Assembly (NCBI RefSeq): GCF_001953745.1
Contig: NZ_LWLN01000002.1
Coordinates: forward strand, 310,001-374,000
Reading direction: 5' to 3'
From: Natrinema saccharevitans
GTDB lineage: Archaea > Halobacteriota > Halobacteria > Halobacteriales > Natrialbaceae
DNA length: 64,000 nucleotides
The translations under genes and the position numbers were made by a program. Shown piece after piece: positions 1-64,000 of this stretch (positions are counted from its first letter, which is position 1; each line of letters opens with the position of its first letter). Below the pieces are notes generated by a model. It was not told the DNA's origin. It made no database searches and was given only the letters and a program-made list of their open reading frames with translations.

Positions 1-450
1 GAGAGCCCGCCGCCGTTTGCCGCCCAGTTCGTTGATGTCACCGTCGACGAACAGACGGGCGAGTTCGAGGTCAACCAGCTCGTCGTCGCCGTCGACTGTG
101 GCGTCGCAATCAATCCCGGAATGGCGGAGGGACAGGTCGAGGGTGCCAATCACATGAGCTTCGAGATGGCCGTAAGCGAAGGTATCACCGTCGACGAGCA
201 GGGCCGCGCGGAGGTCTCGGATTTCGACGAGTACGGACTTCCGTCGGCGACGGAGACGCCGCCGATCGAGAGCCTTCTCGTCGAGACCCACGAGCCGACG
301 GGTCCGTTCGGCGCAAAATCCGTCGCGGAGGTACCGACCAATACTGTGCCGCCGGCGCTCAGTAACGCGATTCGAGAGGCCGTCGGCGTGCGCATCAACG
401 AGATGCCGGTCACTGCCGAGAAGATCAAGGCGGCGCTCGACCAGAAGTAA
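1..450 (+). CDS. Xanthine dehydrogenase-type molybdopterin-binding large subunit, C-terminal part (5' end outside window)
   Basis: The frame is open from base 1, so the start lies upstream; 149 residues are visible. The sequence is the C-terminal end of a molybdenum hydroxylase large subunit. It has the 'VDCGVAINP' segment near residue 32 and the 'GPFGAKSVAE' loop near residue 101, which in this family carries the active-site glutamate next to the Mo ligands. It is a close paralogue of the complete large subunit at 1449-3908, so the window starts inside a tandem duplication of such genes. The likely role is hydroxylation of a purine or other N-heterocycle in the cytoplasm. Substrate cannot be told from this fragment. 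A [2Fe-2S] subunit gene follows about 450 bp downstream but appears to belong to the next large subunit. Confidence 0.9.
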   Translation, partial: ESPPPFAAQFVDVTVDEQTGEFEVNQLVVAVDCGVAINPGMAEGQVEGANHMSFEMAVSEGITVDEQGRAEVSDFDEYGLPSATETPPIESLLVETHEPTGPFGAKSVAEVPTNTVPPALSNAIREAVGVRINEMPVTAEKIKAALDQK

Positions 451-897
451 ACCGTTCGTCTTCGCTTCGATTTCCTCCGGCGAACTGTCCCCGTGATCGT
501 CCTGCGGGTGGTTCGCGTGACTTCAGAGCCTCGCTCGAGTTCCGTCAGGTCGGTTCGATCGTCGCTCGGTATGCCGTCTCGGGTTTTCGGCTCAGGATTA
601 CCGTAGTGGTGTGTCCCGTTCGCATGGAAAATGTGGCGGCGTTTGCCCGCTGTGGGAGGATCAGCTCACGTTCCACGCGATGGTGCGCCCGCGCTGTGTT
701 TGTGTCTGGCAGTTCAGCACAGTCGATGCGTGTGCCCGTTCGGACGACCAATTCACACGCGAACTGCTATTTTCTCCGAAATCGTCCGTTCGCCGGCGAT
801 TCGCTCCTTTTCCCCCGGCCGCTATCGTCGCACTCCGGAGTAGCTATTTAGGTTCTCGAGACCGATACTCGGAGGAAGGGAGGGTCTCTCTCCCACG
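451..897. other. Intergenic region without a convincing gene
   Basis: About 450 bp between the two Mo-hydroxylase transcription units. Several short open frames exist on the plus strand (for example 606-901), but they overlap each other in different frames, are rich in Arg, Ser, Cys and Pro, and look unlike the acidic products of the neighbours. I see only a candidate promoter near the right end. Confidence 0.5.
843..852 (+). promoter_or_regulatory. Candidate TATA box upstream of the [2Fe-2S] subunit gene
   Basis: The AT-rich hexamer TATTTA (845-850) sits in a GC-rich intergenic region about 50 bp before the ATG at 898. That spacing would give a short leader. Assigned by composition and spacing only. 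Confidence 0.35.
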
Positions 898-1452
898 ATG
901 AGACTCATGCAACTCGAACTAGAGCTAAACGGCCAACATCGGACGCTCGAGGCGGAGAAATCGGACGTCCTGCTCGACGTGCTGCGGCGAAACGGCTACA
1001 CCGGCCCGAAACGCGGCTGTGATACGGGCGCGTGCGGGATGTGTACGGTCCAAATCGACGGTGATCCGGCGATGTCCTGTGTTACGCCGGTCGCGAAAGT
1101 CGACGGATCGACGGTGGAAACGATCGAAGGGCTGGGAACACAGAGCGATCTCCACCCGCTCCAGCAGGCGTTCGTGGACAACTCGGCGCTCCAATGTGGG
1201 TTCTGTATCCCGGGCATGATCATGCGTTCGAAGGCGCTGCTGGAATCGAACCCGGATCCGACCGAGACGGAGGTACGGGAAGCGCTTTCGGACAACCTCT
1301 GCCGGTGTACCGGTTACAAGAAGATCGTCGAAGCGGTTCTCGACGCCGCAGATCGGATGGTCGGTGAGCAGCCCGTGGCGGCAGACGGCGGGGGAAGCCG
1401 CTGCGAGGAGTTTTCCTCGCCCTGTCCCCGCGAGGAGGGGCGACCGCAATGA
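898..1452 (+). CDS. Xanthine dehydrogenase/CoxS-type [2Fe-2S] small subunit
   Basis: A 184-residue electron-transfer subunit of a molybdenum hydroxylase. The N-terminal plant-ferredoxin-type cluster is ligated by Cys41, Cys46, Cys49 ('GCDTGACGMC') and Cys61. The C-terminal helical-bundle cluster is ligated by Cys100, Cys103, Cys135 and Cys137 ('QCGFC' and 'CRCTGY'). All eight ligands are present. The core matches the usual 150-160 residues; the last 25-30 residues are a family-atypical tail rich in Gly, Ser and Glu. The gene overlaps the large subunit by four bases (ATGA), so the two are translationally coupled. No FAD (CoxM-type) subunit gene lies in the window, so electrons may leave through another acceptor or a subunit encoded upstream. 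ATG 898 is used; an internal ATG at 907 is possible. Confidence 0.93.
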   Translation: MRLMQLELELNGQHRTLEAEKSDVLLDVLRRNGYTGPKRGCDTGACGMCTVQIDGDPAMSCVTPVAKVDGSTVETIEGLGTQSDLHPLQQAFVDNSALQCGFCIPGMIMRSKALLESNPDPTETEVREALSDNLCRCTGYKKIVEAVLDAADRMVGEQPVAADGGGSRCEEFSSPCPREEGRPQ

Positions 1453-3908
1453 GCAATCTGGAAGAGACACCGGGACGAAACGAGAGACCCGACGGCGATC
1501 GGGCGGAGGAGGAGGCTACGGAAGCGGACGCGTTTCCGGGGGAGAGCGAGGTGGCCGCGAACGACCGGAAATCCCGGGACGAGCGCGAGCATCTGACCGA
1601 GGACGTCGAGAAAGACGACGCTCGGAAGATAGTCACCGGGGAGGCCCGTTACACGGCCGACTACCGCGATCGCTTCCCCGAACTCGCCGAAGGGAAAGTG
1701 GTCCGGAGCGAAATCGCGCACGGATACGTCCGTGACATCGATACGAGCGAGGCCGAAGCGATGGAGGGCGTGTACGCTGTGATCACGCCGTGGGACGACG
1801 TCGTACCCGACAAAGCGTACTCGAGCTCGGGCCAGTCCTACCCCGAACCGAGCCCCTGGGATCTGCGCGTACTCCGGGAACACGTTCGATACGTCGGCGA
1901 TCCTATCGCGGCGATCGCCGCGACGGACACGGAGACGGCCGACCGCGCCGCGCGGGTGATCGACGTCGAATACGAGGAACTGGAACCCGTCTTCGATCCC
2001 GAGGCGGCGACGGATCCGGACGCGCCGCAGTTGTTCGATCCCGACGAGGTCGAGAACAAACAGCACGGTGCCGACTACGAGCGGAACCTCGAGTCGCACT
2101 TCGAGGGGGAGCGAGGCGACGTCGAGCGGGCGTTCGATCGAGCGGCCGACGACCGTGTGATCGAGACGGAGTGGGAAACGCCGTACCAGTCACACTGCGT
2201 CCCCGAACCCCACACGACGATCGCCCACACGGACGAAGACGACCGGTACTCGTTCATCACCGCGACGCAGGTTCCGTTCCACACCCGACGACAGATCGCA
2301 CATCTGTTCGACGTTCCCATCCGTGACGTCCGCGTCACGAAGCCCCGTATCGGAGCCGGGTTCGGTGCGAAACAGGAGATGGCGATCGAACCGATCGCGT
2401 TCGCGCTCCATCTGGCGGCCGACAGGCCGGTCAAACTGGAGATGACCCGCCGCGAGGAGTTCTACGCGCTCCGTTTTCGGCATCCGATGCAGATGCGAAT
2501 GCGGACGGCGGTGGACGAGGACGGCACGCTCGAGGCCATGGAGCTGTACACGCTGTCGAACTCGGGGGCGTACGGCACCCACGGGATGACCGTCGCGAAC
2601 AACGTCGGAACGAAACCGCTTCCGCTGTATCCGCGGGTTCCGAACGTCCGATTCGAGAGCGACGTCGTCCACACGAATCTGCCGATGGGTGCGGCGATGC
2701 GGGGATACGGCGCCCCGCAGGGCCACTTCGCGGTCGAGTCGCACATGGACGAGATCGCGCGCCGTCTGGACTTCGATCCGATCGAGTTCCGCAAACGCAA
2801 CGCCGTTCGTGAGGGCGATATCGATCGGAACGTCACCATTCTGAAAGACGGCGATCGGTTCGACCGGGAGATACGGTCGTGCGGGCTCCGCGAGTGCATC
2901 GAACGCGGGAAGGAAGCCATCGGCTACGACGACGTAGAGCAGCCCGCGGAGCCCCATCGCCACCGTGGCGTCGGAATGGCGATGATCGCCCAGGGCAGCG
3001 GCGTCGCCGGGCGGGAACTCGGCGCGGCCCAGATCAAGATGAACGAGGACGGTTCGTTCCATCTGCAGGTCGGCGGTGTCGACACCGGCACCGGCTCCGA
3101 TACGATGTTCAGTCAGGTCGCTGCGGAGGTGCTGGGCTGTGAACCCACAGATATCGTCGTTATTTCCTCGGACACCGACCTGACGCCGTTCGACTACGGC
3201 GCGTACGCCTCCTCGACGACCTATATCAGCGGCCAGGCCGTCAAGGAAGCCGCCGAGGATGCGCGGGAACGGCTCCTCGACTGGGGGTCGAAGATGCTCG
3301 ACGAACCCGTCGAGAACCTGACAACGGGCAACGGACAGGTGTACAGCGAGACGAGCGGTGACGGTGTGTCGCTGGAGGAGATCGGATACGAGGCGACCTA
3401 CGGCCACGACGACCGCGAGCACATCCTCGGCAAGGGCAATCACTCGACGGACGAAAGTCCGCCGCCGTACGGTGCCCAGTTCGTCGACGTGACCGTAAAT
3501 GAGGAAACCGGCGAGTACGAGATAAACCGCATGGCCTTCGCCGCCGACTGTGGCGTCGCGATCAATCCCGCGCTCGTCGAGGGGCAGATCGAGGGAGGAG
3601 AGCACATGAGCCTCGAGTACGCCACCAGCGGTGGACTCGAGTTCGACGACGAAGGGAATCCGGAGGTACTCGGCTTCCGGCAGTACGGGATGCCACGGAC
3701 GACCGATCACCCGCCGATGGAGACGCTTATCGTCGAAACGCACGAACCGACCGGGCCCTTCGGCGCGAAGTCGATCGCCGAACTCCCGACGAACGGCGTT
3801 CCGCCGGCGCTCAGCAACGCGGTCCGTGACGCCGTCGGCGTTCGCGTCACTTCACTTCCCATTACCGCCGACGATATCAAACGGGCCCTCGACGAACGAG
3901 ACGGTTAG
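1449..3908 (+). CDS. Xanthine dehydrogenase family molybdopterin-binding large subunit
   Basis: An 819-residue catalytic subunit of a molybdenum hydroxylase. After an acidic N-terminal extension of about 45 residues come the aldehyde-oxidase/xanthine-dehydrogenase 'a/b hammerhead' domain and the Mo-pterin-binding domains. Visible motifs are 'GAGFGAKQEM' near residue 300, 'RGYGAPQGHFAVE' near 419, 'GGVDTGTGSDTMFSQ' near 542 and the active-site loop 'GPFGAKSIAELPTN' near 769. Given adenine deaminase, a guanine-deaminase-like protein, purine permeases and selD/yqeB/yqeC/mocA nearby, the probable reaction is hypoxanthine or xanthine hydroxylation, possibly with a selenium-containing Mo centre. 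The sequence itself cannot show Se dependence. It starts at the ATG overlapping the [2Fe-2S] gene. It is paralogous to the truncated gene at 1-450. Confidence 0.92.
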   Translation: MSNLEETPGRNERPDGDRAEEEATEADAFPGESEVAANDRKSRDEREHLTEDVEKDDARKIVTGEARYTADYRDRFPELAEGKVVRSEIAHGYVRDIDTSEAEAMEGVYAVITPWDDVVPDKAYSSSGQSYPEPSPWDLRVLREHVRYVGDPIAAIAATDTETADRAARVIDVEYEELEPVFDPEAATDPDAPQLFDPDEVENKQHGADYERNLESHFEGERGDVERAFDRAADDRVIETEWETPYQSHCVPEPHTTIAHTDEDDRYSFITATQVPFHTRRQIAHLFDVPIRDVRVTKPRIGAGFGAKQEMAIEPIAFALHLAADRPVKLEMTRREEFYALRFRHPMQMRMRTAVDEDGTLEAMELYTLSNSGAYGTHGMTVANNVGTKPLPLYPRVPNVRFESDVVHTNLPMGAAMRGYGAPQGHFAVESHMDEIARRLDFDPIEFRKRNAVREGDIDRNVTILKDGDRFDREIRSCGLRECIERGKEAIGYDDVEQPAEPHRHRGVGMAMIAQGSGVAGRELGAAQIKMNEDGSFHLQVGGVDTGTGSDTMFSQVAAEVLGCEPTDIVVISSDTDLTPFDYGAYASSTTYISGQAVKEAAEDARERLLDWGSKMLDEPVENLTTGNGQVYSETSGDGVSLEEIGYEATYGHDDREHILGKGNHSTDESPPPYGAQFVDVTVNEETGEYEINRMAFAADCGVAINPALVEGQIEGGEHMSLEYATSGGLEFDDEGNPEVLGFRQYGMPRTTDHPPMETLIVETHEPTGPFGAKSIAELPTNGVPPALSNAVRDAVGVRVTSLPITADDIKRALDERDG

Positions 3909-3973
3909 TCGTCGTCAGCGCGAAGCGGTCGTCCACGACACCGTCTCCTACACCGGATCTCTCGAGCCGTGCG

Positions 3974-3986
3974 AACTATTATTATC
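3974..3986 (+). promoter_or_regulatory. Candidate TATA box of the dsrEFH-like/xdhC-yqeB operon
   Basis: The AT-rich stretch 'ACTATTATTAT' begins about 33 bases before the ATG at 4008. This is the haloarchaeal spacing for a nearly leaderless transcript. Confidence 0.5.
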
Positions 3987-4007
3987 GCTACTCCGTTACG
4001 GTAGCGC

Positions 4008-4379
4008 ATGGCATCCATTGGGATTCTATTGACCGGTGGGCCGTTCGACAGTGAGCGCTGGCGAACGGCGTACGAACTCGGGAAGGCAGCGCTCGAGAAA
4101 GGTCACGACGTTTCGTTCTTTCACTATCTCGACGGTGCTCTGGTGCCCGTCGACGGACAGACGTTTCCCGACTGTTCGAACACCGGGCTCTACGACGCGA
4201 TGCCGACGGAGAAGTTTCAGGAACTCATCGCTGACGGTGCCCAGGTGATCTGTTGTGGCCTCTGCGTCGACGCCCGCGGTATCGATGCGCCGGACGACTA
4301 TCCGGACGGCGTCGAGGTTGGACTCCTTCCGGACCTGGCGGACATGATCGGTGACGCGGACCGAGTGATCTCACTATGA
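4008..4379 (+). CDS. DsrE/TusD-like sulfur-relay protein
   Basis: A 123-residue cytoplasmic protein of the DsrE/DsrF-like fold ('GILLTGGPFDSERW' at the N-terminus). A cysteine-rich loop at residues about 82-86 (Cys-Cys-Gly-Leu-Cys, then 'VDARGI') lies where DsrE and TusD carry the persulfide-accepting cysteine. Family members form hexamers that pass sulfane sulfur from TusA-type carriers. It is first in an operon with two further DsrEFH-family genes (4-bp overlap, then 2-bp gap) and the XdhC-YqeB fusion. Its likely job is therefore chalcogen (S or Se) delivery to the molybdenum hydroxylase rather than tRNA thiolation or dissimilatory sulfite reduction. That functional link is inferred from gene order. 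No tRNA-thiolation or dsrAB genes are seen. Confidence 0.8.
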   Translation: MASIGILLTGGPFDSERWRTAYELGKAALEKGHDVSFFHYLDGALVPVDGQTFPDCSNTGLYDAMPTEKFQELIADGAQVICCGLCVDARGIDAPDDYPDGVEVGLLPDLADMIGDADRVISL

Positions 4380-4729
4380 AACGCGACGTCGTCGTGTTAC
4401 TGACTCGAGCACCGTACGGGCGCGTGCACGTCCCGGAGGGTTTGCGGGCGGCGCGGGGCGTCGCCGCGGGATTCGACCAGCACGACGTCACAGTCGTCTT
4501 CACGGAAGACGGCACGTATGCCGCCCGAAGCGACGTCGACCGAGACGCGTTGAACATGCCGGGGCACGTCGCCGATCTGCGTGAACAGAACGGAGCGATG
4601 ATCGTCGACGCCGCCGCCATGACGGAGCGGGGTATCTCCGCCGACGAGATCGCTGACGACGTGACCGTTCGCGCCGGCGACGAGGTTTCGGCGCGCATTC
4701 GAGACGCCGATTGCGTTCTGGACTTCTAA
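4376..4729 (+). CDS. DsrF/TusC-like protein
   Basis: A 117-residue DsrE/F-fold protein (N-terminus 'VVVLLTRAPYGRVHV') overlapping the previous gene by four bases. Only one cysteine is visible, in the C-terminal 'DADCVLDF'. This fits the subunits of DsrEFH/TusBCD hexamers that are structural rather than the main persulfide carrier. It probably forms a heterohexamer with the products of the genes on either side. Family assignment rests on length, fold-like alternation of hydrophobic strands and the three-gene arrangement. Confidence 0.72.
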   Translation: MKRDVVVLLTRAPYGRVHVPEGLRAARGVAAGFDQHDVTVVFTEDGTYAARSDVDRDALNMPGHVADLREQNGAMIVDAAAMTERGISADEIADDVTVRAGDEVSARIRDADCVLDF

Positions 4730-4731
4730 CC

Positions 4732-4977
4732 ATGCTATACCTGATAGACGAACCCATGGCTGATATCGGACTTCGAACTGCAGCGGACGACCCGGACGCA
4801 TGCGTCGTCCTCATACAGGATGGTGTGTTCCTGTCTCCCGAACTCGACGCGGACCTCTACGCCGTCGAGAAAGACGCCGCCGTCCGCGGCGTCGACCTCC
4901 CCGAGGGAATCGAGGAGATCACGTACGACGGTTTGATAGACCTGATAGTCGAGAACGAGGTGAAAAACTTCGTATGA
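4732..4977 (+). CDS. DsrH/TusB-like protein
   Basis: An 81-residue protein starting at ATG 4732, two bases after the preceding stop. A TTG at 4711 would overlap the upstream gene and is less likely. The pattern 'MLYLIDEP', then 'CVVLIQDGVFL', then 'VDLPEGIEEITYDGLIDLI' is typical of DsrH/TusB, the smallest member of the DsrEFH trio. It overlaps the downstream XdhC-YqeB start by four bases (ATGA), which ties the sulfur-relay trio to cofactor maturation. Confidence 0.75.
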   Translation: MLYLIDEPMADIGLRTAADDPDACVVLIQDGVFLSPELDADLYAVEKDAAVRGVDLPEGIEEITYDGLIDLIVENEVKNFV

Positions 4978-6554
4978 GCGTGTTCGAACGGATCACCGAA
5001 CTGGTCGGCGACGGCGAGCCGGCTGCGATGCTGACGATCGTCGACAAGGACGGGAGCGCACCCAGGGACGTCGGGGATCGGATGCTCGTCACGGCGGACG
5101 GTAACTACGGTACGATCGGCGGCGGAACGGTCGAACACCTCGCCGTCGAGGACGCGAGAACAGTGCTGGACGGTGAGGCCGACTCCGGCGTTCGAACGTA
5201 CGAACTCGAGCCCGGCGGGAACACCGGTATGGTCTGTGGTGGGACGATGGACGTCTTCATCGAGCGGATTCGCGGACGGGCACGGCTCTACATCGCCGGT
5301 GGTGGCCACATCAGCGTCGAGCTCGCAGCGCTGGCGGAGCAGTTGGGGTACGACGTCACGGTGGTCGACGACCGCGAGGAATACACCGACCCGGATGCGT
5401 TCCCGGACAGTACAGACGTCATCCACGGGGAGTACGGAGAAGCGCTGTCCGAACTCCCGACGACTGCCGAAACGTCGGTTGCGGTGGCGACGCGCAGCGG
5501 GACGTTTGATCAGCGCGCTGTCGCTGCGGCGCTCGACGGAAACGCCGGCTACGTCGGCCTCGTCGCCAGCGACACGAAGGCAGAACACGTCGTCGATTCG
5601 CTCGCCGAGGAGGGGTACAGCCGGCGAGAACTCGCGCGGGTCAGAGCCCCCGTCGGACTCGATCTCGGCGGGAGCGGTCCGGAAGACGTTGCGCTGGCGA
5701 TCCTCTCGGAGGTGAACATGGATCGGTACGGCGCCGGGGGACAGCGCGCGACACGACTGAATCTCGACGACCTCGTCGTTGTCCGGGGCGGTGGCGACCT
5801 CGGAAGCGGCGTCGTCTACCGACTGCATCAGGCCGGGTATCCGGTCGTGGTGACCGAGGTCGACCGACCGACCGTCGTTCGACGGGAGGTGGCGTTCGCG
5901 GCGGCGATGTACGAAGACGAAGTATCGATCGAAGGCGTCGTCGGACGCCGAGCGGCCGACGTCGACGAGGTGGTCGAGATACTCGAGGACGATGCGGTCC
6001 CGGTCCTCGAGGACCCGGAAGCCTCGATCGCGACGACGCTCGACGCGGCCGTGGTCGTCGATGCGATACTGGCGAAAGGGCGGACCGATACGGGAACTCG
6101 GCGTGACGACGCAGACGTGGTCGTCGGTCTCGGTCCCGGATTCGAAGCCGGCGAGAACGTCGACGCAGTCGTCGAGACGGACCGAGGCCACGAGTTAGGT
6201 CGCGTGTTCTACGACGGCCGGGCGAGTCCGTACGACGGCGAACCGGGGGAACGGCGCGGCTACACGCACGAACGGGTCCTCCGTGCGCCGGGAGAGGGGC
6301 TGTGGGAGCCCGTGGTCGAAATCGGCGATCTCGTTTCGGCGGACGAGACGGTGGGCCACGTCGGCAATACCGACGTGGTCGCGGAGATCGACGGCCTCGT
6401 TCGCGGTCTCGTCCACGGTGGACTCGAGGTCGGCGAGGGGACGAAACTCGGCGATATCGACCCGCGCGGCGACGACGTCGACCCGACGAAGATTTCGGAT
6501 AAGGCGCTCTGTCTCGGCGGCGGCGTCCTCGAGGCCATGCTGAAACTCCGCTAA
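4974..6554 (+). CDS. yqeB: XdhC-YqeB fusion: molybdenum hydroxylase maturation protein
   Basis: A 526-residue protein read from ATG 4974, which overlaps the DsrH-like stop. Longer in-frame starts would run through that gene. Residues about 1-255 are an XdhC/CoxI domain: 'GGGTVEHLAVED' near 48, 'GNTGMVCGGTMDVFIE' near 82 with the conserved Cys, and a Rossmann 'YIAGGGHISVELA' near 105. XdhC proteins bind Mo cofactor, promote its sulfuration and insert it into the enzyme. Residues about 262-526 are a YqeB domain: 'VVRGGGDLGSGV' near 266, 'VGLGPGF' near 386 and 'DKALCLGGGVLEAML' at the end. YqeB is a marker of selenium-dependent molybdenum hydroxylases. In many bacteria XdhC and YqeB are separate, so the fusion supports consecutive action on the same cofactor. 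The gene is convergent with selD, 13 bp away. Confidence 0.88.
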   Translation: MSVFERITELVGDGEPAAMLTIVDKDGSAPRDVGDRMLVTADGNYGTIGGGTVEHLAVEDARTVLDGEADSGVRTYELEPGGNTGMVCGGTMDVFIERIRGRARLYIAGGGHISVELAALAEQLGYDVTVVDDREEYTDPDAFPDSTDVIHGEYGEALSELPTTAETSVAVATRSGTFDQRAVAAALDGNAGYVGLVASDTKAEHVVDSLAEEGYSRRELARVRAPVGLDLGGSGPEDVALAILSEVNMDRYGAGGQRATRLNLDDLVVVRGGGDLGSGVVYRLHQAGYPVVVTEVDRPTVVRREVAFAAAMYEDEVSIEGVVGRRAADVDEVVEILEDDAVPVLEDPEASIATTLDAAVVVDAILAKGRTDTGTRRDDADVVVGLGPGFEAGENVDAVVETDRGHELGRVFYDGRASPYDGEPGERRGYTHERVLRAPGEGLWEPVVEIGDLVSADETVGHVGNTDVVAEIDGLVRGLVHGGLEVGEGTKLGDIDPRGDDVDPTKISDKALCLGGGVLEAMLKLR

Positions 6555-6567
6555 CGAACGGTCGGTT

Positions 6568-7605
6568 CTACTGTTGGTCGCGCCGAATCGGTTCTATCGT
6601 CGGATCACGGAGCGAAACACCGCTGCCGTCGGTGACGCGTCCGATCTGACGGTAGAAGACATCAGCGTCGTCGAACCGTGTTTCGAGCGTGGTCGTCTGC
6701 GACTCGGGGACCGAAAGGAGCAAGCCGCCGCTGGTCTCTGCGCTCTCGCCGTCCTCGAGGCCGTATCCGAACAGCCTCGAGAGTCCGTCGGTACCGTCGA
6801 TAATCGGTATCCGTGTCACTTCGATCCTCACGTCAGCGTTCTCGGCGAGGACCTGTGCCTGTCCGCCGAGACCGAACCCAGTTATATCGGTTGCCGCAGT
6901 CGCGATGTCGCGACTGGCCATCGCAGCGTCGCGGTTCGGGGTTGCCATCCAGGCGAGCGCTTCGTCGCCGATCGTCTGCACGGACCGGCCCGCGGCTTCC
7001 GCGACGACCTCGGCGAACTCGTCGTCCGAAACGCGCAGTCCGCCCATCGCCGACTGCGTTCCCAGCGGCTTCGTGAGGTAGAGGCGGTCACCGGCCGTCG
7101 CTCCCTGTGATGTCAACAGCGCCTCGGGCGGTGCGGTCGCGGAGACGGCACCGCCGGCGAACGGCCACGGGCTGAGTATCGTGTGGCCGCCAGCGATCAC
7201 GCCGCCCATGTTGTCGATCGCATCGGCGATACCGGTCAGGATCATCGGGGCGGTGTCCGTCAGTTCCCGAGGGAGACCGAGGACGACAAGGCAGTCGAGA
7301 TTGTCGGCGGCTCCCGTCGTGAAGGCGTCGCTCGCTGCGTTACACGCTGCGACGCGGCCGAAGTCGTAGGGGTCGTCGATGATCGGCGTGAAGAAATCGA
7401 CCGTCGAAACGAGCGCCAGATCGTCGGTCAGGCGCCGTGCGGCCGCGTCCTCGCCGACGCCGAACAGCAGTTCGTCTCGGGACTCGGTCAGCTCTGCCTC
7501 CCGAAGGAGATTCTCGAGGTCGCTCTGGCCCACCTTGCAGGAACAGCCATGGAGGTCGGCGTACTCGGTAAGCTTGACGGCAGTGTCGGCGGATCGATCG
7601 GTCAT
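6568..7605 (-). CDS. selD: Selenide, water dikinase (selenophosphate synthase)
   Basis: 345 residues. The enzyme makes selenophosphate from selenide and ATP. The N-terminal active-site segment 'HGCSCKVG' (Cys21, Cys23, Lys24) corresponds to the catalytic Cys and Lys of bacterial SelD. The ATP-binding 'GVGEDAA', 'VDFFTPIIDDPYDFG' and 'GGHTI' segments of the PurM-like fold follow. ATG 7605 is chosen; a TTG at 7608 abuts the tusA stop. It is co-directional and contiguous with the TusA-like gene (no gap beyond the stop), so the two form an operon. No selenocysteine-decoding genes are in the window, and the neighbours yqeB, yqeC and mocA point to the orphan-SelD role in labile selenium incorporation at molybdenum hydroxylases. 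Confidence 0.95.
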   Translation of the reverse strand: MTDRSADTAVKLTEYADLHGCSCKVGQSDLENLLREAELTESRDELLFGVGEDAAARRLTDDLALVSTVDFFTPIIDDPYDFGRVAACNAASDAFTTGAADNLDCLVVLGLPRELTDTAPMILTGIADAIDNMGGVIAGGHTILSPWPFAGGAVSATAPPEALLTSQGATAGDRLYLTKPLGTQSAMGGLRVSDDEFAEVVAEAAGRSVQTIGDEALAWMATPNRDAAMASRDIATAATDITGFGLGGQAQVLAENADVRIEVTRIPIIDGTDGLSRLFGYGLEDGESAETSGGLLLSVPESQTTTLETRFDDADVFYRQIGRVTDGSGVSLRDPTIEPIRRDQQ

Positions 7606-7608
7606 CAA

Positions 7609-7857
7609 CTACGCCTCCGGAATCTCTGCGTCTTCGGTCACTTCGATACGTAACTCGAACGCGCTCTCGCCGCTCCCGTCTTTGGTCTTCGTGACGGTGA
7701 ATCCGCGTTTGCGACACATTCGACAGAGATTCCGTTCCGCCGGGGGGTAATCACCTTGCACGAGTAATTCGTCACCCGTCTCCAGTTCGGCCAGTTGCCG
7801 GCGGACGATCAGCGCCGGCCTCGGGCAGATTTCTCCGCGCACATCCACTCGTGTCAT
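7609..7857 (-). CDS. TusA/SirA-family sulfurtransferase, cotranscribed with selD
   Basis: An 82-residue TusA-fold carrier starting at ATG 7857; longer frames upstream lack family similarity. The signature 'VDVRGEICPRPALIV' holds the persulfide cysteine in a CPxP motif. A second motif, 'GDYPPAERNLCRMCRKRG', contains two extra cysteines. TusA proteins hand sulfur, and in some systems selenium, to DsrE-type or SelD-type partners. Translational proximity to selD suggests this one carries the chalcogen used by SelD. A paralogue lies at 19619-19855. Confidence 0.88.
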   Translation of the reverse strand: MTRVDVRGEICPRPALIVRRQLAELETGDELLVQGDYPPAERNLCRMCRKRGFTVTKTKDGSGESAFELRIEVTEDAEIPEA

Positions 7858-7963
7858 ACGCCGACGTATGTGAGTGGATCGCAAAACAGTATCGGCTCGA
7901 TTCACCCCGCCGCTCGCACTCTATGAGGCAAACCTATTTTCGCTCCCGTCGCACAGTGACGGT

Positions 7964-8725
7964 ATGCAACTGTCGACCGCGCTCGGTCTCGGCGACCGAG
8001 CGCTCGTCGCGTTCGTCGGTGCCGGCGGGAAGAAGACCGCCATGCACCGACTCGCGATAGAGGGGCCCGAGCGGGGGTTGGACGTCGGGTTTACGACGAC
8101 GACACAGATGCCGCCACCCGATCTACCGCTAACGGTCACGAACGCCGAGCGACTGCCGGAGGCGCTTCTCGAAACTGAGCCATCGGTCGCGTTCGCGAGC
8201 CAATGGGTCTCCGACCCCGAACGGGTCGACCGAAAAGTTCGCGGCTTCGATCCGGAGCCGCTAACGTCGGTTCTCGACCGTGGGTTCGTCGACTGGCTCC
8301 TCGTCAAAGCCGACGGCGCTCGACGGCGGGAGTTCAAGGCCCCCGATACCAACGAGCCGGTCGTCCCCGACGAGGCGACCCACGTCGTCCCCGTGGCCTC
8401 CGTGCGTGCCGTCGGCGAACCGCTTTCGGAGACCGTCGTTCACCGTCCCGAACGCGTCGCCGCGATCGCCGACCTCTCCGTCGGGGACACGATCATGCCC
8501 GAAACGATCGGCACCGTGCTCGCCAGCCCCCGCGGAGGACTCCAGCACGTGCCGGACGATGCAGCTGTCATACCCGTGGTAAACAAGGCGGACGCACCGG
8601 CCCTCCAGGAGACGGCGCGAGCGGTACTCGAGCACGCGCTCGCGGAATCGGCTCGGTTTACCCGTGGCCTCGTGACGTCGTTCGAACGAGATGTCTGTCT
8701 TCCCGTCAAAAACGAGTCGGCGTGA
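7964..8725 (+). CDS. yqeC: YqeC: selenium-dependent molybdenum hydroxylase accessory protein
   Basis: A 253-residue protein with a P-loop-like 'VAFVGAGGKKTAMH' at residues 14-27, a central 'VKADGARRREFKAP' near 115, and 'VVNKADAP' near 206. This is the pattern of the YqeC family, whose members co-occur with SelD and YqeB in the selenium-dependent molybdenum hydroxylase trait. The biochemical activity is not established; nucleotide binding is likely. ATG 7964 is preferred because the 30 residues upstream in frame are unlike the family. It is divergent from tusA-selD (106-bp shared regulatory region) and followed by mocA 114 bp downstream. Confidence 0.85.
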   Translation: MQLSTALGLGDRALVAFVGAGGKKTAMHRLAIEGPERGLDVGFTTTTQMPPPDLPLTVTNAERLPEALLETEPSVAFASQWVSDPERVDRKVRGFDPEPLTSVLDRGFVDWLLVKADGARRREFKAPDTNEPVVPDEATHVVPVASVRAVGEPLSETVVHRPERVAAIADLSVGDTIMPETIGTVLASPRGGLQHVPDDAAVIPVVNKADAPALQETARAVLEHALAESARFTRGLVTSFERDVCLPVKNESA

Positions 8726-8839
8726 TAGATAATCGAACCATCGAAGACTCGTACCGCTTGAGCGTGCTCGCTCTCGGGCCCTCGTCGATCGAATTCGCAA
8801 CGGGAAAAGAACCAGTACGACCCGTCGTGAACTGGTCGT

Positions 8840-9484
8840 ATGGCAGATCGATCAGACGTGGCACGTAGTGGAGACGGATCGGATGGCGGTGATGGAGCCG
8901 ATACTATCGGCGGTGTAATCCTCGCCGCAGGGAAGGGGACCCGGTTCGAGGGAGGGAACAAACTTCTTGCGGACGTTGAGGGGACACCTATCGTGAGACG
9001 TGCGGCTGAGACGCTCTGTCAGTCGCGAGTCGACGATATCGTCGCCGTCGTCGGTCACGAGGCAGACCGTGTGGCGGCGGCTCTCGACGATCTCGATCTC
9101 TCAGTCAGGTACAACGAGAACTACGCAGCAGGACAGAGCGCGTCGGTCCGAATCGGCGCCGACGCCGCACGCGACGCAGGCTGGGACGCCGTCATCTTCA
9201 TGCTCGGAGATATGCCGTTCGTGCGTCCACCGACTGTCGACACGTTGTACACAGCGTACGCGACCGACGACGGGAGCATCGTCGTTCCAACGTACGAGGG
9301 ACGTCGTGGGAACCCCGTCCTGTTCGGTCGACAGCACTACGACACACTGTTGACCGTTTCCGGCGACCGAGGCGGCCGAGATCTCATTGAGAATCACGAA
9401 AACGCCGTGGTCGTCGACGTCGACGATCCGGGCGTGTCGAGAGACATCGATTCCCAGACGGATTTGGAGCGGTTCACCGACTGA
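8840..9484 (+). CDS. mocA: Molybdenum cofactor cytidylyltransferase (MocA-like)
   Basis: A 214-residue MobA/GlmU-type nucleotidyltransferase. After a Gly/Asp-rich 23-residue leader comes the nucleotide-binding 'VILAAGKGTRFEGGNK' (about 26-41). The metal-binding 'FMLGDMPFVRPP' follows near 120 and 'GRRGNPVLF' near 155. MocA transfers CMP to molybdopterin to form the cytosine dinucleotide cofactor used by xanthine-dehydrogenase-family enzymes. Location beside yqeC and upstream of moeA supports MocA over MobA. The GTP-preferring paralogue MobA cannot be fully excluded from motifs alone. Confidence 0.86.
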   Translation: MADRSDVARSGDGSDGGDGADTIGGVILAAGKGTRFEGGNKLLADVEGTPIVRRAAETLCQSRVDDIVAVVGHEADRVAAALDDLDLSVRYNENYAAGQSASVRIGADAARDAGWDAVIFMLGDMPFVRPPTVDTLYTAYATDDGSIVVPTYEGRRGNPVLFGRQHYDTLLTVSGDRGGRDLIENHENAVVVDVDDPGVSRDIDSQTDLERFTD

Positions 9485-9724
9485 TACCTCACCGGTGCGG
9501 AAAGCGAATTAACTCCCAACGGAATACGGCGAATCAGTATCAGGCGGAGGAGCGTTCAGGGCCCAAGTACCGATCACCGGCAGCGCGACCATTGTCTGAA
9601 TGTGCCAGGTATTGCCACGAACGTCTGGCAGTGTGTCAGTTCAAGCAACTATATACATCGATTTCGACTGTACCGTCAACAGCCGCGGATTCCGGGAAAC
9701 GGCCGGACTACAACCGTGGTGAGA

Positions 9725-9730
9725 GGAGAA
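9725..9730 (+). promoter_or_regulatory. Ribosome-binding site fixing the start of the HTH-acetyltransferase gene
   Basis: A purine-rich GAGGAGA-like stretch (about 9723-9730) lies 4-8 bases before ATG 9734. It supports that ATG over the more upstream in-frame ATG at 9602. Confidence 0.5.
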
Positions 9731-9733
9731 ACT

Positions 9734-10528
9734 ATGTGCGAAAATTCGAGTCCGACTGGTGCCGTGGTACGGCCGAACATCGCGTCGGTAACCGAAATCA
9801 CCAACGAGGAGCGACAGACCATCTACGAGTACGTCGTCGAACACGCTCCAGTTCGTACTCGTCGACTGCAAGAGGCACTGTACCCCAACGATAGACGCGC
9901 GATTGATCACCATCTAGCACTCCTCGAGCAAAACGGATTGTTGGTCGAGACTGACGACCGGGTCCGTGTGACTGCCGATCTGGCCCGCGTGGCGAAGCCG
10001 GAAACGGTCGGTCTCTCGAGTTTCGATTCACCCGTCGTATTTCGACCAGCGACCGAGGACAATCGTTCGGAACTGGTCAGCGTCATGCGATCGATGGCCG
10101 ACGAACAGCCGTCCGTCGAAACGGCGTCGACCGTGGCAACGGAGACGGACAATAGACCGCTCTACTGGCACGATTCAGCCGGCGAGTACGCAGTCTGCGT
10201 GGCGACCATCGACGACACGGTCTGTGGGTGGGTGCGCGTTGACGCGACGGCCAGAGCGCAAACCGCCCACACGGCGACGGTAACCGGTGGCGTCGTGGAA
10301 CCGCGACGCGAGGCGGGAATCGGGACCAGACTGTTGGCGTACGCTCGGCAGTGTGCCGACTGCTGTGGCTACGAGAAACTGTATCAGCATCTTCCCGCCG
10401 CGAACCAGCGGGGAATTGACTTTCTCGTCAATCGGGGCTGGACCGTCGAAGCGACGTGGGACGACCACTACCTACTGGACGGGTCTTACGTGGACGATGT
10501 GATTCTGTCCGCTGCGGTCGATCGGTGA
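9734..10528 (+). CDS. HTH-GNAT fusion: winged-helix DNA-binding protein with acetyltransferase domain
   Basis: A 264-residue protein. Residues about 20-85 form an ArsR-like winged helix ('TNEERQTIYEYVVEHAPVRT', then 'HHLALLEQNGLLVETDDRVRV'). Residues about 105-260 match a GNAT acetyltransferase core ('VVEPRREAGIGTRLLAYARQC', then 'NQRGIDFLVNRGWTVEATWD'). It probably binds DNA with activity tuned by acyl-CoA or acetylation; the target is unknown. It lies 250 bp downstream of mocA and faces the converging adenine deaminase gene, so it is a candidate regulator of the purine/molybdenum island. Confidence 0.75.
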   Translation: MCENSSPTGAVVRPNIASVTEITNEERQTIYEYVVEHAPVRTRRLQEALYPNDRRAIDHHLALLEQNGLLVETDDRVRVTADLARVAKPETVGLSSFDSPVVFRPATEDNRSELVSVMRSMADEQPSVETASTVATETDNRPLYWHDSAGEYAVCVATIDDTVCGWVRVDATARAQTAHTATVTGGVVEPRREAGIGTRLLAYARQCADCCGYEKLYQHLPAANQRGIDFLVNRGWTVEATWDDHYLLDGSYVDDVILSAAVDR

Positions 10529-10539
10529 ACGACGGTGCA

Positions 10540-12276
10540 TCAGGGCTCACTGACGCTATCGTCGGGAATCGACCGCCGGTCGGCATCAGGGCCCTGTTCT
10601 TCGGTGTGCTCCGACACCGTCACGTCCACGTACTTGCCGTCCGTAACGTCTACGAGGCCATTGTTTGTGAGCCGATACGTCGGAATCACCTCGAGGGCGA
10701 GGAAGGAAAGTTCCATCAGTCCGGTTTCGGCCATCCCGAGCCGCGCAGCGTGGGACTCTACGGTTTCGAACTGTTCGTAGACGGTTTCTATCGGCTCGCT
10801 CGACATCAGGCCCGCGACCGGAAGCGCGAGCGAAGCGAACTCGTCATCGACGGGATCGTACGCGACGACGCCGCCGTCTAACTCCTTGAGTTTGTTCGCG
10901 ACGGCTGCCATGGCTGTGTAATCAGCGCCGGCAACGACGCAGTTGTGCGCGTCGTGAGCGATCGTCGACCCGACAGCACCGCGGTCGAGTCCGAGTCCGT
11001 GAACGAAGCCGCGGCCGATCCCTTCCTTCCCGCCGTGTCGTTCGATGACTGCGAGCGAGAGTAGATCTTCGTTCGGCTTCGGCGTCAGAGTGCCGTCACG
11101 CACGGGAACCTCGGCTATCATAGGCTCGGTCTGGAGGCCGCCGACGGCGTCGATGACACGGACGTGCGCGCCGCGACCGTGACCGTCGGGAGCCGTGATC
11201 GCGAGGTCCGGCGCTGAGACCGAGGGGAACTCGACCGTGTCCGTCGGAATGTTGGTCGGTGAAGGAGTGTGCCCATCCTCCGTCGGATTCAGCTCACCGT
11301 CGATGAGTACGTCGTCGACGCGCCAGGAGTCCAGTTCCTCGAGCAACACGAGGTCCGCCGGTGCTCCCGGTTCTACCTTCCCGAACGGTAGATCGTAATT
11401 CTCCGCCGTATTGATCGTCGCCATCTGTACCGCCTCGACCGGATCTGCCCCTTCCTGGATCGCTTTCCGGACCGCGAAGTCGATCCCGCCTCGATCGACG
11501 ATGTCCGTGACTTCACGATCGTCCGTACAGAGTGAGAGCCGGCGAGTGTCGATCTCTTCGGTAAGCGGCAGGAGCTCGGCGAGATTCTTGCTGGAGGATC
11601 CCTCGCGCAGGTAGACGTGGAGACCGACATCGGCTTTCTCCCGAGCCTCGGCGAGCGTGATACTCTCATGGTCGTTGTCCAGATACCGTGCGGCCTCCTG
11701 GAGGTCGTCGCCCGTGACCCGTGGCATGTGACCGTCGACGGTCAGTCCGCGCTCCCGTGCGGCGCGAACCTTCGCGTGGACGTCCTTCTCCCCCGCGAGC
11801 AACCCGGGGATGTCCATTACTTCGCCGAGCGCGACGACGTTCGGTTCCTCGAGCAGGGCCGTCACCATATCGGGAGGAAGCGTTGCCCCGCCGTCTTGGA
11901 GGTCCGACGCTGGGACGCTGGAAGGGACGGTGAAGCGGGCCTTCAACGGCGTCTGTTCAGCGTCTTGGATGACTGCGCGGACGCCCGTGGCACCGATCAC
12001 GTTCGCTATTTCGTGGGGGTCGTGTACGACGCTCGTCACGCCGTTAGGAACGACCGCGTCCGCGTACTGTGGCAGCGTCACCATGCTCGACTCGACGTGC
12101 ATGTGTGCGTCGATGAGGCCGGGCGCGATGTAGTTCGCGTGGAGTTCGCGCTCGGCGGGACGTTCGTCCAGCGCAACGATGGCCCCGCCGTCTATTGCCA
12201 CGGGGCGCTCCTCCAAATTGCCGGTGTTCACGTTGACCAGCGTTCCCCGGACGAGCGTGTCGACGGACTGGGTCAC
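10540..12276 (-). CDS. ade: Adenine deaminase
   Basis: A 578-residue amidohydrolase-superfamily enzyme converting adenine to hypoxanthine and ammonia. Metal ligands are visible in 'GLIDAHMHVESSM' near residue 53, 'VDGHMPRV' near 181 and 'LCTDDREVTD' near 247. The C-terminal Ade-specific domain ('LGLDRGAVGSTIAHDAHN') is present and the length is typical. The start is GTG 12276 ('MTQSVDTLVRGTLVNV'). It supplies hypoxanthine for the xanthine-dehydrogenase-type enzyme; an NCS2 permease gene lies directly upstream on the same strand. Confidence 0.95.
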   Translation of the reverse strand: MTQSVDTLVRGTLVNVNTGNLEERPVAIDGGAIVALDERPAERELHANYIAPGLIDAHMHVESSMVTLPQYADAVVPNGVTSVVHDPHEIANVIGATGVRAVIQDAEQTPLKARFTVPSSVPASDLQDGGATLPPDMVTALLEEPNVVALGEVMDIPGLLAGEKDVHAKVRAARERGLTVDGHMPRVTGDDLQEAARYLDNDHESITLAEAREKADVGLHVYLREGSSSKNLAELLPLTEEIDTRRLSLCTDDREVTDIVDRGGIDFAVRKAIQEGADPVEAVQMATINTAENYDLPFGKVEPGAPADLVLLEELDSWRVDDVLIDGELNPTEDGHTPSPTNIPTDTVEFPSVSAPDLAITAPDGHGRGAHVRVIDAVGGLQTEPMIAEVPVRDGTLTPKPNEDLLSLAVIERHGGKEGIGRGFVHGLGLDRGAVGSTIAHDAHNCVVAGADYTAMAAVANKLKELDGGVVAYDPVDDEFASLALPVAGLMSSEPIETVYEQFETVESHAARLGMAETGLMELSFLALEVIPTYRLTNNGLVDVTDGKYVDVTVSEHTEEQGPDADRRSIPDDSVSEP

Positions 12277-12535
12277 GAGAGAGTCGCCTCCTTGTAGGTT
12301 TTCTCAGCCGCTGCATCCTCGCGGAACCGATGTCGGGTCCGGTCGCTACGTGCGTAGCTATTGCACCACATAGTGGCACGTCCAGTTCAATCACAAAATA
12401 GTTTGTTATGGTGTGACATGCCATTCCGGGATCAGAGGTGAAGCGTGAGAATCTAGCTATTCAACACCGCGAACACACGGCATCCCGGTACTACTCCGAA
12501 GTCAGGTTCCCGTTTCGGAATGGAAGAGTCTCGAG

Positions 12536-13918
12536 TTAATCTTCGGAGGAGCCGACTGCGTCGGCCCCCAGACCCTCGTCGAGATCGCCCGTCGCCGCCT
12601 CGTCGATGTCGGTGTCCGCCTCGCGCGGAACCAGCGTATTGAGAAGGATCGCCGAAATGGCGGTCACGATTATCGCGTTCCCGAAGAAGATATTCGCCTC
12701 GTCAGGTAGCGCACTGAGCGCATCCGGCCGGACCTCGACGCCCAGTCCAGCGCCGATCGAGGTTGCGATGATAACCATGTTCCGCCGGTTCATGCGTTCG
12801 TTCAGGAAGATGAGACGAAGGCCGCTCGCCATCACCATACCGAACATGACCAACACCGCACCGCCGAGCACCGCACTCGGAATCGTCGTCACGACGGCAC
12901 TGACCTTCGGAATGAAACCGAGAACGAGCAGCACGGCCCCGCTGACGCCGACGACGTAACGACTCATGACGCCCGTGAAGTTGATGAGGCCGACGTTCTG
13001 TGAGAACGTGGTCAGCGGGAATGCGCCGAATAGTGCACCGATCGAGCTACCGATCCCGTCGACGAAGAGGCCGCCCGTCACCTCGTCTTCGTCGGGGGTG
13101 CGACCCTCGGCGGCCGTGATGCCGGAGATGTCCCCGACGGATTCGATGGCTGCCGTGATGTGTAGGGCGGTGAACGTCAGAATGGCGACCGGCTCGAAGG
13201 AGAACCCGAACCGACCAGGGACGGGAACGGCGAACCAGCTCGCGTCCGCGACCGGCGAGAAGTCGACGACCCCCATGGTGATTGCAGCGATGTACCCGAC
13301 CAGGAGGCCGAACAGGATACTCAGTATCCGCAAGGGACCATCCGTGAAAAGATTCAGGCCGACGGTGACGGCGAGGACGAGGAGCCCCAGACCCAGGTTA
13401 TGGTACGCGCCGTAGTCGGAGGCACCAGCGCCACCTGCCAGGTAATCCATTCCCACCGGAATCAGGTAGAGGCCGATGATCATAACGATGAGGCCAGTCA
13501 CCAGTGGCGGGAAGAATTTTTTGACCCGCTTGAACTGCCATCCGATCAGCACCTCTACCAGCGCCGCGATGACGATCGCGCCGAAGACGGCGTCGAGCCC
13601 GTACTGGCTCCCGATAGCTGTCGCCGCGCCGACGAACGCGAAGCTCGTACCCATAACGATGGGTAACCGGGCCCCCACGGGACCGATCGGGAACACCTGC
13701 ACGAGCGTTGCGAGTCCCGAGAACACGAGCACCATCTGTACCAGGAAGGCTGTGTCGGCCGAACCGACTCCGACCCCCCCTCCGACGATGAGCGCCACCG
13801 CCGTCGCCGGAACGATCATGGCCGCTACGTGCTGGACACCGAGAAAGAGCGCCTTGATCGCCGGTGGTTTGTCTTCCAATCCGTACGCCAGTTCGATGGA
13901 ACCGTCTCTCTCTGACAT
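12536..13918 (-). CDS. NCS2/NAT-family nucleobase (xanthine/uracil-type) permease
   Basis: A 460-residue integral membrane protein with about 12-14 predicted membrane segments. It carries the NAT signature 'SQNVGLINFTGVMSRYV' near residue 305 and the conserved acidic 'HITAAIESVGDISGI' near 245. The family imports xanthine, urate or uracil with protons or sodium. ATG 13918 is used ('MSERDGSIELAYGLEDKPP'); a further 22 in-frame residues upstream are unlike the family. An acidic C-terminal tail of about 30 residues is haloarchaeal style. Together with adenine deaminase it suggests uptake of purines for catabolism. Confidence 0.9.
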   Translation of the reverse strand: MSERDGSIELAYGLEDKPPAIKALFLGVQHVAAMIVPATAVALIVGGGVGVGSADTAFLVQMVLVFSGLATLVQVFPIGPVGARLPIVMGTSFAFVGAATAIGSQYGLDAVFGAIVIAALVEVLIGWQFKRVKKFFPPLVTGLIVMIIGLYLIPVGMDYLAGGAGASDYGAYHNLGLGLLVLAVTVGLNLFTDGPLRILSILFGLLVGYIAAITMGVVDFSPVADASWFAVPVPGRFGFSFEPVAILTFTALHITAAIESVGDISGITAAEGRTPDEDEVTGGLFVDGIGSSIGALFGAFPLTTFSQNVGLINFTGVMSRYVVGVSGAVLLVLGFIPKVSAVVTTIPSAVLGGAVLVMFGMVMASGLRLIFLNERMNRRNMVIIATSIGAGLGVEVRPDALSALPDEANIFFGNAIIVTAISAILLNTLVPREADTDIDEAATGDLDEGLGADAVGSSED

Positions 13919-13939
13919 GTGCTGTCGATTCGCATAGAC

Positions 13940-13985
13940 ATGGGTTTCGCATAAATAACTTATTAAATATATATTTTCGTACATA
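13940..13985. promoter_or_regulatory. AT-rich promoter region between purine permease and moeA
   Basis: A strongly AT-rich block (for example 'TTATTAAATATATATTTTCG', about 13959-13978) lies 20-65 bp upstream of the permease start on the minus strand. It is the best TATA candidate for that gene. A second gene, moeA, diverges 290 bp away and probably has its own promoter near 14185-14200 ('TGATAAAATACCC'). Confidence 0.45.
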
Positions 13986-14208
13986 AGTTCTCTCTGTGTT
14001 TAGATGGCGGTCTGGCACGTCGAAACCATGCGAATGGTCAAATAATGTACGTCAACTAGAAACAACCCTGAAGGGTATAACAGCAACTGACCAGTCATTT
14101 GTCGGTCTGTTCTCCCGTTATGAGGAACGGCTCCCGTTCGGAGAGCGTTCCAGTTCACCTGAAAAAACGGACGAAAGGGGTTTGTGATAAAATACCCAAC
14201 CCATCGTT

Positions 14209-15429
14209 ATGGCACACGACCACGAATCGATGCTATCTCGTTCCGAGGCCGTGCGAGAGGTTCTCGACGTCCGCGACCGGGCGCTGTCGAACCGCGAGCC
14301 GAGTGAATCGAGCGTTAGAGACGGTGTAGCCAAACGGTTTCTCGCAGAGTCGATAACTGCTCCCCGAGACGTTCCGCCTCACGACCACGCGACCATGGAC
14401 GGATTCGCCGTCGACGCGACCGAGTCGTACCCCCTCACAGTCAGTGACGGAGAGGTATTTCCGGAGGACGAGCCCCCGTCGCTAGCGGCCGGGGAAGCTG
14501 TCCGCATCGCCACAGGGGCACCGCTCCCAGAGCGCGCAAACGCCGTGCTCAAAATCGAGGAAGCGTCCGTCGAAGCGGGTGAACTCAGGGGGAGCAGCAT
14601 CGAACCGGGTACGTATACTTACGAACGGGGGAGCAACGTGTCTGCTGGTGACGTGCTATTTCGGTCCGGAGAGCGGATTTCCGCGAAAGATCTGATTCTG
14701 CTCAGAGACCTCGGTATCGAACGCGTCAGCGTATACGACCCCTTCTCCACAGGGTTACTGGCTACTGGATCCGAGATTCACGAGGAAAAGGCCGCTGACC
14801 TCGACTCCCCGATGCTGGCCGCGCTCGTCCGTTCGTGGGGGCACACCGCCACCATCGAGGGAACAGTTCCCGACGAATACGAGAAGACGAGGGACCGAAT
14901 CGCACAGTTGGCCGACGAACACGAGGTGATCATCACGACTGGCGGAACGAGCGTCGGCAAGAAGGACTACGTTATCCGTGCCCTGGAGGCGTTGGGCGAG
15001 GTAACGTTCCATCGCGTCCGGATTCGTCCCGGCAAACCGATCGCAGTCGCACGACTCCCCGATCACGACGCGGTCGCCTTCGCGATTCCGGGAAAGCCAG
15101 TCGGCGCGCACACGGTTGCGACACTCGTCATGCGTTCGTTCTTCGTCGGCGAGACGGAGCCGCTATCGACGATCGAGGCGACCCTCACGTGCGACGTCGG
15201 TATCGGGACGAGTGGCTTCGAGTACGCTGTGCCGGTTACGTTGGACGAAGGGGACGCCGTTCCCCTGGGCCACGTCGACTCTCCGCTCGAGGTCTACGAT
15301 GAGACGTTCGATCCTAGCGTTCTCTCCTCCAGTACGCGTGCGACGCGAGCTGACGGCATCGTCCTCGCAGAGTCCGATCTGTCGACGGGGGAGTCGGTCC
15401 GCGTGATCCCGTATTCGGTGCTCGAATAG
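14209..15429 (+). CDS. moeA: Molybdopterin molybdotransferase MoeA
   Basis: A 406-residue protein inserting molybdenum into adenylylated molybdopterin. Motifs: 'PPHDHATMDGFAVDA' near residue 56, 'IATGAPLPERANAVLKIEEA' near 100, 'LLATGSEI' near 182, 'IITTGGTSVGKKDYV' near 242 and 'FAIPGKPVGAH' near 290. Canonical MoeA has 'PGNPVS' at that last position, so PGKPVG is a variant. Order and length match archaeal MoeA. Its presence within the Mo-hydroxylase island, besides any housekeeping copy, suggests a dedicated enzyme. Confidence 0.9.
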   Translation: MAHDHESMLSRSEAVREVLDVRDRALSNREPSESSVRDGVAKRFLAESITAPRDVPPHDHATMDGFAVDATESYPLTVSDGEVFPEDEPPSLAAGEAVRIATGAPLPERANAVLKIEEASVEAGELRGSSIEPGTYTYERGSNVSAGDVLFRSGERISAKDLILLRDLGIERVSVYDPFSTGLLATGSEIHEEKAADLDSPMLAALVRSWGHTATIEGTVPDEYEKTRDRIAQLADEHEVIITTGGTSVGKKDYVIRALEALGEVTFHRVRIRPGKPIAVARLPDHDAVAFAIPGKPVGAHTVATLVMRSFFVGETEPLSTIEATLTCDVGIGTSGFEYAVPVTLDEGDAVPLGHVDSPLEVYDETFDPSVLSSSTRATRADGIVLAESDLSTGESVRVIPYSVLE

Positions 15430-15459
15430 CCGACCGGAGTCTCCGGAATCGCCGTGTTA

Positions 15460-16741
15460 CTATCGGCGACCAAACGCGAGCAACACGAGTACACCGCCGA
15501 CGAGCGACGCCATTCCACAGCACAACAACAAGAAGCGATAGCCGGTCACCGGTTCGTCGAACGCGGTGCTCACAATCCCGGTGAACGTTATCGGGCCGAC
15601 AGTCTGTCCGAGCCAGAGCATACTCGTCAGGACGCCCAGCATGCTCGCGCGGAATTGGCTCGAAACGAGACCGACGACGGACGTATCGAGAGACGGCATC
15701 ACGAGTCCGAACCCAAGACTGAAACAGAGCAACATCGCGCCGATCAGTACCGGCGTGGACGCGGCCCAGACGTCGAGGAGGCTCACACCGAATCCGACGA
15801 ACCTGAGGGGGATCAGTTCCTTCGGATCGAGGGAACGAGAGATACGTCCGTACTGCGACGCCACGGTCTCGTTGGCGATGGAAACCATACTGAATAGTAT
15901 CCCGATCTGTCCGGCGGAAAGGCCGTGAACATCGCTTAGAAGTAACGAGAGCACGGTTAGAATACCGCCGTAGAACAGGAAAAACGTGAGAAAGGCGACG
16001 GCTCAGAGGGCGAGTGCTCGCGGGACGAGGGCTGCGGAGAGCACTCGAGAAACGTACGTTCTAATCGTAGGCGGATCTTCTATTGACGGTTCCTCGAGCG
16101 TGAACAGCGCGATACACCCGACCACTATAGTAGCCGCTGAAAGTCGTTGCACACTTGATCGCACGACTGCGCTGCGATCAGTGTGTAAATCGTTTCAGCG
16201 GCTACTATAGACTGAGTCCGAAGAACGCGAACGGGACGTTCCAGCGGATGGCGGCTAACGCGCCACCGAGTAGCGGATACGTGGCGGCACCGATGCCGAT
16301 GGAGCTACTGTTTATGTCCATGACCCTGTTCCGTCGTTCGCCGCCGTAGAAGTCGCCGATAAGCGTTATCGCCAGCATCATCAGCCCGCTTCCACCGATT
16401 CCCTGTAGCAAACGAAGGGCTAGTACGCCGCGAAACGAGGGACCGAGAGCGATGCCGCCGCCAGCGAGGCCGAAGAGAAGCAAGAGGGGAAGAACGACCG
16501 TTCGGCGTCCCAGTCGATCAGATAGTAGCCCGATAAACGGCGTCAAGATCACACCGGGGAGTGTATACGCTGTAATTACGAGGCCAATTTGCGTGTCGCT
16601 GATCCCGAACACAGCACGGAGATCCGGTAGAATGGGACTGATCAGTGGAACGCCTATCACTCCGATAAGCGAACACGCCAGAACCGTCTGCAAGCTGGTG
16701 GACGACCAAGGAACGTCTCCGTGTGCTCGGTGGGAAGTCAT
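15460..16741 (-). pseudogene. MFS transporter, broken by a MITE and an in-frame stop
   Basis: The N-terminal half is read from ATG 16741 to 16210 ('CSLIGVIGVPLISPILPDL', then 'GLLSDRLGRRTVV'). It is a typical major facilitator with the loop 2-3 motif. An 80-bp MITE at 16126-16209 interrupts it. Removing the element and one TA copy rejoins the frame perfectly (...FFGLSLVVGCIALF...), and the C-terminal half continues to 15460. A second lesion, an in-frame TGA at 16003-16005 ('RALAL*AVAFLTFF'), would still truncate the protein. The substrate is unknown; the position between moeA and the AzgA-type permease suggests a purine-related exporter. Confidence 0.85.
16126..16209. repeat. MITE copy A (80 bp plus TA duplication)
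   Basis: Starts TAGTAGCCGCTGAAAG and ends TTTCAGCGGCTACTA. The two arms are inverted repeats over most of their length, flanked by TA on both sides. It is inserted in the MFS gene. See the MITE findings for the family. Confidence 0.92.
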
Positions 16742-16878
16742 CAGTAATGTGGACAGTCGGTACAGCCGTGATCGCGAGCCGACGCTAATCGATTTTCGTC
16801 TCTCCAGTAGCAATACTGTCCTTCCCAGACTATCTGGGTTGCAGTACCGCCCTCGTCACTCGGAATGAGTGATGGTCG

Positions 16879-18270
16879 CTATCCGATCACACCTCCGGAG
16901 GTAACATAGAAATAGAGGACGAACGCTCCTGCGAGCACCCACTGTGCCGTGTGGATGTCTTGGTGGTCCCCTTGGGCCGTTTTGACGATCGGGTAACTGA
17001 TGATCCCCGCGGCGATACCGTTGGCGATCGACGCCGTTAGCGGCATCATCACCATCGTCAAGCCACCCGGGATCAGCCAATCGGACTGTTCCCAGTTCAC
17101 TTCGGTGATTCCTTCGAGCATGATCAGACCGACGACGACCAACGCTAAGTACGACGCGTACGTCGGAATGGCAGCAACGAGGGGTATCGCGACGAGCGAG
17201 AGCAGGAACAGGAGGCTGACGATGAGAGCGGTCATCCCGGTCCGACCTCCCTCTTCGATCCCCGTGGAACTCTCGACGTAGGTCGTGACAGTCGTCGTTC
17301 CGACTATCGCTCCGAAGGTCGTCGCGATCGCGTCCGCCATCAGCGGCTTCTCCATCTCCGGCAGGTTCCCGTCGTCGTCCAGAAAGCCGCCGAACTGCGA
17401 GACGCCGATGAGCGTTCCGGCCGTATCGAAGAAGTCCACGAAGAAGAACGTGAATACGACGATCGCAAATGTCACTGGTTCGATGTTCTGGAACCCTTGC
17501 AGGAACGAACCGACCAGCGGCGTAATATCGTAGTGTGGTTCGGGAACGGTCCCAGGGGTGAGGAGACCATCGTTGACCACGCCGGCGATCGTCAGCCCCC
17601 ACCCGGCAAAGGCCGTGGTGAGGATACCGATGATAATCGAACCGGTCACGCCACGCGAATAAAGGATGAGCGTGAACGCCAGGCCCACGAGGGAGAGGAT
17701 AGCGACCGGATCGGAGGCGACGTTCCCCAAGGTAACTAACGTCGAATCGTGTGCGGTCGCGACGTTCATCTCGATGAGCCCCAACAGCAGGAGGAACAGT
17801 CCGATACCGGCACCAACGGCGAACTTGACCGGTTTCGGGAAAAATTCGATGATGTACCGTCGCGCGCCGACCGAGGACATCGCCATGAAAATGACCCCCT
17901 CGACGAACACCGCCGCGAGCGCGGTTTGCCACGGGACACCGAGCGTGATGACGACGGTGAACGCGAAGTACGCATTGAGCCCCATTCCAGGTGCGAGACC
18001 GAACGGGCGGTTAGCGTAGAGGGCCATGACGGCCGTCCCCACCACTGCTGCGAGGATCGTCGTAATTGCGATCATCTGGAACACTTCTCCGTCGGAGTAG
18101 CCGTCGATACTGATCGCTTCCGAGAGGATCACCGGATTGATGACGATGATGTACGACATCGTCAGAAACGTCGTTATCCCGGCGATCACCTCTGTTTTCG
18201 TGTCGGTACCGTACTCTTCGTAGCCGAAGAAGGATGCCACCTTCGACTGCCCCTCGTTAGACTTTGACAC
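16879..18270 (-). CDS. AzgA-type NCS2 purine permease (adenine/hypoxanthine/guanine)
   Basis: A 463-residue membrane protein if read from GTG 18270, which gives a standard family N-terminus ('FFGYEEYGTDTKTEVIAGI'). A TTG at 18327 would add 19 residues. Family motifs are 'MGLNAYFAFTVV' near residue 100, 'FVDFFDTAGTLIGVSQ' near 268, 'TYVESSTGIEEGGRTGMTA' near 325 and an NG-rich 'ASIANGIAAG' near 425. AzgA-type NCS2 proteins import adenine, guanine or hypoxanthine with protons. It complements the xanthine/uracil-type permease at 12536-13918 and the deaminases in the same island. Confidence 0.9.
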   Translation of the reverse strand: MSKSNEGQSKVASFFGYEEYGTDTKTEVIAGITTFLTMSYIIVINPVILSEAISIDGYSDGEVFQMIAITTILAAVVGTAVMALYANRPFGLAPGMGLNAYFAFTVVITLGVPWQTALAAVFVEGVIFMAMSSVGARRYIIEFFPKPVKFAVGAGIGLFLLLLGLIEMNVATAHDSTLVTLGNVASDPVAILSLVGLAFTLILYSRGVTGSIIIGILTTAFAGWGLTIAGVVNDGLLTPGTVPEPHYDITPLVGSFLQGFQNIEPVTFAIVVFTFFFVDFFDTAGTLIGVSQFGGFLDDDGNLPEMEKPLMADAIATTFGAIVGTTTVTTYVESSTGIEEGGRTGMTALIVSLLFLLSLVAIPLVAAIPTYASYLALVVVGLIMLEGITEVNWEQSDWLIPGGLTMVMMPLTASIANGIAAGIISYPIVKTAQGDHQDIHTAQWVLAGAFVLYFYVTSGGVIG

Positions 18271-18472
18271 ACGTGGGGATGGTGTGGTACGATTTGATAG
18301 TACTTCCGGATAACAGACATAGTCCAACGGACAATCGGACTCATCTCAGAGACTCCAATTTGCCAAATCTGTGTGCCGAATGGGCCGCGGTCGCGAATCG
18401 TGTCGGGAGCGATCCGACAGCAAAACGCGGATATTGATGGTGTCGCACCGGTAACTGGAAAAGAGAATCGAC

Positions 18473-19111
18473 ATGCGAGTCATCGTACCCTTCGACGCTC
18501 GAGGCCCCAAAACGAGGTTATCGACGCTCCTCGATTACGACGACCGGAACGAGTTTGCGCGAGCGATGTTGCGAGACGTCGTTTCCGTCGTTCAGGATAC
18601 CGGCAGAGACCCACTCGTCCTCTCTTCGGCGCCGATCGAGTTCGAGAACTGTCCCGTGCTCGTCGACGAACGGTCGCTTTCGCGTGCCGTCAACGAACGT
18701 CTTCGTGCTGCTTCGTCGGCCGTCGCAGTCGTCATGGCCGATCTGCCGTTGATTACGGACGCGGCGCTCGAGCGTTTGCTCACCAGAGAGGAGGACGTCG
18801 TGCTCGCGCGCGGAATCGGGGGTGGGACGAACGCGCTCGTTTCCCGTACGACTGACTTCGCGGTCGATTATCACGGCACCTCTTACCTCGACCATCGGTC
18901 CACAGCGCTCGAAATCGGGGCCACGCTGGCGGAGATCGATTCGTACCGACTCGCAGTAGACATCGATGAACCGGACGATCTCGTGGAAGTACTGCTTCAC
19001 GGGGAGAGTCGTGCGACCCAGTGGCTGCGCGATCGGGGCTTCCGACTCGCCTCAGGTACCGGACGGACCACCGTTCGGCGCACAGATGTCACACACGAGC
19101 CATCCCAGTAG
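18473..19111 (+). CDS. cofC: 2-phospho-L-lactate guanylyltransferase
   Basis: A 212-residue CofC-family nucleotidyltransferase of coenzyme F420 biosynthesis. The N-terminal 'MRVIVPFDARGPKTRLS' is the nucleotide-binding segment and 'VVMADLPLI' near residue 83 the metal-binding DxP motif. 'GIGGGTNALVSR' near 117 is characteristic. Length matches archaeal CofC; the last 20 residues are a basic tail. It is not obviously connected to purine metabolism; it may be a chance neighbour or link F420 redox chemistry to the flavin-less hydroxylase. Confidence 0.88.
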   Translation: MRVIVPFDARGPKTRLSTLLDYDDRNEFARAMLRDVVSVVQDTGRDPLVLSSAPIEFENCPVLVDERSLSRAVNERLRAASSAVAVVMADLPLITDAALERLLTREEDVVLARGIGGGTNALVSRTTDFAVDYHGTSYLDHRSTALEIGATLAEIDSYRLAVDIDEPDDLVEVLLHGESRATQWLRDRGFRLASGTGRTTVRRTDVTHEPSQ

Positions 19112-19128
19112 TCGTCTCTCTTGCCAGA

Positions 19129-19141
19129 GATTACTATTAAG
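19129..19141 (+). promoter_or_regulatory. Candidate TATA box of ridA
   Basis: 'TTACTATTAAG' is centred about 30 bases before ATG 19168, consistent with a leaderless haloarchaeal transcript. Confidence 0.5.
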
Positions 19142-19167
19142 AGGAGAGACTGGGACTCTCACTGTGC

Positions 19168-19548
19168 ATGAAGCGAGTTATCAGTGCGAGCGATGCTCCA
19201 GAGGCAGTCGGTGCGTACAGTCAGGCGACGACCGACGGTGAGCTCGTCTTTACTGCCGGGCAGATACCGATGACGCCCGACGGAGAGTTACTCTCCGACG
19301 AATCGATCGCCGCACAGGCCGAACAGTCTCTCTCCAACATCCAGGGCGTTCTGTCGGCGGAAGGGCTGGATATGAGCGATATCCTGAAGGTCACGGTGTT
19401 TCTGGACGACATCAACGATTTCGAAGAGATGAACGATACCTACAGCGAATTCTTCGACGACGAGCCTCCCGCCCGCAGTGCCGTGGAGGTCGCAAATCTC
19501 CCCAAAGGAGTCGGTGTCGAAATTGAAGCAATCGCGTCGAGCGAGTGA
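19168..19548 (+). CDS. ridA: RidA-family reactive imine deaminase
   Basis: A 126-residue trimeric RidA/YjgF protein hydrolysing reactive 2-imino intermediates. Visible are 'APEAVGAYSQAT' near the N-terminus, 'GQIPMTPDGEL' near 31, the conserved Arg in 'PPARSAVEVANLPKGVGVE' near 104, and the C-terminal 'EIEAIA'. RidA paralogues are common in purine and pyrimidine catabolic clusters, and this copy sits between permease and deaminase genes. Confidence 0.93.
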   Translation: MKRVISASDAPEAVGAYSQATTDGELVFTAGQIPMTPDGELLSDESIAAQAEQSLSNIQGVLSAEGLDMSDILKVTVFLDDINDFEEMNDTYSEFFDDEPPARSAVEVANLPKGVGVEIEAIASSE

Positions 19549-19618
19549 TCTAAGAGCCGGGAAACCTCACCGACCACCGGTTCCGCTCCTCGAATCGGAA
19601 GCGGTTCTGCCCCGGCCG

Positions 19619-19855
19619 TCACGTTTTCGCTGCACTGGGCACACGAATTCGAAGCGCAAACTCCGCATCAGCGTCCGTCGTGGATGTCGCTGCGACGCTG
19701 TACCCGTGTTTGTGACAGGAGCGGCGGATGCTACGCTCTGCCGGTGGATAGTCCCCGATGACCGTGAGCTCGTTACCGGGCTCGAGTTCCTCCAGACATC
19801 GTCTCACGATGAGCACCGTCTGGGGACACACTGTGCCACTCACGTCGATCTCCAT
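19619..19855 (-). CDS. Second TusA/SirA-family sulfurtransferase
   Basis: A 78-residue TusA-fold protein from ATG 19855. The active-site region reads 'IDVSGTVCPQTVLIV' (CPxT instead of CPxP). A later 'GDYPPAERSIRRSCHKHG' matches the same region of the selD-linked paralogue (7609-7857), including one of its extra cysteines. The two proteins therefore form a subfamily distinct from housekeeping TusA. Its isolated position on the minus strand, downstream of ridA, gives no operon partner. Confidence 0.85.
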   Translation of the reverse strand: MEIDVSGTVCPQTVLIVRRCLEELEPGNELTVIGDYPPAERSIRRSCHKHGYSVAATSTTDADAEFALRIRVPSAAKT

Positions 19856-19991
19856 ATGACACGACAGCGTACGCACGTCCATAACATTGTCCCACTGCCA
19901 AAAGGCACGACGCAGCAAATCGGTTGTCCACCTGGGCCTGCCTCCGGAAGATTGCGGTCAGAGCAAACTATTCGTACTCCTCCCGAAATAA

Positions 19992-20890
19992 ATGGGACTC
20001 GTGAACACTGCTAAAACGAGACGAGCGGTTCTCGGAGTGGTTGGTGCTGGTCTCGCCGGTGGCTGCCTCCAAAGCGAACGGCGCTCCCAGACTCTCACTA
20101 TGGGCGTCATTCCGGCCGTCGATCCCGAACGGCTATCGAACAAAATACCGAGCTCGCCGCGTATCTGGAGTCCGAACTGGACGCGTCTGTCGATCTGCGC
20201 ACGACGACGGACTACGCCGGCTTCGTCCAGGCGATGACGGCCGAGCAGGTCGATCTCGGCTACTTCGGGGGTGTCTCCTATATCCTCGCTCACCATCGAG
20301 CGAACGCGAAACCGATCGTCGTCGGGAGCAAAAGCGGGATGACCGATTGGCACTCCGTCTTCATCGCTCACGAGTCGACCGCGGTCTCCTCGATAGATGA
20401 CCTGAAGCGGTCCGCAGATTCGTTGGACCTAGCTTTCGGCGACCCCCTCAGTACGAGCGGCACGGTGATGCCGGCCTATTATTTTCGACGCCGTCACGAC
20501 CTGTTTCCGGCTCGGGCGTTCAAATCTCTCACTCACGTCGAGGCCTACGATGCCGTCGCGGGAACGGTTTCTGGTGGCAACACCAGTGTCGGAGCGCTCA
20601 ATGCCCGTATTTACAACCGACTCGTCGAGACTCGGTCCGTCGATGAGACTGTCATCGAAGTCTGGCGAACGCCCGGGTTCGCCGACTATCCCTGGGCAGT
20701 CAACGGCACCCTGGAAGAGGAGACTGTTGCAGCGATTCGCGACGCTTTCATCGGTCTCGACGAGAAAGAAAGTGAGACTACATTAGACCAACAAAACGTC
20801 GACAAGTACGTCACAACTGGCCACGAAGAATTCGGGGAATTAGGTGACGCAGTCAGAATGGTGGTCATTTTGAACGATGATGATGACTGA
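19992..20890 (+). pseudogene. Phosphonate-type ABC substrate-binding lipoprotein, frameshifted
   Basis: The N-terminus (19992 onward) has a Tat-like 'KTRRAVLGVVGAGLAGGC' signal with lipobox, then 'MGVIPAVDPERLSN'. A frameshift near 20139-20147 (around the run AACAAAA) moves the continuing homology to another frame. There it reads through 'ELAAYLESELDASVDLRT', 'VDLGYFGGVSYILAHHRA' and on to the stop at 20890. This is the PhnD/SsuA-like phosphate-phosphonate binding fold. The next gene is a defective ATPase and no permease follows, so the locus is decaying. A sequencing error could mimic the frameshift but not the defects next door. Confidence 0.75.
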
Positions 20891-21560
20891 GCGACACCAC
20901 GAGTTGCGATTCGACGGATTGACCAAAACGTTCGACGGTGACCGTCCCCGTTCCGCAGACGTGGCACATGCATATCCCGGTGGCACGCTCGTCGACCGGC
21001 GGACTGCGTTGGCCAACGTGCTCGTCGGCAGTAGTTTGTCTCGTTCCTGGTGGCGGGGCCTGCTCGAACCGCTCGCGCCCCGAAATCCAGCCCGAGCACT
21101 CGAGTTGCTCGACCGCGTCGGACTCGATGGGAAGGCCGACGCACGAACTGACACGCTCAGTGCGGGCGAACGCCAGCGAGTAGCGTTCGCTCGAGCGCTG
21201 ATGCAGGACGCACCCGTTATCGTCGCGGACGAACCGACAGCCAACCTCGATCCGTCGTCGAGCATCACTGTCCTCGACGTCCTCGAGGACGTTGCGGGGA
21301 AACGGATGTTGATTACCGTCCTCCACGACATGGACCTCGCGGTCGAGCACTACGATCGAATCGTCGGAATCGTCGACGGCTCAGTTCGGTTCGATCGCCC
21401 CGCGGAGAGCATTACGGCTGCCGAGTTAGAGGAGTTGTCCGACCGTGACGATGCAGACGCATCGGCAGTGGCCGCTACCGAAAGTCGGCCGCCTCGAGAC
21501 GCGGATGCGACGACAGAGGTCGCGGAGAATCGGTACAGTCCAGCACGACACTGGAAATGA
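20877..21560 (+). pseudogene. PhnC-like ABC ATPase lacking Walker A (internal deletion)
   Basis: The frame is open (227 residues) but the protein is not functional as an ATPase. The first 14 residues ('LRFDGLTKTFDGD') match the PhnC start. The Walker A segment and the following 30-40 residues are absent, and the text resumes near the Q-loop ('GGTLVDRRTALANVLVG'). The signature motif 'TLSAGERQRVAFARAL' and Walker B 'PVIVADEPTANLD' remain. It overlaps the frameshifted binding-protein gene by 14 bp. A phnE-type permease is missing after it. Confidence 0.72.
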
Positions 21561-21695
21561 TGGTGATTCAGTGCGCTCGTTGCCCGAACTTCGTCGATCA
21601 CTGATTTACGGCTCCCACCGAGTCGAACTCCTCGCTGGTCGGGTTAGTCCAGTCGCCTCGAAGGGCACCGACGAAGCGGAAACGGTCGACCGGCG

Positions 21696-23024
21696 TCACG
21701 GTTTGACTTCCTGTGCCGCCTCGCGGTGAGACTCGAGTGAGAGTCCGACATCGTCTGCCCGTTGCCGAATCGCTTCTGCGTCGACGGTCGTCACGTCGCC
21801 GTCTTCGACGAGTACGTCCCCGTCGACCATCGTGAACACCACGTCTTCCCCGTGGGCGCCGAACACGAGGTGAGAGAGAACGTCGTGCAACGGCGTTGCA
21901 CGTGTGATGTCCGTCCGGACACCCACGATATCGGCACGCCACCCTTCGCGAATCGCTCCTAGCCGGTCGAAGCCGGCCGCTTTCGCGCCGTTAATCGTGG
22001 CCATTTCGAATATTTCACTGGCTGGGGTTGCGGTGGGGTCGAGTCGATCCACTTTCTGCAGGAGGCTCGCCTGTCGCATTTCGGTGAACGGATCGAGGGT
22101 GTTGTTACAGGGGGGCCCGTCATTGCCGAGCGCGACGTTGATATCTCGGTCGAGGTAGTCCCAGACAGGGGCGATGCCGCTCGCGAGTTTCATATTCGAG
22201 GACGGACAGTGGGTGACGTGAGTCCCCGTTTCCTCGAGGACCTGTCGTTCGCTTTCGTCCGTCCAGACACAGTGGGCGAGGACGACATCGTCACCCGTGA
22301 GACCGACCTCGTCTAACCAGTGAATATTCCGCATTCCTGTATCTTCCTTGACGGTCTCGATTTCACTCTGGTTCTCGCTCGCGTGCGTATGGATTCTGAC
22401 TCCCTCGTACGTATCCGCAAGTTCGCGAGCTCCGCGCAGACACTCTTCGGTACAGGATACGGCGAACCGCGGAGTGACGGCATACCGAATGCGGTCGTCG
22501 AACGAACCGTGGTACTTCTCGATGAGACGTTCCGTCTCTGTCAGTGCGGCCGTCGTCTCTTCCAAAAGCCCCTTGGGTGAGCGGCGATCCATCAGTACTT
22601 TGCCGAGGACACCCCGAATGCCGATCTCTCCCGCGGCCTCGAACGCCTCGTCCGCGTGATCGACTGAGAGATGATCCACACACGTCGTCGTTCCGCTTTC
22701 GATCATCTCGAGGTATCCGAGCTTTGCGGCCACTTCCATCTCCTCGGCCGAAAGCGACGCTTCCATCGGTAGAATGTAGTCGAACAACCAGTCGAGGAGT
22801 TCCGTATCGTCGGCGATTCCACGACCGAGACTCTGTACGGAGTGAATATGACCCCCGACGAGGCCGGGCAAAATAACGTCGTACTCCTGGCTTTCGTGAT
22901 CGGGATACTGATCAACGATATCATCTCGGTCTCCGACGCGCTCGATGACTGAATCCTCCACGAGGACGGCCCCATCTCGAATGATGGTACCGGAGTCGAC
23001 GATTACCGTTCCAGTTATTAACAT
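21696..23024 (-). CDS. ATZ/TRZ-type amidohydrolase, probable guanine deaminase
   Basis: A 442-residue metal-dependent deaminase. Metal and substrate motifs: 'PGLVGGHIHSVQSLGRG' near residue 53, 'VRIHTHASENQSEIE' near 208, 'VVLAHCVWTD' near 245 and 'LGNDGPPCNNTLDPFTEMR' near 297. This last pattern occurs in guanine/8-oxoguanine deaminases and 5-methylthioadenosine deaminases of the TrzN/SsnA group. Clustering with adenine deaminase, purine permeases and a xanthine-dehydrogenase-type enzyme favours guanine to xanthine. An SsnA-like role cannot be excluded. ATG 23024 is used. Confidence 0.82.
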   Translation of the reverse strand: MLITGTVIVDSGTIIRDGAVLVEDSVIERVGDRDDIVDQYPDHESQEYDVILPGLVGGHIHSVQSLGRGIADDTELLDWLFDYILPMEASLSAEEMEVAAKLGYLEMIESGTTTCVDHLSVDHADEAFEAAGEIGIRGVLGKVLMDRRSPKGLLEETTAALTETERLIEKYHGSFDDRIRYAVTPRFAVSCTEECLRGARELADTYEGVRIHTHASENQSEIETVKEDTGMRNIHWLDEVGLTGDDVVLAHCVWTDESERQVLEETGTHVTHCPSSNMKLASGIAPVWDYLDRDINVALGNDGPPCNNTLDPFTEMRQASLLQKVDRLDPTATPASEIFEMATINGAKAAGFDRLGAIREGWRADIVGVRTDITRATPLHDVLSHLVFGAHGEDVVFTMVDGDVLVEDGDVTTVDAEAIRQRADDVGLSLESHREAAQEVKP

Positions 23025-23449
23025 CTGTTAGCAGATACCATATATGTCTCCAAAAACCTTTCTTCCTTCTCGCCTGAGGACGGTCACGGCGTACTGACGT
23101 GGTCAAATATTTCGGAATTGGACGTATAGAGTATGTAGTTAGTTCGTGTCTGGTGCGTGGCTTCAGCGTTGGAGACACGTGAGACGCGGGAATTTTGGTC
23201 TGGCATTAACAGGCTTAGCCCGTTAAAATATGGTCGCCCATCAGACAATCCGTTCTCGGTCGGTCGTCGGTCGGAATCATCCGTCAGCGCAATTTTTCTC
23301 GGATGGGCCGATAGCGAACAGGATCGTTCTGTCCGCAACTGCACTAATCCGAAGTCGGTAAAAGTTCACGAATACCGCACACGATGTCATCACTGGACGT
23401 GAACTAGTAGTTATTCCACGAATCGATCAATGATAAAAATACTGTCCAA
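23025..23449. other. Intergenic AT-richer region at the edge of the accessory segment
   Basis: Base composition drops in GC from here. The first 30 bp upstream of the amidohydrolase contain a TATA-like 'CATATATG' (about 23039-23046). I see no convincing gene; short frames on both strands lack acidic character or motifs. Confidence 0.45.
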
Positions 23450-23632
23450 TCAGTTTTCGGCCCGCTGTCGGGTTATATATCCCGCAATCCTGTTCCGAAC
23501 CCGTGTAGACCCGACATTGGTCATCTTTGTCACTGCTTTATTATTCGTATTGAAATCGTTCGTGAATGATTCGGGGTGTTGGCTTAACAGTCGGTCTCCG
23601 ATGCTGATAATGTCTTCCGGTTCTGCCGTCAT
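23450..23632 (-). CDS. eS17-like small protein (paralogue of ribosomal protein S17e), copy 1
   Basis: 60 residues. The C-terminal half 'TNVGSTRVRNRIAGYITRQR' and the preceding 'LLSQHPESFTNDFNTNNKAV' match the archaeal/eukaryotic ribosomal protein eS17 pattern (...YPxxFxxDFExNK...RNRIAGYxTR). Typical eS17 proteins begin with a basic segment; this one begins with acidic 'MTAEPEDIISIGD', so rRNA contacts would differ. A second paralogue lies about 600 bp away on the other strand. It is probably an accessory or condition-specific ribosome-associated protein rather than the housekeeping gene; function is inferred from family only. Confidence 0.75.
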   Translation of the reverse strand: MTAEPEDIISIGDRLLSQHPESFTNDFNTNNKAVTKMTNVGSTRVRNRIAGYITRQRAEN

Positions 23633-23795
23633 CAGTTATCGGCTTTGTTCATTTTCTGCTTAAGTGCTCTGATTGAACGGGTCTCTTACTGGTTCTCTGT
23701 CGAGAATTGCCACATGCTAACCGGTCGGGATCGGGCTTGCATAACTCTTCTCAGGATAGTTTTACTAGTTGACTAAGGGAAGTCAGCGAGGACCG

Positions 23796-24038
23796 TTAAG
23801 CCGAAACCGAACTGCTAGCTCTGTGGTCAGTGAACTGAACATCGTAGTACTCGATAAATTTGATCAGGTCGTACTGTACGAGTTCCGTAGCGATTTCGGG
23901 ATCAACGCCGGCTGTGATTTCGATCTCGATCGTCCGTAGGAGGCAGTCTTTCGCTCGTTCCGATAGTTCGTCAAAGTGGCAAACGCGAGTCTGTTCAGAG
24001 GGCGTTTCTCTGCTAGTTATCGTGAGGCTTTGTGCCAT
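23796..24038 (-). CDS. Small hypothetical protein between the two eS17-like genes
   Basis: 80 residues from ATG 24038, which has short in-frame alternatives upstream. The product is acidic: 'VCHFDELSERAKDCLLRTIE', then 'VDPEIATELVQYDLIKFIEY'. No family recognised. The pattern resembles short haloarchaeal proteins made of one helical bundle. It is flanked by the two eS17 paralogues, so it may belong to the same small module. Confidence 0.5.
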   Translation of the reverse strand: MAQSLTITSRETPSEQTRVCHFDELSERAKDCLLRTIEIEITAGVDPEIATELVQYDLIKFIEYYDVQFTDHRASSSVSA

Positions 24039-24244
24039 AGTGATCGCTCTCAACTCACCTTCTGGCCAGAGGATAATTAATATACCGGCGACACATGGCA
24101 TCCTGATAATCAACAATCACTGCCCGGGGAGAATGGACTCCACAATCGGTATCACGACCGCGTTTGGTCGCAGAGTCAATTTGCTAGCCACTACTAACAC
24201 AAAGTTTGCCAAAGAACTATTGTCAATGCTATCGTGCTAGCACT

Positions 24245-24433
24245 ATGTCCTCGAACGCCAACGAAATCATGTCTATCGGCGATTCGCTCATCGAACAACA
24301 TCCAAGCACTTTCACTGAAGACTTCGAGGAGAACAAGGCACATGTCGAACAACTAACCAACGTAGAAGCCAAACGGGTAAGAAATAGAATAGCTGGTTAT
24401 ATCACCAGAATGAAGAAAGATCGCAACCCGTAG
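24245..24433 (+). CDS. eS17-like small protein, copy 2
   Basis: 62 residues from ATG 24245. 'MSIGDSLIEQHPSTFTEDFE', 'NKAHVEQLTNVEAKRV' and 'RNRIAGYITRMKKD' align without gaps to copy 1 (23450-23632) and to the eS17 family. As in copy 1, the N-terminus is not basic. The nearby AT-rich upstream region ('AAAGAACTATTG', about 24211-24222) would suit a leaderless transcript. The divergence between the two copies suggests an old duplication rather than a recent one. Confidence 0.77.
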   Translation: MSSNANEIMSIGDSLIEQHPSTFTEDFEENKAHVEQLTNVEAKRVRNRIAGYITRMKKDRNP

Positions 24434-24511
24434 TATGATCGCTATTGGCCTCTACCGACGTATCCGGCCAATTCAGTGACAAGAAGTTTTTCTGTGGCCT
24501 TTTGGTCGTGT

Positions 24512-25139
24512 TTAGTTTGTAGAATTCTGCCAGACGGCGATGTCTTGGAGCCACGATTCTGCGGTTGGTGGTTTAGCATGACTGAAACAGTTCGAGAATG
24601 AAGAGGTTCGGCGTTTTATCTCTCAAAATATATATTCGATTGTATTCCGATTTCCCTGTTTTTCGTATCGAAATCGGAGTCCGTGCCGGCGGCGTGCTGT
24701 CTGGAGATACTATGCGCCATCGACGAGAAAAACTGCATCTTCGACATTGTGTTTCTCGCTTAATTCTCGCAGAAACTGTTCAGTTAATGCGTTCGCAGTC
24801 GTCGAAAATAGTCGTATATGGGTGACTCTGTTTGTTTCAGGTTCGACTGCAGCATACAGCCAATACTGGTGATCATCGATTTGAATCACGGTTTCGTCGA
24901 AAGCAACGTGATTCGGAGTTACGTCGGTTGCTGGCTGTAGATCGGCTTTCTGCACCCAATCGTGAACAGCCTTCCGCGATCGATCGACACCGGACCTCTC
25001 GAGTTTTCGAATGGTATTCGAAAGCGATAATCCGGCAAGATGGAGTCGAATACTAAGCTCCATCAGCCGACGCGGTGTCCGTTCTCGCTCCACAAAATCC
25101 AAATCAATCGGCTTTGGTGAATCGCTGGATAGCGACGGA
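24512..25139 (-). pseudogene. IS6-family transposase remnant with several frameshifts
   Basis: Reading right to left: an N-terminal piece without a clear start ('KPIDLDFVERERTPRRLMEL'). Next is the DDE core ('AVHDWVQKADLQPATD', 'VAFDETVIQIDDHQYWLYAA', 'FLRELSEKHNVEDAVFLVDG'), which stops at 24710. A shifted frame then gives 'RHGLRFRYEKQGNRNTIEYI', and a further shift gives 'EIKRRTSSFSNCFSHAKPPT' and the terminal 'WLQDIAVWQNSTN' before TAA at 24512. This is a full-length but dead haloarchaeal IS6-like transposase. Terminal inverted repeats were not identified. Confidence 0.82.
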
Positions 25140-25180
25140 TTCGACCGTCAGAACTAGGGAGATGAAGCGGGAAACCGCCG

Positions 25181-26008
25181 ATGTCTATGTCGAAGATTTC
25201 CCGCTTCACGAGCAAAGTCGTTCAGTTAGCTAAAAATGCTGTTGGTGGTCGAAGCGAAGTCGCCGCCCCCGAAGGGGGTGGCGGCTTCGCCGAGTATGCG
25301 GTGGTGTCGCTGCACTGTCTGCGGGTTTACTTGGAGAAGTCCTACCGGGAAGCATTGGATCTGCTGAGCGAAATGCCACAAATACTCGGGGAGATCGGCC
25401 TTAATGCGGCCGATCTTCCCGATCACTCGACGCTAGTCAAGTGGTTTGATAAGATCAAGACAACACTCTGGCGAGTGTTGCTGCGCCGAGAGGCGCAGCT
25501 GCGCAAGCGGTCACACCGCCATCGACGCGACGTTTTTCGACCGCGAAAACGCGAGCAAACACTCTGCCGCCGGACGAATTACCGCGTGCAGACGCTCAAA
25601 GTGACAGCTCTCGTCGACACAGAAAGCCAAGCCATTCTGGACGTTCACTGTACGATCAAAAAACGCCACGATACACAGCTCGGCTGGCAGGTCGCCCGCC
25701 GCAACACGGGCGACCTCGCCAGCCTCGTCGCCGACAAAGGCTATAACTGGATGAAATCACGCAAGAAACTCCGCGAAGATGGCGTGAGACCGCTGATCAA
25801 GCATCGTGAGTTCCGGCCCATCGATCACGCGTACAACGTGCGGATCGATGGGACTCGCTACCGCCAACGAGCGATGTGCGAGACCGTCTTCTCAACGATC
25901 AAGCGCACGCTCGGCAACGCCGTGCGTGCGCGAACTTAGTACGGTGAATTTCGTGAACTCATCCTGATGTGTGCGGTTCACAACATCAAGCAATCTCTGA
26001 ATCCGTGA
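25181..26008 (+). pseudogene. ISH9-like DDE transposase, inactive
   Basis: The open frame from 25181 shows the family N-terminus ('ISRFTSKVVQLAKNAVGG', 'LPDHSTLVKWFDKI') and C-terminal catalytic part ('VADKGYNWM', 'RQRAMCETVFSTIKRTLG'). Two compensating frameshifts around 25510-25565 replace the expected 'AIDATFFDRENASKH' (legible in the next frame) with an Arg-rich stretch, removing the first catalytic Asp. A TAG at 25937 (after 'AVRART') cuts off the last 23 codons, which remain readable to TGA 26006-26008. Inactive by at least these lesions. Confidence 0.85.
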
Positions 26009-26009
26009 A

Positions 26010-26253
26010 TCAAGCCCCGTCTGGCGATTCACCACGGCCCCGTCAACTAATTCAGGAGATTAGCGAAACTCTGGATAGTGTCACCACTCAGACGACGCGC
26101 CCCACGGAGGGAGATCCTCGCTATCCGATTCCGGTTTCTTTCTTCACCAGTGTAAGCGTGTTATCTGCTGTTACAGAGTTCGAGATGGCTTTCGAGGTAC
26201 TCGCAGAGTGCGGTCTCGTGCTCCCACCCGTGGAGTTCCTTCAGGACGAATAA
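26010..26253 (+). pseudogene. Possible C-terminal fragment of an unrecognised gene
   Basis: An open frame continues from the transposase remnant to TAA at 26251, six bases before MITE copy B. The last part ('PIPVSFFTSVSVLSAVTEFE', 'VLAECGLVLPPVEFLQDE') has protein-like composition but no family I recognise and no start of its own. It is probably the tail of a gene cut by the insertion sequence. Confidence 0.3.
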
Positions 26254-26259
26254 CCGAAC

Positions 26260-26343
26260 TATAGTAGCCACTGAAACGATTCACGCACTGGTCGTAACGC
26301 TGTCGTGCGATCTGGTATGCAATGACGTTCAGCGGCTACTATA
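26260..26343. repeat. MITE copy B
   Basis: Left arm TAGTAGCCACTGAAACG, right arm CGTTCAGCGGCTACTA, TA on both sides. Excising it leaves ...CATTAG... on the minus strand, so it inserted exactly into the TAG stop codon of the gene at 26329-26613. Confidence 0.9.
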
Positions 26344-26613
26344 ATGTGTCAATCTCGTAGCGAGTTGGTCCCACGTAGCGGTCGTGTACGTTGAACTGAA
26401 ATACGCTAGCGGGAGTGAGCAAACGAACTTCTCAACTGACTCGTGGTGGACGTGATCGAACCTGGCTCCTGCGACGGCGCGAATATCTGACTCTAATCCG
26501 GCAAGTGAAGCGCGGTCATACAGCGGGCTTGAAGTATAGACTGGCCACTTGATAGTCGGTTGGCGAGCAATTCGACGGAAGACAGTCCGGCGTGACTCAC
26601 GCGTCACACCCAC
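26329..26613 (-). CDS. Hypothetical protein homologous to the fragment at 47422-47723; stop codon displaced by MITE B
   Basis: About 94 residues. 'SRRTVFRRIARQPTIKWPVY' looks like a helix-turn-helix end. It is followed by 'SSPLYDRASLAGLESDIRAV' and 'HHESVEKFVCSLPLAYF'. The same order occurs in the fragment at 47422-47723, proving both were coding. The original stop (TAG) was split by MITE B; translation now adds 'YSSR' from the element. Upstream in frame a TAG near 26635 precedes family-like 'HLQLSPDVGV', so the 5' end may also be damaged. Function unknown. Confidence 0.5.
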   Translation of the reverse strand: MGVTRESRRTVFRRIARQPTIKWPVYTSSPLYDRASLAGLESDIRAVAGARFDHVHHESVEKFVCSLPLAYFSSTYTTATWDQLATRLTHYSSR

Positions 26614-26710
26614 ATCAGGAGATAGCTGGAGATGCTAAAGAGTCCGTCTAATCGGTGAACGAAATCCGTCTATGAAAGCCACCTCAGACCTCTGAAAAAT
26701 TGATGCGAAC

Positions 26711-27142
26711 TCAGGTCTGGCTCTGATAGAGGAGAACTAGGATGGCAAGTCCGATGAAGAAGTCCGGGAGAAACACGAACGCGCCGATATTTGGGCGAGG
26801 GCGGAATCCGAAGACGTTGTGTACTACTGGATTTGACGTACCCGCGTATAGGAGCAGCGCGAGGCTTAGCACAAGCAGGCTTGCTGTGTACTTGTTCGGA
26901 AGATCGCGATAAAGCTGCACGTAGATGGCTGCGAGTGCCACCAGTAACACGAGGTTCAGGGTTGTAAAGAAAATCTCCATCCGAATGAGCAGTTCAACCT
27001 GTGAGGACAGCGCCCTCGAGGGAGGGCCATGGGATGGGATTGAGGTGAAGAGTGCGACTAAGAGTGCGATACCACTCGCGACGGTCGTACTCGCTACTGT
27101 CGTTCCAAGTGGGCTCTTGATCCAGTTACGAATCATCATCAA
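26711..27142 (-). CDS. Four-helix membrane protein paired with a wHTH regulator
   Basis: 143 residues with four hydrophobic segments (about 15-35, 52-75, 84-102, 120-140). A conserved 'GTSNPVVHNVFGFRP' loop lies before the last helix. Haloarchaea commonly encode such small membrane proteins directly after an ArsR-type winged-helix gene (possibly the DUF7521 family); here the two overlap by 17 bp. It probably senses an envelope condition and modulates the partner; this is inference from gene pairing. Confidence 0.72.
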   Translation of the reverse strand: MMMIRNWIKSPLGTTVASTTVASGIALLVALFTSIPSHGPPSRALSSQVELLIRMEIFFTTLNLVLLVALAAIYVQLYRDLPNKYTASLLVLSLALLLYAGTSNPVVHNVFGFRPRPNIGAFVFLPDFFIGLAILVLLYQSQT

Positions 27143-27416
27143 CTCCGGCCTGTTCCGCCACGTCTTCCATGATATCGAGGTTGTTCATCATTCTGTCTGA
27201 AAGGAAGTACATCTGCCCGTAATTGTTACCCTCCGTGGTCACGATATTGCTCTCCTCGAGGATTTCGAGGTGGTGCTGCACTGTTTTGTAGTTCAAATCC
27301 AGGTCATTCGACAATTGATTGGTGTTTCGTGGCTGGTCGTTGAGTGCGCGGAGGATACGAAGCCGATTGCGGCCTCCGCGAGACCCACCAATGAGCCACC
27401 AGAGCAACTGCCGCAT
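27126..27416 (-). CDS. ArsR-like winged-helix regulator
   Basis: A 96-residue DNA-binding protein. 'GGRNRLRILRALNDQPRNTN' then 'LDLNYKTVQHHLEILEESN' is a classic winged helix; 'TTEGNNYGQMYFLSD' is the wing. It is translated just ahead of, and overlapping, the small membrane protein gene, with which it likely works. ATG 27416. Confidence 0.85.
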   Translation of the reverse strand: MRQLLWWLIGGSRGGRNRLRILRALNDQPRNTNQLSNDLDLNYKTVQHHLEILEESNIVTTEGNNYGQMYFLSDRMMNNLDIMEDVAEQAGVDDDS

Positions 27417-27484
27417 CTATCGAGTATTCATTCGGTCGGTGCAAATACATTCTGTCTCGGTTCGAACGGTACTACACCCCAGAA

Positions 27485-28534
27485 TCAGTCACTAATCCAA
27501 GAAATAATCCGATCAGCGATGTCACCGTTATTGTCGTCTTGCATCATGAGATGTGTATTTCCGGATATCCCTTCGTCCGGAAGGCTAAGCAGCGTCGATG
27601 CGGGACTTGTCTCTCCTGCGAGTTCTGCAGTTGTCTGGGTCGCTTCCTTGCGACCAGTCTGTCCACGCTCGTCGACGTAATCGCCATACACTCCCATAAA
27701 CGGTGCATCACCACCCATCTCCGCCACAGTTTGCGGGTCGGTCGGCGCACCGACCGGCTCAACTGCGACGAGCCGTTCAACGAGGTCCGGCACAGCTTGT
27801 GCAACCGCGAATCCGGAACTACCGCCCGCTGAGTGAACGAGCAGCACTGCCGGACCAACACGGTTGAGAAGCGCCTCCAGAGCGGTAGTCTCCTGAGGTG
27901 ATGCGAACCGACTCCCACCGCCACCTCCGCCACCAGTGCTAACGTATGCGGGGAATGACGCAACGAGTTGGTCAACCGACTCGACCGGGTATCGAACGTC
28001 CTCGTATGGGTCACCGACTTCAGGTCCGAACCCCCACGTCGGCCATGCTCGATCGATAGACCATCGAGAGAGTGACGCAGAGTCAGAGTTTTGGAAGGCG
28101 GCAGTGTCTAAGCCACCTGAATCGACGTTTCGAGGGGGGTTGAATACATACACTGGATGGCCAGCTTCGGCAAAGTACTCCACCCAGCCGCGTCGACCGT
28201 CAGGTGTCGTCCGGTAAATGTACGGTGACAACCCGAGGCCGGGCACCATTACGACGGGTGACTTGTCGGTGGCCGTATCGGGCCGTGTATGTACGACTTC
28301 AGCACGTCCGTCGATGACCGTACTACTGCTTGTGTTTGCGTTGCCGACGTAGAAATTTCCGAACGTCGGCGAGTCGTCATTCTGTTGTTCGGATTGCGGA
28401 GAAGCCTCAGAAGAGGGCTGTGTATTGGTGTTCGGTCCGCTGTTGTCAGTTGTGCTATTGCACCCTGCGATAGTCGCAGCAAGTGCGACTCCAGTTGCGC
28501 GAAGAAACGCTTTCCGAGAGATGCCCGATGACAT
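27485..28534 (-). CDS. Secreted alpha/beta-hydrolase lipoprotein
   Basis: 349 residues. The N-terminus 'SRKAFLRATGVALAATIAGC' is a Tat-like lipoprotein signal (RK variant) with lipobox Cys. A 40-residue Ser/Gln/Asn linker follows. The hydrolase core has 'VVMVPGLGLSPYIYRTTPDG', the nucleophile elbow 'VLLVHSAGGSSGFA' near residue 235, an acidic 'VAVEPVGAPTDP' strand and a C-terminal 'GNTHLMMQDDN' with the likely catalytic His. It may be an esterase or lipase acting outside the cell; the substrate is unknown. The next gene downstream is the unrelated ArsR unit. Confidence 0.83.
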   Translation of the reverse strand: MSSGISRKAFLRATGVALAATIAGCNSTTDNSGPNTNTQPSSEASPQSEQQNDDSPTFGNFYVGNANTSSSTVIDGRAEVVHTRPDTATDKSPVVMVPGLGLSPYIYRTTPDGRRGWVEYFAEAGHPVYVFNPPRNVDSGGLDTAAFQNSDSASLSRWSIDRAWPTWGFGPEVGDPYEDVRYPVESVDQLVASFPAYVSTGGGGGGGSRFASPQETTALEALLNRVGPAVLLVHSAGGSSGFAVAQAVPDLVERLVAVEPVGAPTDPQTVAEMGGDAPFMGVYGDYVDERGQTGRKEATQTTAELAGETSPASTLLSLPDEGISGNTHLMMQDDNNGDIADRIISWISD

Positions 28535-28601
28535 ACAGATCGTACTGGCCGGGGAACTGTCTTAGTCGATTGCCGAAATCGGCCACAGGTTAGGCACAAA
28601 T

Positions 28602-28744
28602 TCATTCCAGTTCATGCAGAACGCCAGATATTGACAGATGATTGTAATTTGAGGCAACTACTGTGTCGCTCAGAGCGTATGCATTGAGAGCACCGGTTTC
28701 AATTTCTGTGGGGTCTGGAAGTTGCCACAGTTTCGGAGGATGGC
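28602..28744 (-). pseudogene. Protein-coding remnant sharing a conserved peptide with 35819-35890
   Basis: On the minus strand this stretch reads 'SHPPKLWQLPDPTEIETG' then 'ALNAYALSDTVV' up to a TGA at 28602. The block at 35819-35890 reads 'AYPPKLYNLQPESEVETG' then 'CLNAYAV'. The conservation of the peptide, with third-base changes, shows both derive from a real gene of unknown family. MITE copy C sits at its upstream edge. Confidence 0.4.
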
Positions 28745-28828
28745 TATAGTAGCTCCTGAAACGATTTACACACCGATCACAACGCTGTCCTGCGATCGGG
28801 TGTGCATTGACTTTCAAGAGCTACTATA
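28745..28828. repeat. MITE copy C
   Basis: TAGTAGCTCCTGAAACG ... CTTTCAAGAGCTACTA, TA on both sides. It belongs to a sub-variant with GCTCCTG/GCTCTTG in place of GCCGCTG, shared with copies F and G. Confidence 0.9.
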
Positions 28829-28866
28829 GTTCGTCTGGACTACGCCACTCTTATCGAGGATATCTC

Positions 28867-29148
<282 letters not shown>

Positions 29149-29294
29149 CAGCGTTTCCATCGAGTCAACAGAGCACAACTGATTTTTCAGACACATCTCT
29201 GCTAAAGACGTAGATTGTCACAGGGATTCCGCTCGTTGATTAGTCGACTCAAGTAGAAGGCGTCCGATTCGACCTAATCGGAGCAAAGAAAAGA

Positions 29295-30278
29295 TTGATC
29301 ATCCACATTATATTATCGTGTCTTGTGACCGCCACTTATTCGGAGGGAGACAGTTTGTACCTTTGGTTGTATGGGGCCGTCTATGGTGTACTCCTCGGTG
29401 TCCCGTTGACAGCAGTCGGCGTCGGAGTGATCGAGAGTCCGCTCTACGGTGCGATTGCTGGCCTGTTCGGTGCCGTCGGTGGATTCCTATTTCTCCCGTG
29501 GCTGTTGTGTATGAATGCTGCTGACACTACCGAGGCAGGTGTTTCGTACTACGAAATGCTTGATCTGTGGGGCATGAATTTCCGTCTTGGTGTGTTCGGG
29601 ATTGGACTGAAAGTCGGCGGGATTTTGATACTCGTCATCGGAAAAAATACACAGTCGGTTACCGACCTGGCGCTTGGCATTCGCGCTGGATTCATTACGA
29701 TTGTGGGGAGCACGCTCCTTGCGCTTATCGCGGGATGGTACTTTGACCGGCACCAGGATGGACCCACTCGTGATCGTTCTACGCTCCGTAAGTTCCTTAC
29801 TCAGCAGGAGCAATCAAACGATGATTCTGGGACTACTCCTATTAGTGTCGAGAGATTGCTGTCTCCGGACACGCTTGGAGAGGCATTCGGTGTGTTCTTT
29901 ATAGCCTCTATTGTCTTTCTGTTCCTATCTGTGATTGGTTTCGGGATCTACCTGATGCTGATTCCAGAGGCAAGCGGGACGCTAGGCATCGCTGCACTCA
30001 CCGTGTCGTGGGTCGGTATCACAGTCTCTCTGTTCGGATATAGTGTCTGGTCGGCGTGGCAACTCCGACAACTACCGCGAGCCGACCAACCAACCGTCCG
30101 ATCTCTGGTTGGAATCCTGATACACGCGACTGTACTGGTTATCGTTGAGCCCGACAATCTGGATGCATACGACAGGCGACTGCGTCTAACAGCCATAACG
30201 CTCGTTCTATCCATAATCGCACTTTCAGCACCCTTACTCGCACAGATCGGCGGTCCTGGTCGCATTCCGGATAGCTAA
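29295..30278 (+). CDS. Polytopic membrane protein of unknown function
   Basis: Up to 327 residues (TTG start at 29295; a GTG at 29325 is an alternative). About seven hydrophobic segments, in two groups separated by a hydrophilic loop at residues about 155-190 ('DRHQDGPTRDRSTLRKFLTQ'). The first half is Gly-rich ('PLYGAIAGLFGAVGGFLFLP'). I recognise no catalytic motif or transporter family. It stands alone in the accessory region, followed by 280 bp with a hairpin. Confidence 0.6.
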   Translation: MIIHIILSCLVTATYSEGDSLYLWLYGAVYGVLLGVPLTAVGVGVIESPLYGAIAGLFGAVGGFLFLPWLLCMNAADTTEAGVSYYEMLDLWGMNFRLGVFGIGLKVGGILILVIGKNTQSVTDLALGIRAGFITIVGSTLLALIAGWYFDRHQDGPTRDRSTLRKFLTQQEQSNDDSGTTPISVERLLSPDTLGEAFGVFFIASIVFLFLSVIGFGIYLMLIPEASGTLGIAALTVSWVGITVSLFGYSVWSAWQLRQLPRADQPTVRSLVGILIHATVLVIVEPDNLDAYDRRLRLTAITLVLSIIALSAPLLAQIGGPGRIPDS

Positions 30279-30341
30279 AAAGGGGGAGATGCGGCACTCC
30301 GCACGCGTCCTCAAGAAAAGAGGCAATACCAGCGAGTGAAC

Positions 30342-30366
30342 TGCCTCGGGGTTATGCCCCAAGGCA
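30342..30366. repeat. Hairpin 1 (IS200/IS605 end-like)
   Basis: The stem-loop TGCCTCGGGG-ttatg-CCCCAAGGCA resembles the one at 37873-37898 (TGCCTCGAGG-cttga-CCCCGAAGGCA), followed in both by AA and an A/C-rich stretch. It may be part of an IS200/IS605-type end or its RNA. Confidence 0.4.
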
Positions 30367-30556
30367 AACGGTCTGCACCGTCTCTGGATAGAGTACCACG
30401 TAGCAGAGGCTACTCTTGGCCGCCTCTGTTGATCCTATTTCTTCAAACATACTCTTACCCGAAACAACCGGTTGCTGAAGAGTGCGAACTATTTTATAAC
30501 TCTACCTCTGACATAACCCTCAAAGATTAATGAGCATTGCGTATCAGACGTGAGTT

Positions 30557-30985
30557 ATGGAAAAGCATCCGAAACCACAACTAGGGACGAATGGAAATGT
30601 GATCTGGCACCGAGTGGGTGCATTCTTCATCGACTCGATTCTTATGGGACTAATCTGGATTCCTGTTATAGTCGCCGGGACGGCCCTGGGCGATATAGGT
30701 TTCCTCGTGTTCACGTTAGCGGGGTTGGTCGCAACATTAATTTACGGTTTTTTGCTTGAGGGACTGTACGGCTACACGCCGGGAAAATACCTACTTGGAC
30801 TAGTCGTTATCAAGCCCGACGGTTCCAACTGCACAATCGGCGCGTCAATACTACGGAACCTGTTATGGATCGTTGACGCACTCCCGACTTTCAACCTCAT
30901 CGCAATGGTGTCAATATTGCTTACTGACGACAATCAGCGGGTCGGCGACCTAGTTGCAGATACAGTCGTCGTTAAGCAACAGTAA
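30557..30985 (+). CDS. RDD-family membrane protein
   Basis: 142 residues with three to four membrane helices. The first helix carries the RDD-type pattern in 'WHRVGAFFIDSILMGLIWIP'. 'EGLYGYTPGKYLLGLVVIKP' and the terminal 'DNQRVGDLVADTVVV' complete the family signature. RDD proteins are poorly characterised; some act in ion transport. It lies between two hairpins (30342 and 31172) that resemble insertion-sequence ends, so it may be carried DNA. Confidence 0.87.
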   Translation: MEKHPKPQLGTNGNVIWHRVGAFFIDSILMGLIWIPVIVAGTALGDIGFLVFTLAGLVATLIYGFLLEGLYGYTPGKYLLGLVVIKPDGSNCTIGASILRNLLWIVDALPTFNLIAMVSILLTDDNQRVGDLVADTVVVKQQ

Positions 30986-31171
30986 TAGGAACAGATCTGC
31001 TTGCCCCGTGTTGACCGCAGCTAGGTCGAAATATATTCATACGGAGATTTTACCAGGGCCTCTTGACCCACATTAACCTGAGTCACTTCTTCTCATCAGT
31101 CGTCGTGAACAGGTTCGAATACTGGCTCATCTATCGCCACCATATCCGAGGTACTGGTCGGGTCTTCAACA

Positions 31172-31206
31172 GTGAAGCCGCGGGACTCGTTCCCGTGGTA
31201 CTTCAG
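31172..31206. repeat. Hairpin 2 (IS200/IS605 right-end-like)
   Basis: GAAGCCGCGGGA-ctcg-TTCCCGTGGTACTTC closely matches 38191-38225. Such hairpins are found at right ends of haloarchaeal IS200/IS605 elements, where they belong to the TnpB guide RNA. No tnpB frame is intact here. Confidence 0.4.
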
Positions 31207-32495
31207 CCCTGAGCCTCTGCTGATTCAGTACAGATATCGAATCGCTCGGGATTAATATCTGTTATCGCAGGAATACTACGTAATCGTGTCCGAAGCGCGA
31301 AGTAGAGACCGGCGAACCCGAACCCACCCGCGGCGAGTTCCATCGTGGATACCGGTCCTAATTGCTCTGCGATGAAGCCGCCGATTAGTGATCCGATTGG
31401 CAGCGTGCCTGTGGACACGGTGCCTTTGATAGCAGACACCCGACCGAGGCGATCAGCGGGGAATACCTTCTGGTTCAACGTTTCAACCATAACAGCATCA
31501 ATTCCCGCTGATACCCACGCCAGGCCAAACAACACGACAGTGAGTACTATCGACGACGAAACGACCGATCCGAGCCAGAGGAGAGCTGAGAACAAATAGG
31601 TGACCGCTTTGAACCTGCCATACGCCATATGAGTGACATACGATGCGGCTATCGAACCGACAACTCGTCCGATACCGAGTGCTCCAAGCAGTAGTCCGTA
31701 GATAGCTGGTCCGCCAAGTATCTCTCCGAATGCCGGAAGAATGGCGAGAGTGACGCCGACGGCGAAGTTGAACACCGCTGAAGTGACCATAATTTCCAGA
31801 AATACTGTCCCTCGGAGTATGTTTATACCCTCACGGAGGTCTGTCAGGTACGCTGTGGTGGCGGACTCGGGAGTTTCGTCAGTATCGTCGCCGACTGCCG
31901 GTATCATCATCCCGGAGAACAGGAGCCCTGCTATCGCGAAGGTAATCGTATCGAGGAGGAACAACGTCGTCACCCCGAAGAGAGCGATAAACAGTCCGCC
32001 CATCGCATCGAATACCATGTCAAGTCCGTGTGTGATGGTTGTGAGCGCCGAATTACTCCGTGACAGTTGGTCTTCGGCAACGATTCGCGGGATGACCGTC
32101 GCCCGTAGTGGATCAGCTACGAGTGTCATCAGCGACAAAACCGGAATCGTCAGGAAAAGAATCGCTACGCTCAACGCCTCGGTATACGCTGCGATGGGAA
32201 GCACGAGGACAACGATACCTTGAATCACCTGTGTTCCGACCAGTACCTGTTTGATCGGGAGCCGGTCAACGAGAGGTCCGGCAACGATTTGCAGCAGGAA
32301 TGGGAGGAGCAACAGCGAGTTCGCGACCCCTGTGAGGAACGTCGACCCGCTGAGTTCGAAGACCGCCCACAGGATAGCGACACTGTAGAGACTATCTCCG
32401 GCGTTCGTTACGAACTGTCCGAAAATAAACCGCAAGAAATCCCGATTTTGCCAGAGAGGCGGATGCTCCTCTTCCCTGTCTTTGGACTCTCTCAT
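31203..32495 (-). CDS. MFS exporter
   Basis: A 430-residue major facilitator with about 12 membrane segments. The N-terminal 'QNRDFLRFIFGQFVTNAGDS' and 'GPLVDRLPIKQVLVGTQ' match the enterobactin/macrolide-exporter type (EntS/MefA-like). 'SAIKGTVSTGTLPIGSLIGG' lies in the second half. Substrate unknown; probably drug or metabolite efflux. ATG 32495; the stop nearly abuts hairpin 2. Confidence 0.87.
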   Translation of the reverse strand: MRESKDREEEHPPLWQNRDFLRFIFGQFVTNAGDSLYSVAILWAVFELSGSTFLTGVANSLLLLPFLLQIVAGPLVDRLPIKQVLVGTQVIQGIVVLVLPIAAYTEALSVAILFLTIPVLSLMTLVADPLRATVIPRIVAEDQLSRSNSALTTITHGLDMVFDAMGGLFIALFGVTTLFLLDTITFAIAGLLFSGMMIPAVGDDTDETPESATTAYLTDLREGINILRGTVFLEIMVTSAVFNFAVGVTLAILPAFGEILGGPAIYGLLLGALGIGRVVGSIAASYVTHMAYGRFKAVTYLFSALLWLGSVVSSSIVLTVVLFGLAWVSAGIDAVMVETLNQKVFPADRLGRVSAIKGTVSTGTLPIGSLIGGFIAEQLGPVSTMELAAGGFGFAGLYFALRTRLRSIPAITDINPERFDICTESAEAQG

Positions 32496-32937
32496 AGCTC
32501 AAACACCTCGAAACTCCGGGCAAACGGGGCTACGTGGGGTTGTCCTAGTGGTGGCTGCTTACGATGTGTCCAACGGGGTCGGTCGATACTGTATGTCGAT
32601 ACGTCTCTTTTTTCGTCCTGGTCCTGACGTCTCGAGGACGTGATGGCGAGCGACATTTGCGTGGATGATCAGTACGGCGACGTTGCAACTACGGAGTCCG
32701 TAGCGAAGCGACCCGGGTGCTGCAGCTATCCGGCCTAATTTGCGGCCGGACGCGGGAGTGGCTCAAAATACGGACGACCGAACAGTCGCCGGGTCATATG
32801 CCGCTCAGTTGGATTTTCTATGCAACTACTATAATATACCATCGGTTCGGTCGCGCGATATCGGAAAGATCCGTTAACTCCTCTGTGTCGGCCTCAAGAG
32901 ACCTCAGCCTCTGCTTCTTGAGATTGCACTCCCGATG
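32496..32937. other. Intergenic region, no clear gene
   Basis: 442 bp between two minus-strand genes. A 31-codon frame (32643-32738) with Cys-Cys near its end is the only protein-like signal and is weak. 'GCAACTACTATAA' (32822-32834) resembles a MITE right end but no partner arm is visible. Confidence 0.4.
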
Positions 32938-33633
32938 CTATTGGGGTGACGCAGGGAGCGTTGGCCACGTCGTCGCTACTGTTTCCTCGATGAGCTGTGT
33001 TTGAGCACGACGCAACCGTTCTGTTACCGACGAGGCAGTGATATCCAACTCTGCAGCAATCTCCTCGAGTGAGACTTGTCTCGGAATCTCAAAATACCCC
33101 CGCTCGTAAGCAATCCGGAGTGCCTCGTATTGACGGTTAGTTAGCCCTTCCCCTGGCGGTTCTGGCGTCTCATCCCGATTGAGACGGTCCAGTTGAAAGT
33201 CAGCGTTGTGCTGCCAGAACGAGGAGAATTTGCTGAATTCCTCTCGGTCGGCGAACCAGCCTGTTTGTCGCCAGCCATCCGGTTCAACCGTAATCCGGTC
33301 GATGAACGCATCTGCTGTGGCTAGCTGTTCAAGTCCGGTGAGATCATCGATATCGTCCCCGAGTTGCTCTTCGAAACTGAGCGCCGGTTGGATTTGATAC
33401 CGGCGGGTCTCACCGGCCTGTCCGATTTGCGTCCAGTCCCCGACGTCGTACGTGTCAGTGAGCGTTGTCTCGAGTGTTTGCTCGGACCCGCCATTCACAG
33501 TGATAAGAAATAATGGTCGCTTCCCGTGATTGTACTGGAGATTAAGAATCACCCTTGCGTCGGGTACTGCTGCGGCTACGTCGACGAGCGGGAGCGCCTC
33601 GCAATATATTTTGAATTCAGCGACAAGTCCCAT
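32938..33633 (-). CDS. HTH_10 (bacterio-opsin-activator-type) transcription regulator
   Basis: 231 residues. The C-terminal HTH_10 domain (about 165-220) shows 'LTNRQYEALRIAYERGYFEI' and 'SLEEIAAELDITASSVTERL'. The N-terminal 160 residues are a BAT-type sensor region of unknown ligand. It is divergent from an ABC exporter operon at 33770 across 136 bp, so it is a likely activator or repressor of that operon. Confidence 0.88.
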   Translation of the reverse strand: MGLVAEFKIYCEALPLVDVAAAVPDARVILNLQYNHGKRPLFLITVNGGSEQTLETTLTDTYDVGDWTQIGQAGETRRYQIQPALSFEEQLGDDIDDLTGLEQLATADAFIDRITVEPDGWRQTGWFADREEFSKFSSFWQHNADFQLDRLNRDETPEPPGEGLTNRQYEALRIAYERGYFEIPRQVSLEEIAAELDITASSVTERLRRAQTQLIEETVATTWPTLPASPQ

Positions 33634-33769
33634 ACCAACCAGTTTATATCATCGATAATGGGGGTGGCGGTTGAGACATTCATCGATACCCGCTGCGAGG
33701 ACTACTTTATAAAGAACGCCATCAATTCGAGAAGGCGCTACCCGGTCCCAACTGAAACGATACAGTGCG

Positions 33770-34834
33770 ATGACGAGCCGACAGACACATACCCAACAGA
33801 ATAGCGCTGACCAATCTCAGGAAACAGACCTCGCAATTGACGCGCAGAACGTCACTGTCACTTACGAAGACGGAACCGAGGCAGTTCGTGGCGTCTCCTT
33901 ACGCATCGAGAAGGGCGAGTTCTTTGGCTTCCTCGGCCCGAATGGGGCCGGAAAGACGACCACTATCAAATCGCTCGTCACACTCCTGCATCCAACGGAG
34001 GGGTCGGTACGAATCAATGGCTATGACACCGCGACGGAGCCGGAGAAGGTCCGGCGATCTATCGGGTATATGGCCCAGGAAACGAGTATCGACAGAGAGT
34101 TGACGCCGCGAGAAAACCTCCAGTTGGCCTGTAAATTGTACGGCGTCCCGGGAGACCAGCGCGAGGACCGCATCGAGGCACTGCTTGATCTCGTTGATCT
34201 GCAGGACGTCGCTGACACCCGGTCGGAGAAGTTCTCCGGCGGGATGAAAAAGCGATTAGATGCCGCGAGTGTCTTGGTGCATCGCCCGCCGGTGGTCTTT
34301 CTCGACGAGCCGACGACTGGACTCGATCCAGAAGCACGATTGCGCCTCTGGGACTACTTCGAACGGATCAACGAGCAAGGAACGACAGTGTTTCTGACGA
34401 CGCAGTACCTAGAAGAAGCCGACCAACTGTGTGACCGACTCTCCCTACTCCAGGATGGACAGATTATCGCAACCGGCTCGCCGGACACACTCAAGTCCGA
34501 ATTTGGAACAGACGTCTTCGAGATAACGCTCGATAACCCGGTCGAAGACCAAATCGAGCGCGCCGTGCAGGCCGTTCGTCGTATCGAAACACTCGACGAG
34601 CCGACGATACGAACGACCGAGAACGGATTCACCGTCAGGTCGGCACGCGCCCGCGAGGTTGTGAGTGATCTTTTTGCCGCCCTCGACGACACAGGCGTTT
34701 CGGTCAGCGACTTCGACATTCGCTCGCCCACGCTCGACGATGTCTTCCTCGCACTGACGGACAGCTCGTCCGACACCGCTGGTAGGGCAGACACAGGTAT
34801 GGCGTCGCTCTCCGCTCAGGAGGTGTCGACATGA
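33770..34834 (+). CDS. ABC exporter ATP-binding protein (DrrA-like)
   Basis: 354 residues. Walker A 'GFLGPNGAGKTTTIKSL' near residue 53, signature 'KFSGGMKKRLDAASVLV' near 150, Walker B 'VVFLDEPTTGLDPEARL' near 172 and an H-loop 'FLTTQYLEEADQL'. The C-terminal regulatory domain is of the daunorubicin-resistance type. It overlaps the permease gene by four bases. Probably exports a hydrophobic compound or antibiotic. Confidence 0.92.
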   Translation: MTSRQTHTQQNSADQSQETDLAIDAQNVTVTYEDGTEAVRGVSLRIEKGEFFGFLGPNGAGKTTTIKSLVTLLHPTEGSVRINGYDTATEPEKVRRSIGYMAQETSIDRELTPRENLQLACKLYGVPGDQREDRIEALLDLVDLQDVADTRSEKFSGGMKKRLDAASVLVHRPPVVFLDEPTTGLDPEARLRLWDYFERINEQGTTVFLTTQYLEEADQLCDRLSLLQDGQIIATGSPDTLKSEFGTDVFEITLDNPVEDQIERAVQAVRRIETLDEPTIRTTENGFTVRSARAREVVSDLFAALDDTGVSVSDFDIRSPTLDDVFLALTDSSSDTAGRADTGMASLSAQEVST

Positions 34835-35748
34835 GCAGTCACTCGACCGACAAAGGCCCCGCCGTGAACGACACCGCACAGGAAGCCGCAGGCAACAGCG
34901 CAACAGCTGACACTCGCATCAGTTTCAAGCGGTGGCTGGTCAAGAACTTGCGCAACCCCTACGTCATCTTTACGTCGCTAGTGCAACCGATCATCTTCTT
35001 CGTCCTGTTCGTCGAGGTATTCGGCGCAATCGCCGGTAGCGCGCTCTCGGAGGCACTTGGCCCCGACATCAGCTACGTCACGTACCTGTCTCCAGCTATC
35101 ATCATTATGTCCACACTCTCGTCGGCAGCCACCTCCGGCATCGGACTCGTCGACGATATGGAGGAGGGAATGTTCGAGAAGATGCTCGTCTCGCCGATGA
35201 ACCGGTCGGCCATGTTCTTCGGCAAAGTCCTGTCCGAGGTAGCCCGAATCGTCGTCCAGACGGTGATCATTCTCCTCCTTGGGTACCTACTATTGATTCT
35301 CAAAAACGGCGCAGCGTTCGATCAGTACCTCCGTACGGGCGTCGCTGGTATCGTTGGCGTCGTGCTCGTCACGGTGATCTTTGGCGGCGCGTTCATGGCG
35401 TACTCGAACATCGTTGCCCTGGTTACCCGCGATCAGGAAGCGACGATCATGTTCGCGAACCTGCTCACGTTCCCGCTGGTATTCATTTCGAGTGCCTTCC
35501 TCCCCCTCAGCGTACTTCCGGGATGGATCAGGACTGTCGCCGTGTTCAACCCCATCACGTACGGTGTCGACGGCGTCCGTGCTATCATGCTGGGACAGGA
35601 CGTGATGACGGTCTTCGAAGTGACGGCATTCGGTGGAATCTGGAACACAGTCGTGCCCGCAGTAATCATTCTCGTTGGATTCAATGTTCTATTGGGTTCG
35701 GTTGCAATCCGTCTATTACGTCGCGCTGCCAGAAGCAAAGTACAGTAG
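34831..35748 (+). CDS. ABC-2 type exporter permease (DrrB-like)
   Basis: 305 residues with six membrane helices of the ABC-2 fold. 'KNLRNPYVIFTSLVQPIIFF' is helix 1, 'EEGMFEKMLVSPMNRSAMFF' the conserved coupling region, and 'INPITYGVDGVRA'-like 'FNPITYGVDGVRAIMLG' precedes the last helix. It starts at the ATG overlapping the ATPase stop. It forms the exporter with the preceding gene. Confidence 0.92.
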   Translation: MSSHSTDKGPAVNDTAQEAAGNSATADTRISFKRWLVKNLRNPYVIFTSLVQPIIFFVLFVEVFGAIAGSALSEALGPDISYVTYLSPAIIIMSTLSSAATSGIGLVDDMEEGMFEKMLVSPMNRSAMFFGKVLSEVARIVVQTVIILLLGYLLLILKNGAAFDQYLRTGVAGIVGVVLVTVIFGGAFMAYSNIVALVTRDQEATIMFANLLTFPLVFISSAFLPLSVLPGWIRTVAVFNPITYGVDGVRAIMLGQDVMTVFEVTAFGGIWNTVVPAVIILVGFNVLLGSVAIRLLRRAARSKVQ

Positions 35749-36056
35749 TTCAAGACACCATCCAATTATTGGGAATTCGATCTAACGGGTCCACTAAACG
35801 AAACTACGAGAGATCACAGCATATGCATTGAGACAACCGGTCTCAACTTCTGATTCCGGTTGTAAGTTGTACAGTTTCGGAGGATAGGCTAAATTTGGGC
35901 CAAATTAGCGTCGGCCCGTCGTTAGATGCATCAATAAGATACCGATTCGAACCTTTTTAGCCGTAATTGTCGGGCAGGTGTGAGAAGTCATACGAATTCT
36001 GTCGCTGTCGAACAGCGTTGCTACTCCCGGGCGGCGGACTCGGAGGGTGTAGCTGG
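35749..36056. other. Intergenic stretch between exporter and transposase remnant
   Basis: Holds a coding remnant (35819-35890, annotated separately) and otherwise nothing I can assign. The right part may include the end of the insertion sequence at 36057-37758; I could not define its terminal repeats. Confidence 0.4.
35819..35890 (-). pseudogene. Second copy of the 'PPKL...ETG.LNAYA' coding remnant
   Basis: Minus-strand reading 'AYPPKLYNLQPESEVETG' then 'CLNAYAV' matches the remnant at 28602-28744. It stops soon after at a TAG. Parent gene unknown. Confidence 0.4.
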
Positions 36057-37758
36057 TTAATCGGGCGGGATCAATGCCGAGGCAACAAGCTCAACACACT
36101 CGCCCGCTGTCAGTATAGGCGCGTAGTCCATCCCGCCGTCGACGCCCGTTTTCAGCAGGAAGTCAGTCAGCCGCCAAATATTGTACAACACCGCGAACAC
36201 GAAATAGAACAATCGTACACGGTAATATTTCAAAGATATCTTCGCTAGAAAACCATTCTTGATGCTCTTGTACTTATTTTCGATCTGCCAACGGCAGCTA
36301 TAACGCCGACAGAATCCCTCAGCCTCGTCCGGCCCGGCTCTGAGATTCGTCGCGAACACAGGTGTTCCATCGCCGTTCGTTGAGGGCACGTACAGAATTT
36401 GCATCGGGTGGTTCTCCGACTCAACGTGTACAGGAGCAGATTCGACGGCTACGTCTTGGCGGTCAATGTCCATCTGGTTGATTACCTTACGCTCGTTGCT
36501 GTTGATCCGTTTTGGAATGAGGTAGTTCACACCGAGGTTCGAGCGGGTCTGAAACACACGTATCGAGTCACACTCGCGGTCGCACAGGACTGTCTCAATT
36601 GGAACATGTTGCTTGCTCGCTGAACCAACCGGCGGACGATGCGATGGATCTGATTGGAAGGGTTCTCGTCCCACGCTGAACTCTCTCGGACTGGTTCAAC
36701 AGCTAGCACAAGCGGGATATTCAGCCCAACAATGGATAACGTGGCGAACTTGAACGCACGCTCCTCCCGATTGAGTCCGCTGACCACCGCCATCCCGTCG
36801 ACGCCACCGTAGTAGGTGACGGTTGTGATGTCGATTGTGACTGTGACCGGCCGCCGGAACGACGCTTCCGAAGCAATTCTCGACACCAACTGATTCGTCG
36901 CTGTATCGACTCCTTCGATCAAACATCTGGAGTCGAATTGCTTGACGGCGCGAAGATGAGTCTCATCATGTGGGCCATACTTCTCGCCTCGTCGGAACTG
37001 GAAGCGAGCGGCCCCCTGAGCGGTCCCACAGCCGACAATCCCCATGAACGTCTGCAATTCGAAGAATTACACGTCCTCGTACGAGGCGTTCTGTGCTCGA
37101 CCAGAGTCGAACCCATCGAAACCATGATCTCGTGCGAGACGTGTTGTTCGGCGAATCTTCTCGGTCGAGAACTTAACGTCCGTAGGCTCGTCTTCCTCAC
37201 TGTCTTCGATCAAGTCCGGTTTCGAGTCAGTGACCTCTTCTTTCGGCCGTATCGCGGGGAAGGGTGAGCCGTAGTCGTGGACTTCTTTGACTACAAAATG
37301 AGCAGTGACAGTCACGTATTCGTGAACATCATCGTCGAAGCGGTTCCGCCAAGTGCGCGAGAGCACGGATTCGTCCGGAACGTGGTCCAATTCGAACGGT
37401 TCAGCGAGTTCCTGATACGTTTCGAGTGAGCGGTAGCTGTCGCCCGTGATTTCCCGGTAGATAAACAGACGGTGCATCCCTCGAAACGAATCGGGTGCCA
37501 CGCCGGATAGCCGTCTTCGAGTCGATCTGTGTAGATAGTGACCTCGCTCACTACAGCCCGGAGACACGTTCCATTCCGTAGTAAATCTCTGAGTTCGATC
37601 CCAGTCCTGTAGTCGTCGGTTATCCGACGGGCGCGATCTGAGAGTGGGTGCAGCGTATCCGGCATTGAATCTTGGTTGTACCGGCTGAATAGAAGTGACT
37701 GAGGATTTAGTCTGCCCTGACTAATCACGGAGGTGATTAGTCTATCAGAGCTACTCAT
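36057..37758 (-). pseudogene. DDE transposase remnant with two frameshifts and a stop
   Basis: The N-terminus from ATG 37758 ('LLFSRYNQDSMPDTLHPLSD') shifts frame near 37540. It continues in 'GMHRLFIYREITGDSYRSLE' and 'ESVLSRTWRNRFDDDVHEYV', meets a stop at 37067, and goes on in the same frame with 'VTIDITTVTYYGGVDGMAVV'. A second shift near 36617 leads to 'VPIETVLCDRECDSIRVFQ' and 'CRWQIENKYKSIKNGFLAKI', ending at TAA 36057. The segments together cover a complete haloarchaeal DDE transposase, distinct from the IS6- and ISH9-like ones. Terminal repeats not found. Confidence 0.82.
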
Positions 37759-37872
37759 ACATCGTACTGAGCTAGCGATCAAATCAACGCTTTGTGCGCA
37801 GGTGGGTGACGCCTCTGCTGAAATACTCGCGTGCTTCGTCGAAGAGATTATTCTACAGAGATACAGCGAGAG

Positions 37873-37898
37873 TGCCTCGAGGCTTGACCCCGAAGGCA
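37873..37898. repeat. Hairpin 3 (partner-like to hairpin 1)
   Basis: TGCCTCGAGG-cttga-CCCCGAAGGCA. Same sequence type and orientation as 30342-30366. It precedes hairpin 4 by about 300 bp of DNA without a gene. Confidence 0.4.
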
Positions 37899-38251
37899 AA
37901 TCACGTAAGCTATATGATGGATACCACCGTATTGGAGAGTACAGTTGCGACATGGATTAAAGACCGTAATCCGAAGCAACTGCCGGTAGTTGCGAGGAAT
38001 GCGACTCCTCTCAAAACCCGCGTCTTTGGCGTGGTGAGACGGGAGTTGTCGGGCCGTGGTGGAGCGGCCGACCCTCACGGACGCACCGGGCGTTCGGGTA
38101 TGAATTACAGACGACTCGTCATGGGAAGTTCGAGGGGAATTAAACTCGCCTGCGACCGCACGGCCCGTTTCGGGACGTGCGGTCAAAACGGTGAAGCCGC
38201 GGGGCTTGCCCCCGCGGTACTTCACGATGGCAATCGGTCTTCGTTGTCGAG
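37899..38251. other. Probable IS200/IS605-type remnant without intact tnpB
   Basis: Between hairpins 3 and 4 the plus strand is open in one frame ('QLPVVARNATPLKTRV' near 37980), reminiscent of haloarchaeal TnpB C-terminal tails, but no catalytic motif remains. I see no other gene between the transposase remnant and the regulator that ends at 38252. Confidence 0.35.
38191..38225. repeat. Hairpin 4 (IS200/IS605 right-end-like)
   Basis: GTGAAGCCGCGGGG-cttg-CCCCCGCGGTACTTCAC, a near-perfect stem that could also terminate transcription. It is homologous to 31172-31206. Confidence 0.5.
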
Positions 38252-39877
38252 TCACTGTTTGTGAACGCCGCTCGTGAACAGTTTTCGCTGCGCGGCACGG
38301 AGATGCTGGGTGAAGGTGGCTCGTGAGATGCCCAGAGCGTCCGCGAGTTCGCTCGTGTTGTTGTGTCGGGGGCGTTCGAAGTATCCCGCTTCGATGGCGA
38401 GTTCGAGCACCTGTCGCTGGCGGTCTGTCAACTCCTCGCTCGCAGTATCCTCTTTTGCAGGCCGCTCAGACGCCGTCCAGACGGTCATCACGTTGCTCTC
38501 ACCGTACGCCTCGGAGAGAATGCCGACACACTCCTGAACCGTCGTTTCTGGGCCGACGACAGCCGTGACCTTCGCTGTTTCGTCCTCGATGACCGTGTGA
38601 GAGAGCGAGACGCCGGCGTCAACGAGCAGCGTCTCCGGGGTCGGTGATGCGACGATGAGCCCGCACTGGACACGGTTCTCGGCGTCGGTTCGGTAGAATT
38701 CGATCGAAGAGATGGTATCACTCGACGCAGCGCGGGTAGTGAGATCGGCTTTCGTCGTCCCACGCAGAGTCGTCACGTAGAGGACGTTGTCGTCGTTGCG
38801 CGGGATGACTGAACTAGTCTGCAACGTCACCGTCTCGGGAAGGGCGGCAGCGAGCGTGGCGAGTGGATGGTCTCGACTGTTGAGAGAGAACGTCACGGTC
38901 GCGGTTGCTGACGACAGGAGCGTTCGTTTCCACGCGGTCGTCTGGAAGGCATACCCCACAGTCTCGGTGTACTCCGAGAGGAGCGTTTGCTCCGAACTGT
39001 CGATCCGCGGGCTTTGACTGTAGACCGTCAACACGCCGAAACAGAGCTCGTCGTGACTGATCGGGAGCGCCGCTACCGACCGGAAGTCGTGGTCGGTAGC
39101 GAGTTGCTCCCACTTCGCGCCTTCGGCGACAGATTCGGTCGTCCCAACCGTGTGTTCAAGCGATCGGACGACCGGTTCGGTTCTATCGAGCGCGAGAAAC
39201 GCGGGCTCCGAACGGTTCGTCGGTCGAGTGTCGGGGGTGAGAGCGGCTTCGAGATACGCCCTGTCCCCAGCCGCCGAGAGCGGAACGAGCTGCCGGTCAT
39301 CGTCGAGAATACCGATCCACGCGCAGGCGTATCCAGTGTCGACCAGGTGTTCACAGACGTTTCGACCGAGTTCCTCCCGGGTGGTCGAAGCCGTCACCAG
39401 TTCGAGCAACGTCTCTTTGGTTTTGCGCTCTCGAGTCAGGGCTCGTCGGGTCCGAGCGGCCGTGACTGCCGATTCGATCCGTCTGGCGAGTCGCGTCGGC
39501 TGGGCACTCAGATCACGCTTCCGGATGTAATCAGTGACCTGCTCACCGATGGCGTCGCTCGCAACTGCTTCGTTCCCCTCTCCAGTCACGAGGAGAAACG
39601 GGATTTCCGGCTCGTCGGCACGGATCGCGGTCAACAGATCGAGTCCGGTTCCGTCTCCGAGCTGGTAATCGCAGACGATACAGTCCGGCTCTTGCTCGTC
39701 CAGCGTGGTCTGTGCCTCCTCGAAGCTGGTCGCCGTCGACACCTGCAGCCGGTCGTGAGCGCGTTCGAGCAGTCGACGCTGGGTTCGGACCCACGTCTCA
39801 TCGTCGTCGATCAGCACGACAGCAATCGACCGTTCGTCCGATCCCGCGACCGGTCCATCCGTTGAGTTCACGGTCAC
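38252..39877 (-). CDS. Receiver-GAF-BAT-HTH_10 response regulator
   Basis: 541 residues. A REC domain (about 18-135) has the phosphoacceptor in 'PDCIVCDYQLGDGTGLDLLT'. A GAF domain (about 165-320: 'CEHLVDTGYACAWIGILDDD', 'FGVLTVYSQSP') and a BAT-type domain follow. A C-terminal HTH_10 (about 480-535: 'LTDRQRQVLELAIEAGYFER', 'ELADALGISRATFTQHLRAA') binds DNA. It lies just downstream of a histidine kinase on the same strand (138-bp gap), making a two-component pair. Output is probably transcriptional; the nearby divergent surface-protein gene is a candidate target. Confidence 0.9.
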   Translation of the reverse strand: MTVNSTDGPVAGSDERSIAVVLIDDDETWVRTQRRLLERAHDRLQVSTATSFEEAQTTLDEQEPDCIVCDYQLGDGTGLDLLTAIRADEPEIPFLLVTGEGNEAVASDAIGEQVTDYIRKRDLSAQPTRLARRIESAVTAARTRRALTRERKTKETLLELVTASTTREELGRNVCEHLVDTGYACAWIGILDDDRQLVPLSAAGDRAYLEAALTPDTRPTNRSEPAFLALDRTEPVVRSLEHTVGTTESVAEGAKWEQLATDHDFRSVAALPISHDELCFGVLTVYSQSPRIDSSEQTLLSEYTETVGYAFQTTAWKRTLLSSATATVTFSLNSRDHPLATLAAALPETVTLQTSSVIPRNDDNVLYVTTLRGTTKADLTTRAASSDTISSIEFYRTDAENRVQCGLIVASPTPETLLVDAGVSLSHTVIEDETAKVTAVVGPETTVQECVGILSEAYGESNVMTVWTASERPAKEDTASEELTDRQRQVLELAIEAGYFERPRHNNTSELADALGISRATFTQHLRAAQRKLFTSGVHKQ

Positions 39878-40015
39878 ACGCCACTCGACAGGTGGTCGTT
39901 GCCACGATCGGGCGCACTGTCTCGAATTCGGATCGTCATACCTGTACGTCTTGTAACACCTATTTAAACATCATACCAGCATATGGTGGTGTTCGAACGG
40001 CACCTGGCCCGACTA

Positions 40016-41728
40016 TCACGTCACGTTGGACTCACGTGTGTGAGATGCGGTCTCGATCTCGAAGCGTGCGCCGCCGTCTGCGGCGTCGCCGATCGCGAGT
40101 GACCAGCCGTGCGCTTCGACGATCGTCCGGACGATCGCCAGCCCGTACCCGGAGCCACCCCCGGTCGAAACACCGAACGAAAGGATGTCCTCGCGGCGAT
40201 CCGTCGGAATTCCCGGCCCGTCGTCCTCGACGTAGAATCCGGACGACGCCGACAGGTTACCGACGCGGACGGTCGTCGCATTCGCCCGCCCGCCGACAGC
40301 GTGATCGGTGCAGTTCTGAAAGAGGTTCTCGAAGGTCTGCTGGAGCCGACTCGCATCCGCCCGAAGCGAGTGCGTCGATTCGACGACGAGTCGAAGGTCG
40401 CCGGTATCGACCACGTCCCAGGCGGCTCTCGCGACGGTTTCGAGGTCGCAGTCGGTCGGCGTCTTCACGTCGGTGCTCTCGCGGGCCAGCGCAGGCAGCC
40501 CCTCGGCGAAGGCCCGAAGTCGGCGATGGACCGCTTCGAGATCGGATAACGACCGTTCGATCTCCGGCGCGGGCTCATCGAGGTCCACACGGAGGAGATG
40601 GAGCAGGCTCTCGCCGGTCGCCAGCGGCGTCGCCAGATCGTGACTGACAACGCCTGCGAGCCGTTCGAGCTGTTCGTTTTTGGCTTCGAGGCTCTCCTGT
40701 TGGCGCTTTTGCAGCGTGATGTCGGTCAGCGAGAGGATGTAGCCCCGCGGGTCCTGCAGGTCCGGATCGGTCCGGCGAACGCGGCCGACGTACTGCCGTG
40801 GGCGGCCGTCGACTTCGATCACGCACTCCAGGGCCGTTTCGAGATCGGGGTGGAGTTGGCCGTCATAGAGCAGGGCGTCTGGGAGGAGCGTGGTGAGATC
40901 GGCACCCTCGATGGGGGCGGTGGCGTCGACCAGTTCGCGTGCGGCTCGATTCGCGTCGAGGATCCGGTTCGAGTCGGTGATGACGAAAACGGGATCGCCC
41001 AGGGTGTGGAAGATTCGCTCGTGGGCGACCGGGAGAAAGCTGGCGAGTTCGGCCCGCTGGACGATGACCGCGAGCGGGATTCCGGTGAGGACGAAGACGA
41101 CCGGCGAGAGATCCGCCGTGGGGATCGGGTCGAACCCGAGATGAAACAGACCGTTGGCGATCCAGGGGATGCTCAGACAGACTAACAGGACCAGCGATTG
41201 GCGTCTGTACAGTCGGTTGTTCGTAAAGGTCTCGCCGGCGAGTAGCCCCGTACCGATGACGAGAAGACCGTAGGAGTAGACGACGTTGATACCGTGGGCG
41301 ATCCCGGGCGTCGTTTCCAGAACCGCCGTGTCGCCGACGGTGGTGGGGACGATCTCGGCATAAAACAGCGAGTGATACGGAGCTGTCCAGACGAGCGCGA
41401 GGACGCCGGCCGGCACCACCGAGAGGAGAAGAACCAATCCCTGTGAGAGCCATTCCTCACGGTCGGTGTACTGGAGCGCGAAGACGATCCAGACGATCGG
41501 GACGGTGACGACTGAGAGATACGAGAGTTGACTGAAAAACAGGAGCCACGCCTCGCCCGTCGACACCAGATACCCGACGTACGTCGACGCCCAGAACGCG
41601 ACGATCAGCAGGAACACCCCGAACGTGAAGGCTGGCTGTCGGCGGTCGTACCGGGTCAACAACGCGACCGCGAGCAGGCCGCCGACGAGCGCCGACCCCG
41701 CGTACGCGATCAGCCCGGCGACGTGCAT
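40016..41728 (-). CDS. 7TM-PAS sensor histidine kinase
   Basis: 570 residues from ATG 41728, at the start of the first membrane helix; a GTG at 41782 would add 18 residues. Residues about 1-215 form seven membrane helices (histidine kinase N-terminal 7TM sensor). A PAS domain (about 225-345: 'HTLGDPVFVITDSNRILDAN') follows. The H-box 'VVSHDLATPLATGESLLHLL' carries the phospho-histidine. The ATPase domain has 'TFENLFQNCTDHAVGG' (N-box), 'VEDDGPGIP' (G1) and 'GSGYGLAIVRTIVEAHGW' (G2). Likely partner: the receiver-HTH_10 protein downstream. Confidence 0.9.
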   Translation of the reverse strand: MHVAGLIAYAGSALVGGLLAVALLTRYDRRQPAFTFGVFLLIVAFWASTYVGYLVSTGEAWLLFFSQLSYLSVVTVPIVWIVFALQYTDREEWLSQGLVLLLSVVPAGVLALVWTAPYHSLFYAEIVPTTVGDTAVLETTPGIAHGINVVYSYGLLVIGTGLLAGETFTNNRLYRRQSLVLLVCLSIPWIANGLFHLGFDPIPTADLSPVVFVLTGIPLAVIVQRAELASFLPVAHERIFHTLGDPVFVITDSNRILDANRAARELVDATAPIEGADLTTLLPDALLYDGQLHPDLETALECVIEVDGRPRQYVGRVRRTDPDLQDPRGYILSLTDITLQKRQQESLEAKNEQLERLAGVVSHDLATPLATGESLLHLLRVDLDEPAPEIERSLSDLEAVHRRLRAFAEGLPALARESTDVKTPTDCDLETVARAAWDVVDTGDLRLVVESTHSLRADASRLQQTFENLFQNCTDHAVGGRANATTVRVGNLSASSGFYVEDDGPGIPTDRREDILSFGVSTGGGSGYGLAIVRTIVEAHGWSLAIGDAADGGARFEIETASHTRESNVT

Positions 41729-42025
41729 GAATCTGCGAATCCCTTGTGCGTCGACACGTACCACTCTATCGGTTCCGGTCACACACAGAATATCTCACGG
41801 AGATGGGCAAGTGAAGGTCCCATGCCGCGAGAAACACAATTATACCACCATTCGCTGGTATCCCATTTAAGTCGGTCGTGTCAGTACCGATCAACAAAGA
41901 ATGCGACATCTCTCATCAGTGGTAACAGTCAGCACCCCGCTGTCACAGCCCCTCTCGAACCTACGGAGAGTTGTCGTGGTTCGGAGACGCGACGAATTGC
42001 CACCCGCTTACAGAACGCTGAACCA

Positions 42026-45000
42026 ATGATCCGTCGGAAACTCGTTGCAAAGACGCGAAGGATTCAGAGCCGCTCGAATGGTCGAGACAGCGGCGCAGTC
42101 ACGTTGGTCCTTTCAGTCGTGCTGGTCGTGTCGACGCTCGCAGCCGGGACGGTCGTCCTCTCTGCGGTGTCGGCTGCCGACTCGTCGAGCACCGTCCAGG
42201 CGGACGAGGGGCCGAACCTGCTCACCAATCCGGGGTGTGATGCTGACGACGGTAGCGGTTCCCCACCGGACGGGTGGTCGTTGGTGTCGAGCAACGTCCA
42301 GTGTACTGACCCAGCGACAGTCGGTGACCCGACGCCGCCCGACGGCTCCGACGCGTTCGTCGACTTCTCCCAGGACGACTCCGACGGCATCGTCGAGCAG
42401 GAGGTCGACGTGTCCGGCGGGGCGGAGTACAACCTCGGCGGCGAGGCCGGGCGAGGGTCCGGCACCAGCGACTACGTCGAGGTCGAGGTCGAGTACCTGA
42501 ACGAGAATGGCGACGAGATCTCCGGCGGTACCACGGTGGAATCCAAGCCGGCGAGCGGCACCTACGAGTCGTTCGAGGAGACGACCGTGGCCCCCGAAGA
42601 CGCGGCCACCGCCGTCGTCCGGGTGACTCTCGTCGACGTCGACGACACCAGCTACTCGGACGCATACCTCAACGAGGTGGAGTTCCGCGAGGTCACGAGC
42701 GGAGTGGCTGCGTTCCCCGTCAGCGGCGTCGAGACGGGCGTCGAGCAGACGCTCGACCCGTCGTGGACGCTCCACGACGATGACTACGCGGAGCAGGGCG
42801 ACGACCTCGGGAGCGAGCCTGCCGACCTCGTGAGTTTCGGCGGCGGGGATCTCGGGGGCGATGCGACTGAACACGACGCGGGAGCCAACGTCTCGCTCGC
42901 GGGCGGGCATCTCCAAGTGAACGCCGACGGGTCGTACGAACTCACGAACCCGACTCAGACCGGGACGTTCACGTTCGATTACCGAATCGAGGATTCGAGT
43001 AGCTCCGACGAGGCGTCGGTAGAGATAACGGTCGATGATAACACGCTCCACAATCCGGGCTGTGAGGAGACCGATACCGACAGCAACCCCATGGGATGGG
43101 CCGTGGCGACCGGGAGTATGACCTGTTTGGACCTCGACGAAGACGACGACACGAGCCACTCGTCCATCGACGCAACCAGTTTCGCAGCCGACATCGGCGG
43201 TGACGCGGAGGCCGAACAGACCGTCTTCGTCGTTCCGGGCGAGGAGTACACCCTGGAGGGGTACTACGGTACCGACGACGGGGACGACGACGGCGAGGTC
43301 GTGGTGGAGTACCTCGACGAGAACGGCGACGTGATCACCGGCGAGGGGATGACGCTCTCGGACCTCCAGTCGGACTCGACGACCGAGTTCGACCAGTTCA
43401 GCGACTCCGCGGTCGCGCCGAGCGGGGCGAGGCGGGCCACCATCAGACTCTCCATGAATCACGTCGACGCCGGCACCTACGCTGGCGTCTACTTCGACGA
43501 CCTTTCGTTCGAGCGGCTCGACCCCGCCCCGGACGCGAAGGACGTGGACGGCCTGTCGGTCGACATCGACGAGACGCTCGCGGAGTCCGTCTTGGACGAC
43601 CACGGCGACGGGACGGACTACCTCGGTGACCCCCAGGCCGAGGTCGTGGGCTTCGGCGGCGGAGATCTGGACGGCGAAACGACAGCGTACGACGCAGGAG
43701 AGACGGCCTCGCTTGCAGGTGGAGAATTGACCGTTGCGTCGGACGGCACGCTTCAACTCGAGGACCACACGAAGGCGGGCACTTACACGTTCGACTACCG
43801 CCTGGAGAACGAGGCGGGGAGCGACGACGCGACGGTGACCGTTACTGTCGAGGACACTACCCCACCGACTGCCGACGCGGGCTCGGACCTGACCGTCGAC
43901 GAAGACACGGCCCTGTCCTTCGACGGGTCGGAATCGACCGACAACGGAGCGATCGACAGCTACGAGTGGGAGTTCGGTGACGGGAAGACCGCGACCGGTG
44001 CAACTCCGAGTCACACCTACGCCGATCCGAGAACGTACACGGTGGACCTCACCGTGACGGACACGGCCGGGAACGAGGACACCGACACCGTCGAAGTCAC
44101 CGTGCGGGACGTGACGCCGCCGACGGCCGACGCCGGAGGCGACCGGATTGTGGCATCTGGTCAGCAACTCGATTTCGACGGCTCCGGTTCCACCGACAAC
44201 GTCGACGTCACCGGCTACGAGTGGGACTTCGGCGACGGAGCGACCGACACCGGCAAAACCGTCACGCACACGTTCGGAGCCGCCGACACCTACGACGTCT
44301 CGCTGACGGCCGCGGACGACGCCGGGAACACCGACACCGACACCGCGACGGTGACCGTCACCGATGGAGTGCCTATCGACACCTGCACGACGATCGACGT
44401 CCCGGGGAAATACGTACTCACCGACGACCTCGAACGCGACGAGACGTGTCTCGAGATCACCGCGAGCGACGTCCATCTCGACGGCAACGGCTACACCGTC
44501 ACGTCGACAGCGAGCGAGAACGAAGACGCCGGCATCATCGTCGACGGCTCGGCGGGCGAGTTGACGAACGTCTCCGTCGAGAACGTCACGCTCGTCGACT
44601 GGGACGGGGGGAGCGACACGGCCCAAAGCGACGGGAATATCGACGACTTCGGGCAGGGACTCGCCCTCGACACTGTCTCCGAGAGCGTCGTCTCGAACGT
44701 GACCGCGACCGGCGCGTACGTCGGCGTCTACCTGAACGAGGTCGAGGACGTCACCGTCACAGACAGCACGTTCGGCGGAAGCGAGGACGCCGGCATCGGG
44801 CTGCGTGAGACGGCCGACAGCACGATTCACAACACCACCGTGACCGACGCTGGCAGGAACGGAATCGAGGCCGACGGCGTCACGGCCACACGCATTGCGA
44901 ACAACTCCGTCGAAGGAAGCCAACGCGGTGGTATCGTTCTGCTGGGAGACTCTGGCGCCGTCACCGTCGACCGAAACACAGTCACTGATAGCGACGGTTC

Positions 45001-46894
45001 GGCGATCGAAATCGATGTCGACGACGTGCCCTCGGTACCGTTCGAGATCGCAGGCAACGAACTGAACGCCACCGGATCGCAGATGTCCGCTCTCTACGCC
45101 AGATCGTCCGGCCGGGCGAACGTTACCGGAAACACCGTCGTGGCCGGGGCAAACGGTATTTACGTGCAGGCCGACGACTCGAGGGTCGAGGACAACGACG
45201 TCCGGAACAGCGCCTACCGCGGTGTGTATCTGAGTGGCGCGGACGGAGGCGTGGTCGAAGGCAACGATATTACGTCCATCGACTCTACTGGTGTCGAAAT
45301 CAGTAATACCGACGGCACGGCCGTCCGGGACAACGAGATCGCGGCCGCGGGCGACCACGGCGTGGAAGTCAGGACATCAGGTTCCGTCACGCTGACGAAC
45401 GACACGATCGGGAGCACCGACGCCGACGCGCTGGCGGTCGACGAGCGATCGAACGCCACCGTGACGAGCCTGCGGCTTTCGAGCGCGACCGTCTCGTTCG
45501 ACGCGACCGACGTGGCGATCGACAACACGCCGTCGCCACCCCCAGGCCCGGCGAGCTACCGGAACGCGAGTGCCTTTTTCGATGTGACCGGCGACGGCAG
45601 TCTCACGGCCTTCGAACTCGGCTACGACGAGTCGGCTGTCGAGATCGACGAAAACGCCCTCCGGTTGTGGCGATACGACGGCTCAGAGTGGCACGCGGTC
45701 GACGCCGACGTCGACGCGAGTCAGGGGATCCTGGCTGCCGACGAGATCGACGAGCCCTCGACGTTCGGCGCGTTCGGCTCCGGGGTCGATTCGATCGATG
45801 CGGCGGAAACGACGGCGACCACCAGTGAATCTGGCGAGCTTGTGGTCGCGGCGACCGACGACGCCGGCGACCCTTTGGAGGGCGTCCCAATCGAAGTGAC
45901 TGCTGACGGCGGTTTGAGCGGCCTCTCGACCGGCGATACCGAAGCGACCGATGAGAACGGAACGGCGACGTTCACGTTCGACGAGGCAGATCCTGGAGAG
46001 TACGACGTCGGATTCGCCTGGCAAGCCGATAACACTAGCAACGATACCGCGACGGTGACGGTCTCGAACCCATCCAGCGGCGGCTCGTCCAGCGACGATC
46101 CACCAAGTAGTACACCGTCGCGGAACGACGACGACGACGAGACTGATGAAGACAGGGTCGACGTCGAAACTCACGCCGACGGGAGTGTGAGTGCGACTGT
46201 CTCCGCTTCGGCGAGTGAGCCCGTCAGCGTCGACCTCGGTGACTTAGAGTCACGCTATGAACGCGTCGACATCACGTTCGTGGAGGATACGAACGCGACC
46301 GTCTCGGCTCGCTCCACGGGTCCCGAGGAACTTCCCGAGGGCACACCGCTGCTTTTCGGTGATGGCAGTACCGACCTTGGCACCGAGAACGCGAGTGAGC
46401 CGGGACGTGCGACATCTTACGTCGAGTTCACCGTCACTTCCGGTGACGTCGACGCCAGCGACCGAATCCGGTCGGCGACCGTCCAGTTCGAGCTGCACAC
46501 CGACACGCTCGAAGTACGCGGGGTGGACGCCGAGAACATCGCTTTACACCGCTACGACGCGGACGCAGGCGAGTGGACCCAACTCGACACGGTCGTCCTC
46601 TCCGAAGGCGAAGGGACGGTCACCTACGAGTCGATCACGCCAGGTTTCTCGACGTTCGCCGTCGGGACAGTGGATCGGCAATCGTCTCCCGACGAATCAC
46701 CGAGCGATGGATCGACGGCCGAGCAGACGAGTGACGAAACCGGTGATGGCGAGAATGGAGGCGCGGAGAGCGAGGGACAAAGCGACCGGGACGACACCGA
46801 TGATAGCACTGGGGAGGGTTTTGGCTTCGGTATCAGTATCGCGCTGCTCGCACTAGCCGGAATCGCTTTGCTCGCGATCCGGAACCGCCGATAG
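42026..46894 (+). CDS. Giant surface protein: tandem ligand-binding/PKD/beta-helix/PGF-pre-PGF
   Basis: 1622 residues from ATG 42026; longer frames upstream run against the kinase gene. A signal segment ('GAVTLVLSVVLVVSTLAAGT', about 24-45) is followed by two related 200-residue modules. Each starts '(L)xNPGC' and contains the segment ending 'VxFGGGDL' (about 61-330 and 335-610). Two PKD domains (about 616-780: 'YEWEFGDGKT', 'YEWDFGDGAT') come next. Then comes a NosD-type right-handed beta-helix (about 785-1130; repeats such as 'GIYVQADDSRVEDNDVRNSA'), an Ig-like domain (about 1250-1350) and a PGF-pre-PGF domain (about 1374-1547). The C-terminus has a Glu/Asp/Ser stalk and 'GFGFGISIALLALAGIALLA' then 'IRNRR', resembling archaeosortase substrates but without the Pro of PGF. 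It is probably an anchored cell-surface adhesin or polysaccharide-binding protein. Confidence 0.85.
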   Translation: MIRRKLVAKTRRIQSRSNGRDSGAVTLVLSVVLVVSTLAAGTVVLSAVSAADSSSTVQADEGPNLLTNPGCDADDGSGSPPDGWSLVSSNVQCTDPATVGDPTPPDGSDAFVDFSQDDSDGIVEQEVDVSGGAEYNLGGEAGRGSGTSDYVEVEVEYLNENGDEISGGTTVESKPASGTYESFEETTVAPEDAATAVVRVTLVDVDDTSYSDAYLNEVEFREVTSGVAAFPVSGVETGVEQTLDPSWTLHDDDYAEQGDDLGSEPADLVSFGGGDLGGDATEHDAGANVSLAGGHLQVNADGSYELTNPTQTGTFTFDYRIEDSSSSDEASVEITVDDNTLHNPGCEETDTDSNPMGWAVATGSMTCLDLDEDDDTSHSSIDATSFAADIGGDAEAEQTVFVVPGEEYTLEGYYGTDDGDDDGEVVVEYLDENGDVITGEGMTLSDLQSDSTTEFDQFSDSAVAPSGARRATIRLSMNHVDAGTYAGVYFDDLSFERLDPAPDAKDVDGLSVDIDETLAESVLDDHGDGTDYLGDPQAEVVGFGGGDLDGETTAYDAGETASLAGGELTVASDGTLQLEDHTKAGTYTFDYRLENEAGSDDATVTVTVEDTTPPTADAGSDLTVDEDTALSFDGSESTDNGAIDSYEWEFGDGKTATGATPSHTYADPRTYTVDLTVTDTAGNEDTDTVEVTVRDVTPPTADAGGDRIVASGQQLDFDGSGSTDNVDVTGYEWDFGDGATDTGKTVTHTFGAADTYDVSLTAADDAGNTDTDTATVTVTDGVPIDTCTTIDVPGKYVLTDDLERDETCLEITASDVHLDGNGYTVTSTASENEDAGIIVDGSAGELTNVSVENVTLVDWDGGSDTAQSDGNIDDFGQGLALDTVSESVVSNVTATGAYVGVYLNEVEDVTVTDSTFGGSEDAGIGLRETADSTIHNTTVTDAGRNGIEADGVTATRIANNSVEGSQRGGIVLLGDSGAVTVDRNTVTDSDGSAIEIDVDDVPSVPFEIAGNELNATGSQMSALYARSSGRANVTGNTVVAGANGIYVQADDSRVEDNDVRNSAYRGVYLSGADGGVVEGNDITSIDSTGVEISNTDGTAVRDNEIAAAGDHGVEVRTSGSVTLTNDTIGSTDADALAVDERSNATVTSLRLSSATVSFDATDVAIDNTPSPPPGPASYRNASAFFDVTGDGSLTAFELGYDESAVEIDENALRLWRYDGSEWHAVDADVDASQGILAADEIDEPSTFGAFGSGVDSIDAAETTATTSESGELVVAATDDAGDPLEGVPIEVTADGGLSGLSTGDTEATDENGTATFTFDEADPGEYDVGFAWQADNTSNDTATVTVSNPSSGGSSSDDPPSSTPSRNDDDDETDEDRVDVETHADGSVSATVSASASEPVSVDLGDLESRYERVDITFVEDTNATVSARSTGPEELPEGTPLLFGDGSTDLGTENASEPGRATSYVEFTVTSGDVDASDRIRSATVQFELHTDTLEVRGVDAENIALHRYDADAGEWTQLDTVVLSEGEGTVTYESITPGFSTFAVGTVDRQSSPDESPSDGSTAEQTSDETGDGENGGAESEGQSDRDDTDDSTGEGFGFGISIALLALAGIALLAIRNRR

Positions 46895-47129
46895 CAGGAC
46901 GTCGCCTGTGAAGCCAGCACCCACCTTACGGATTGATCCAAGACCGCAGGCGTTACCGAGTCGTCTGCAACCCGTTCGCACATCGGAATCGCCGATTCAC
47001 CAGTGAGTGACACAGAAGGATATTCACTCACGACCGGATTCGCTGTTTGGTGGATCGGTGCACACAGCAGGGGACGACAGAACGGAGTCCGAAGGCCAGT
47101 GGAGTGACGATACGCACCGATAGGATATG

Positions 47130-47335
47130 TTACGACACTTGCTCCGAGAACTGCGTAACTGCATCGTCTGGTCCAGCGACGACGAGTTGGTCGCCACGCT
47201 CGATGCGGAAGTCAGCACCAATATCGGCGAGGACACGACTGTTTCGCTCGACCGCAACGACCGTACAGTTCATCTGCTCGCGGACCTGGGCTTGGGCGAG
47301 TGTTTGGTCCTCCAAACCAGGTGCTGGTGTCTTGA
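47130..47335 (-). pseudogene. TrkA-C (RCK_C) domain fragment
   Basis: Minus-strand reading 'VKTPAPGLEDQTLAQAQV' then 'CTVVAVERNSRVLADIGADF' and 'IERGDQLVVAGPDDAV' to TAA at 47130. This is the C-terminal ligand-binding TrkA-C domain of potassium channel/transporter regulators (about 65 residues). Everything upstream is replaced by MITE copy E at 47337. No start codon of its own is credible. Confidence 0.75.
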
Positions 47336-47336
47336 C

Positions 47337-47421
47337 TATAGTAGCCGCTGAACGTCATTGCACACCTGATCGAACGACAGCGTTGCGATCAGGTGTGCAA
47401 TGACGTTCAGCGGCTACCCTA
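47337..47421. repeat. MITE copy E
   Basis: TAGTAGCCGCTGAACG ... CGTTCAGCGGCTACCC with TA on both sides; the last bases of the right arm are mutated (CCC for CTA-type end). It lies at the junction between the TrkA-C fragment and the truncated unknown gene. Confidence 0.88.
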
Positions 47422-47723
47422 GTCGTGGGATTGAACTCCGTGTCGGACAGTGGATACTGACAGACGAACGCTTCGACCGCCTCGTGGGCATCGTGTTCGA
47501 ACCAGATTCTCGAGACGGTCCGGAGAGTCGCAGTGAGCGCCGTCAGTGAGTTCGGGTCGTACAGTGGCGTCGAGTCGGAGGCCGGCCAGTCGAGATACTG
47601 CGTTGTCGCTATCGAACGGAAGACATCGCGCCGAGAGACAGCAGTCGGTGCTATCGGGGACACGTCTGCCGTTCTCGGCCAATGATATGACGTTCTCTGC
47701 GACGCCCACGAGCGGGGACTCAC
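47422..47723 (-). pseudogene. Truncated homologue of the 26329-26613 protein
   Basis: 'SRRDVFRSIATTQYLDW', 'STPLYDPNSLTALTATLRTV' and 'HDAHEAVEAFVCQYPLSD' align with the gene at 26329-26613 over about 75 residues. The 3' end is lost at MITE E, some ten residues before the expected stop. The GTG at 47723 overlaps the TGA of the trmB pseudogene (GTGA), suggesting that the two were once coupled. Function unknown; a helix-turn-helix-like start is possible. Confidence 0.5.
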
Positions 47724-48548
47724 GTCTCCTCAGTTTCGGGATCGTTCACAGACAGCAACCCCGTCGCCATTAACCGTCGCGTGATCGCGACCAGTCCGTT
47801 GTCGAACCCGCGACCAAAGACACCTTGTTCGTGTTCACGGCCGTCTGCCCTCGTTTCGGTGAACGAACTTACAAAATCGCCTCACGGTCGGCCAGTAACA
47901 GCCGACTGATTTCGGTATCATCATTTGGAAGCGGTGACCGGCTCAACCAATCCAATCCCGAGACGAATGCTTCGACACCAGGTAGAGCATTCTGGATCGT
48001 GGCCTGGAGCTCCTCGCCGACTGTCCCAATGATGACGTTCACATCTCGTTCCTGGGCCGACTGCAACTGTTCGGCCAACCGGTCGGTGAAAATGCTCTCG
48101 TGTCCGATCACGAGGACCAACTCCTCTGTCGCACCCTCGATCAACTGTCGCGTCCGGCTCGTAATGCCCTGATCACCCGAGATGGACCACACCTCGTGGG
48201 TGGCCTCCGTTGAGTCTCTCTCGTCAGCCGGTTCAAGCCTGCTCAGGGCGCTCCGGAGTGACTCGGTGCGCTCGGCGTACTCCGACTGGAGGGTGTTGAC
48301 AGCCTCGTCGATAGAGACCGATCGAAATACCTGCGGCTTCGAATGCTGGGTTTCTACCAGCCCCTTCGATTCGAGTACGCGAATCGCGTCGTAGACGCGT
48401 GTCCGGGCACTTCGGAGGTCTCGCTGATGTCCTTGGCCGTCCCACGCTGGCGACGTGCGAGCGCCACGAACGACCTGGCCTCGTACTCTTTGAGCCCGAG
48501 TTGTTGGAGCAGTTCGATCGCTTGGTCTTGATTTGAAACGTCGTCCAT
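47720..48548 (-). pseudogene. TrmB-family regulator with two frameshifts
   Basis: The N-terminus from ATG 48548 ('AIELLQQLGLKEYEARSFVA', 'GTAKDISETSEVP') is a TrmB winged helix. A one-base deletion near 48408 moves the rest ('RTRVYDAIRVLESKGLVETQ', 'LVLVIGHESIFTDRLAEQL') to another frame. After 'LLLADREAIL' (stop at 47869) a second shift near 47866 restores 'SSFTETRADGREHEQGVFGR' and 'GFDNGLVAITRRLMATGLLS', ending at TGA 47720. TrmB proteins sense sugars or other ligands; the target is unknown. Confidence 0.8.
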
Positions 48549-48623
48549 TGGTCCCAACCTCTCTGTCGCTACACGTCACAAACCACCATACACGGTGGTT
48601 TTCACGAGACTGGTGACGAGTCA

Positions 48624-48757
48624 ATGTCCGACGACCCATCCGACCAAGCACGATCCACGGCCGTCAAACAGCTCAAAGCGCTCGGCCTCAGTACCTACGC
48701 CGCCCGGACATTCGTCGCACTCGTCAGTCTCGGCGAGGGAACCGCCCAAGACGTGAG
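48624..48757 (+). pseudogene. N-terminal fragment of a second TrmB regulator
   Basis: Plus-strand ATG 48624 starts 'MSDDPSDQARSTAVKQLKAL' followed by 'GLSTYAARTFVALVSLGEGT' and 'AQDVSE', the first helices of a TrmB winged-helix domain. It ends abruptly at the truncated left side of MITE copy F. It is divergent from the frameshifted trmB at 47720-48548. Confidence 0.75.
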
Positions 48758-48829
48758 TGAAAGTCAATGCACACCCGATCGCAGGACAGCGTTGTGATCG
48801 GTGTGTAACTCGTTTCAAGAGCTACTATA
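48758..48829. repeat. MITE copy F, left terminus missing
   Basis: The interior and right arm (GTTTCAAGAGCTACTA plus TA) are intact, but the first 10-12 bases of the left arm are absent. The element joins a trmB N-terminal fragment to a cobW C-terminal fragment. Confidence 0.85.
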
Positions 48830-48830
48830 G

Positions 48831-49084
48831 AGGAGGTGTGGGACGAGGAGTGGGGTGACAGAGGAACCCGACTCGTCCTTATCGGTACCGACATGGACCA
48901 CGCTGCGCTCCGAGCGGATCTCGATGCAGCGACGCTGACCGACGAGGAGATGGACGCCGACTGGGGTAGGTTCGAAGACCGTTTCCCACGGTTCGCGGAC
49001 AACACCGAAGACGCTCGGGAAGCGACCGAACCGGACGATCAGAAAACCGAAGATAGCGCTGCGGAGGTCGGCCTCGCCGATTGA
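48831..49084 (+). pseudogene. CobW-type GTPase C-terminal fragment
   Basis: 'EVWDEEWGDRGTRLVLIGTD' then 'MDHAALRADLDAATLTDEEM' is the CobW C-terminal domain (pattern W.D..GDR.x.LVxIG.xMD...L...LD...LTD.E). An acidic tail ends at TGA 49082-49084. The GTPase domain is missing; MITE F occupies the break. CobW/COG0523 proteins are metal-insertion chaperones. Confidence 0.78.
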
Positions 49085-49440
49085 CGATTCCGAACCACGT
49101 TCACGCTTTTAGACAGCTCCGATCAATCGGATCCGTCCCGACCTGTCTCCCAGCACCGGGAAATCCGAGGATTTACAAATAATATTTCACTACTACAAAT
49201 TAGATTGATGATGCGGATGATATGGGCCAATCGATTTCGGAACGGCGACACCCGTCACGAGCGATCGCGAACCGCGCACGTTCGCCGAACACCGCTTCAC
49301 ACCGGGTCGACTCGAGCGGGCGGCCGCGGTGACAACTGCGGCGGTTCGGGACGTCGCGACCGACGCGGTATCGATCGCACCAGTCGCTCGTGTGACAGCA
49401 CTCGACCCCGATCGACAGTTCCCGCCCGAGACTAATCCCG
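49085..49440. other. Intergenic region upstream of the Dpp/Nik-type operon
   Basis: The left part is AT-rich ('TTTACAAATAATATTTCACT', 49173-49192) and may contain the operon promoter. Overlapping open frames from about 49205 continue into the permease gene in other frames. Their composition is ambiguous and I do not call them. Confidence 0.45.
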
Positions 49441-50382
49441 ATGCTGCGTGCCTTCTTCGTCCGGCTCGGATCGCTGTCGTCGGTCCTCCTCGGCGTTTCC
49501 CTGATCACGTACGGGTTCGCGTTTCTGACGCCCGGAGATCCGGCGTACACGATCCTCAGAGAGCAACGCCAGAGCCCGCCATCGGAACCCGAGGTAGCGA
49601 GCTTTCGCGCCGAACACGGGCTGGACGACCCCTTCCTCGTCCAGTACGTCTCGTGGCTCACTGACGCGCTTCGTGGCGATCTCGGCACGTCGTACTACCA
49701 GTCAGAATCGGTCACGTCACTGATACTCGCGTCCCTGCCGAACACGCTCGAGCTCGCGCTGGCGGCGACGGCCGTCTCGCTCGTGCTTGCGGTTCCGCTG
49801 GGCGTATTCAGTGCCGTCCACCGCGACACGTGGATCGATCGTACGAGCCAGATCGCCGCCCTGGTCGGTGTCTCGATGCCGAACTTCTGGCTCGGTTACC
49901 TGCTGCTTCTCGTCTGTTCGCTCTGGCTCGGACTGACGCCCGTCGGCGGCGTCGGCACGCTCGGGCATCTCGTCTTGCCTGCGATCACGCTCGGCACCGG
50001 GATGGCCGCGATCGTCACCCGAATCGTCCGCACGTCGATGCTCGAGATCCTCGAGGCCGACTACGTCGATACCGCGCGATCGAAGGGGGTCCGCGAACGG
50101 CTCGTGATCTACAAGCACGCGCTCCGGAACGCCCTCATTCCGGTCGTAACGATCGTCGGCCTCCAGTTCGGGTATCTGATCAACGGTGCCGTGATCGTCG
50201 AGAGCGTCTTTCAGCGGCCGGGGCTGGGGACGCTGCTCGTCGATGCCGTCTTCGCCCGCGACTACCCGATCGTTCAGGGCGTCGTGCTGGTGACGGCCGT
50301 CGCGTTCGTCGTCACGAACCAGTTGGTCGATCTCGCGTACGTCGCACTCGACCCGCGCGTCGAACGAGGTGAGCGCCCGTGA
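49441..50382 (+). CDS. Peptide/nickel-type ABC transporter permease (DppB-like)
   Basis: 313 residues, six membrane helices. 'RLGSLSSVLLGVSLITYGFA' is helix 1, 'FLTPGDPAYTIL' the conserved periplasmic start, and the EAA loop is 'EADYVDTARSKGVRERLVIY'. 'GLQFGYLINGAVIVESVFQR' is near the end. First gene of an operon: DppB, DppC, fused DppD-DppF, binding protein, methyltransferase. Imports oligopeptides or chelated nickel. Confidence 0.92.
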   Translation: MLRAFFVRLGSLSSVLLGVSLITYGFAFLTPGDPAYTILREQRQSPPSEPEVASFRAEHGLDDPFLVQYVSWLTDALRGDLGTSYYQSESVTSLILASLPNTLELALAATAVSLVLAVPLGVFSAVHRDTWIDRTSQIAALVGVSMPNFWLGYLLLLVCSLWLGLTPVGGVGTLGHLVLPAITLGTGMAAIVTRIVRTSMLEILEADYVDTARSKGVRERLVIYKHALRNALIPVVTIVGLQFGYLINGAVIVESVFQRPGLGTLLVDAVFARDYPIVQGVVLVTAVAFVVTNQLVDLAYVALDPRVERGERP

Positions 50383-51266
50383 GTGAGCAAAATCGACTCG
50401 AGTGGCGGGGCCGACTCGATCGGTGGCGGCCCGAGATCCGGACGAACACGGCGATCCGACTCGGCGGCGGCGTCCTCGGATTGCTCGCGATCGTCGCCCT
50501 CGTCGGCCCGTTCGTCTCGCCGTACGATCCGACGACGCAGGCGCTCGAGACGCGCCTACAGGGCCCCTCCATTACCCACCCGCTCGGAACTGATGCGCTC
50601 GGGCGGGACGTGGCGACCCGACTCGTGTACGGTGCACGTGTTTCGCTTGCACTTGCGGTGACCGCGACGACGATCCGCGTCGCCATCGGAACGGCGATCG
50701 GTCTGCTCGCGGCCACCGGCGGTCGGTTCGTCGACGCCGTCCTGATGCGGCTCGTCGACGTCCAGCTGGCGTTTCCCGGGCTCGTACTCGCGCTGGTGGT
50801 CGCCGGCGTACTCGGGCCGAGCCTGCGAAACGTCGTGATCGCGCTCTCGGTCGTCGGCTGGGCATCGTATGCCCGGGTCGTCCGCGGGAGCGTCCTCGCG
50901 ATTAGGGATCGGCCGTTCGTCCAGTCGTCGAAGCTCTACGGGACGCCACGCCGCCGGCTCGTCCGGCGACACCTGTTGCCCCACGTCGTCAGCCCGGTAC
51001 TCGTCCTGGCGACGCTGAACCTCGGCACCGTCGTCCTCGCGGCCGCCGGCCTCTCGTATCTCGGCCTCGGCGCACAGCCGCCGACGGCCGAGTGGGGTAC
51101 GATGATCGCCGGGGGCCGGAACTACCTGCGATCCGCTCCCTGGCTCGTCACCGCGCCCGGGGTCGCGATCATGCTGACGGTCATCGGCTTCAACCTGCTG
51201 GGCGACGGCCTGCGAGACGCGCTTGATCCAGACCACCTCGACGATCGCAAGCGACAGCGAACCTGA
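50379..51266 (+). CDS. Peptide/nickel-type ABC transporter permease (DppC-like)
   Basis: 295 residues from GTG 50379, overlapping the DppB stop by four bases. 'YDPTTQALETRLQGP' and 'HPLGTDALGRDVATRLVYG' are the DppC N-terminal signature. The EAA loop is 'FVQSSKLYGTPRRRLVRRHL', followed by 'GLSYLGLGAQPPTAEWGTMI'. It pairs with the previous permease in the membrane. Confidence 0.93.
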   Translation: MSEQNRLEWRGRLDRWRPEIRTNTAIRLGGGVLGLLAIVALVGPFVSPYDPTTQALETRLQGPSITHPLGTDALGRDVATRLVYGARVSLALAVTATTIRVAIGTAIGLLAATGGRFVDAVLMRLVDVQLAFPGLVLALVVAGVLGPSLRNVVIALSVVGWASYARVVRGSVLAIRDRPFVQSSKLYGTPRRRLVRRHLLPHVVSPVLVLATLNLGTVVLAAAGLSYLGLGAQPPTAEWGTMIAGGRNYLRSAPWLVTAPGVAIMLTVIGFNLLGDGLRDALDPDHLDDRKRQRT

Positions 51267-51292
51267 TCGAAACGACGACTCCGAACACGACT

Positions 51293-53596
51293 ATGACACG
51301 AACCAACACGCTCGAGATCGAGAACCTCCACGTTCACTTCGACACCGGATCCGAGACCGTCCGCGCGGTCGACGGCGCGTCGTTCGCGATCGAACCCGGC
51401 GAGATCGTCGGGCTGGTCGGTGAAAGCGGGTGCGGCAAGTCGGCCACCGCGCGCTCGATCGTCCGGCTCGAGTCGCCCGGCGAGATCGTCGACGGGAGCA
51501 TCCGATACGGCGACCGAGACCTGACGACGGCCGACGAGCGGACGCTCCGCCGGCTTCGCGGCCGGGAACTGGCGATGGTCTTCCAGGACCCGTCGACGAC
51601 GCTGAACCCGGTGTATCCGATCGGCGAGCAGATCGCCGAGGCGGTGCGGATCCACCGGGAACCGGACAGACAGCCACTCCTCCAGGAACTCGCCCGTGGC
51701 GCGAGTTCTCGGCTCCGCTCCTCGGAGGTTCGGTCGAAAGTACTCGAGTTAATGGACACCGTCGGTATCCCTCGACCGACCGAACGGATCGATTCCTACC
51801 CCCACCAGTTCAGTGGCGGGATGCGCCAGCGGGCGATGCTCGCGATCGCGCTCGCCCGGGAGCCGTCGCTGCTGATCGCCGACGAACCGACGACCGCACT
51901 GGATACGACGACCCAGGCGGCGATCCTCGAGCGACTGGCTTCGCTCAACGCCGAACACGGCACGGGAATGCTGGTGATCAGCCACGATTTCGGCGTCGTC
52001 TCACAGCTCTGTGACCGGCTCGTCGTCATGTACGACGGGGTCGTCGTCGAGCGAGGGCCGACCGAGCAGCTCCGGTCGAGCCCGAAACACCCCTACACGA
52101 AGGCGCTGTTGGGCTGTCTTCCTCGTCACGCCGATCCCGACGCTCGGCTCCCGACGGTCGAGAGAGCGCCGGCGAGCGGGAACGCAACTCTCGAGGGGTG
52201 TGCGTTCGCCGGTCGCTGCCCGTTCGCGACCGAGGAGTGTCGTGCGGTCGATCCGCCGAGCGTTTCGGCCGGCCCCGACCACGACGTGCGGTGTGACGTG
52301 CCCGACGCGCGCGAGGCCTCGCTCGAAGCGATGCGAGACCGGCGAGCGCAAACGGGCACCGCGACCAACGCGGGCGAGACCCCGACCGAGCCGCACTCGT
52401 TGGCCGTCGACGGCGGCGTGACCGCACCTGCAGACTCGATCGGGGATTCGCCGAGCGAGCAGTCGAGCTCCGACACCGGCGGGGGTGCGGGACCGGTCGT
52501 CGCCCTCGAGGGCGTCACGAAGTCCTTCCGGACGTCCGACAGGCTCCTCGGACGCATCTTCGATGCCGACGACCGCATCCCGGCCGTCAGAGGCGTCTCT
52601 CTCGAGTTGCGATCCGGCGAAACCGTCGGGCTGGTCGGCGAGAGCGGCTGCGGCAAGTCGACGCTGGCGAAACTGCTCGCTGGCCTCGAGACGCCCGACG
52701 AAGGCACCGTTCGCCTCCGCGGTCGGCCGGTCGACGGTGTCGGCGATCGGACGGACGCCCAGCTATCCGAGATCGGCGTCGTGTTCCAGCACCCGGGCGC
52801 GAGTCTCAACCCCAAACGGACGGTCGGGGAGGCGATCGCCGAACCGCTGGTCGAGGCCGGCTGGTCGCGCTCGCGCCGAGAAACGCGGATCGCGACGCTG
52901 TGTTCGCTGGTCGGCCTCTCGCCCGAGATCGTCGACCGCTATCCCGCTCAGCTGTCCGGCGGCCAGCGCCAGCGGATCGCGATCGCTCGCGCGATCGCGC
53001 TCGAGCCGTCCGTCCTTGTACTGGACGAACCGACTGCCGCGCTCGACGCGTCCACTCAGGCGACGGTTCTGAATCTGCTTGCGGACCTGCAGGCCGACCT
53101 CGGCCTGACGTACCTGTTTGTCTCGCACGACCTCGAGGTCGTGCGCCACGTCGCCGACCGCGTCGCGGTGATGTACTGTGGGCGACTCGTCGAAGCGGGC
53201 CCGGCCCGCGCGACGCTCTCGCGGCCGACGCATCCGTACACGCAGACGCTGCTGAACGCGATTCCGGGAGCCGAGCGGTGCGAGGGATTTGCGGACCGAA
53301 CGGACGCGATCGCGGGCGATCCGCCGAGTCTCGCAGCCCCACCTTCGGGCTGTTCGTTCCATCCCCGCTGTCCGGTCGCCGAGGACGACTGCTCGCGGGT
53401 CGAGCCGCCCCTCGAGGCCGTCGACGGCGATGGCGACGTCCGGTCGCGCTGTCCGTACGCAAGTGAGTGGCGTGACGACTCCGACCCGACCGGAGCGTTC
53501 GACGTGCGCCTCGAGGCCGACTCGAGCGCGTCCGACGCCGCTTCCGACACCGACGAATCAACGATCGACTCGATCGAAACACGCGAAATCGACTAA
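51293..53596 (+). CDS. Fused DppD-DppF ABC ATPase
   Basis: 767 residues holding two complete nucleotide-binding domains. NBD1: Walker A 'GLVGESGCGKSATAR' near 40, signature 'FSGGMRQRAMLAIAL' near 175, Walker B 'LLIADEPTTALDTT', and the Cys-rich tail 'LEGCAFAGRCPFATEECR' near 303. NBD2 starts near 405: Walker A 'GLVGESGCGKSTLAK' near 448, 'LSGGQRQRIAIARAIAL', 'VLVLDEPTAALDAS' and 'GCSFHPRCPVAEDDC' near 685. In most genomes these are two genes; the fusion ensures equal stoichiometry. The stop overlaps the next ATG by one base. Confidence 0.93.
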   Translation: MTRTNTLEIENLHVHFDTGSETVRAVDGASFAIEPGEIVGLVGESGCGKSATARSIVRLESPGEIVDGSIRYGDRDLTTADERTLRRLRGRELAMVFQDPSTTLNPVYPIGEQIAEAVRIHREPDRQPLLQELARGASSRLRSSEVRSKVLELMDTVGIPRPTERIDSYPHQFSGGMRQRAMLAIALAREPSLLIADEPTTALDTTTQAAILERLASLNAEHGTGMLVISHDFGVVSQLCDRLVVMYDGVVVERGPTEQLRSSPKHPYTKALLGCLPRHADPDARLPTVERAPASGNATLEGCAFAGRCPFATEECRAVDPPSVSAGPDHDVRCDVPDAREASLEAMRDRRAQTGTATNAGETPTEPHSLAVDGGVTAPADSIGDSPSEQSSSDTGGGAGPVVALEGVTKSFRTSDRLLGRIFDADDRIPAVRGVSLELRSGETVGLVGESGCGKSTLAKLLAGLETPDEGTVRLRGRPVDGVGDRTDAQLSEIGVVFQHPGASLNPKRTVGEAIAEPLVEAGWSRSRRETRIATLCSLVGLSPEIVDRYPAQLSGGQRQRIAIARAIALEPSVLVLDEPTAALDASTQATVLNLLADLQADLGLTYLFVSHDLEVVRHVADRVAVMYCGRLVEAGPARATLSRPTHPYTQTLLNAIPGAERCEGFADRTDAIAGDPPSLAAPPSGCSFHPRCPVAEDDCSRVEPPLEAVDGDGDVRSRCPYASEWRDDSDPTGAFDVRLEADSSASDAASDTDESTIDSIETREID

Positions 53597-55140
53597 TGAA
53601 GGAAACGAGATCCACGATGGACCGACGTACCGCACTGCAGACGACGATCGGCGCCGCGACGCTCGCCGTCGCGGGCTGTCTCTCGAACGATCCCGACGAT
53701 GCCGACTTTCGCATCGGGGGCCCGTGGAAACCGAGCCGCGATCCGCTCGACGGCGGGAGCCAGATTCGCCGTCTCGGCATCACCGAGGCGCTGGTTGGCG
53801 TCGACTACGACGCGAACCCGACGCCGGAGCTCGCGACCGAGTGGGAGCGCCTCGACGAGTACCGCTGGGAGTTCGCGCTTCGAGAGGACGTCCCGTTTCA
53901 CGACGGCGAGTCGCTGGACGCGGCAGCCGCCGTCGAATCGCTCCGACGGACCGCCGACGCCAGCGCGTTCGCGGACGTCCCGATTGACACGATCGAGGCC
54001 GTCGACGAGGGCACCGTCGCCGTCGAAACTGAGACGCCGTTCACGCCGTTGCCGGCCCACCTCTCGCGCAACGAGGCAGTACTGCTCAGTCCCGAGGCGA
54101 TCGATGGGGACGGGTCGGTCACCGAACCCGTGAGTACCGGCCCGTTTGCAGTCGACACGTTCCAACCCGGCACCGAGCTACGAGCCGTCCGTAACGACGA
54201 CTACTACGGGGAGCGACCCGAGATCGAAACCGTCCGCTACGAGGTCGTCGACGACGACCAGACCCGGCGGATGAAACTCGAGAACGGCGAACTCGAGATG
54301 GCTCGCATCCTGCCCCACGAGATGGTTAGCGCGCTCGAATCGACCGACGGGATCGACGTCTACACGCCCGAGATTCCGCGGATCAGATTCCTCACGTTCG
54401 ACACCCAGTCGGAGCCGTTCGACGACGTCCGCGTTCGGTGGGCGGTCGATCACGCGATCGACCGGTCGACAATCACCGAGAGAATTCTCAACGACATCGA
54501 CGATCCCGCCGCGGGGCCGTTTTCGCCGGAACTGACGGAGTGGGCGAACCCGAACCTCGAGACGGATCGCTACGATCCGGATCGCGCGCGGTCGCTGTTG
54601 TCCGAAGCCGACTGGACGGTTGACGGTGGGGGCGGCGTCCGAACCCGTGGCGGCGACGAACTCGCCGTCGACGTGTTTACCTTCGATGCCCGGAGCCTGC
54701 CGTTGATCGCCGAGGTGTTGCAGGACCAACTCGCTACGGTCGGGATCGATCTCGACGTGACGGTCATGGAGTACTCCACGATGGTCGATCGGGTCGGTCA
54801 GGACTCCTTTGACAGCTATCTCACGTCCTGGGGAACGCTGTGGTATCCCGATCCTGATCGGCTTTCGGACATGTTCCACTCGGAGGCTGCGTCGCTTCAC
54901 CACGGCTACGAGAACGAGCGCGTCGATACCCTACTCGAGGAGGCGCGCGAACTCGGCGAGCGCGAGGCGCGACGGGAACGCTACTACGAAGTCCAGTCGA
55001 TCGTCCGCGAGGACGCGCCGATCACGGTGTTGACGAGCTACTCGAACGTCGTCGCGACCGCGAGCGGGGTCAGCGGCTACGAACCCCACCCGACGGAATC
55101 GCGGTACGGACTCGAATCGATCACGCTCGAGGAATCATGA
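53596..55140 (+). CDS. Peptide/nickel-type ABC substrate-binding lipoprotein
   Basis: 514 residues from ATG 53596 (ATG 53617 is an alternative that leaves the signal 'MDRRTALQTTIGAATLAVAG' intact). Tat-type twin Arg and lipobox 'AGC' anchor it outside. SBP family 5 features: 'RLGITEALVGVDYDANPTPE', 'FALREDVPFHDGESL' near 95, 'EPVSTGPFAVDTFQPGTEL' near 178 and 'FDDVRVRWAVDHAIDRSTI'. The spacing of the first part resembles NikA-type proteins, but peptide binding is equally possible. Confidence 0.9.
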   Translation: MKETRSTMDRRTALQTTIGAATLAVAGCLSNDPDDADFRIGGPWKPSRDPLDGGSQIRRLGITEALVGVDYDANPTPELATEWERLDEYRWEFALREDVPFHDGESLDAAAAVESLRRTADASAFADVPIDTIEAVDEGTVAVETETPFTPLPAHLSRNEAVLLSPEAIDGDGSVTEPVSTGPFAVDTFQPGTELRAVRNDDYYGERPEIETVRYEVVDDDQTRRMKLENGELEMARILPHEMVSALESTDGIDVYTPEIPRIRFLTFDTQSEPFDDVRVRWAVDHAIDRSTITERILNDIDDPAAGPFSPELTEWANPNLETDRYDPDRARSLLSEADWTVDGGGGVRTRGGDELAVDVFTFDARSLPLIAEVLQDQLATVGIDLDVTVMEYSTMVDRVGQDSFDSYLTSWGTLWYPDPDRLSDMFHSEAASLHHGYENERVDTLLEEARELGEREARRERYYEVQSIVREDAPITVLTSYSNVVATASGVSGYEPHPTESRYGLESITLEES

Positions 55141-55815
55141 CAGGATCCGAGCAAACGGCGGACGACGTCAAAGCGGCCGTCCGAGAGTACTGGGACGACC
55201 GCGCCGACTCGTTCGACGCCGACAGTCAGCACGGCATTCACAGCGACGCCCAACGCGACGCGTGGCTGTCGGTACTGTCCGTGGCGGGTGAACCGACGAA
55301 ACGAATCCTCGATGTCGGCTGCGGCACCGGCGTGATCTCGCTGCTGTTAGCGGAGCTCGGACACGACGTCAACGGGCATCGACTTCGCTCCGAAGATGCT
55401 CGAGCAGGCGCGAACGACGGTCGAGCAGTCGGACCGATCCGCCACGTTCCGACACGGCGACGCGGAGAATCTAGCCCAGCCCACTGACGCGTACGACGTG
55501 GTGACGGCACGTCACCTCATCTGGACGCTCCCCGATCCGGAGCGCGCGATCGACGAGTGGCGACGCGTCGTCCGCCCCGGCGGGCGGCTCGTCTTGATCG
55601 CGGGACACTGGGATTTCGACGAGACGTTCGAGGGCTACGAGGAGATCCGCGACGACCTGCCGCTGTACGACGGTCGCCCGCCCGCAGAGCTGGCGGCGTT
55701 CCTTCGAGATCGGGGCCTCGAGAACGTCGAGTACGAACCGTTAGTCGACTCTGCGCTCTGGGGACAGGAGCCGAATTACGAGACGTATATGATGGTCGGC
55801 GACACGTCCGAGTGA
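55137..55815 (+). pseudogene. Class I SAM methyltransferase with one frameshift
   Basis: ATG 55137 overlaps the binding-protein stop. The frame carries 'VREYWDDRADSFDADSQHGI' and SAM motif I 'ILDVGCGTGVISLLLAELGH'. Near 55377 an extra base shifts the frame; the continuation 'IDFAPKMLEQARTTVEQSDR', 'HGDAENLAQPTDAYDVVTAR' and 'VRPGGRLVLIAGHWDF' ends at TGA 55815. A single indel could be a sequencing error. The gene belongs to the ABC operon; methyltransferases beside nickel-type importers may make or modify a metal chelator, but that is inference. Confidence 0.8.
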
Positions 55816-55845
55816 CAGTCCGTACATCGGAGCGGGACGGCCGCG

Positions 55846-56574
55846 TCACGAACTGACACTTCCTGCCGTTGGGTCCTGTTGGACGGTCCCGACCCGCTCG
55901 AGAAACGACACGAGCGCCTCGACGGCCGTCTCGAACACCGCTTTCCCCTGCTCGGCCGAAGCGTCAGTCGCGTCACCGACTGCGCCGTTCTCGCTAAACT
56001 CGTCGGTAAACTGGTGGACGACGCCCCCGTCGACCGTGTCGGTCCACGCGGCGGCGTCACCGGCAACTGGCTCACCGACGTCGTCCGGACGGAGGTGGAG
56101 TAACACGGCCGTCTCGAGTTCGCCCGCGTGACCGACGTGTTCGTCGACGGCGCGCATCCACTCCCAGCGGGACACCTCGAGTTCGATAGCGTCCGCTTCG
56201 GTCACCTCGCGGGCGAGATGCGAGAGGGTCTCGCCGTTGCCGCCGTGACCGTTGACGAAGACGACCGTCTCGACGCTCGAGTCCGCAAGCGACTCGACGA
56301 CATCGCGAGCGTAGCGACGGAGCGTCTCCGTCGACACCGACAGCGTCCCGGGAAAACGACCGTGGTAGGGCGCGACGCCGACCGGTAGCGCCGGGAGTAC
56401 GACTGACTCGCCGTCCCACGTCCGATCAGCCTCGCTCGCCATCGCGCGAGCGATGATCGTGTCGGTCCCGACGGGCGCGTGCGGACCGTGTTGTTCCGTA
56501 CTCCCGACGGGAACGAGCGCCGTCGTCGGTGCCGCTGTCTCGATATCGGTCCAGGAACTCGTCTCGAGTTGCAT
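55846..56574 (-). CDS. Creatininase-family amidohydrolase
   Basis: 242 residues. 'VPVGSTEQHGPHAPVGTDTI' near residue 22 contributes the metal-binding Glu, His and Asp; 'FVNGHGGNGETLSHLAREV' near 107 is the family hallmark. 'HAGELETAVLLHLRP' carries the downstream ligand Glu. Family members hydrolyse creatinine, act on formamide intermediates of riboflavin/F420 synthesis, or cleave peptides (MftE). The substrate here is unknown; it converges on the ABC-methyltransferase operon. Confidence 0.88.
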   Translation of the reverse strand: MQLETSSWTDIETAAPTTALVPVGSTEQHGPHAPVGTDTIIARAMASEADRTWDGESVVLPALPVGVAPYHGRFPGTLSVSTETLRRYARDVVESLADSSVETVVFVNGHGGNGETLSHLAREVTEADAIELEVSRWEWMRAVDEHVGHAGELETAVLLHLRPDDVGEPVAGDAAAWTDTVDGGVVHQFTDEFSENGAVGDATDASAEQGKAVFETAVEALVSFLERVGTVQQDPTAGSVSS

Positions 56575-56660
56575 GACCGATACTACCGACGGGACCGATT
56601 AAGTGACTTCGACTTCATCGAGGTGATGGCCGTTTCCCCCCACTGAAGCGTGCGATGATC

Positions 56661-56743
56661 TATAGTAGCTCTTGAAACGATTCACACACCGATCGCAGCG
56701 TTGTCCTGCGATCGGGTGCGCATTGACTTTCAGGAGCTACTAT
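56661..56743. repeat. MITE copy G
   Basis: TAGTAGCTCTTGAAACG ... CTTTCAGGAGCTACTA. Left flank TA, right flank TC (mutated or altered by the adjoining copy). It belongs to the GCTC sub-variant with copies C and F. Confidence 0.9.
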
Positions 56744-56745
56744 CG

Positions 56746-56815
56746 AAGCCACCGAAATGACGAACACACTGATCGCAATGCCGTCATGTGAGCAGGTGTG
56801 CGTTGCCGTTGTCGC
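56746..56815. repeat. Degenerate MITE copy I, next to copy G
   Basis: 'AGCCACCGAAATGACGAACA' followed by CACTGATCGCAATGCCGTC and GCAGGTGTGCGTTGCCGTTG parallels the interior of the other copies base for base, with many substitutions and lost termini. This is probably an old insertion. Confidence 0.6.
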
Positions 56816-56991
56816 TAATCCACTTTGCAAGCAAGTTACAGCGGGATGCAGGTTCCGATTACGAGCGGCTCCACGTCTTCTGGCCGAGTCATCTTCGTTA
56901 ACTCGAGACCGGAGTTACTAGTTCGTAGCAACCTCATTAACCCTATTCTCAATAACTCTTTTAGAGTCTTGGAGCCTCAGTTATTACTATA
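56816..56991. other. AT-rich leader of the zinc-finger gene
   Basis: No gene. 'CAATAACTCTTTTAGAG' and 'TTATTACTATAATG' lie directly before ATG 56992; the second is a good TATA candidate, though very close to the start. Confidence 0.35.
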
Positions 56992-57144
56992 ATGTCGTAC
57001 ACCTGCTCCAGTTGCGATGCACAGTTCCAGAGCGCCGCCGGCGTGACCCAGCACGTCGCACTTCACCACAACACGTGTGCCGAGTGTGACGAAAAGTTCG
57101 ACGACACTGATTCGCTGCGCGAGCACATCCACGAGAGTCACTGA
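56992..57144 (+). CDS. Two-zinc-finger microprotein
   Basis: 50 residues starting 'MSYTCSSCDAQFQSAAGV'. Finger 1 is Cys-X2-Cys ... His-X4-His ('TCSSC' to 'QHVALHH'). Finger 2 is Cys-X2-Cys ... His-X3-His ('TCAECDEKFDDTDSLREH' then 'IHESH'). Both are classical C2H2 spacing, so the whole protein is two fingers. Haloarchaea encode many such microproteins; some regulate motility or biofilm. Its TATA-like upstream region suggests expression. Confidence 0.85.
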   Translation: MSYTCSSCDAQFQSAAGVTQHVALHHNTCAECDEKFDDTDSLREHIHESH

Positions 57145-57218
57145 GTAATCACTACGCCACGGAAGAGATCCGTCTCGGCCACGATACTGATTTTTCGCTA
57201 CAAGACGAAACCACGAAC

Positions 57219-57710
57219 GTGCCCGAAGACACGTACAGCTACGAACCGATTGGGGTGATTCGGACGCCGTTCGAATCACCAGAAGGGATGCCGATTCAAC
57301 CGACCGGGGCGGATTCGGTCACGGGAACCGTCGAGATCGAGGCGTCGTATGCGGATGGATTAGCGGATCTTGCCGAGTTCTCGCACTGTATCCTGTTGTA
57401 CCATTTTCACGCATCTGGCGATGACGTTCCCCTACGGGTCGAACCGTTTCTCGATGACGAACGGCGAGGCGTCTTCTCGACACGGGCGCCACAACGTCCG
57501 AATTCGATCGGCCTCTCCGTTGTGGCAATCGAGTCCGTCACAGAACAGGAACTGACCGTGAGCGGTATCGACGTCGTCGATGGGACACCGTTGCTGGATA
57601 TCAAACCGTTCGTTCCCGAGTTCGATATCCCGTCCGAGGTGCAGACGGGCTGGCTCGATGCGTCGGAATCGACGATCCGATCAGAACAGGCCGACAAGCG
57701 GTTTCTCTGA
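57219..57710 (+). CDS. trmO: tRNA (N6-threonylcarbamoyladenosine(37)-N6)-methyltransferase TrmO
   Basis: 163 residues from GTG 57219. 'YEPIGVIRTPFESPEGMPIQ' at the N-terminus, 'LYHFHASGDDVPLRVEPFLD' in the middle, and the family signature 'FSTRAPQRPNSIGLSVVAIE' near 88. TrmO (TsaA-like) uses SAM to methylate t6A37 in tRNA-Thr. The C-terminal 'GTPLLDIKPFVPEFD' completes the family pattern. No operon partner is seen. Confidence 0.93.
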   Translation: MPEDTYSYEPIGVIRTPFESPEGMPIQPTGADSVTGTVEIEASYADGLADLAEFSHCILLYHFHASGDDVPLRVEPFLDDERRGVFSTRAPQRPNSIGLSVVAIESVTEQELTVSGIDVVDGTPLLDIKPFVPEFDIPSEVQTGWLDASESTIRSEQADKRFL

Positions 57711-58154
57711 GGCGGTCGGCCGCTACTCGTGGGTAACTTGGGCCGGACATTGGGTCCCAGCAGTGACTCGCTACGGCCCGTCGTCGCCAGTTGAGGACGT
57801 CGTCCCAAGCCGCCAGTCCGCAGCCGTTGCAGCCTCCGTCACCGATTGGTAGGCCCAGTCAGGAACACGTTCTCCTCTCTCGCGGGTCTCGTCCAACCCG
57901 ACGAACACGTATCGTTCCGTCTCGAAGTAATTTCGAAGACTCGAGCGGCCCCTTCGATCGGACGCGGACACGATACGAAGCCCTGCTGGTCGCCCGCCTC
58001 TCGGACCCGCCATCGTTCGACGAAGGACGACTCCGCGGAGACGATCCTGATGTCGCTGGTCCACGTCGAGGCGTGTTAGAGTACTCGGTTCGGTCGTCCG
58101 AACTACTCGAGAGCCCGTAACGAGAACGCGAGCGTGAGGTCGTTCGACGGTATT
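57711..58154. other. Intergenic region with ambiguous coding traces
   Basis: 444 bp between trmO and the FAD-protein gene. A minus-strand frame ending at 57771 ('RYVFVGLDETRERGERV') and a plus-strand frame ending at 58120 ('RLSDPPSFDEGRLRGDD') both have protein-like stretches. They overlap on opposite strands and neither has a credible start. One may be a decayed gene. Confidence 0.4.
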
Positions 58155-59447
58155 TCAGGACCTCCCTCTGGGAGCCGACGGGACTCTCTCCGAACCGGGC
58201 CCCTGTCGTGACGCGAGGAGTCGCTCCGCGACTCGACGAGCGCCGACGATGTTCCGGGCGAAGGGACCGACGCTGGGTTCTGCGAGCGCTCCCGAAACGG
58301 ACACCGCAGAACGGGTGCCGTCGGTCCTTCGCCACGCGAGCGTCCGGTCGTCGAGGACCGGAAAGCCGTCGGCCCCACGCTCGAGTGACAACGATTCGGC
58401 GACGGATCCGACCAAGGGGTGTTCCGGGATCGGATCGAGTCCGGTCGCGAGGACGACCTGCGCAATCGTTGCGGTCGTGCCGTCGTCGAACCGCACGAGC
58501 AATCCGTCGTCCGTCGCGTATGCAGACGCGATCTCGCCCCGGCGGATGTCGAGGCCGTTACAGTCACGGGCCTCGTCCAGCCGACGTTCGACGTACGGGG
58601 GGATCGTCGCATCGTTGCGAGCGGCTCGGATCCGGTCGAGACGGGCCTTCGATCCCGGTGGGAGCGTGTGGATCTCCCGTTCGACGTGTCGCCAGTTGAT
58701 CCAGTACGGGTCGGCTTCGGTCAGTTCGACCTCGAGGTCGTGACGCGAGAGGAGTGTCACGTCTGTGTGTTCCGAGAGGCTGCAGGCGAGTTGCCCAGCG
58801 GTAATGCCGCCCCCAACGACGAACGTGGGTCCCGCAAATTCCGCTGCTTTCATCGGATCGAACTCGTCGTCCCAGACGTGTACGAGCGGGGCGTCGTCGG
58901 GGAGTGACGTCGCCCACGTCGGAACCGTCGGCGAGCTACCGAGTCCGATGGCCAGCACGACGCGGCGAGCCTCGAGCGTCCCCATGTCCGTCCGTACTTC
59001 GAGTCGGTCACCCGTCCCAGTCCTCGTCACTCCCGTTACCCTCGACTGGCGGTGACACTCCTCGATGCGACGCCGATCGATGACGGAGCGGGCGTGATCG
59101 AGGAAGAGTTTGCGCGTCGGTCGGTTCGGATAGTTCTCCGTCGAGACGAGCTCGTCCTCCCGACCCGCCCCCTCCGCGAACGATTCGAGCGAGAACGGCT
59201 CCGTGTCGATGTGCTGGACGAACGTCGACCGGAGCGTCCGCAGTCCACACTGACGGGCCTTCGCCACGAAGGACGCGAGTAACTGCTCGCGGGGTTCGAC
59301 GAGACGGAGATCCTGGTGACTGTACTCCCCCTCGGCGAGGAGATAGTTCGCCAGGCACGTTCCGTGAATGCCGCCACCGATGATCACGCACTCGTAGGGT
59401 TGTCGACCGCTCGACGTGTGATCGGCGTCCGGTCCGTCGTCGGTCAC
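58155..59447 (-). CDS. FAD/NAD(P)-binding oxidoreductase in the Zn/Mn transport operon
   Basis: 430 residues from GTG 59447, which overlaps the permease stop (GTGA). Two dinucleotide folds: 'ECVIIGGGIHGTCLANYLL' near residue 20 and 'PTFVVGGGITAGQLACSLSE' near 210. 'VVLATGLDPIPEHPLVG' is typical of flavin monooxygenase/lysine N-hydroxylase-like proteins. Its coupling to a metal ABC transporter is unusual. It could modify a chelator or act in metal reduction; this is inference. The C-terminal tail (after about 400) is variable. Confidence 0.83.
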   Translation of the reverse strand: MTDDGPDADHTSSGRQPYECVIIGGGIHGTCLANYLLAEGEYSHQDLRLVEPREQLLASFVAKARQCGLRTLRSTFVQHIDTEPFSLESFAEGAGREDELVSTENYPNRPTRKLFLDHARSVIDRRRIEECHRQSRVTGVTRTGTGDRLEVRTDMGTLEARRVVLAIGLGSSPTVPTWATSLPDDAPLVHVWDDEFDPMKAAEFAGPTFVVGGGITAGQLACSLSEHTDVTLLSRHDLEVELTEADPYWINWRHVEREIHTLPPGSKARLDRIRAARNDATIPPYVERRLDEARDCNGLDIRRGEIASAYATDDGLLVRFDDGTTATIAQVVLATGLDPIPEHPLVGSVAESLSLERGADGFPVLDDRTLAWRRTDGTRSAVSVSGALAEPSVGPFARNIVGARRVAERLLASRQGPGSERVPSAPRGRS

Positions 59448-60499
59448 TCTCGCTCGCCTCCGTCGGCCTCGAGTTCGTCTCGGGTCCCTCCGGGCCATTG
59501 GCTGCGGAGCCGTCGCACGGTCGGGAGACGATGCGACAGTCCCTGGAAGCCGAGGGCGACGGCGTACACTGCGATCGCCGCAACGACGATCGAGCCACCG
59601 GCCGCGATCCCGTAGACGTACGATAGCGTTACACCGGCGATCGCCGCGAACTCGGCAGCGAGGATCGCCAGCAAGATGGACTGCTTGAAACTCCGAGCGA
59701 CCTGCGCCGCGGCGGCGACCGGAACGACGAGCATCGCAGCGACCAGGATGACGCCCATGATTTGCATCGCGCTGACGACGACGAGTGCCGTGAGTACGAC
59801 CATGAGGTGTTTGTACAAGCGAACGTTCAGCCGCGCCGCGCGGGCGGCCGTCGCGTCGAACGTGACGTACAGGAGTGGCCGGTACGCCAGCGTGACGAGG
59901 CTACCGACGAGGACGCTCATCAACACGAGGATACCGACGTTCTCCATCGAGACGGTCGCCAGACTGCCGAAGAGGTAAGCGTCGATGCCGACCGCGATGC
60001 CGCCGTCGGTTGCAGTAATGAGGATACTGCCGACGGCGAATCCCCCAGTCAGGACGATCGCCAGTGAGGTATCACTGTACGCGCCAGCGTGTTCGACGAG
60101 CAACTCGACGAGCAGTGCCGTGACGACTGCGACCACGAACGCGGTGAGCAGCGGGGACAGCGTGAGCGAGAGGGCCGAATTGAGGAACAATCCCACGGCG
60201 ACGCCGGCGAAGGCAGTGTGTGCGAGCGTATCGCCGATCATCGCCATTTCCCGATGGACGAGGAAGGTGCCGACGAGCGGTCCGATGACGGCGATACACA
60301 CCGCAGCGAGGTAGGCCCGCTGCATATAGGCATACCCGAGCATCGGCATGCCGAGCAGGTCGGCCAGCACGTCCAGTCCGGCGCCGAAGATGTGGTCGAG
60401 GAACCACTCGAGGCCGTCGAGGAGTATGCCACCAATCCGTCGGACGGTCGTTGCTTCGTCGAACGGCAGGCTTACGTCGAGAGCGGAGGCTCCTATCAT
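59444..60499 (-). CDS. znuB: Zn/Mn-type ABC transporter permease
   Basis: 351 residues, about eight helices of the ABC-3 family. 'MQRAYLAAVCIAVIGPLVGT' starts the core, 'LVHREMAMIGDTLAHTAFAG' is the conserved cytoplasmic loop, and 'AMQIMGVILVAAMLVVPVAA' the later helix. N-terminal extension of about 50 residues. The gene is two bases downstream of the ATPase gene. Zinc versus manganese cannot be resolved here; the His-rich binding protein favours zinc. Confidence 0.9.
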   Translation of the reverse strand: MIGASALDVSLPFDEATTVRRIGGILLDGLEWFLDHIFGAGLDVLADLLGMPMLGYAYMQRAYLAAVCIAVIGPLVGTFLVHREMAMIGDTLAHTAFAGVAVGLFLNSALSLTLSPLLTAFVVAVVTALLVELLVEHAGAYSDTSLAIVLTGGFAVGSILITATDGGIAVGIDAYLFGSLATVSMENVGILVLMSVLVGSLVTLAYRPLLYVTFDATAARAARLNVRLYKHLMVVLTALVVVSAMQIMGVILVAAMLVVPVAAAAQVARSFKQSILLAILAAEFAAIAGVTLSYVYGIAAGGSIVVAAIAVYAVALGFQGLSHRLPTVRRLRSQWPGGTRDELEADGGERE

Positions 60500-60501
60500 G
60501 G

Positions 60502-61275
60502 TCAGTGGTCGTGGTGGAGGACGTGCTGGTCAGTTCCGTACGCTTGCTCGAGAGCGTCCGTTTCGACGAACGCGCTCGGGTCACCGTCGAAGTACAGCTG
60601 CCGGTTGAGACACGCGATATCAGTCGCGTAGGTGGTGACGACTCCGATGTCGTGCTCGATGAGGATAACGGTCAGCCCGGTCGCGTTCAGGTCGGCCAGG
60701 AGGCTGTAGAACTCCTCTCTGGATTCGGCATCGACGCCGACCGTCGGTTCGTCGAGCGCGAGCAGATCGGCCTCGGACGCGAGCGCGCGAGCGATGAAGA
60801 CTCGCTGCCGTTGGCCGCCGGACAGTCGGCCGACGCGACGCGACGCGAGATCGGTGATGCCGACTCGTTCCATCGCCCCTTCGACCGCTCGCCGATCCTT
60901 ACTCGAGAATCGGCCGACGAGTCGCCGCGGGTAGCGCCCCATCTCGACCACTTCTCGGACCGTGATCGGCATATCGCGCGCCGCTTCCGTCGCGTCCTGT
61001 GCGACGTATCCGATTCGTTCGCCCGCATCAAACTCGTCTGCCGGCTCGCCGAACAGGGTGACAGTCCCGTCGTCGGGCCGGCGGAGGCCGAGCATCAGAT
61101 CGAGCAACGTACTCTTGCCGCTCCCGTTCGGCCCGACCAATCCGAGGAAGGACCCGGGTTCGACGTCGATCGACACCGACTCGAGAACCGGAACTTCTCC
61201 GTAGCCGAACGTGGCGTTATCGACGCTGATGAGTGGCTTCGCCGACCGTTCGCTCTTTGCAGTTGCGGTCGTCAT
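60502..61275 (-). CDS. znuC: Zn/Mn-type ABC transporter ATPase
   Basis: 257 residues from ATG 61275 ('MTTATAKSERSAKPLISVDN'); 61 in-frame codons upstream have no family similarity. Walker A 'GLVGPNGSGKSTLLDLML', signature 'RLSGGQRQRVFIARALA', Walker B 'LLALDEPTVGVDAESRE' and H-loop 'LIEHDIGVVT'. The last 20 residues contain 'DQHVLHHDH', a histidine-rich tail that may bind zinc. Confidence 0.92.
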   Translation of the reverse strand: MTTATAKSERSAKPLISVDNATFGYGEVPVLESVSIDVEPGSFLGLVGPNGSGKSTLLDLMLGLRRPDDGTVTLFGEPADEFDAGERIGYVAQDATEAARDMPITVREVVEMGRYPRRLVGRFSSKDRRAVEGAMERVGITDLASRRVGRLSGGQRQRVFIARALASEADLLALDEPTVGVDAESREEFYSLLADLNATGLTVILIEHDIGVVTTYATDIACLNRQLYFDGDPSAFVETDALEQAYGTDQHVLHHDH

Positions 61276-61489
61276 CGGCAGTCGTCGAGGTCGACGAACG
61301 AGTCCCCGTACGCCGTTATCCACGTCGTCGATCGATACGGAGCAGCCACGTCCGGCGGATAAATCGTACAGATGGATCTGTGGGATCGACCGGCGATCAG
61401 TGCCGTTACTCCCGAACGTGGACGATCGGACGGCCCGGGTTCGGCGTTCCCGTCCCACTCCGGTTCGGGGTCGCCAGACGTGGATTCGG

Positions 61490-63016
61490 TCATTCTGCGT
61501 CCAGGGCCGTCGCGAGCGTTTCGAGATTGACGTTTTCCATAATATCGACGTAGCCCCAGTCCTCGTCGGCCCACTCCTGGGTCTGACCCGGAATCGGCGT
61601 TAGCGGCAGGATCTCGGTGGCGTCTGTCTCCTCGACGAGCCGGTTCGCCGCCGTCTGGGACTCGAGCGGATCCGCACAGACGTACTCGAGGTCGTGTTCG
61701 GCGATGATCTCCTGGGCCCGCTCGATGTCTTTCGGGGTCGGCTGGTCGTCCGGCGACAGCCCCGTCAGGGTCTGGACCTCGAAGCCATAGCGTTGGCCGA
61801 GATAGTGGAAGGCGTTGTGACCGGCGACGAACACGACATCCTTCGAGGCACTTTCCAGCGTCGACTGGAACGAATCGTCGAGTTCGCCGAGTCGATCGCG
61901 GTACGTCTCGGCGTTCTCCGCGTAGGTCTCGGAGTTGTCGCCGTCGACGTCGACGAATCCGCTCTGGATGTTGTCTACCGCCTGCTTCGCGCGCTCGGGA
62001 TCCAACCAGAAGTGCGGGTCGGTCCCACCGGAATGGTTGTGCCCGTGTCCATCCTCTCCTTCGTGATCGCCCTCGTGGTCACCGTCACTCTCGTGTTCGT
62101 GGTCACCTTCGTGGTCACTTTCGTGTTCGTGATTGTGCTCTCCCCCGTGGTCATGTTCGCCGGCGCTTTCGGTCACCTCGGGTTCGATAGCCGACCCGCT
62201 GTCGTCGGTGAGCGTCGCGTCGAACTCCGCGGGAACGTGCTGGCCGAACAGCACGTAATGGCCCTCCGTTTCGACATCGAGGGTGAACGTCGTCTCGCCG
62301 GAGTCCGCGAACCGGAGGTGATATAGCGCTTCGCTGGACGGCGTGAGTGTCCCGCCGTCTTCTACAGGCGTGTGCGTGTCGTGATTGCCGTAGAGGTGCG
62401 TTGCCGCCTCCTCGGCGTGGTGAATGCCGTGGTCGCCGCCCTCCTCGGTTTCGAGGACGGCCAGCTGCATCTTGGAGTCTGGTCCGTCGTGGAACGTGTA
62501 CGTGTAGGAGCCAGCCTCGAGGTGGTAGAGACCAGCCCACACCCAGGGAGTCTCTCCGCCGTGGCCGTATTCTCCCTCGCCGTCGTGGCCGTCCTCGTGT
62601 TCCCCCGCGTGGTGTTCGTCGTGACCGTGATCGTGACCACCTTCGATGAGGTCGATACCAGCACCGGCAGCGACGATGTCGACATCGGCATCGTCGTCAC
62701 GGAGACTCGTCACGAGATCGTCGGCCCACGGTTGGAATCCTTCCATCCCGTAGAGGAAGAGGGCCGAGCCGAGGACGGTTCCCTGCATCTTGGGTCCCGG
62801 TTCCCAACCGTGGCCGTGTCGGCCGATCGGGACGAGTGTCTCCGCCGTCGTGACGCCGCCGGCGATCTCACTCGCGAAGTCACCGAACACAAAAAATGAC
62901 GCCTGTGCTGTCGCTCCCTGATTCGAGTTGCTATCGCCCAGGCAACCCGCGGAAGCACTGATCGTGGCGGCACCGAGTCCAGTCGCGATGAGTCGTCGTC
63001 GAGTGTACTGCGGCAT
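61490..63016 (-). CDS. znuA: ZnuA-type metal-binding lipoprotein with inserted domain
   Basis: 508 residues, much longer than typical ZnuA (about 300). Tat-like 'TRRRLIATGLGAATISASAG' with lipobox Cys. The N-terminal lobe has 'SFFVFGDFASEIAGG' and 'IGRHGHGWEPGPKMQG' (metal-ligand His). Residues about 126-150 are His/Gly/Asp-rich. Then comes an inserted 130-residue domain (about 155-285: 'TPWVWAGLYHLEAGSYTYTF', 'GTLTPSSEALYHLRFADSGE'). A long His/Glu/Asp-rich stretch (about 287-330) follows, and then the normal C-terminal lobe with 'GGTDPHFWLDPERAKQAVDN' and 'FVAGHNAFHYLGQRYGFEVQ'. It heads the operon with znuC and znuB. Confidence 0.92.
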   Translation of the reverse strand: MPQYTRRRLIATGLGAATISASAGCLGDSNSNQGATAQASFFVFGDFASEIAGGVTTAETLVPIGRHGHGWEPGPKMQGTVLGSALFLYGMEGFQPWADDLVTSLRDDDADVDIVAAGAGIDLIEGGHDHGHDEHHAGEHEDGHDGEGEYGHGGETPWVWAGLYHLEAGSYTYTFHDGPDSKMQLAVLETEEGGDHGIHHAEEAATHLYGNHDTHTPVEDGGTLTPSSEALYHLRFADSGETTFTLDVETEGHYVLFGQHVPAEFDATLTDDSGSAIEPEVTESAGEHDHGGEHNHEHESDHEGDHEHESDGDHEGDHEGEDGHGHNHSGGTDPHFWLDPERAKQAVDNIQSGFVDVDGDNSETYAENAETYRDRLGELDDSFQSTLESASKDVVFVAGHNAFHYLGQRYGFEVQTLTGLSPDDQPTPKDIERAQEIIAEHDLEYVCADPLESQTAANRLVEETDATEILPLTPIPGQTQEWADEDWGYVDIMENVNLETLATALDAE

Positions 63017-63054
63017 GCATTATTAACTGTACCTCGCTAGGTAATAAGAGCTAT

Positions 63055-63078
63055 GATATTTAACAACAGAGTTAATAA
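63055..63078. promoter_or_regulatory. Inverted repeat at the znuA promoter, possible metalloregulator operator
   Basis: TTAAC-N6-GTTAA (63060-63075) lies within an AT-rich block whose minus-strand reading 'TAAATATCAT' would be the znuA TATA box. Position about 45-60 bp upstream of ATG 63016 suits an operator overlapping BRE/TATA. Assigned by symmetry and location only. Confidence 0.4.
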
Positions 63079-63235
63079 TAGATCATAGGTTAGGAGATAC
63101 CCTTAATAATCTATAGCTGGATGACTAATCTAGGTCCTGGAATTGCTACTCGTTACTGCCTCAAATTCCGATTACATAACCCTGAGAAGGGATCTAACAG
63201 GCATTTAGTAGCTGTGGCTCTCAGATACGGTTGCA

Positions 63236-63452
63236 ATGTGCCACTGCTTCAGCGACTTGACCGGGATGAGTGACGAAGAGCGAGCGGAGGTTCTCGAAGA
63301 ACACTCGACGGAAGAACTCCGCGCGGAATACTCCACCGAAGAACTATAGTAGCCGCTGAACGTCATTGCACGCCTAATCGCACGATGGCGCTGCGATCAG
63401 TGTGTGAATCGTTTCAGCGGCTACTATAGAAACCCTCGGCGTCATCGCCTGA
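63236..63452 (+). pseudogene. Small Cys-His-Cys-Phe protein interrupted by MITE H
   Basis: ATG 63236 reads 'MCHCFSDLTGMSDEERAEV' and on to 'RAEYSTEEL', then the stop TAG formed by MITE H. Excising the element with one TA copy continues the frame 'EEL-ETLGVIA' to TGA at 63450-63452, giving a 44-residue protein. The acidic helical composition and perfect rejoining show it was a real gene. 'CHCF' could bind a metal; family not recognised. Confidence 0.7.
63345..63428. repeat. MITE copy H
   Basis: TAGTAGCCGCTGAACG ... CGTTTCAGCGGCTACTA flanked by TA. Nearly identical to copies A and D. Confidence 0.92.
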
Positions 63453-63499
63453 GGCCACTTCACGTTGGTCCTACCCGGACGACCGACAGCGTCCGCCCA

Positions 63500-64000
63500 T
63501 CACGCAGACCCGGTCGCCTCCCGTTTCTCTGCGTACGCGAGCGTGTAGTAGTTTCGATCGGTCAGTTCGTCGGGGTCGTTCGTAACGAGAGTCTCTTCCG
63601 TATCGATGAAGAGTCGCCGTCCGAACGTCACCTCGTATCCTGCTTCAGTCATCTTTTCGTAGGTCGTCGGTGCGTCAGTCACTTTGAACAGGATCAACCG
63701 ATTCGGACCGATCGGTGCTTCTCCGTCGGTCGCCTCGCGTAGCGTCAGTTCAGCGCCAGCGTCGATGTCGGCCCCGAGGACCGAAGCGAACGCCGTCACA
63801 CTGCTGACACCGGGAACGACTTCGATGTCGACGCTGGGATGCTGCTCGCGAAGCGTCCGACGCAGGTGCCCGAACGTCGAGTAGATACAGGGATCGCCGA
63901 GCGTGACGAACGCCGCGTCGGCCTCTCGCGCTTTCGGCGCGACTTCCGCGGCCGCCGTCTCCCACGCTGCCTGCAGTTCTTCGGGATCGGTCGTCATCGG
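63500..64000 (-). CDS. cbiL: Precorrin-2/cobalt-factor-II C20-methyltransferase, C-terminal part (5' end outside window)
   Basis: About 165 residues are visible; the N-terminal tetrapyrrole-methylase GxGxGD segment lies beyond base 64000. Present are 'FVTLGDPCIYSTFGHLRRTL' near the left and 'VEVVPGVSSVTAFASVLG'-like 'IEVVPGVSSVTAFASVLGAD', with 'LILFKVTD' and 'TLAYAEKR' towards the stop. This matches CbiL/CobI of cobalamin biosynthesis. The gene probably belongs to a cbi operon to the right. Confidence 0.87.
   Translation of the reverse strand, partial: PMTTDPEELQAAWETAAAEVAPKAREADAAFVTLGDPCIYSTFGHLRRTLREQHPSVDIEVVPGVSSVTAFASVLGADIDAGAELTLREATDGEAPIGPNRLILFKVTDAPTTYEKMTEAGYEVTFGRRLFIDTEETLVTNDPDELTDRNYYTLAYAEKREATGSA

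Follow-up and report, generated by a model that had tools for sequence, protein, structure and literature searches.

An extra, diverged form of ribosomal protein eS17 is a regular component of the selenium-dependent molybdenum hydroxylase (SDMH) island of haloarchaea, being present in 30 of 30 genomes that encode the selenophosphate synthetase SelD. Two such genes, here called A and B, were found in a 64,000-nucleotide stretch of the Natrinema saccharevitans genome (the window; G000:C2:310001-374000), where they lie at the edge of an SDMH/purine-catabolism island spanning positions 898 to 24433. An earlier note, made from the letters of the window, had placed two eS17 paralogues on opposite strands of a mobile region; both genes are indeed there, and the region is the metabolic island instead. 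The occurrence of an eS17 paralogue in every selD-positive haloarchaeon sampled, and almost nowhere else, constitutes an unexpected link between translation and selenium/purine metabolism.

The two eS17 genes and their island

The N. saccharevitans genome (3.98 Mb in three contigs) contains three loci that match the Pfam eS17 profile, PF00833, namely the housekeeping gene (63 aa; G000:C1:1702091) and, on a different contig, A and B. Gene A occupies 23450 to 23632 on the minus strand (60 aa, stop included) and scores 34.1 bits, and gene B occupies 24245 to 24433 on the plus strand (62 aa, taking the ATG at 24245 as start) and scores 42.9 bits, both above the gathering score of 22.8 bits. Together with the normal rps17e copy elsewhere in the genome, these matches uphold the earlier view that A and B are additional to the housekeeping protein. 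Against the NCBIfam eS17 equivalog model (PRK01151/NF002242; cut-off 72 bits), B lies above the threshold at 78.3 bits and A just below it at 67.5 bits. Orthologues of A were identified at twelve loci, and orthologues of B were found as well.

SelD, YqeB (TIGR03309), YqeC (TIGR03172) and Mo hydroxylase genes, whose joint presence defines the SDMH trait, stand together in the window. At its left end, on the plus strand, the island encodes the CoxS-type [2Fe-2S] subunit of a Mo hydroxylase (898-1452; PF01799/PF00111) and its CoxL/XdhA-type Mo-binding subunit (1449-3908; PF02738, PF20256 and PF01315; best NCBIfam match XdhA at 653 bits, below cut-off), followed by two DsrE-like proteins (4008-4379 and 4376-4729; PF02635) and an XdhC-YqeB fusion that is an SDMH marker (4800-6554; TIGR03309, 356.6 bits, cut-off 220). 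SelD itself is encoded on the minus strand (6568-7608; TIGR00476, 265.4 bits, cut-off 125), and the plus-strand genes for the selenium cofactor biosynthesis protein YqeC (7874-8725; TIGR03172, 181.8 bits) and a MocA-like cytidylyltransferase (8840-9484; TIGR03310, 147 bits, below cut-off) come next. Purine functions are represented by minus-strand genes for an adenine deaminase (10540-12276; PF13382; TIGR01178, 464.5 bits against a cut-off of 472.5), an NCS2 xanthine permease (12536-13984; TIGR03173, 447 bits, cut-off 414) and a second NCS2 permease (16879-18327; PF00860). Profile matches also identify, on the plus strand, a MoeA-like molybdotransferase (14209-15429), a CofC-like nucleotidyltransferase (18473-19111; TIGR03552, 161 bits), a RidA family protein (19168-19548; TIGR00004, 158 bits) and a PhnD/selenate-type ABC binding protein (20234-20890; PF12974; TIGR04553, 130 bits, below cut-off), and, on the minus strand, a TusA/YedF-like protein (19619-19882). 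Finally, a 5'-deoxyadenosine deaminase, a DadD-type amidohydrolase (21696-23024, minus strand; NF005557, 703 bits, cut-off 522), lies immediately downstream of A and is codirectional with it.

The transporter at 19992-21560 looks degraded, because its PhnD-like gene appears to be split (probably by a frameshift near 20234, with the initial portion lying in a different frame at 19992-20237) and the adjacent ABC ATPase matches its model only from profile position 79, so that the Walker A region is absent. Relatives carry intact genes for this PhnD/ABC transporter.

The same gene set surrounds genes annotated as "30S ribosomal protein S17e" on pNG700 of H. marismortui and pHTUR01 of H. turkmenica. 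The former is the orphan-selD plasmid that was used in defining SDMH (Haft & Self 2008, PMC2276186; PMC2432076), and its SelD, YqeB, YqeC, MocA-like and Mo hydroxylase genes have counterparts in the window. Neither S17 nor a ribosomal protein is mentioned in the searched text of the two papers.

Co-occurrence with selD in haloarchaea

Matches above cut-off place selD in 30 of 391 haloarchaeal genomes. With a single paralogue profile applied to all 391, an extra eS17 was detected in 36 genomes, comprising every selD-positive genome and 6 of the 361 selD-negative ones (Fisher p 2.8e-39, a value that ignores the relatedness of genomes). The extra gene is always on the selD contig, 3.7-32.9 kb from selD in the 30 genomes. 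The earlier characterization of eS17 as universally single-copy consequently needs qualifying: it describes 355 of the 391 haloarchaea and fails in the rest, where the exceptions track selD. A Pfam search alone recovered the extra gene in 15 of the 30 selD-positive genomes; the remaining 15 belong to one genus (g33, the Haloarcula-like group), in which a protein query located a diverged copy in 15 of 15, and in none of the five selD-less genomes of that genus searched in the same way.

The co-occurrence is inflated by shared ancestry, as this one genus supplies half of the selD-positive genomes. A cruder control for relatedness is afforded by the nine genera that contain both-positive genomes, each of which also has both-negative genomes, with no contradicting genus (sign test, p 0.004). 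Additional plasmids follow the same pattern: selD is present on four of four that carry an A/B-type eS17 (from Haladaptatus halobius, Natrinema halophilum, N. caseinilyticum and N. gelatinilyticum) and on none of three that carry a housekeeping-type S17e. Two non-haloarchaeal genomes of the phylum that possess YqeB have a single eS17 each and no extra copy.

Among the six selD-negative exceptions, three (G068, G168 and G365) carry B-type genes among those for CoxSL, allantoinase, uricase or DadD. The other three (G123, G273 and G325) carry housekeeping-like duplicates with a KPxYVKK or SPDYVKK N-terminus. Such duplicates form a separate class of extra S17e without a selD link, with N-termini AIKPDYVKK or PVSPDYVKK, that includes these three (L081, L082 and L079, respectively) and a further locus, L135; duplicates of this kind are also carried by plasmids.

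The A/B pair is not obligatory, as 17 selD-positive genomes have A alone (including one case at the end of a contig) and three have B alone; a fixed heterodimer is thus not to be expected. The family as a whole is associated with the haloarchaeal SDMH/purine-catabolism island, and an A/B-type eS17 provides a genetic marker of the trait in its haloarchaeal version.

Paralogues of archaeal ribosomal proteins are rare, with 26 listed beside 5,412 primary ribosomal proteins in a 2012 census, which records plasmid-borne S17e paralogues, H. turkmenica having two and H. marismortui one (PMC3353972). These plasmid paralogues are members of the A/B family; the passages found in the census are silent on their gene context, their function and any tie to selenium. 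The bacterial Zn-ribbon paralogues treated there offer a likeness, in that diverged ribosomal protein copies are kept for a particular condition, and a difference, in that they swap forms with and without Zn ligands whereas A and B track a metabolic island (PMC3353972). A literature search on S17e, xanthine dehydrogenase and archaea, which covered few subscription journals, returned nothing, and no report of a functional link between S17e paralogues and selD or purine catabolism was found in the literature searched. The selenium link of the eS17 paralogues appears to be new, and the plasmid S17e paralogues themselves were listed in 2012.

Sequence divergence and gene layout

A- and B-type proteins align with ribosomal eS17 over its full length and share its three-helix fold, the DF..N motif and the RNRIAGY[IV]TR core. 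The helix 3 core, RNR[IV][AS]GY, is retained in 30 of 31 A/B sequences, the paralogue of H. marismortui having QTRLTRY in place of RNRIAGY. Despite this substitution, the Haloarcula copy is conserved across ten loci, with a dN/dS of about 0.07, and third codon positions account for 26 of its 34 variable sites. The predicted model of B (pLDDT 92.6) superposes on ribosome-bound archaeal eS17, mostly within 0.5-1.1 Å, a shared fold that was already to be expected from the sequence.

The acidic N-termini that the earlier note had remarked upon proved to be a consistent trait: A and B have 0-1 lysine or arginine in their first 11 residues versus 2-4 in 29 housekeeping eS17 proteins, and the KPxY[VI]K-type basic motif occurs in none of 31 A/B sequences versus 29 of 29 haloarchaeal housekeeping sequences sampled. 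Likewise, the median net charge of B proteins is -1, compared with +4 for housekeeping eS17. In a tree built on 63 columns, the A/B sequences are set apart from the housekeeping and the outgroup eS17 proteins by a branch with 100/99 support, although the branching order within A/B is unsure owing to the short alignment and several long branches. A and B thus differ from ribosomal eS17 in N-terminus, in tree position, in their non-housekeeping locus and in their tie to selD. Simple duplication of the housekeeping gene was considered and excluded by the tree branch and the N-terminus. Median dN/dS values of 0.14 for A, 0.15 for B and 0.22 for M (the gene between them) are rough, since many synonymous distances are near saturation, and indicate that A and B are under purifying selection; these ratios of about 0.14 and the recurrence of A and B in other genera mark them as more than chance reading frames.

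A conserved BRE/TATA-like core promoter precedes A on the minus strand (CAGAGCACTTAAG, 23659-23671, at about -40 to -27), and comparable conserved blocks precede B on the plus strand (CAAAGAACTATTG, 24210-24222) and M on the minus strand (TGTGTCGCCGGTAT, 24082-24095). A and B are, from their sequence, small stand-alone genes with a BRE/TATA-like promoter each. The blocks of A and B lie some 24-40 bases upstream of the start codon, a spacing that, by analogy with known haloarchaeal promoters, suggests leaderless mRNAs. An operon of A and DadD was ruled out, each having a separate promoter-like block, and a cluster-wide operator was also rejected, the M and A blocks showing no clear enrichment elsewhere in the window.

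The three-gene unit, which had been proposed as something to seek in other genomes, recurs in two layouts. In the first, A is followed by DadD, and M occupies the interval between A and B, with B pointing away from M. The second consists, consecutively, of RdfA, an archaea-specific SMC-related gene, A, a 327-aa unknown, M, B, a 270-aa unknown, MocA and MoeA. Haloarcula has a single A-type gene directly upstream of DadD.

In many islands, at twelve loci in all, RdfA (rod-determining factor) and the archaea-specific SMC-related gene either adjoin the eS17 paralogue or lie close to it; these islands also carry the two unknown conserved proteins of approximately 270 and 327 aa.

Possible roles of A, B and M

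The reading preferred here, held with moderate confidence, is that A and B belong to a neofunctionalised eS17 family whose members would serve the SDMH island specifically, in a regulatory or accessory capacity, by means of the eS17 fold that they have kept. On this view the three helices, with basic helix 3 among them, would bind RNA, a protein partner or the 30S subunit, and A and B, having lost the basic N-terminal patch, could not take the place of a normal structural eS17. Such a role would most likely consist in condition-dependent control of purine-hydroxylase gene expression. This reading is favoured by the conserved core, the lost N-terminal patch and the finding that neither the H. 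marismortui nor the H. turkmenica island contains an annotated transcription factor; it was picked partly for want of another annotated regulator. The kept RNR[IV][AS]GY of helix 3 is equally expected of a true ribosomal protein, and guilt by association proves no role, as A and B could ride along with the island.

An alternative ribosomal subunit is unlikely but the strongest of the competing proposals. Upon induction of the island, A and B would replace eS17 on the head of the 30S subunit, and the specialised ribosomes would favour island mRNAs. The retained fold and helix 3, the superposition of the B model on 30S-bound eS17, the strongly constrained core and the score of B above the equivalog cut-off are all consistent with such a substitution. 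Nevertheless, the basic motif is missing from all 31 sequences, the conserved Haloarcula copy lacks the RNRIAGY core, and B proteins have lost the positive charge of the housekeeping protein. Judged from the sequences, the uniform loss of the basic N-terminus and the altered Haloarcula core argue against a simple replacement of eS17. The ribosome-hibernation role raised in the earlier note gains nothing from these data, which do not speak against it either.

It is also conceivable, though again unlikely, that A and B work off the ribosome as accessory or maturation factors, the eS17 fold mediating protein-protein contacts with the Mo hydroxylase, with SelD or with the deaminase encoded after A. 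DadD is directly downstream of A in nine islands, including those of Haloarcula, the rest of the islands consist of enzymes and maturation factors, and the lost basic N-terminus would fit as well. However, A and DadD are 119-461 nt apart in the measured islands, with their own promoter-like blocks, and A has other neighbours in the second layout.

Another, rather improbable reading would have an eS17 variant without its N-terminal anchor dock or compete at the eS17 site of the 30S subunit and alter ribosome activity or turnover during purine catabolism, thereby coupling translation (or the release of rRNA purines) to the selenium-dependent purine hydroxylase. If true, such a variant would be a pathway-specific ribosomal-protein regulator in archaea. 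Cultured strains, Haloarcula hispanica among them, make it possible to test for pathway-specific ribosome variation or for a ribosomal fold reused as a regulator.

Very little probability attaches to the notion of a hitch-hiker, that is, an old eS17 duplicate that became trapped in a transferable island and persists for some purpose that has nothing to do with selenium or purines. In its favour, the island has a patchy distribution and is often borne on a secondary replicon. Retention in 30 of 30 genomes, over nine genera and in islands of differing layout, speaks against it, as do the purifying selection and the reappearance of such genes in purine clusters that lack selD.

The earlier note had also drawn attention to insertion sequences beside the eS17 genes. 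Transposase genes are real but confined to the right side of the pair, at 24710-25939, starting after B, and their proximity is incidental. They comprise a 130-aa transposase fragment with a weak IS240/IS6-type DDE match and a DDE_Tnp_1 transposase at the island's right edge. No insertion sequence or integrase was found to flank the unit on both sides in relatives. The proposal that these adjacent insertion sequences bear a mobile element, or a toxin-like system, directed against translation is therefore virtually untenable, as the elements stand on a single side, the corresponding position in relatives is taken by different genes, such as orc1/cdc6 in H. turkmenica, and the unit recurs beside metabolic genes instead of transposases.

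Under the preferred regulatory or accessory reading, gene M (23796-24038, minus strand), which is encoded divergently from B, may be a partner or a co-regulated gene. The suggestion that this 80-residue gene is part of the unit was a sound one, as M is conserved beside B in most islands. Members of its family occur in 218 of 391 haloarchaeal genomes, which rules M out as a strict marker; the 12 best matches are all in selD-positive genomes, and M forms an SDMH-linked subgroup within a broader family of small haloarchaeal proteins. Neither Pfam nor NCBIfam gave a match to the protein, PHROG gave no useful one, and its predicted model, with a pLDDT of only 75, has no PDB match. This unannotated, widespread family, represented by twenty loci, has the conserved motifs H.DEL...A and YD..K..YY, and some copies adjoin PadR-type regulators.
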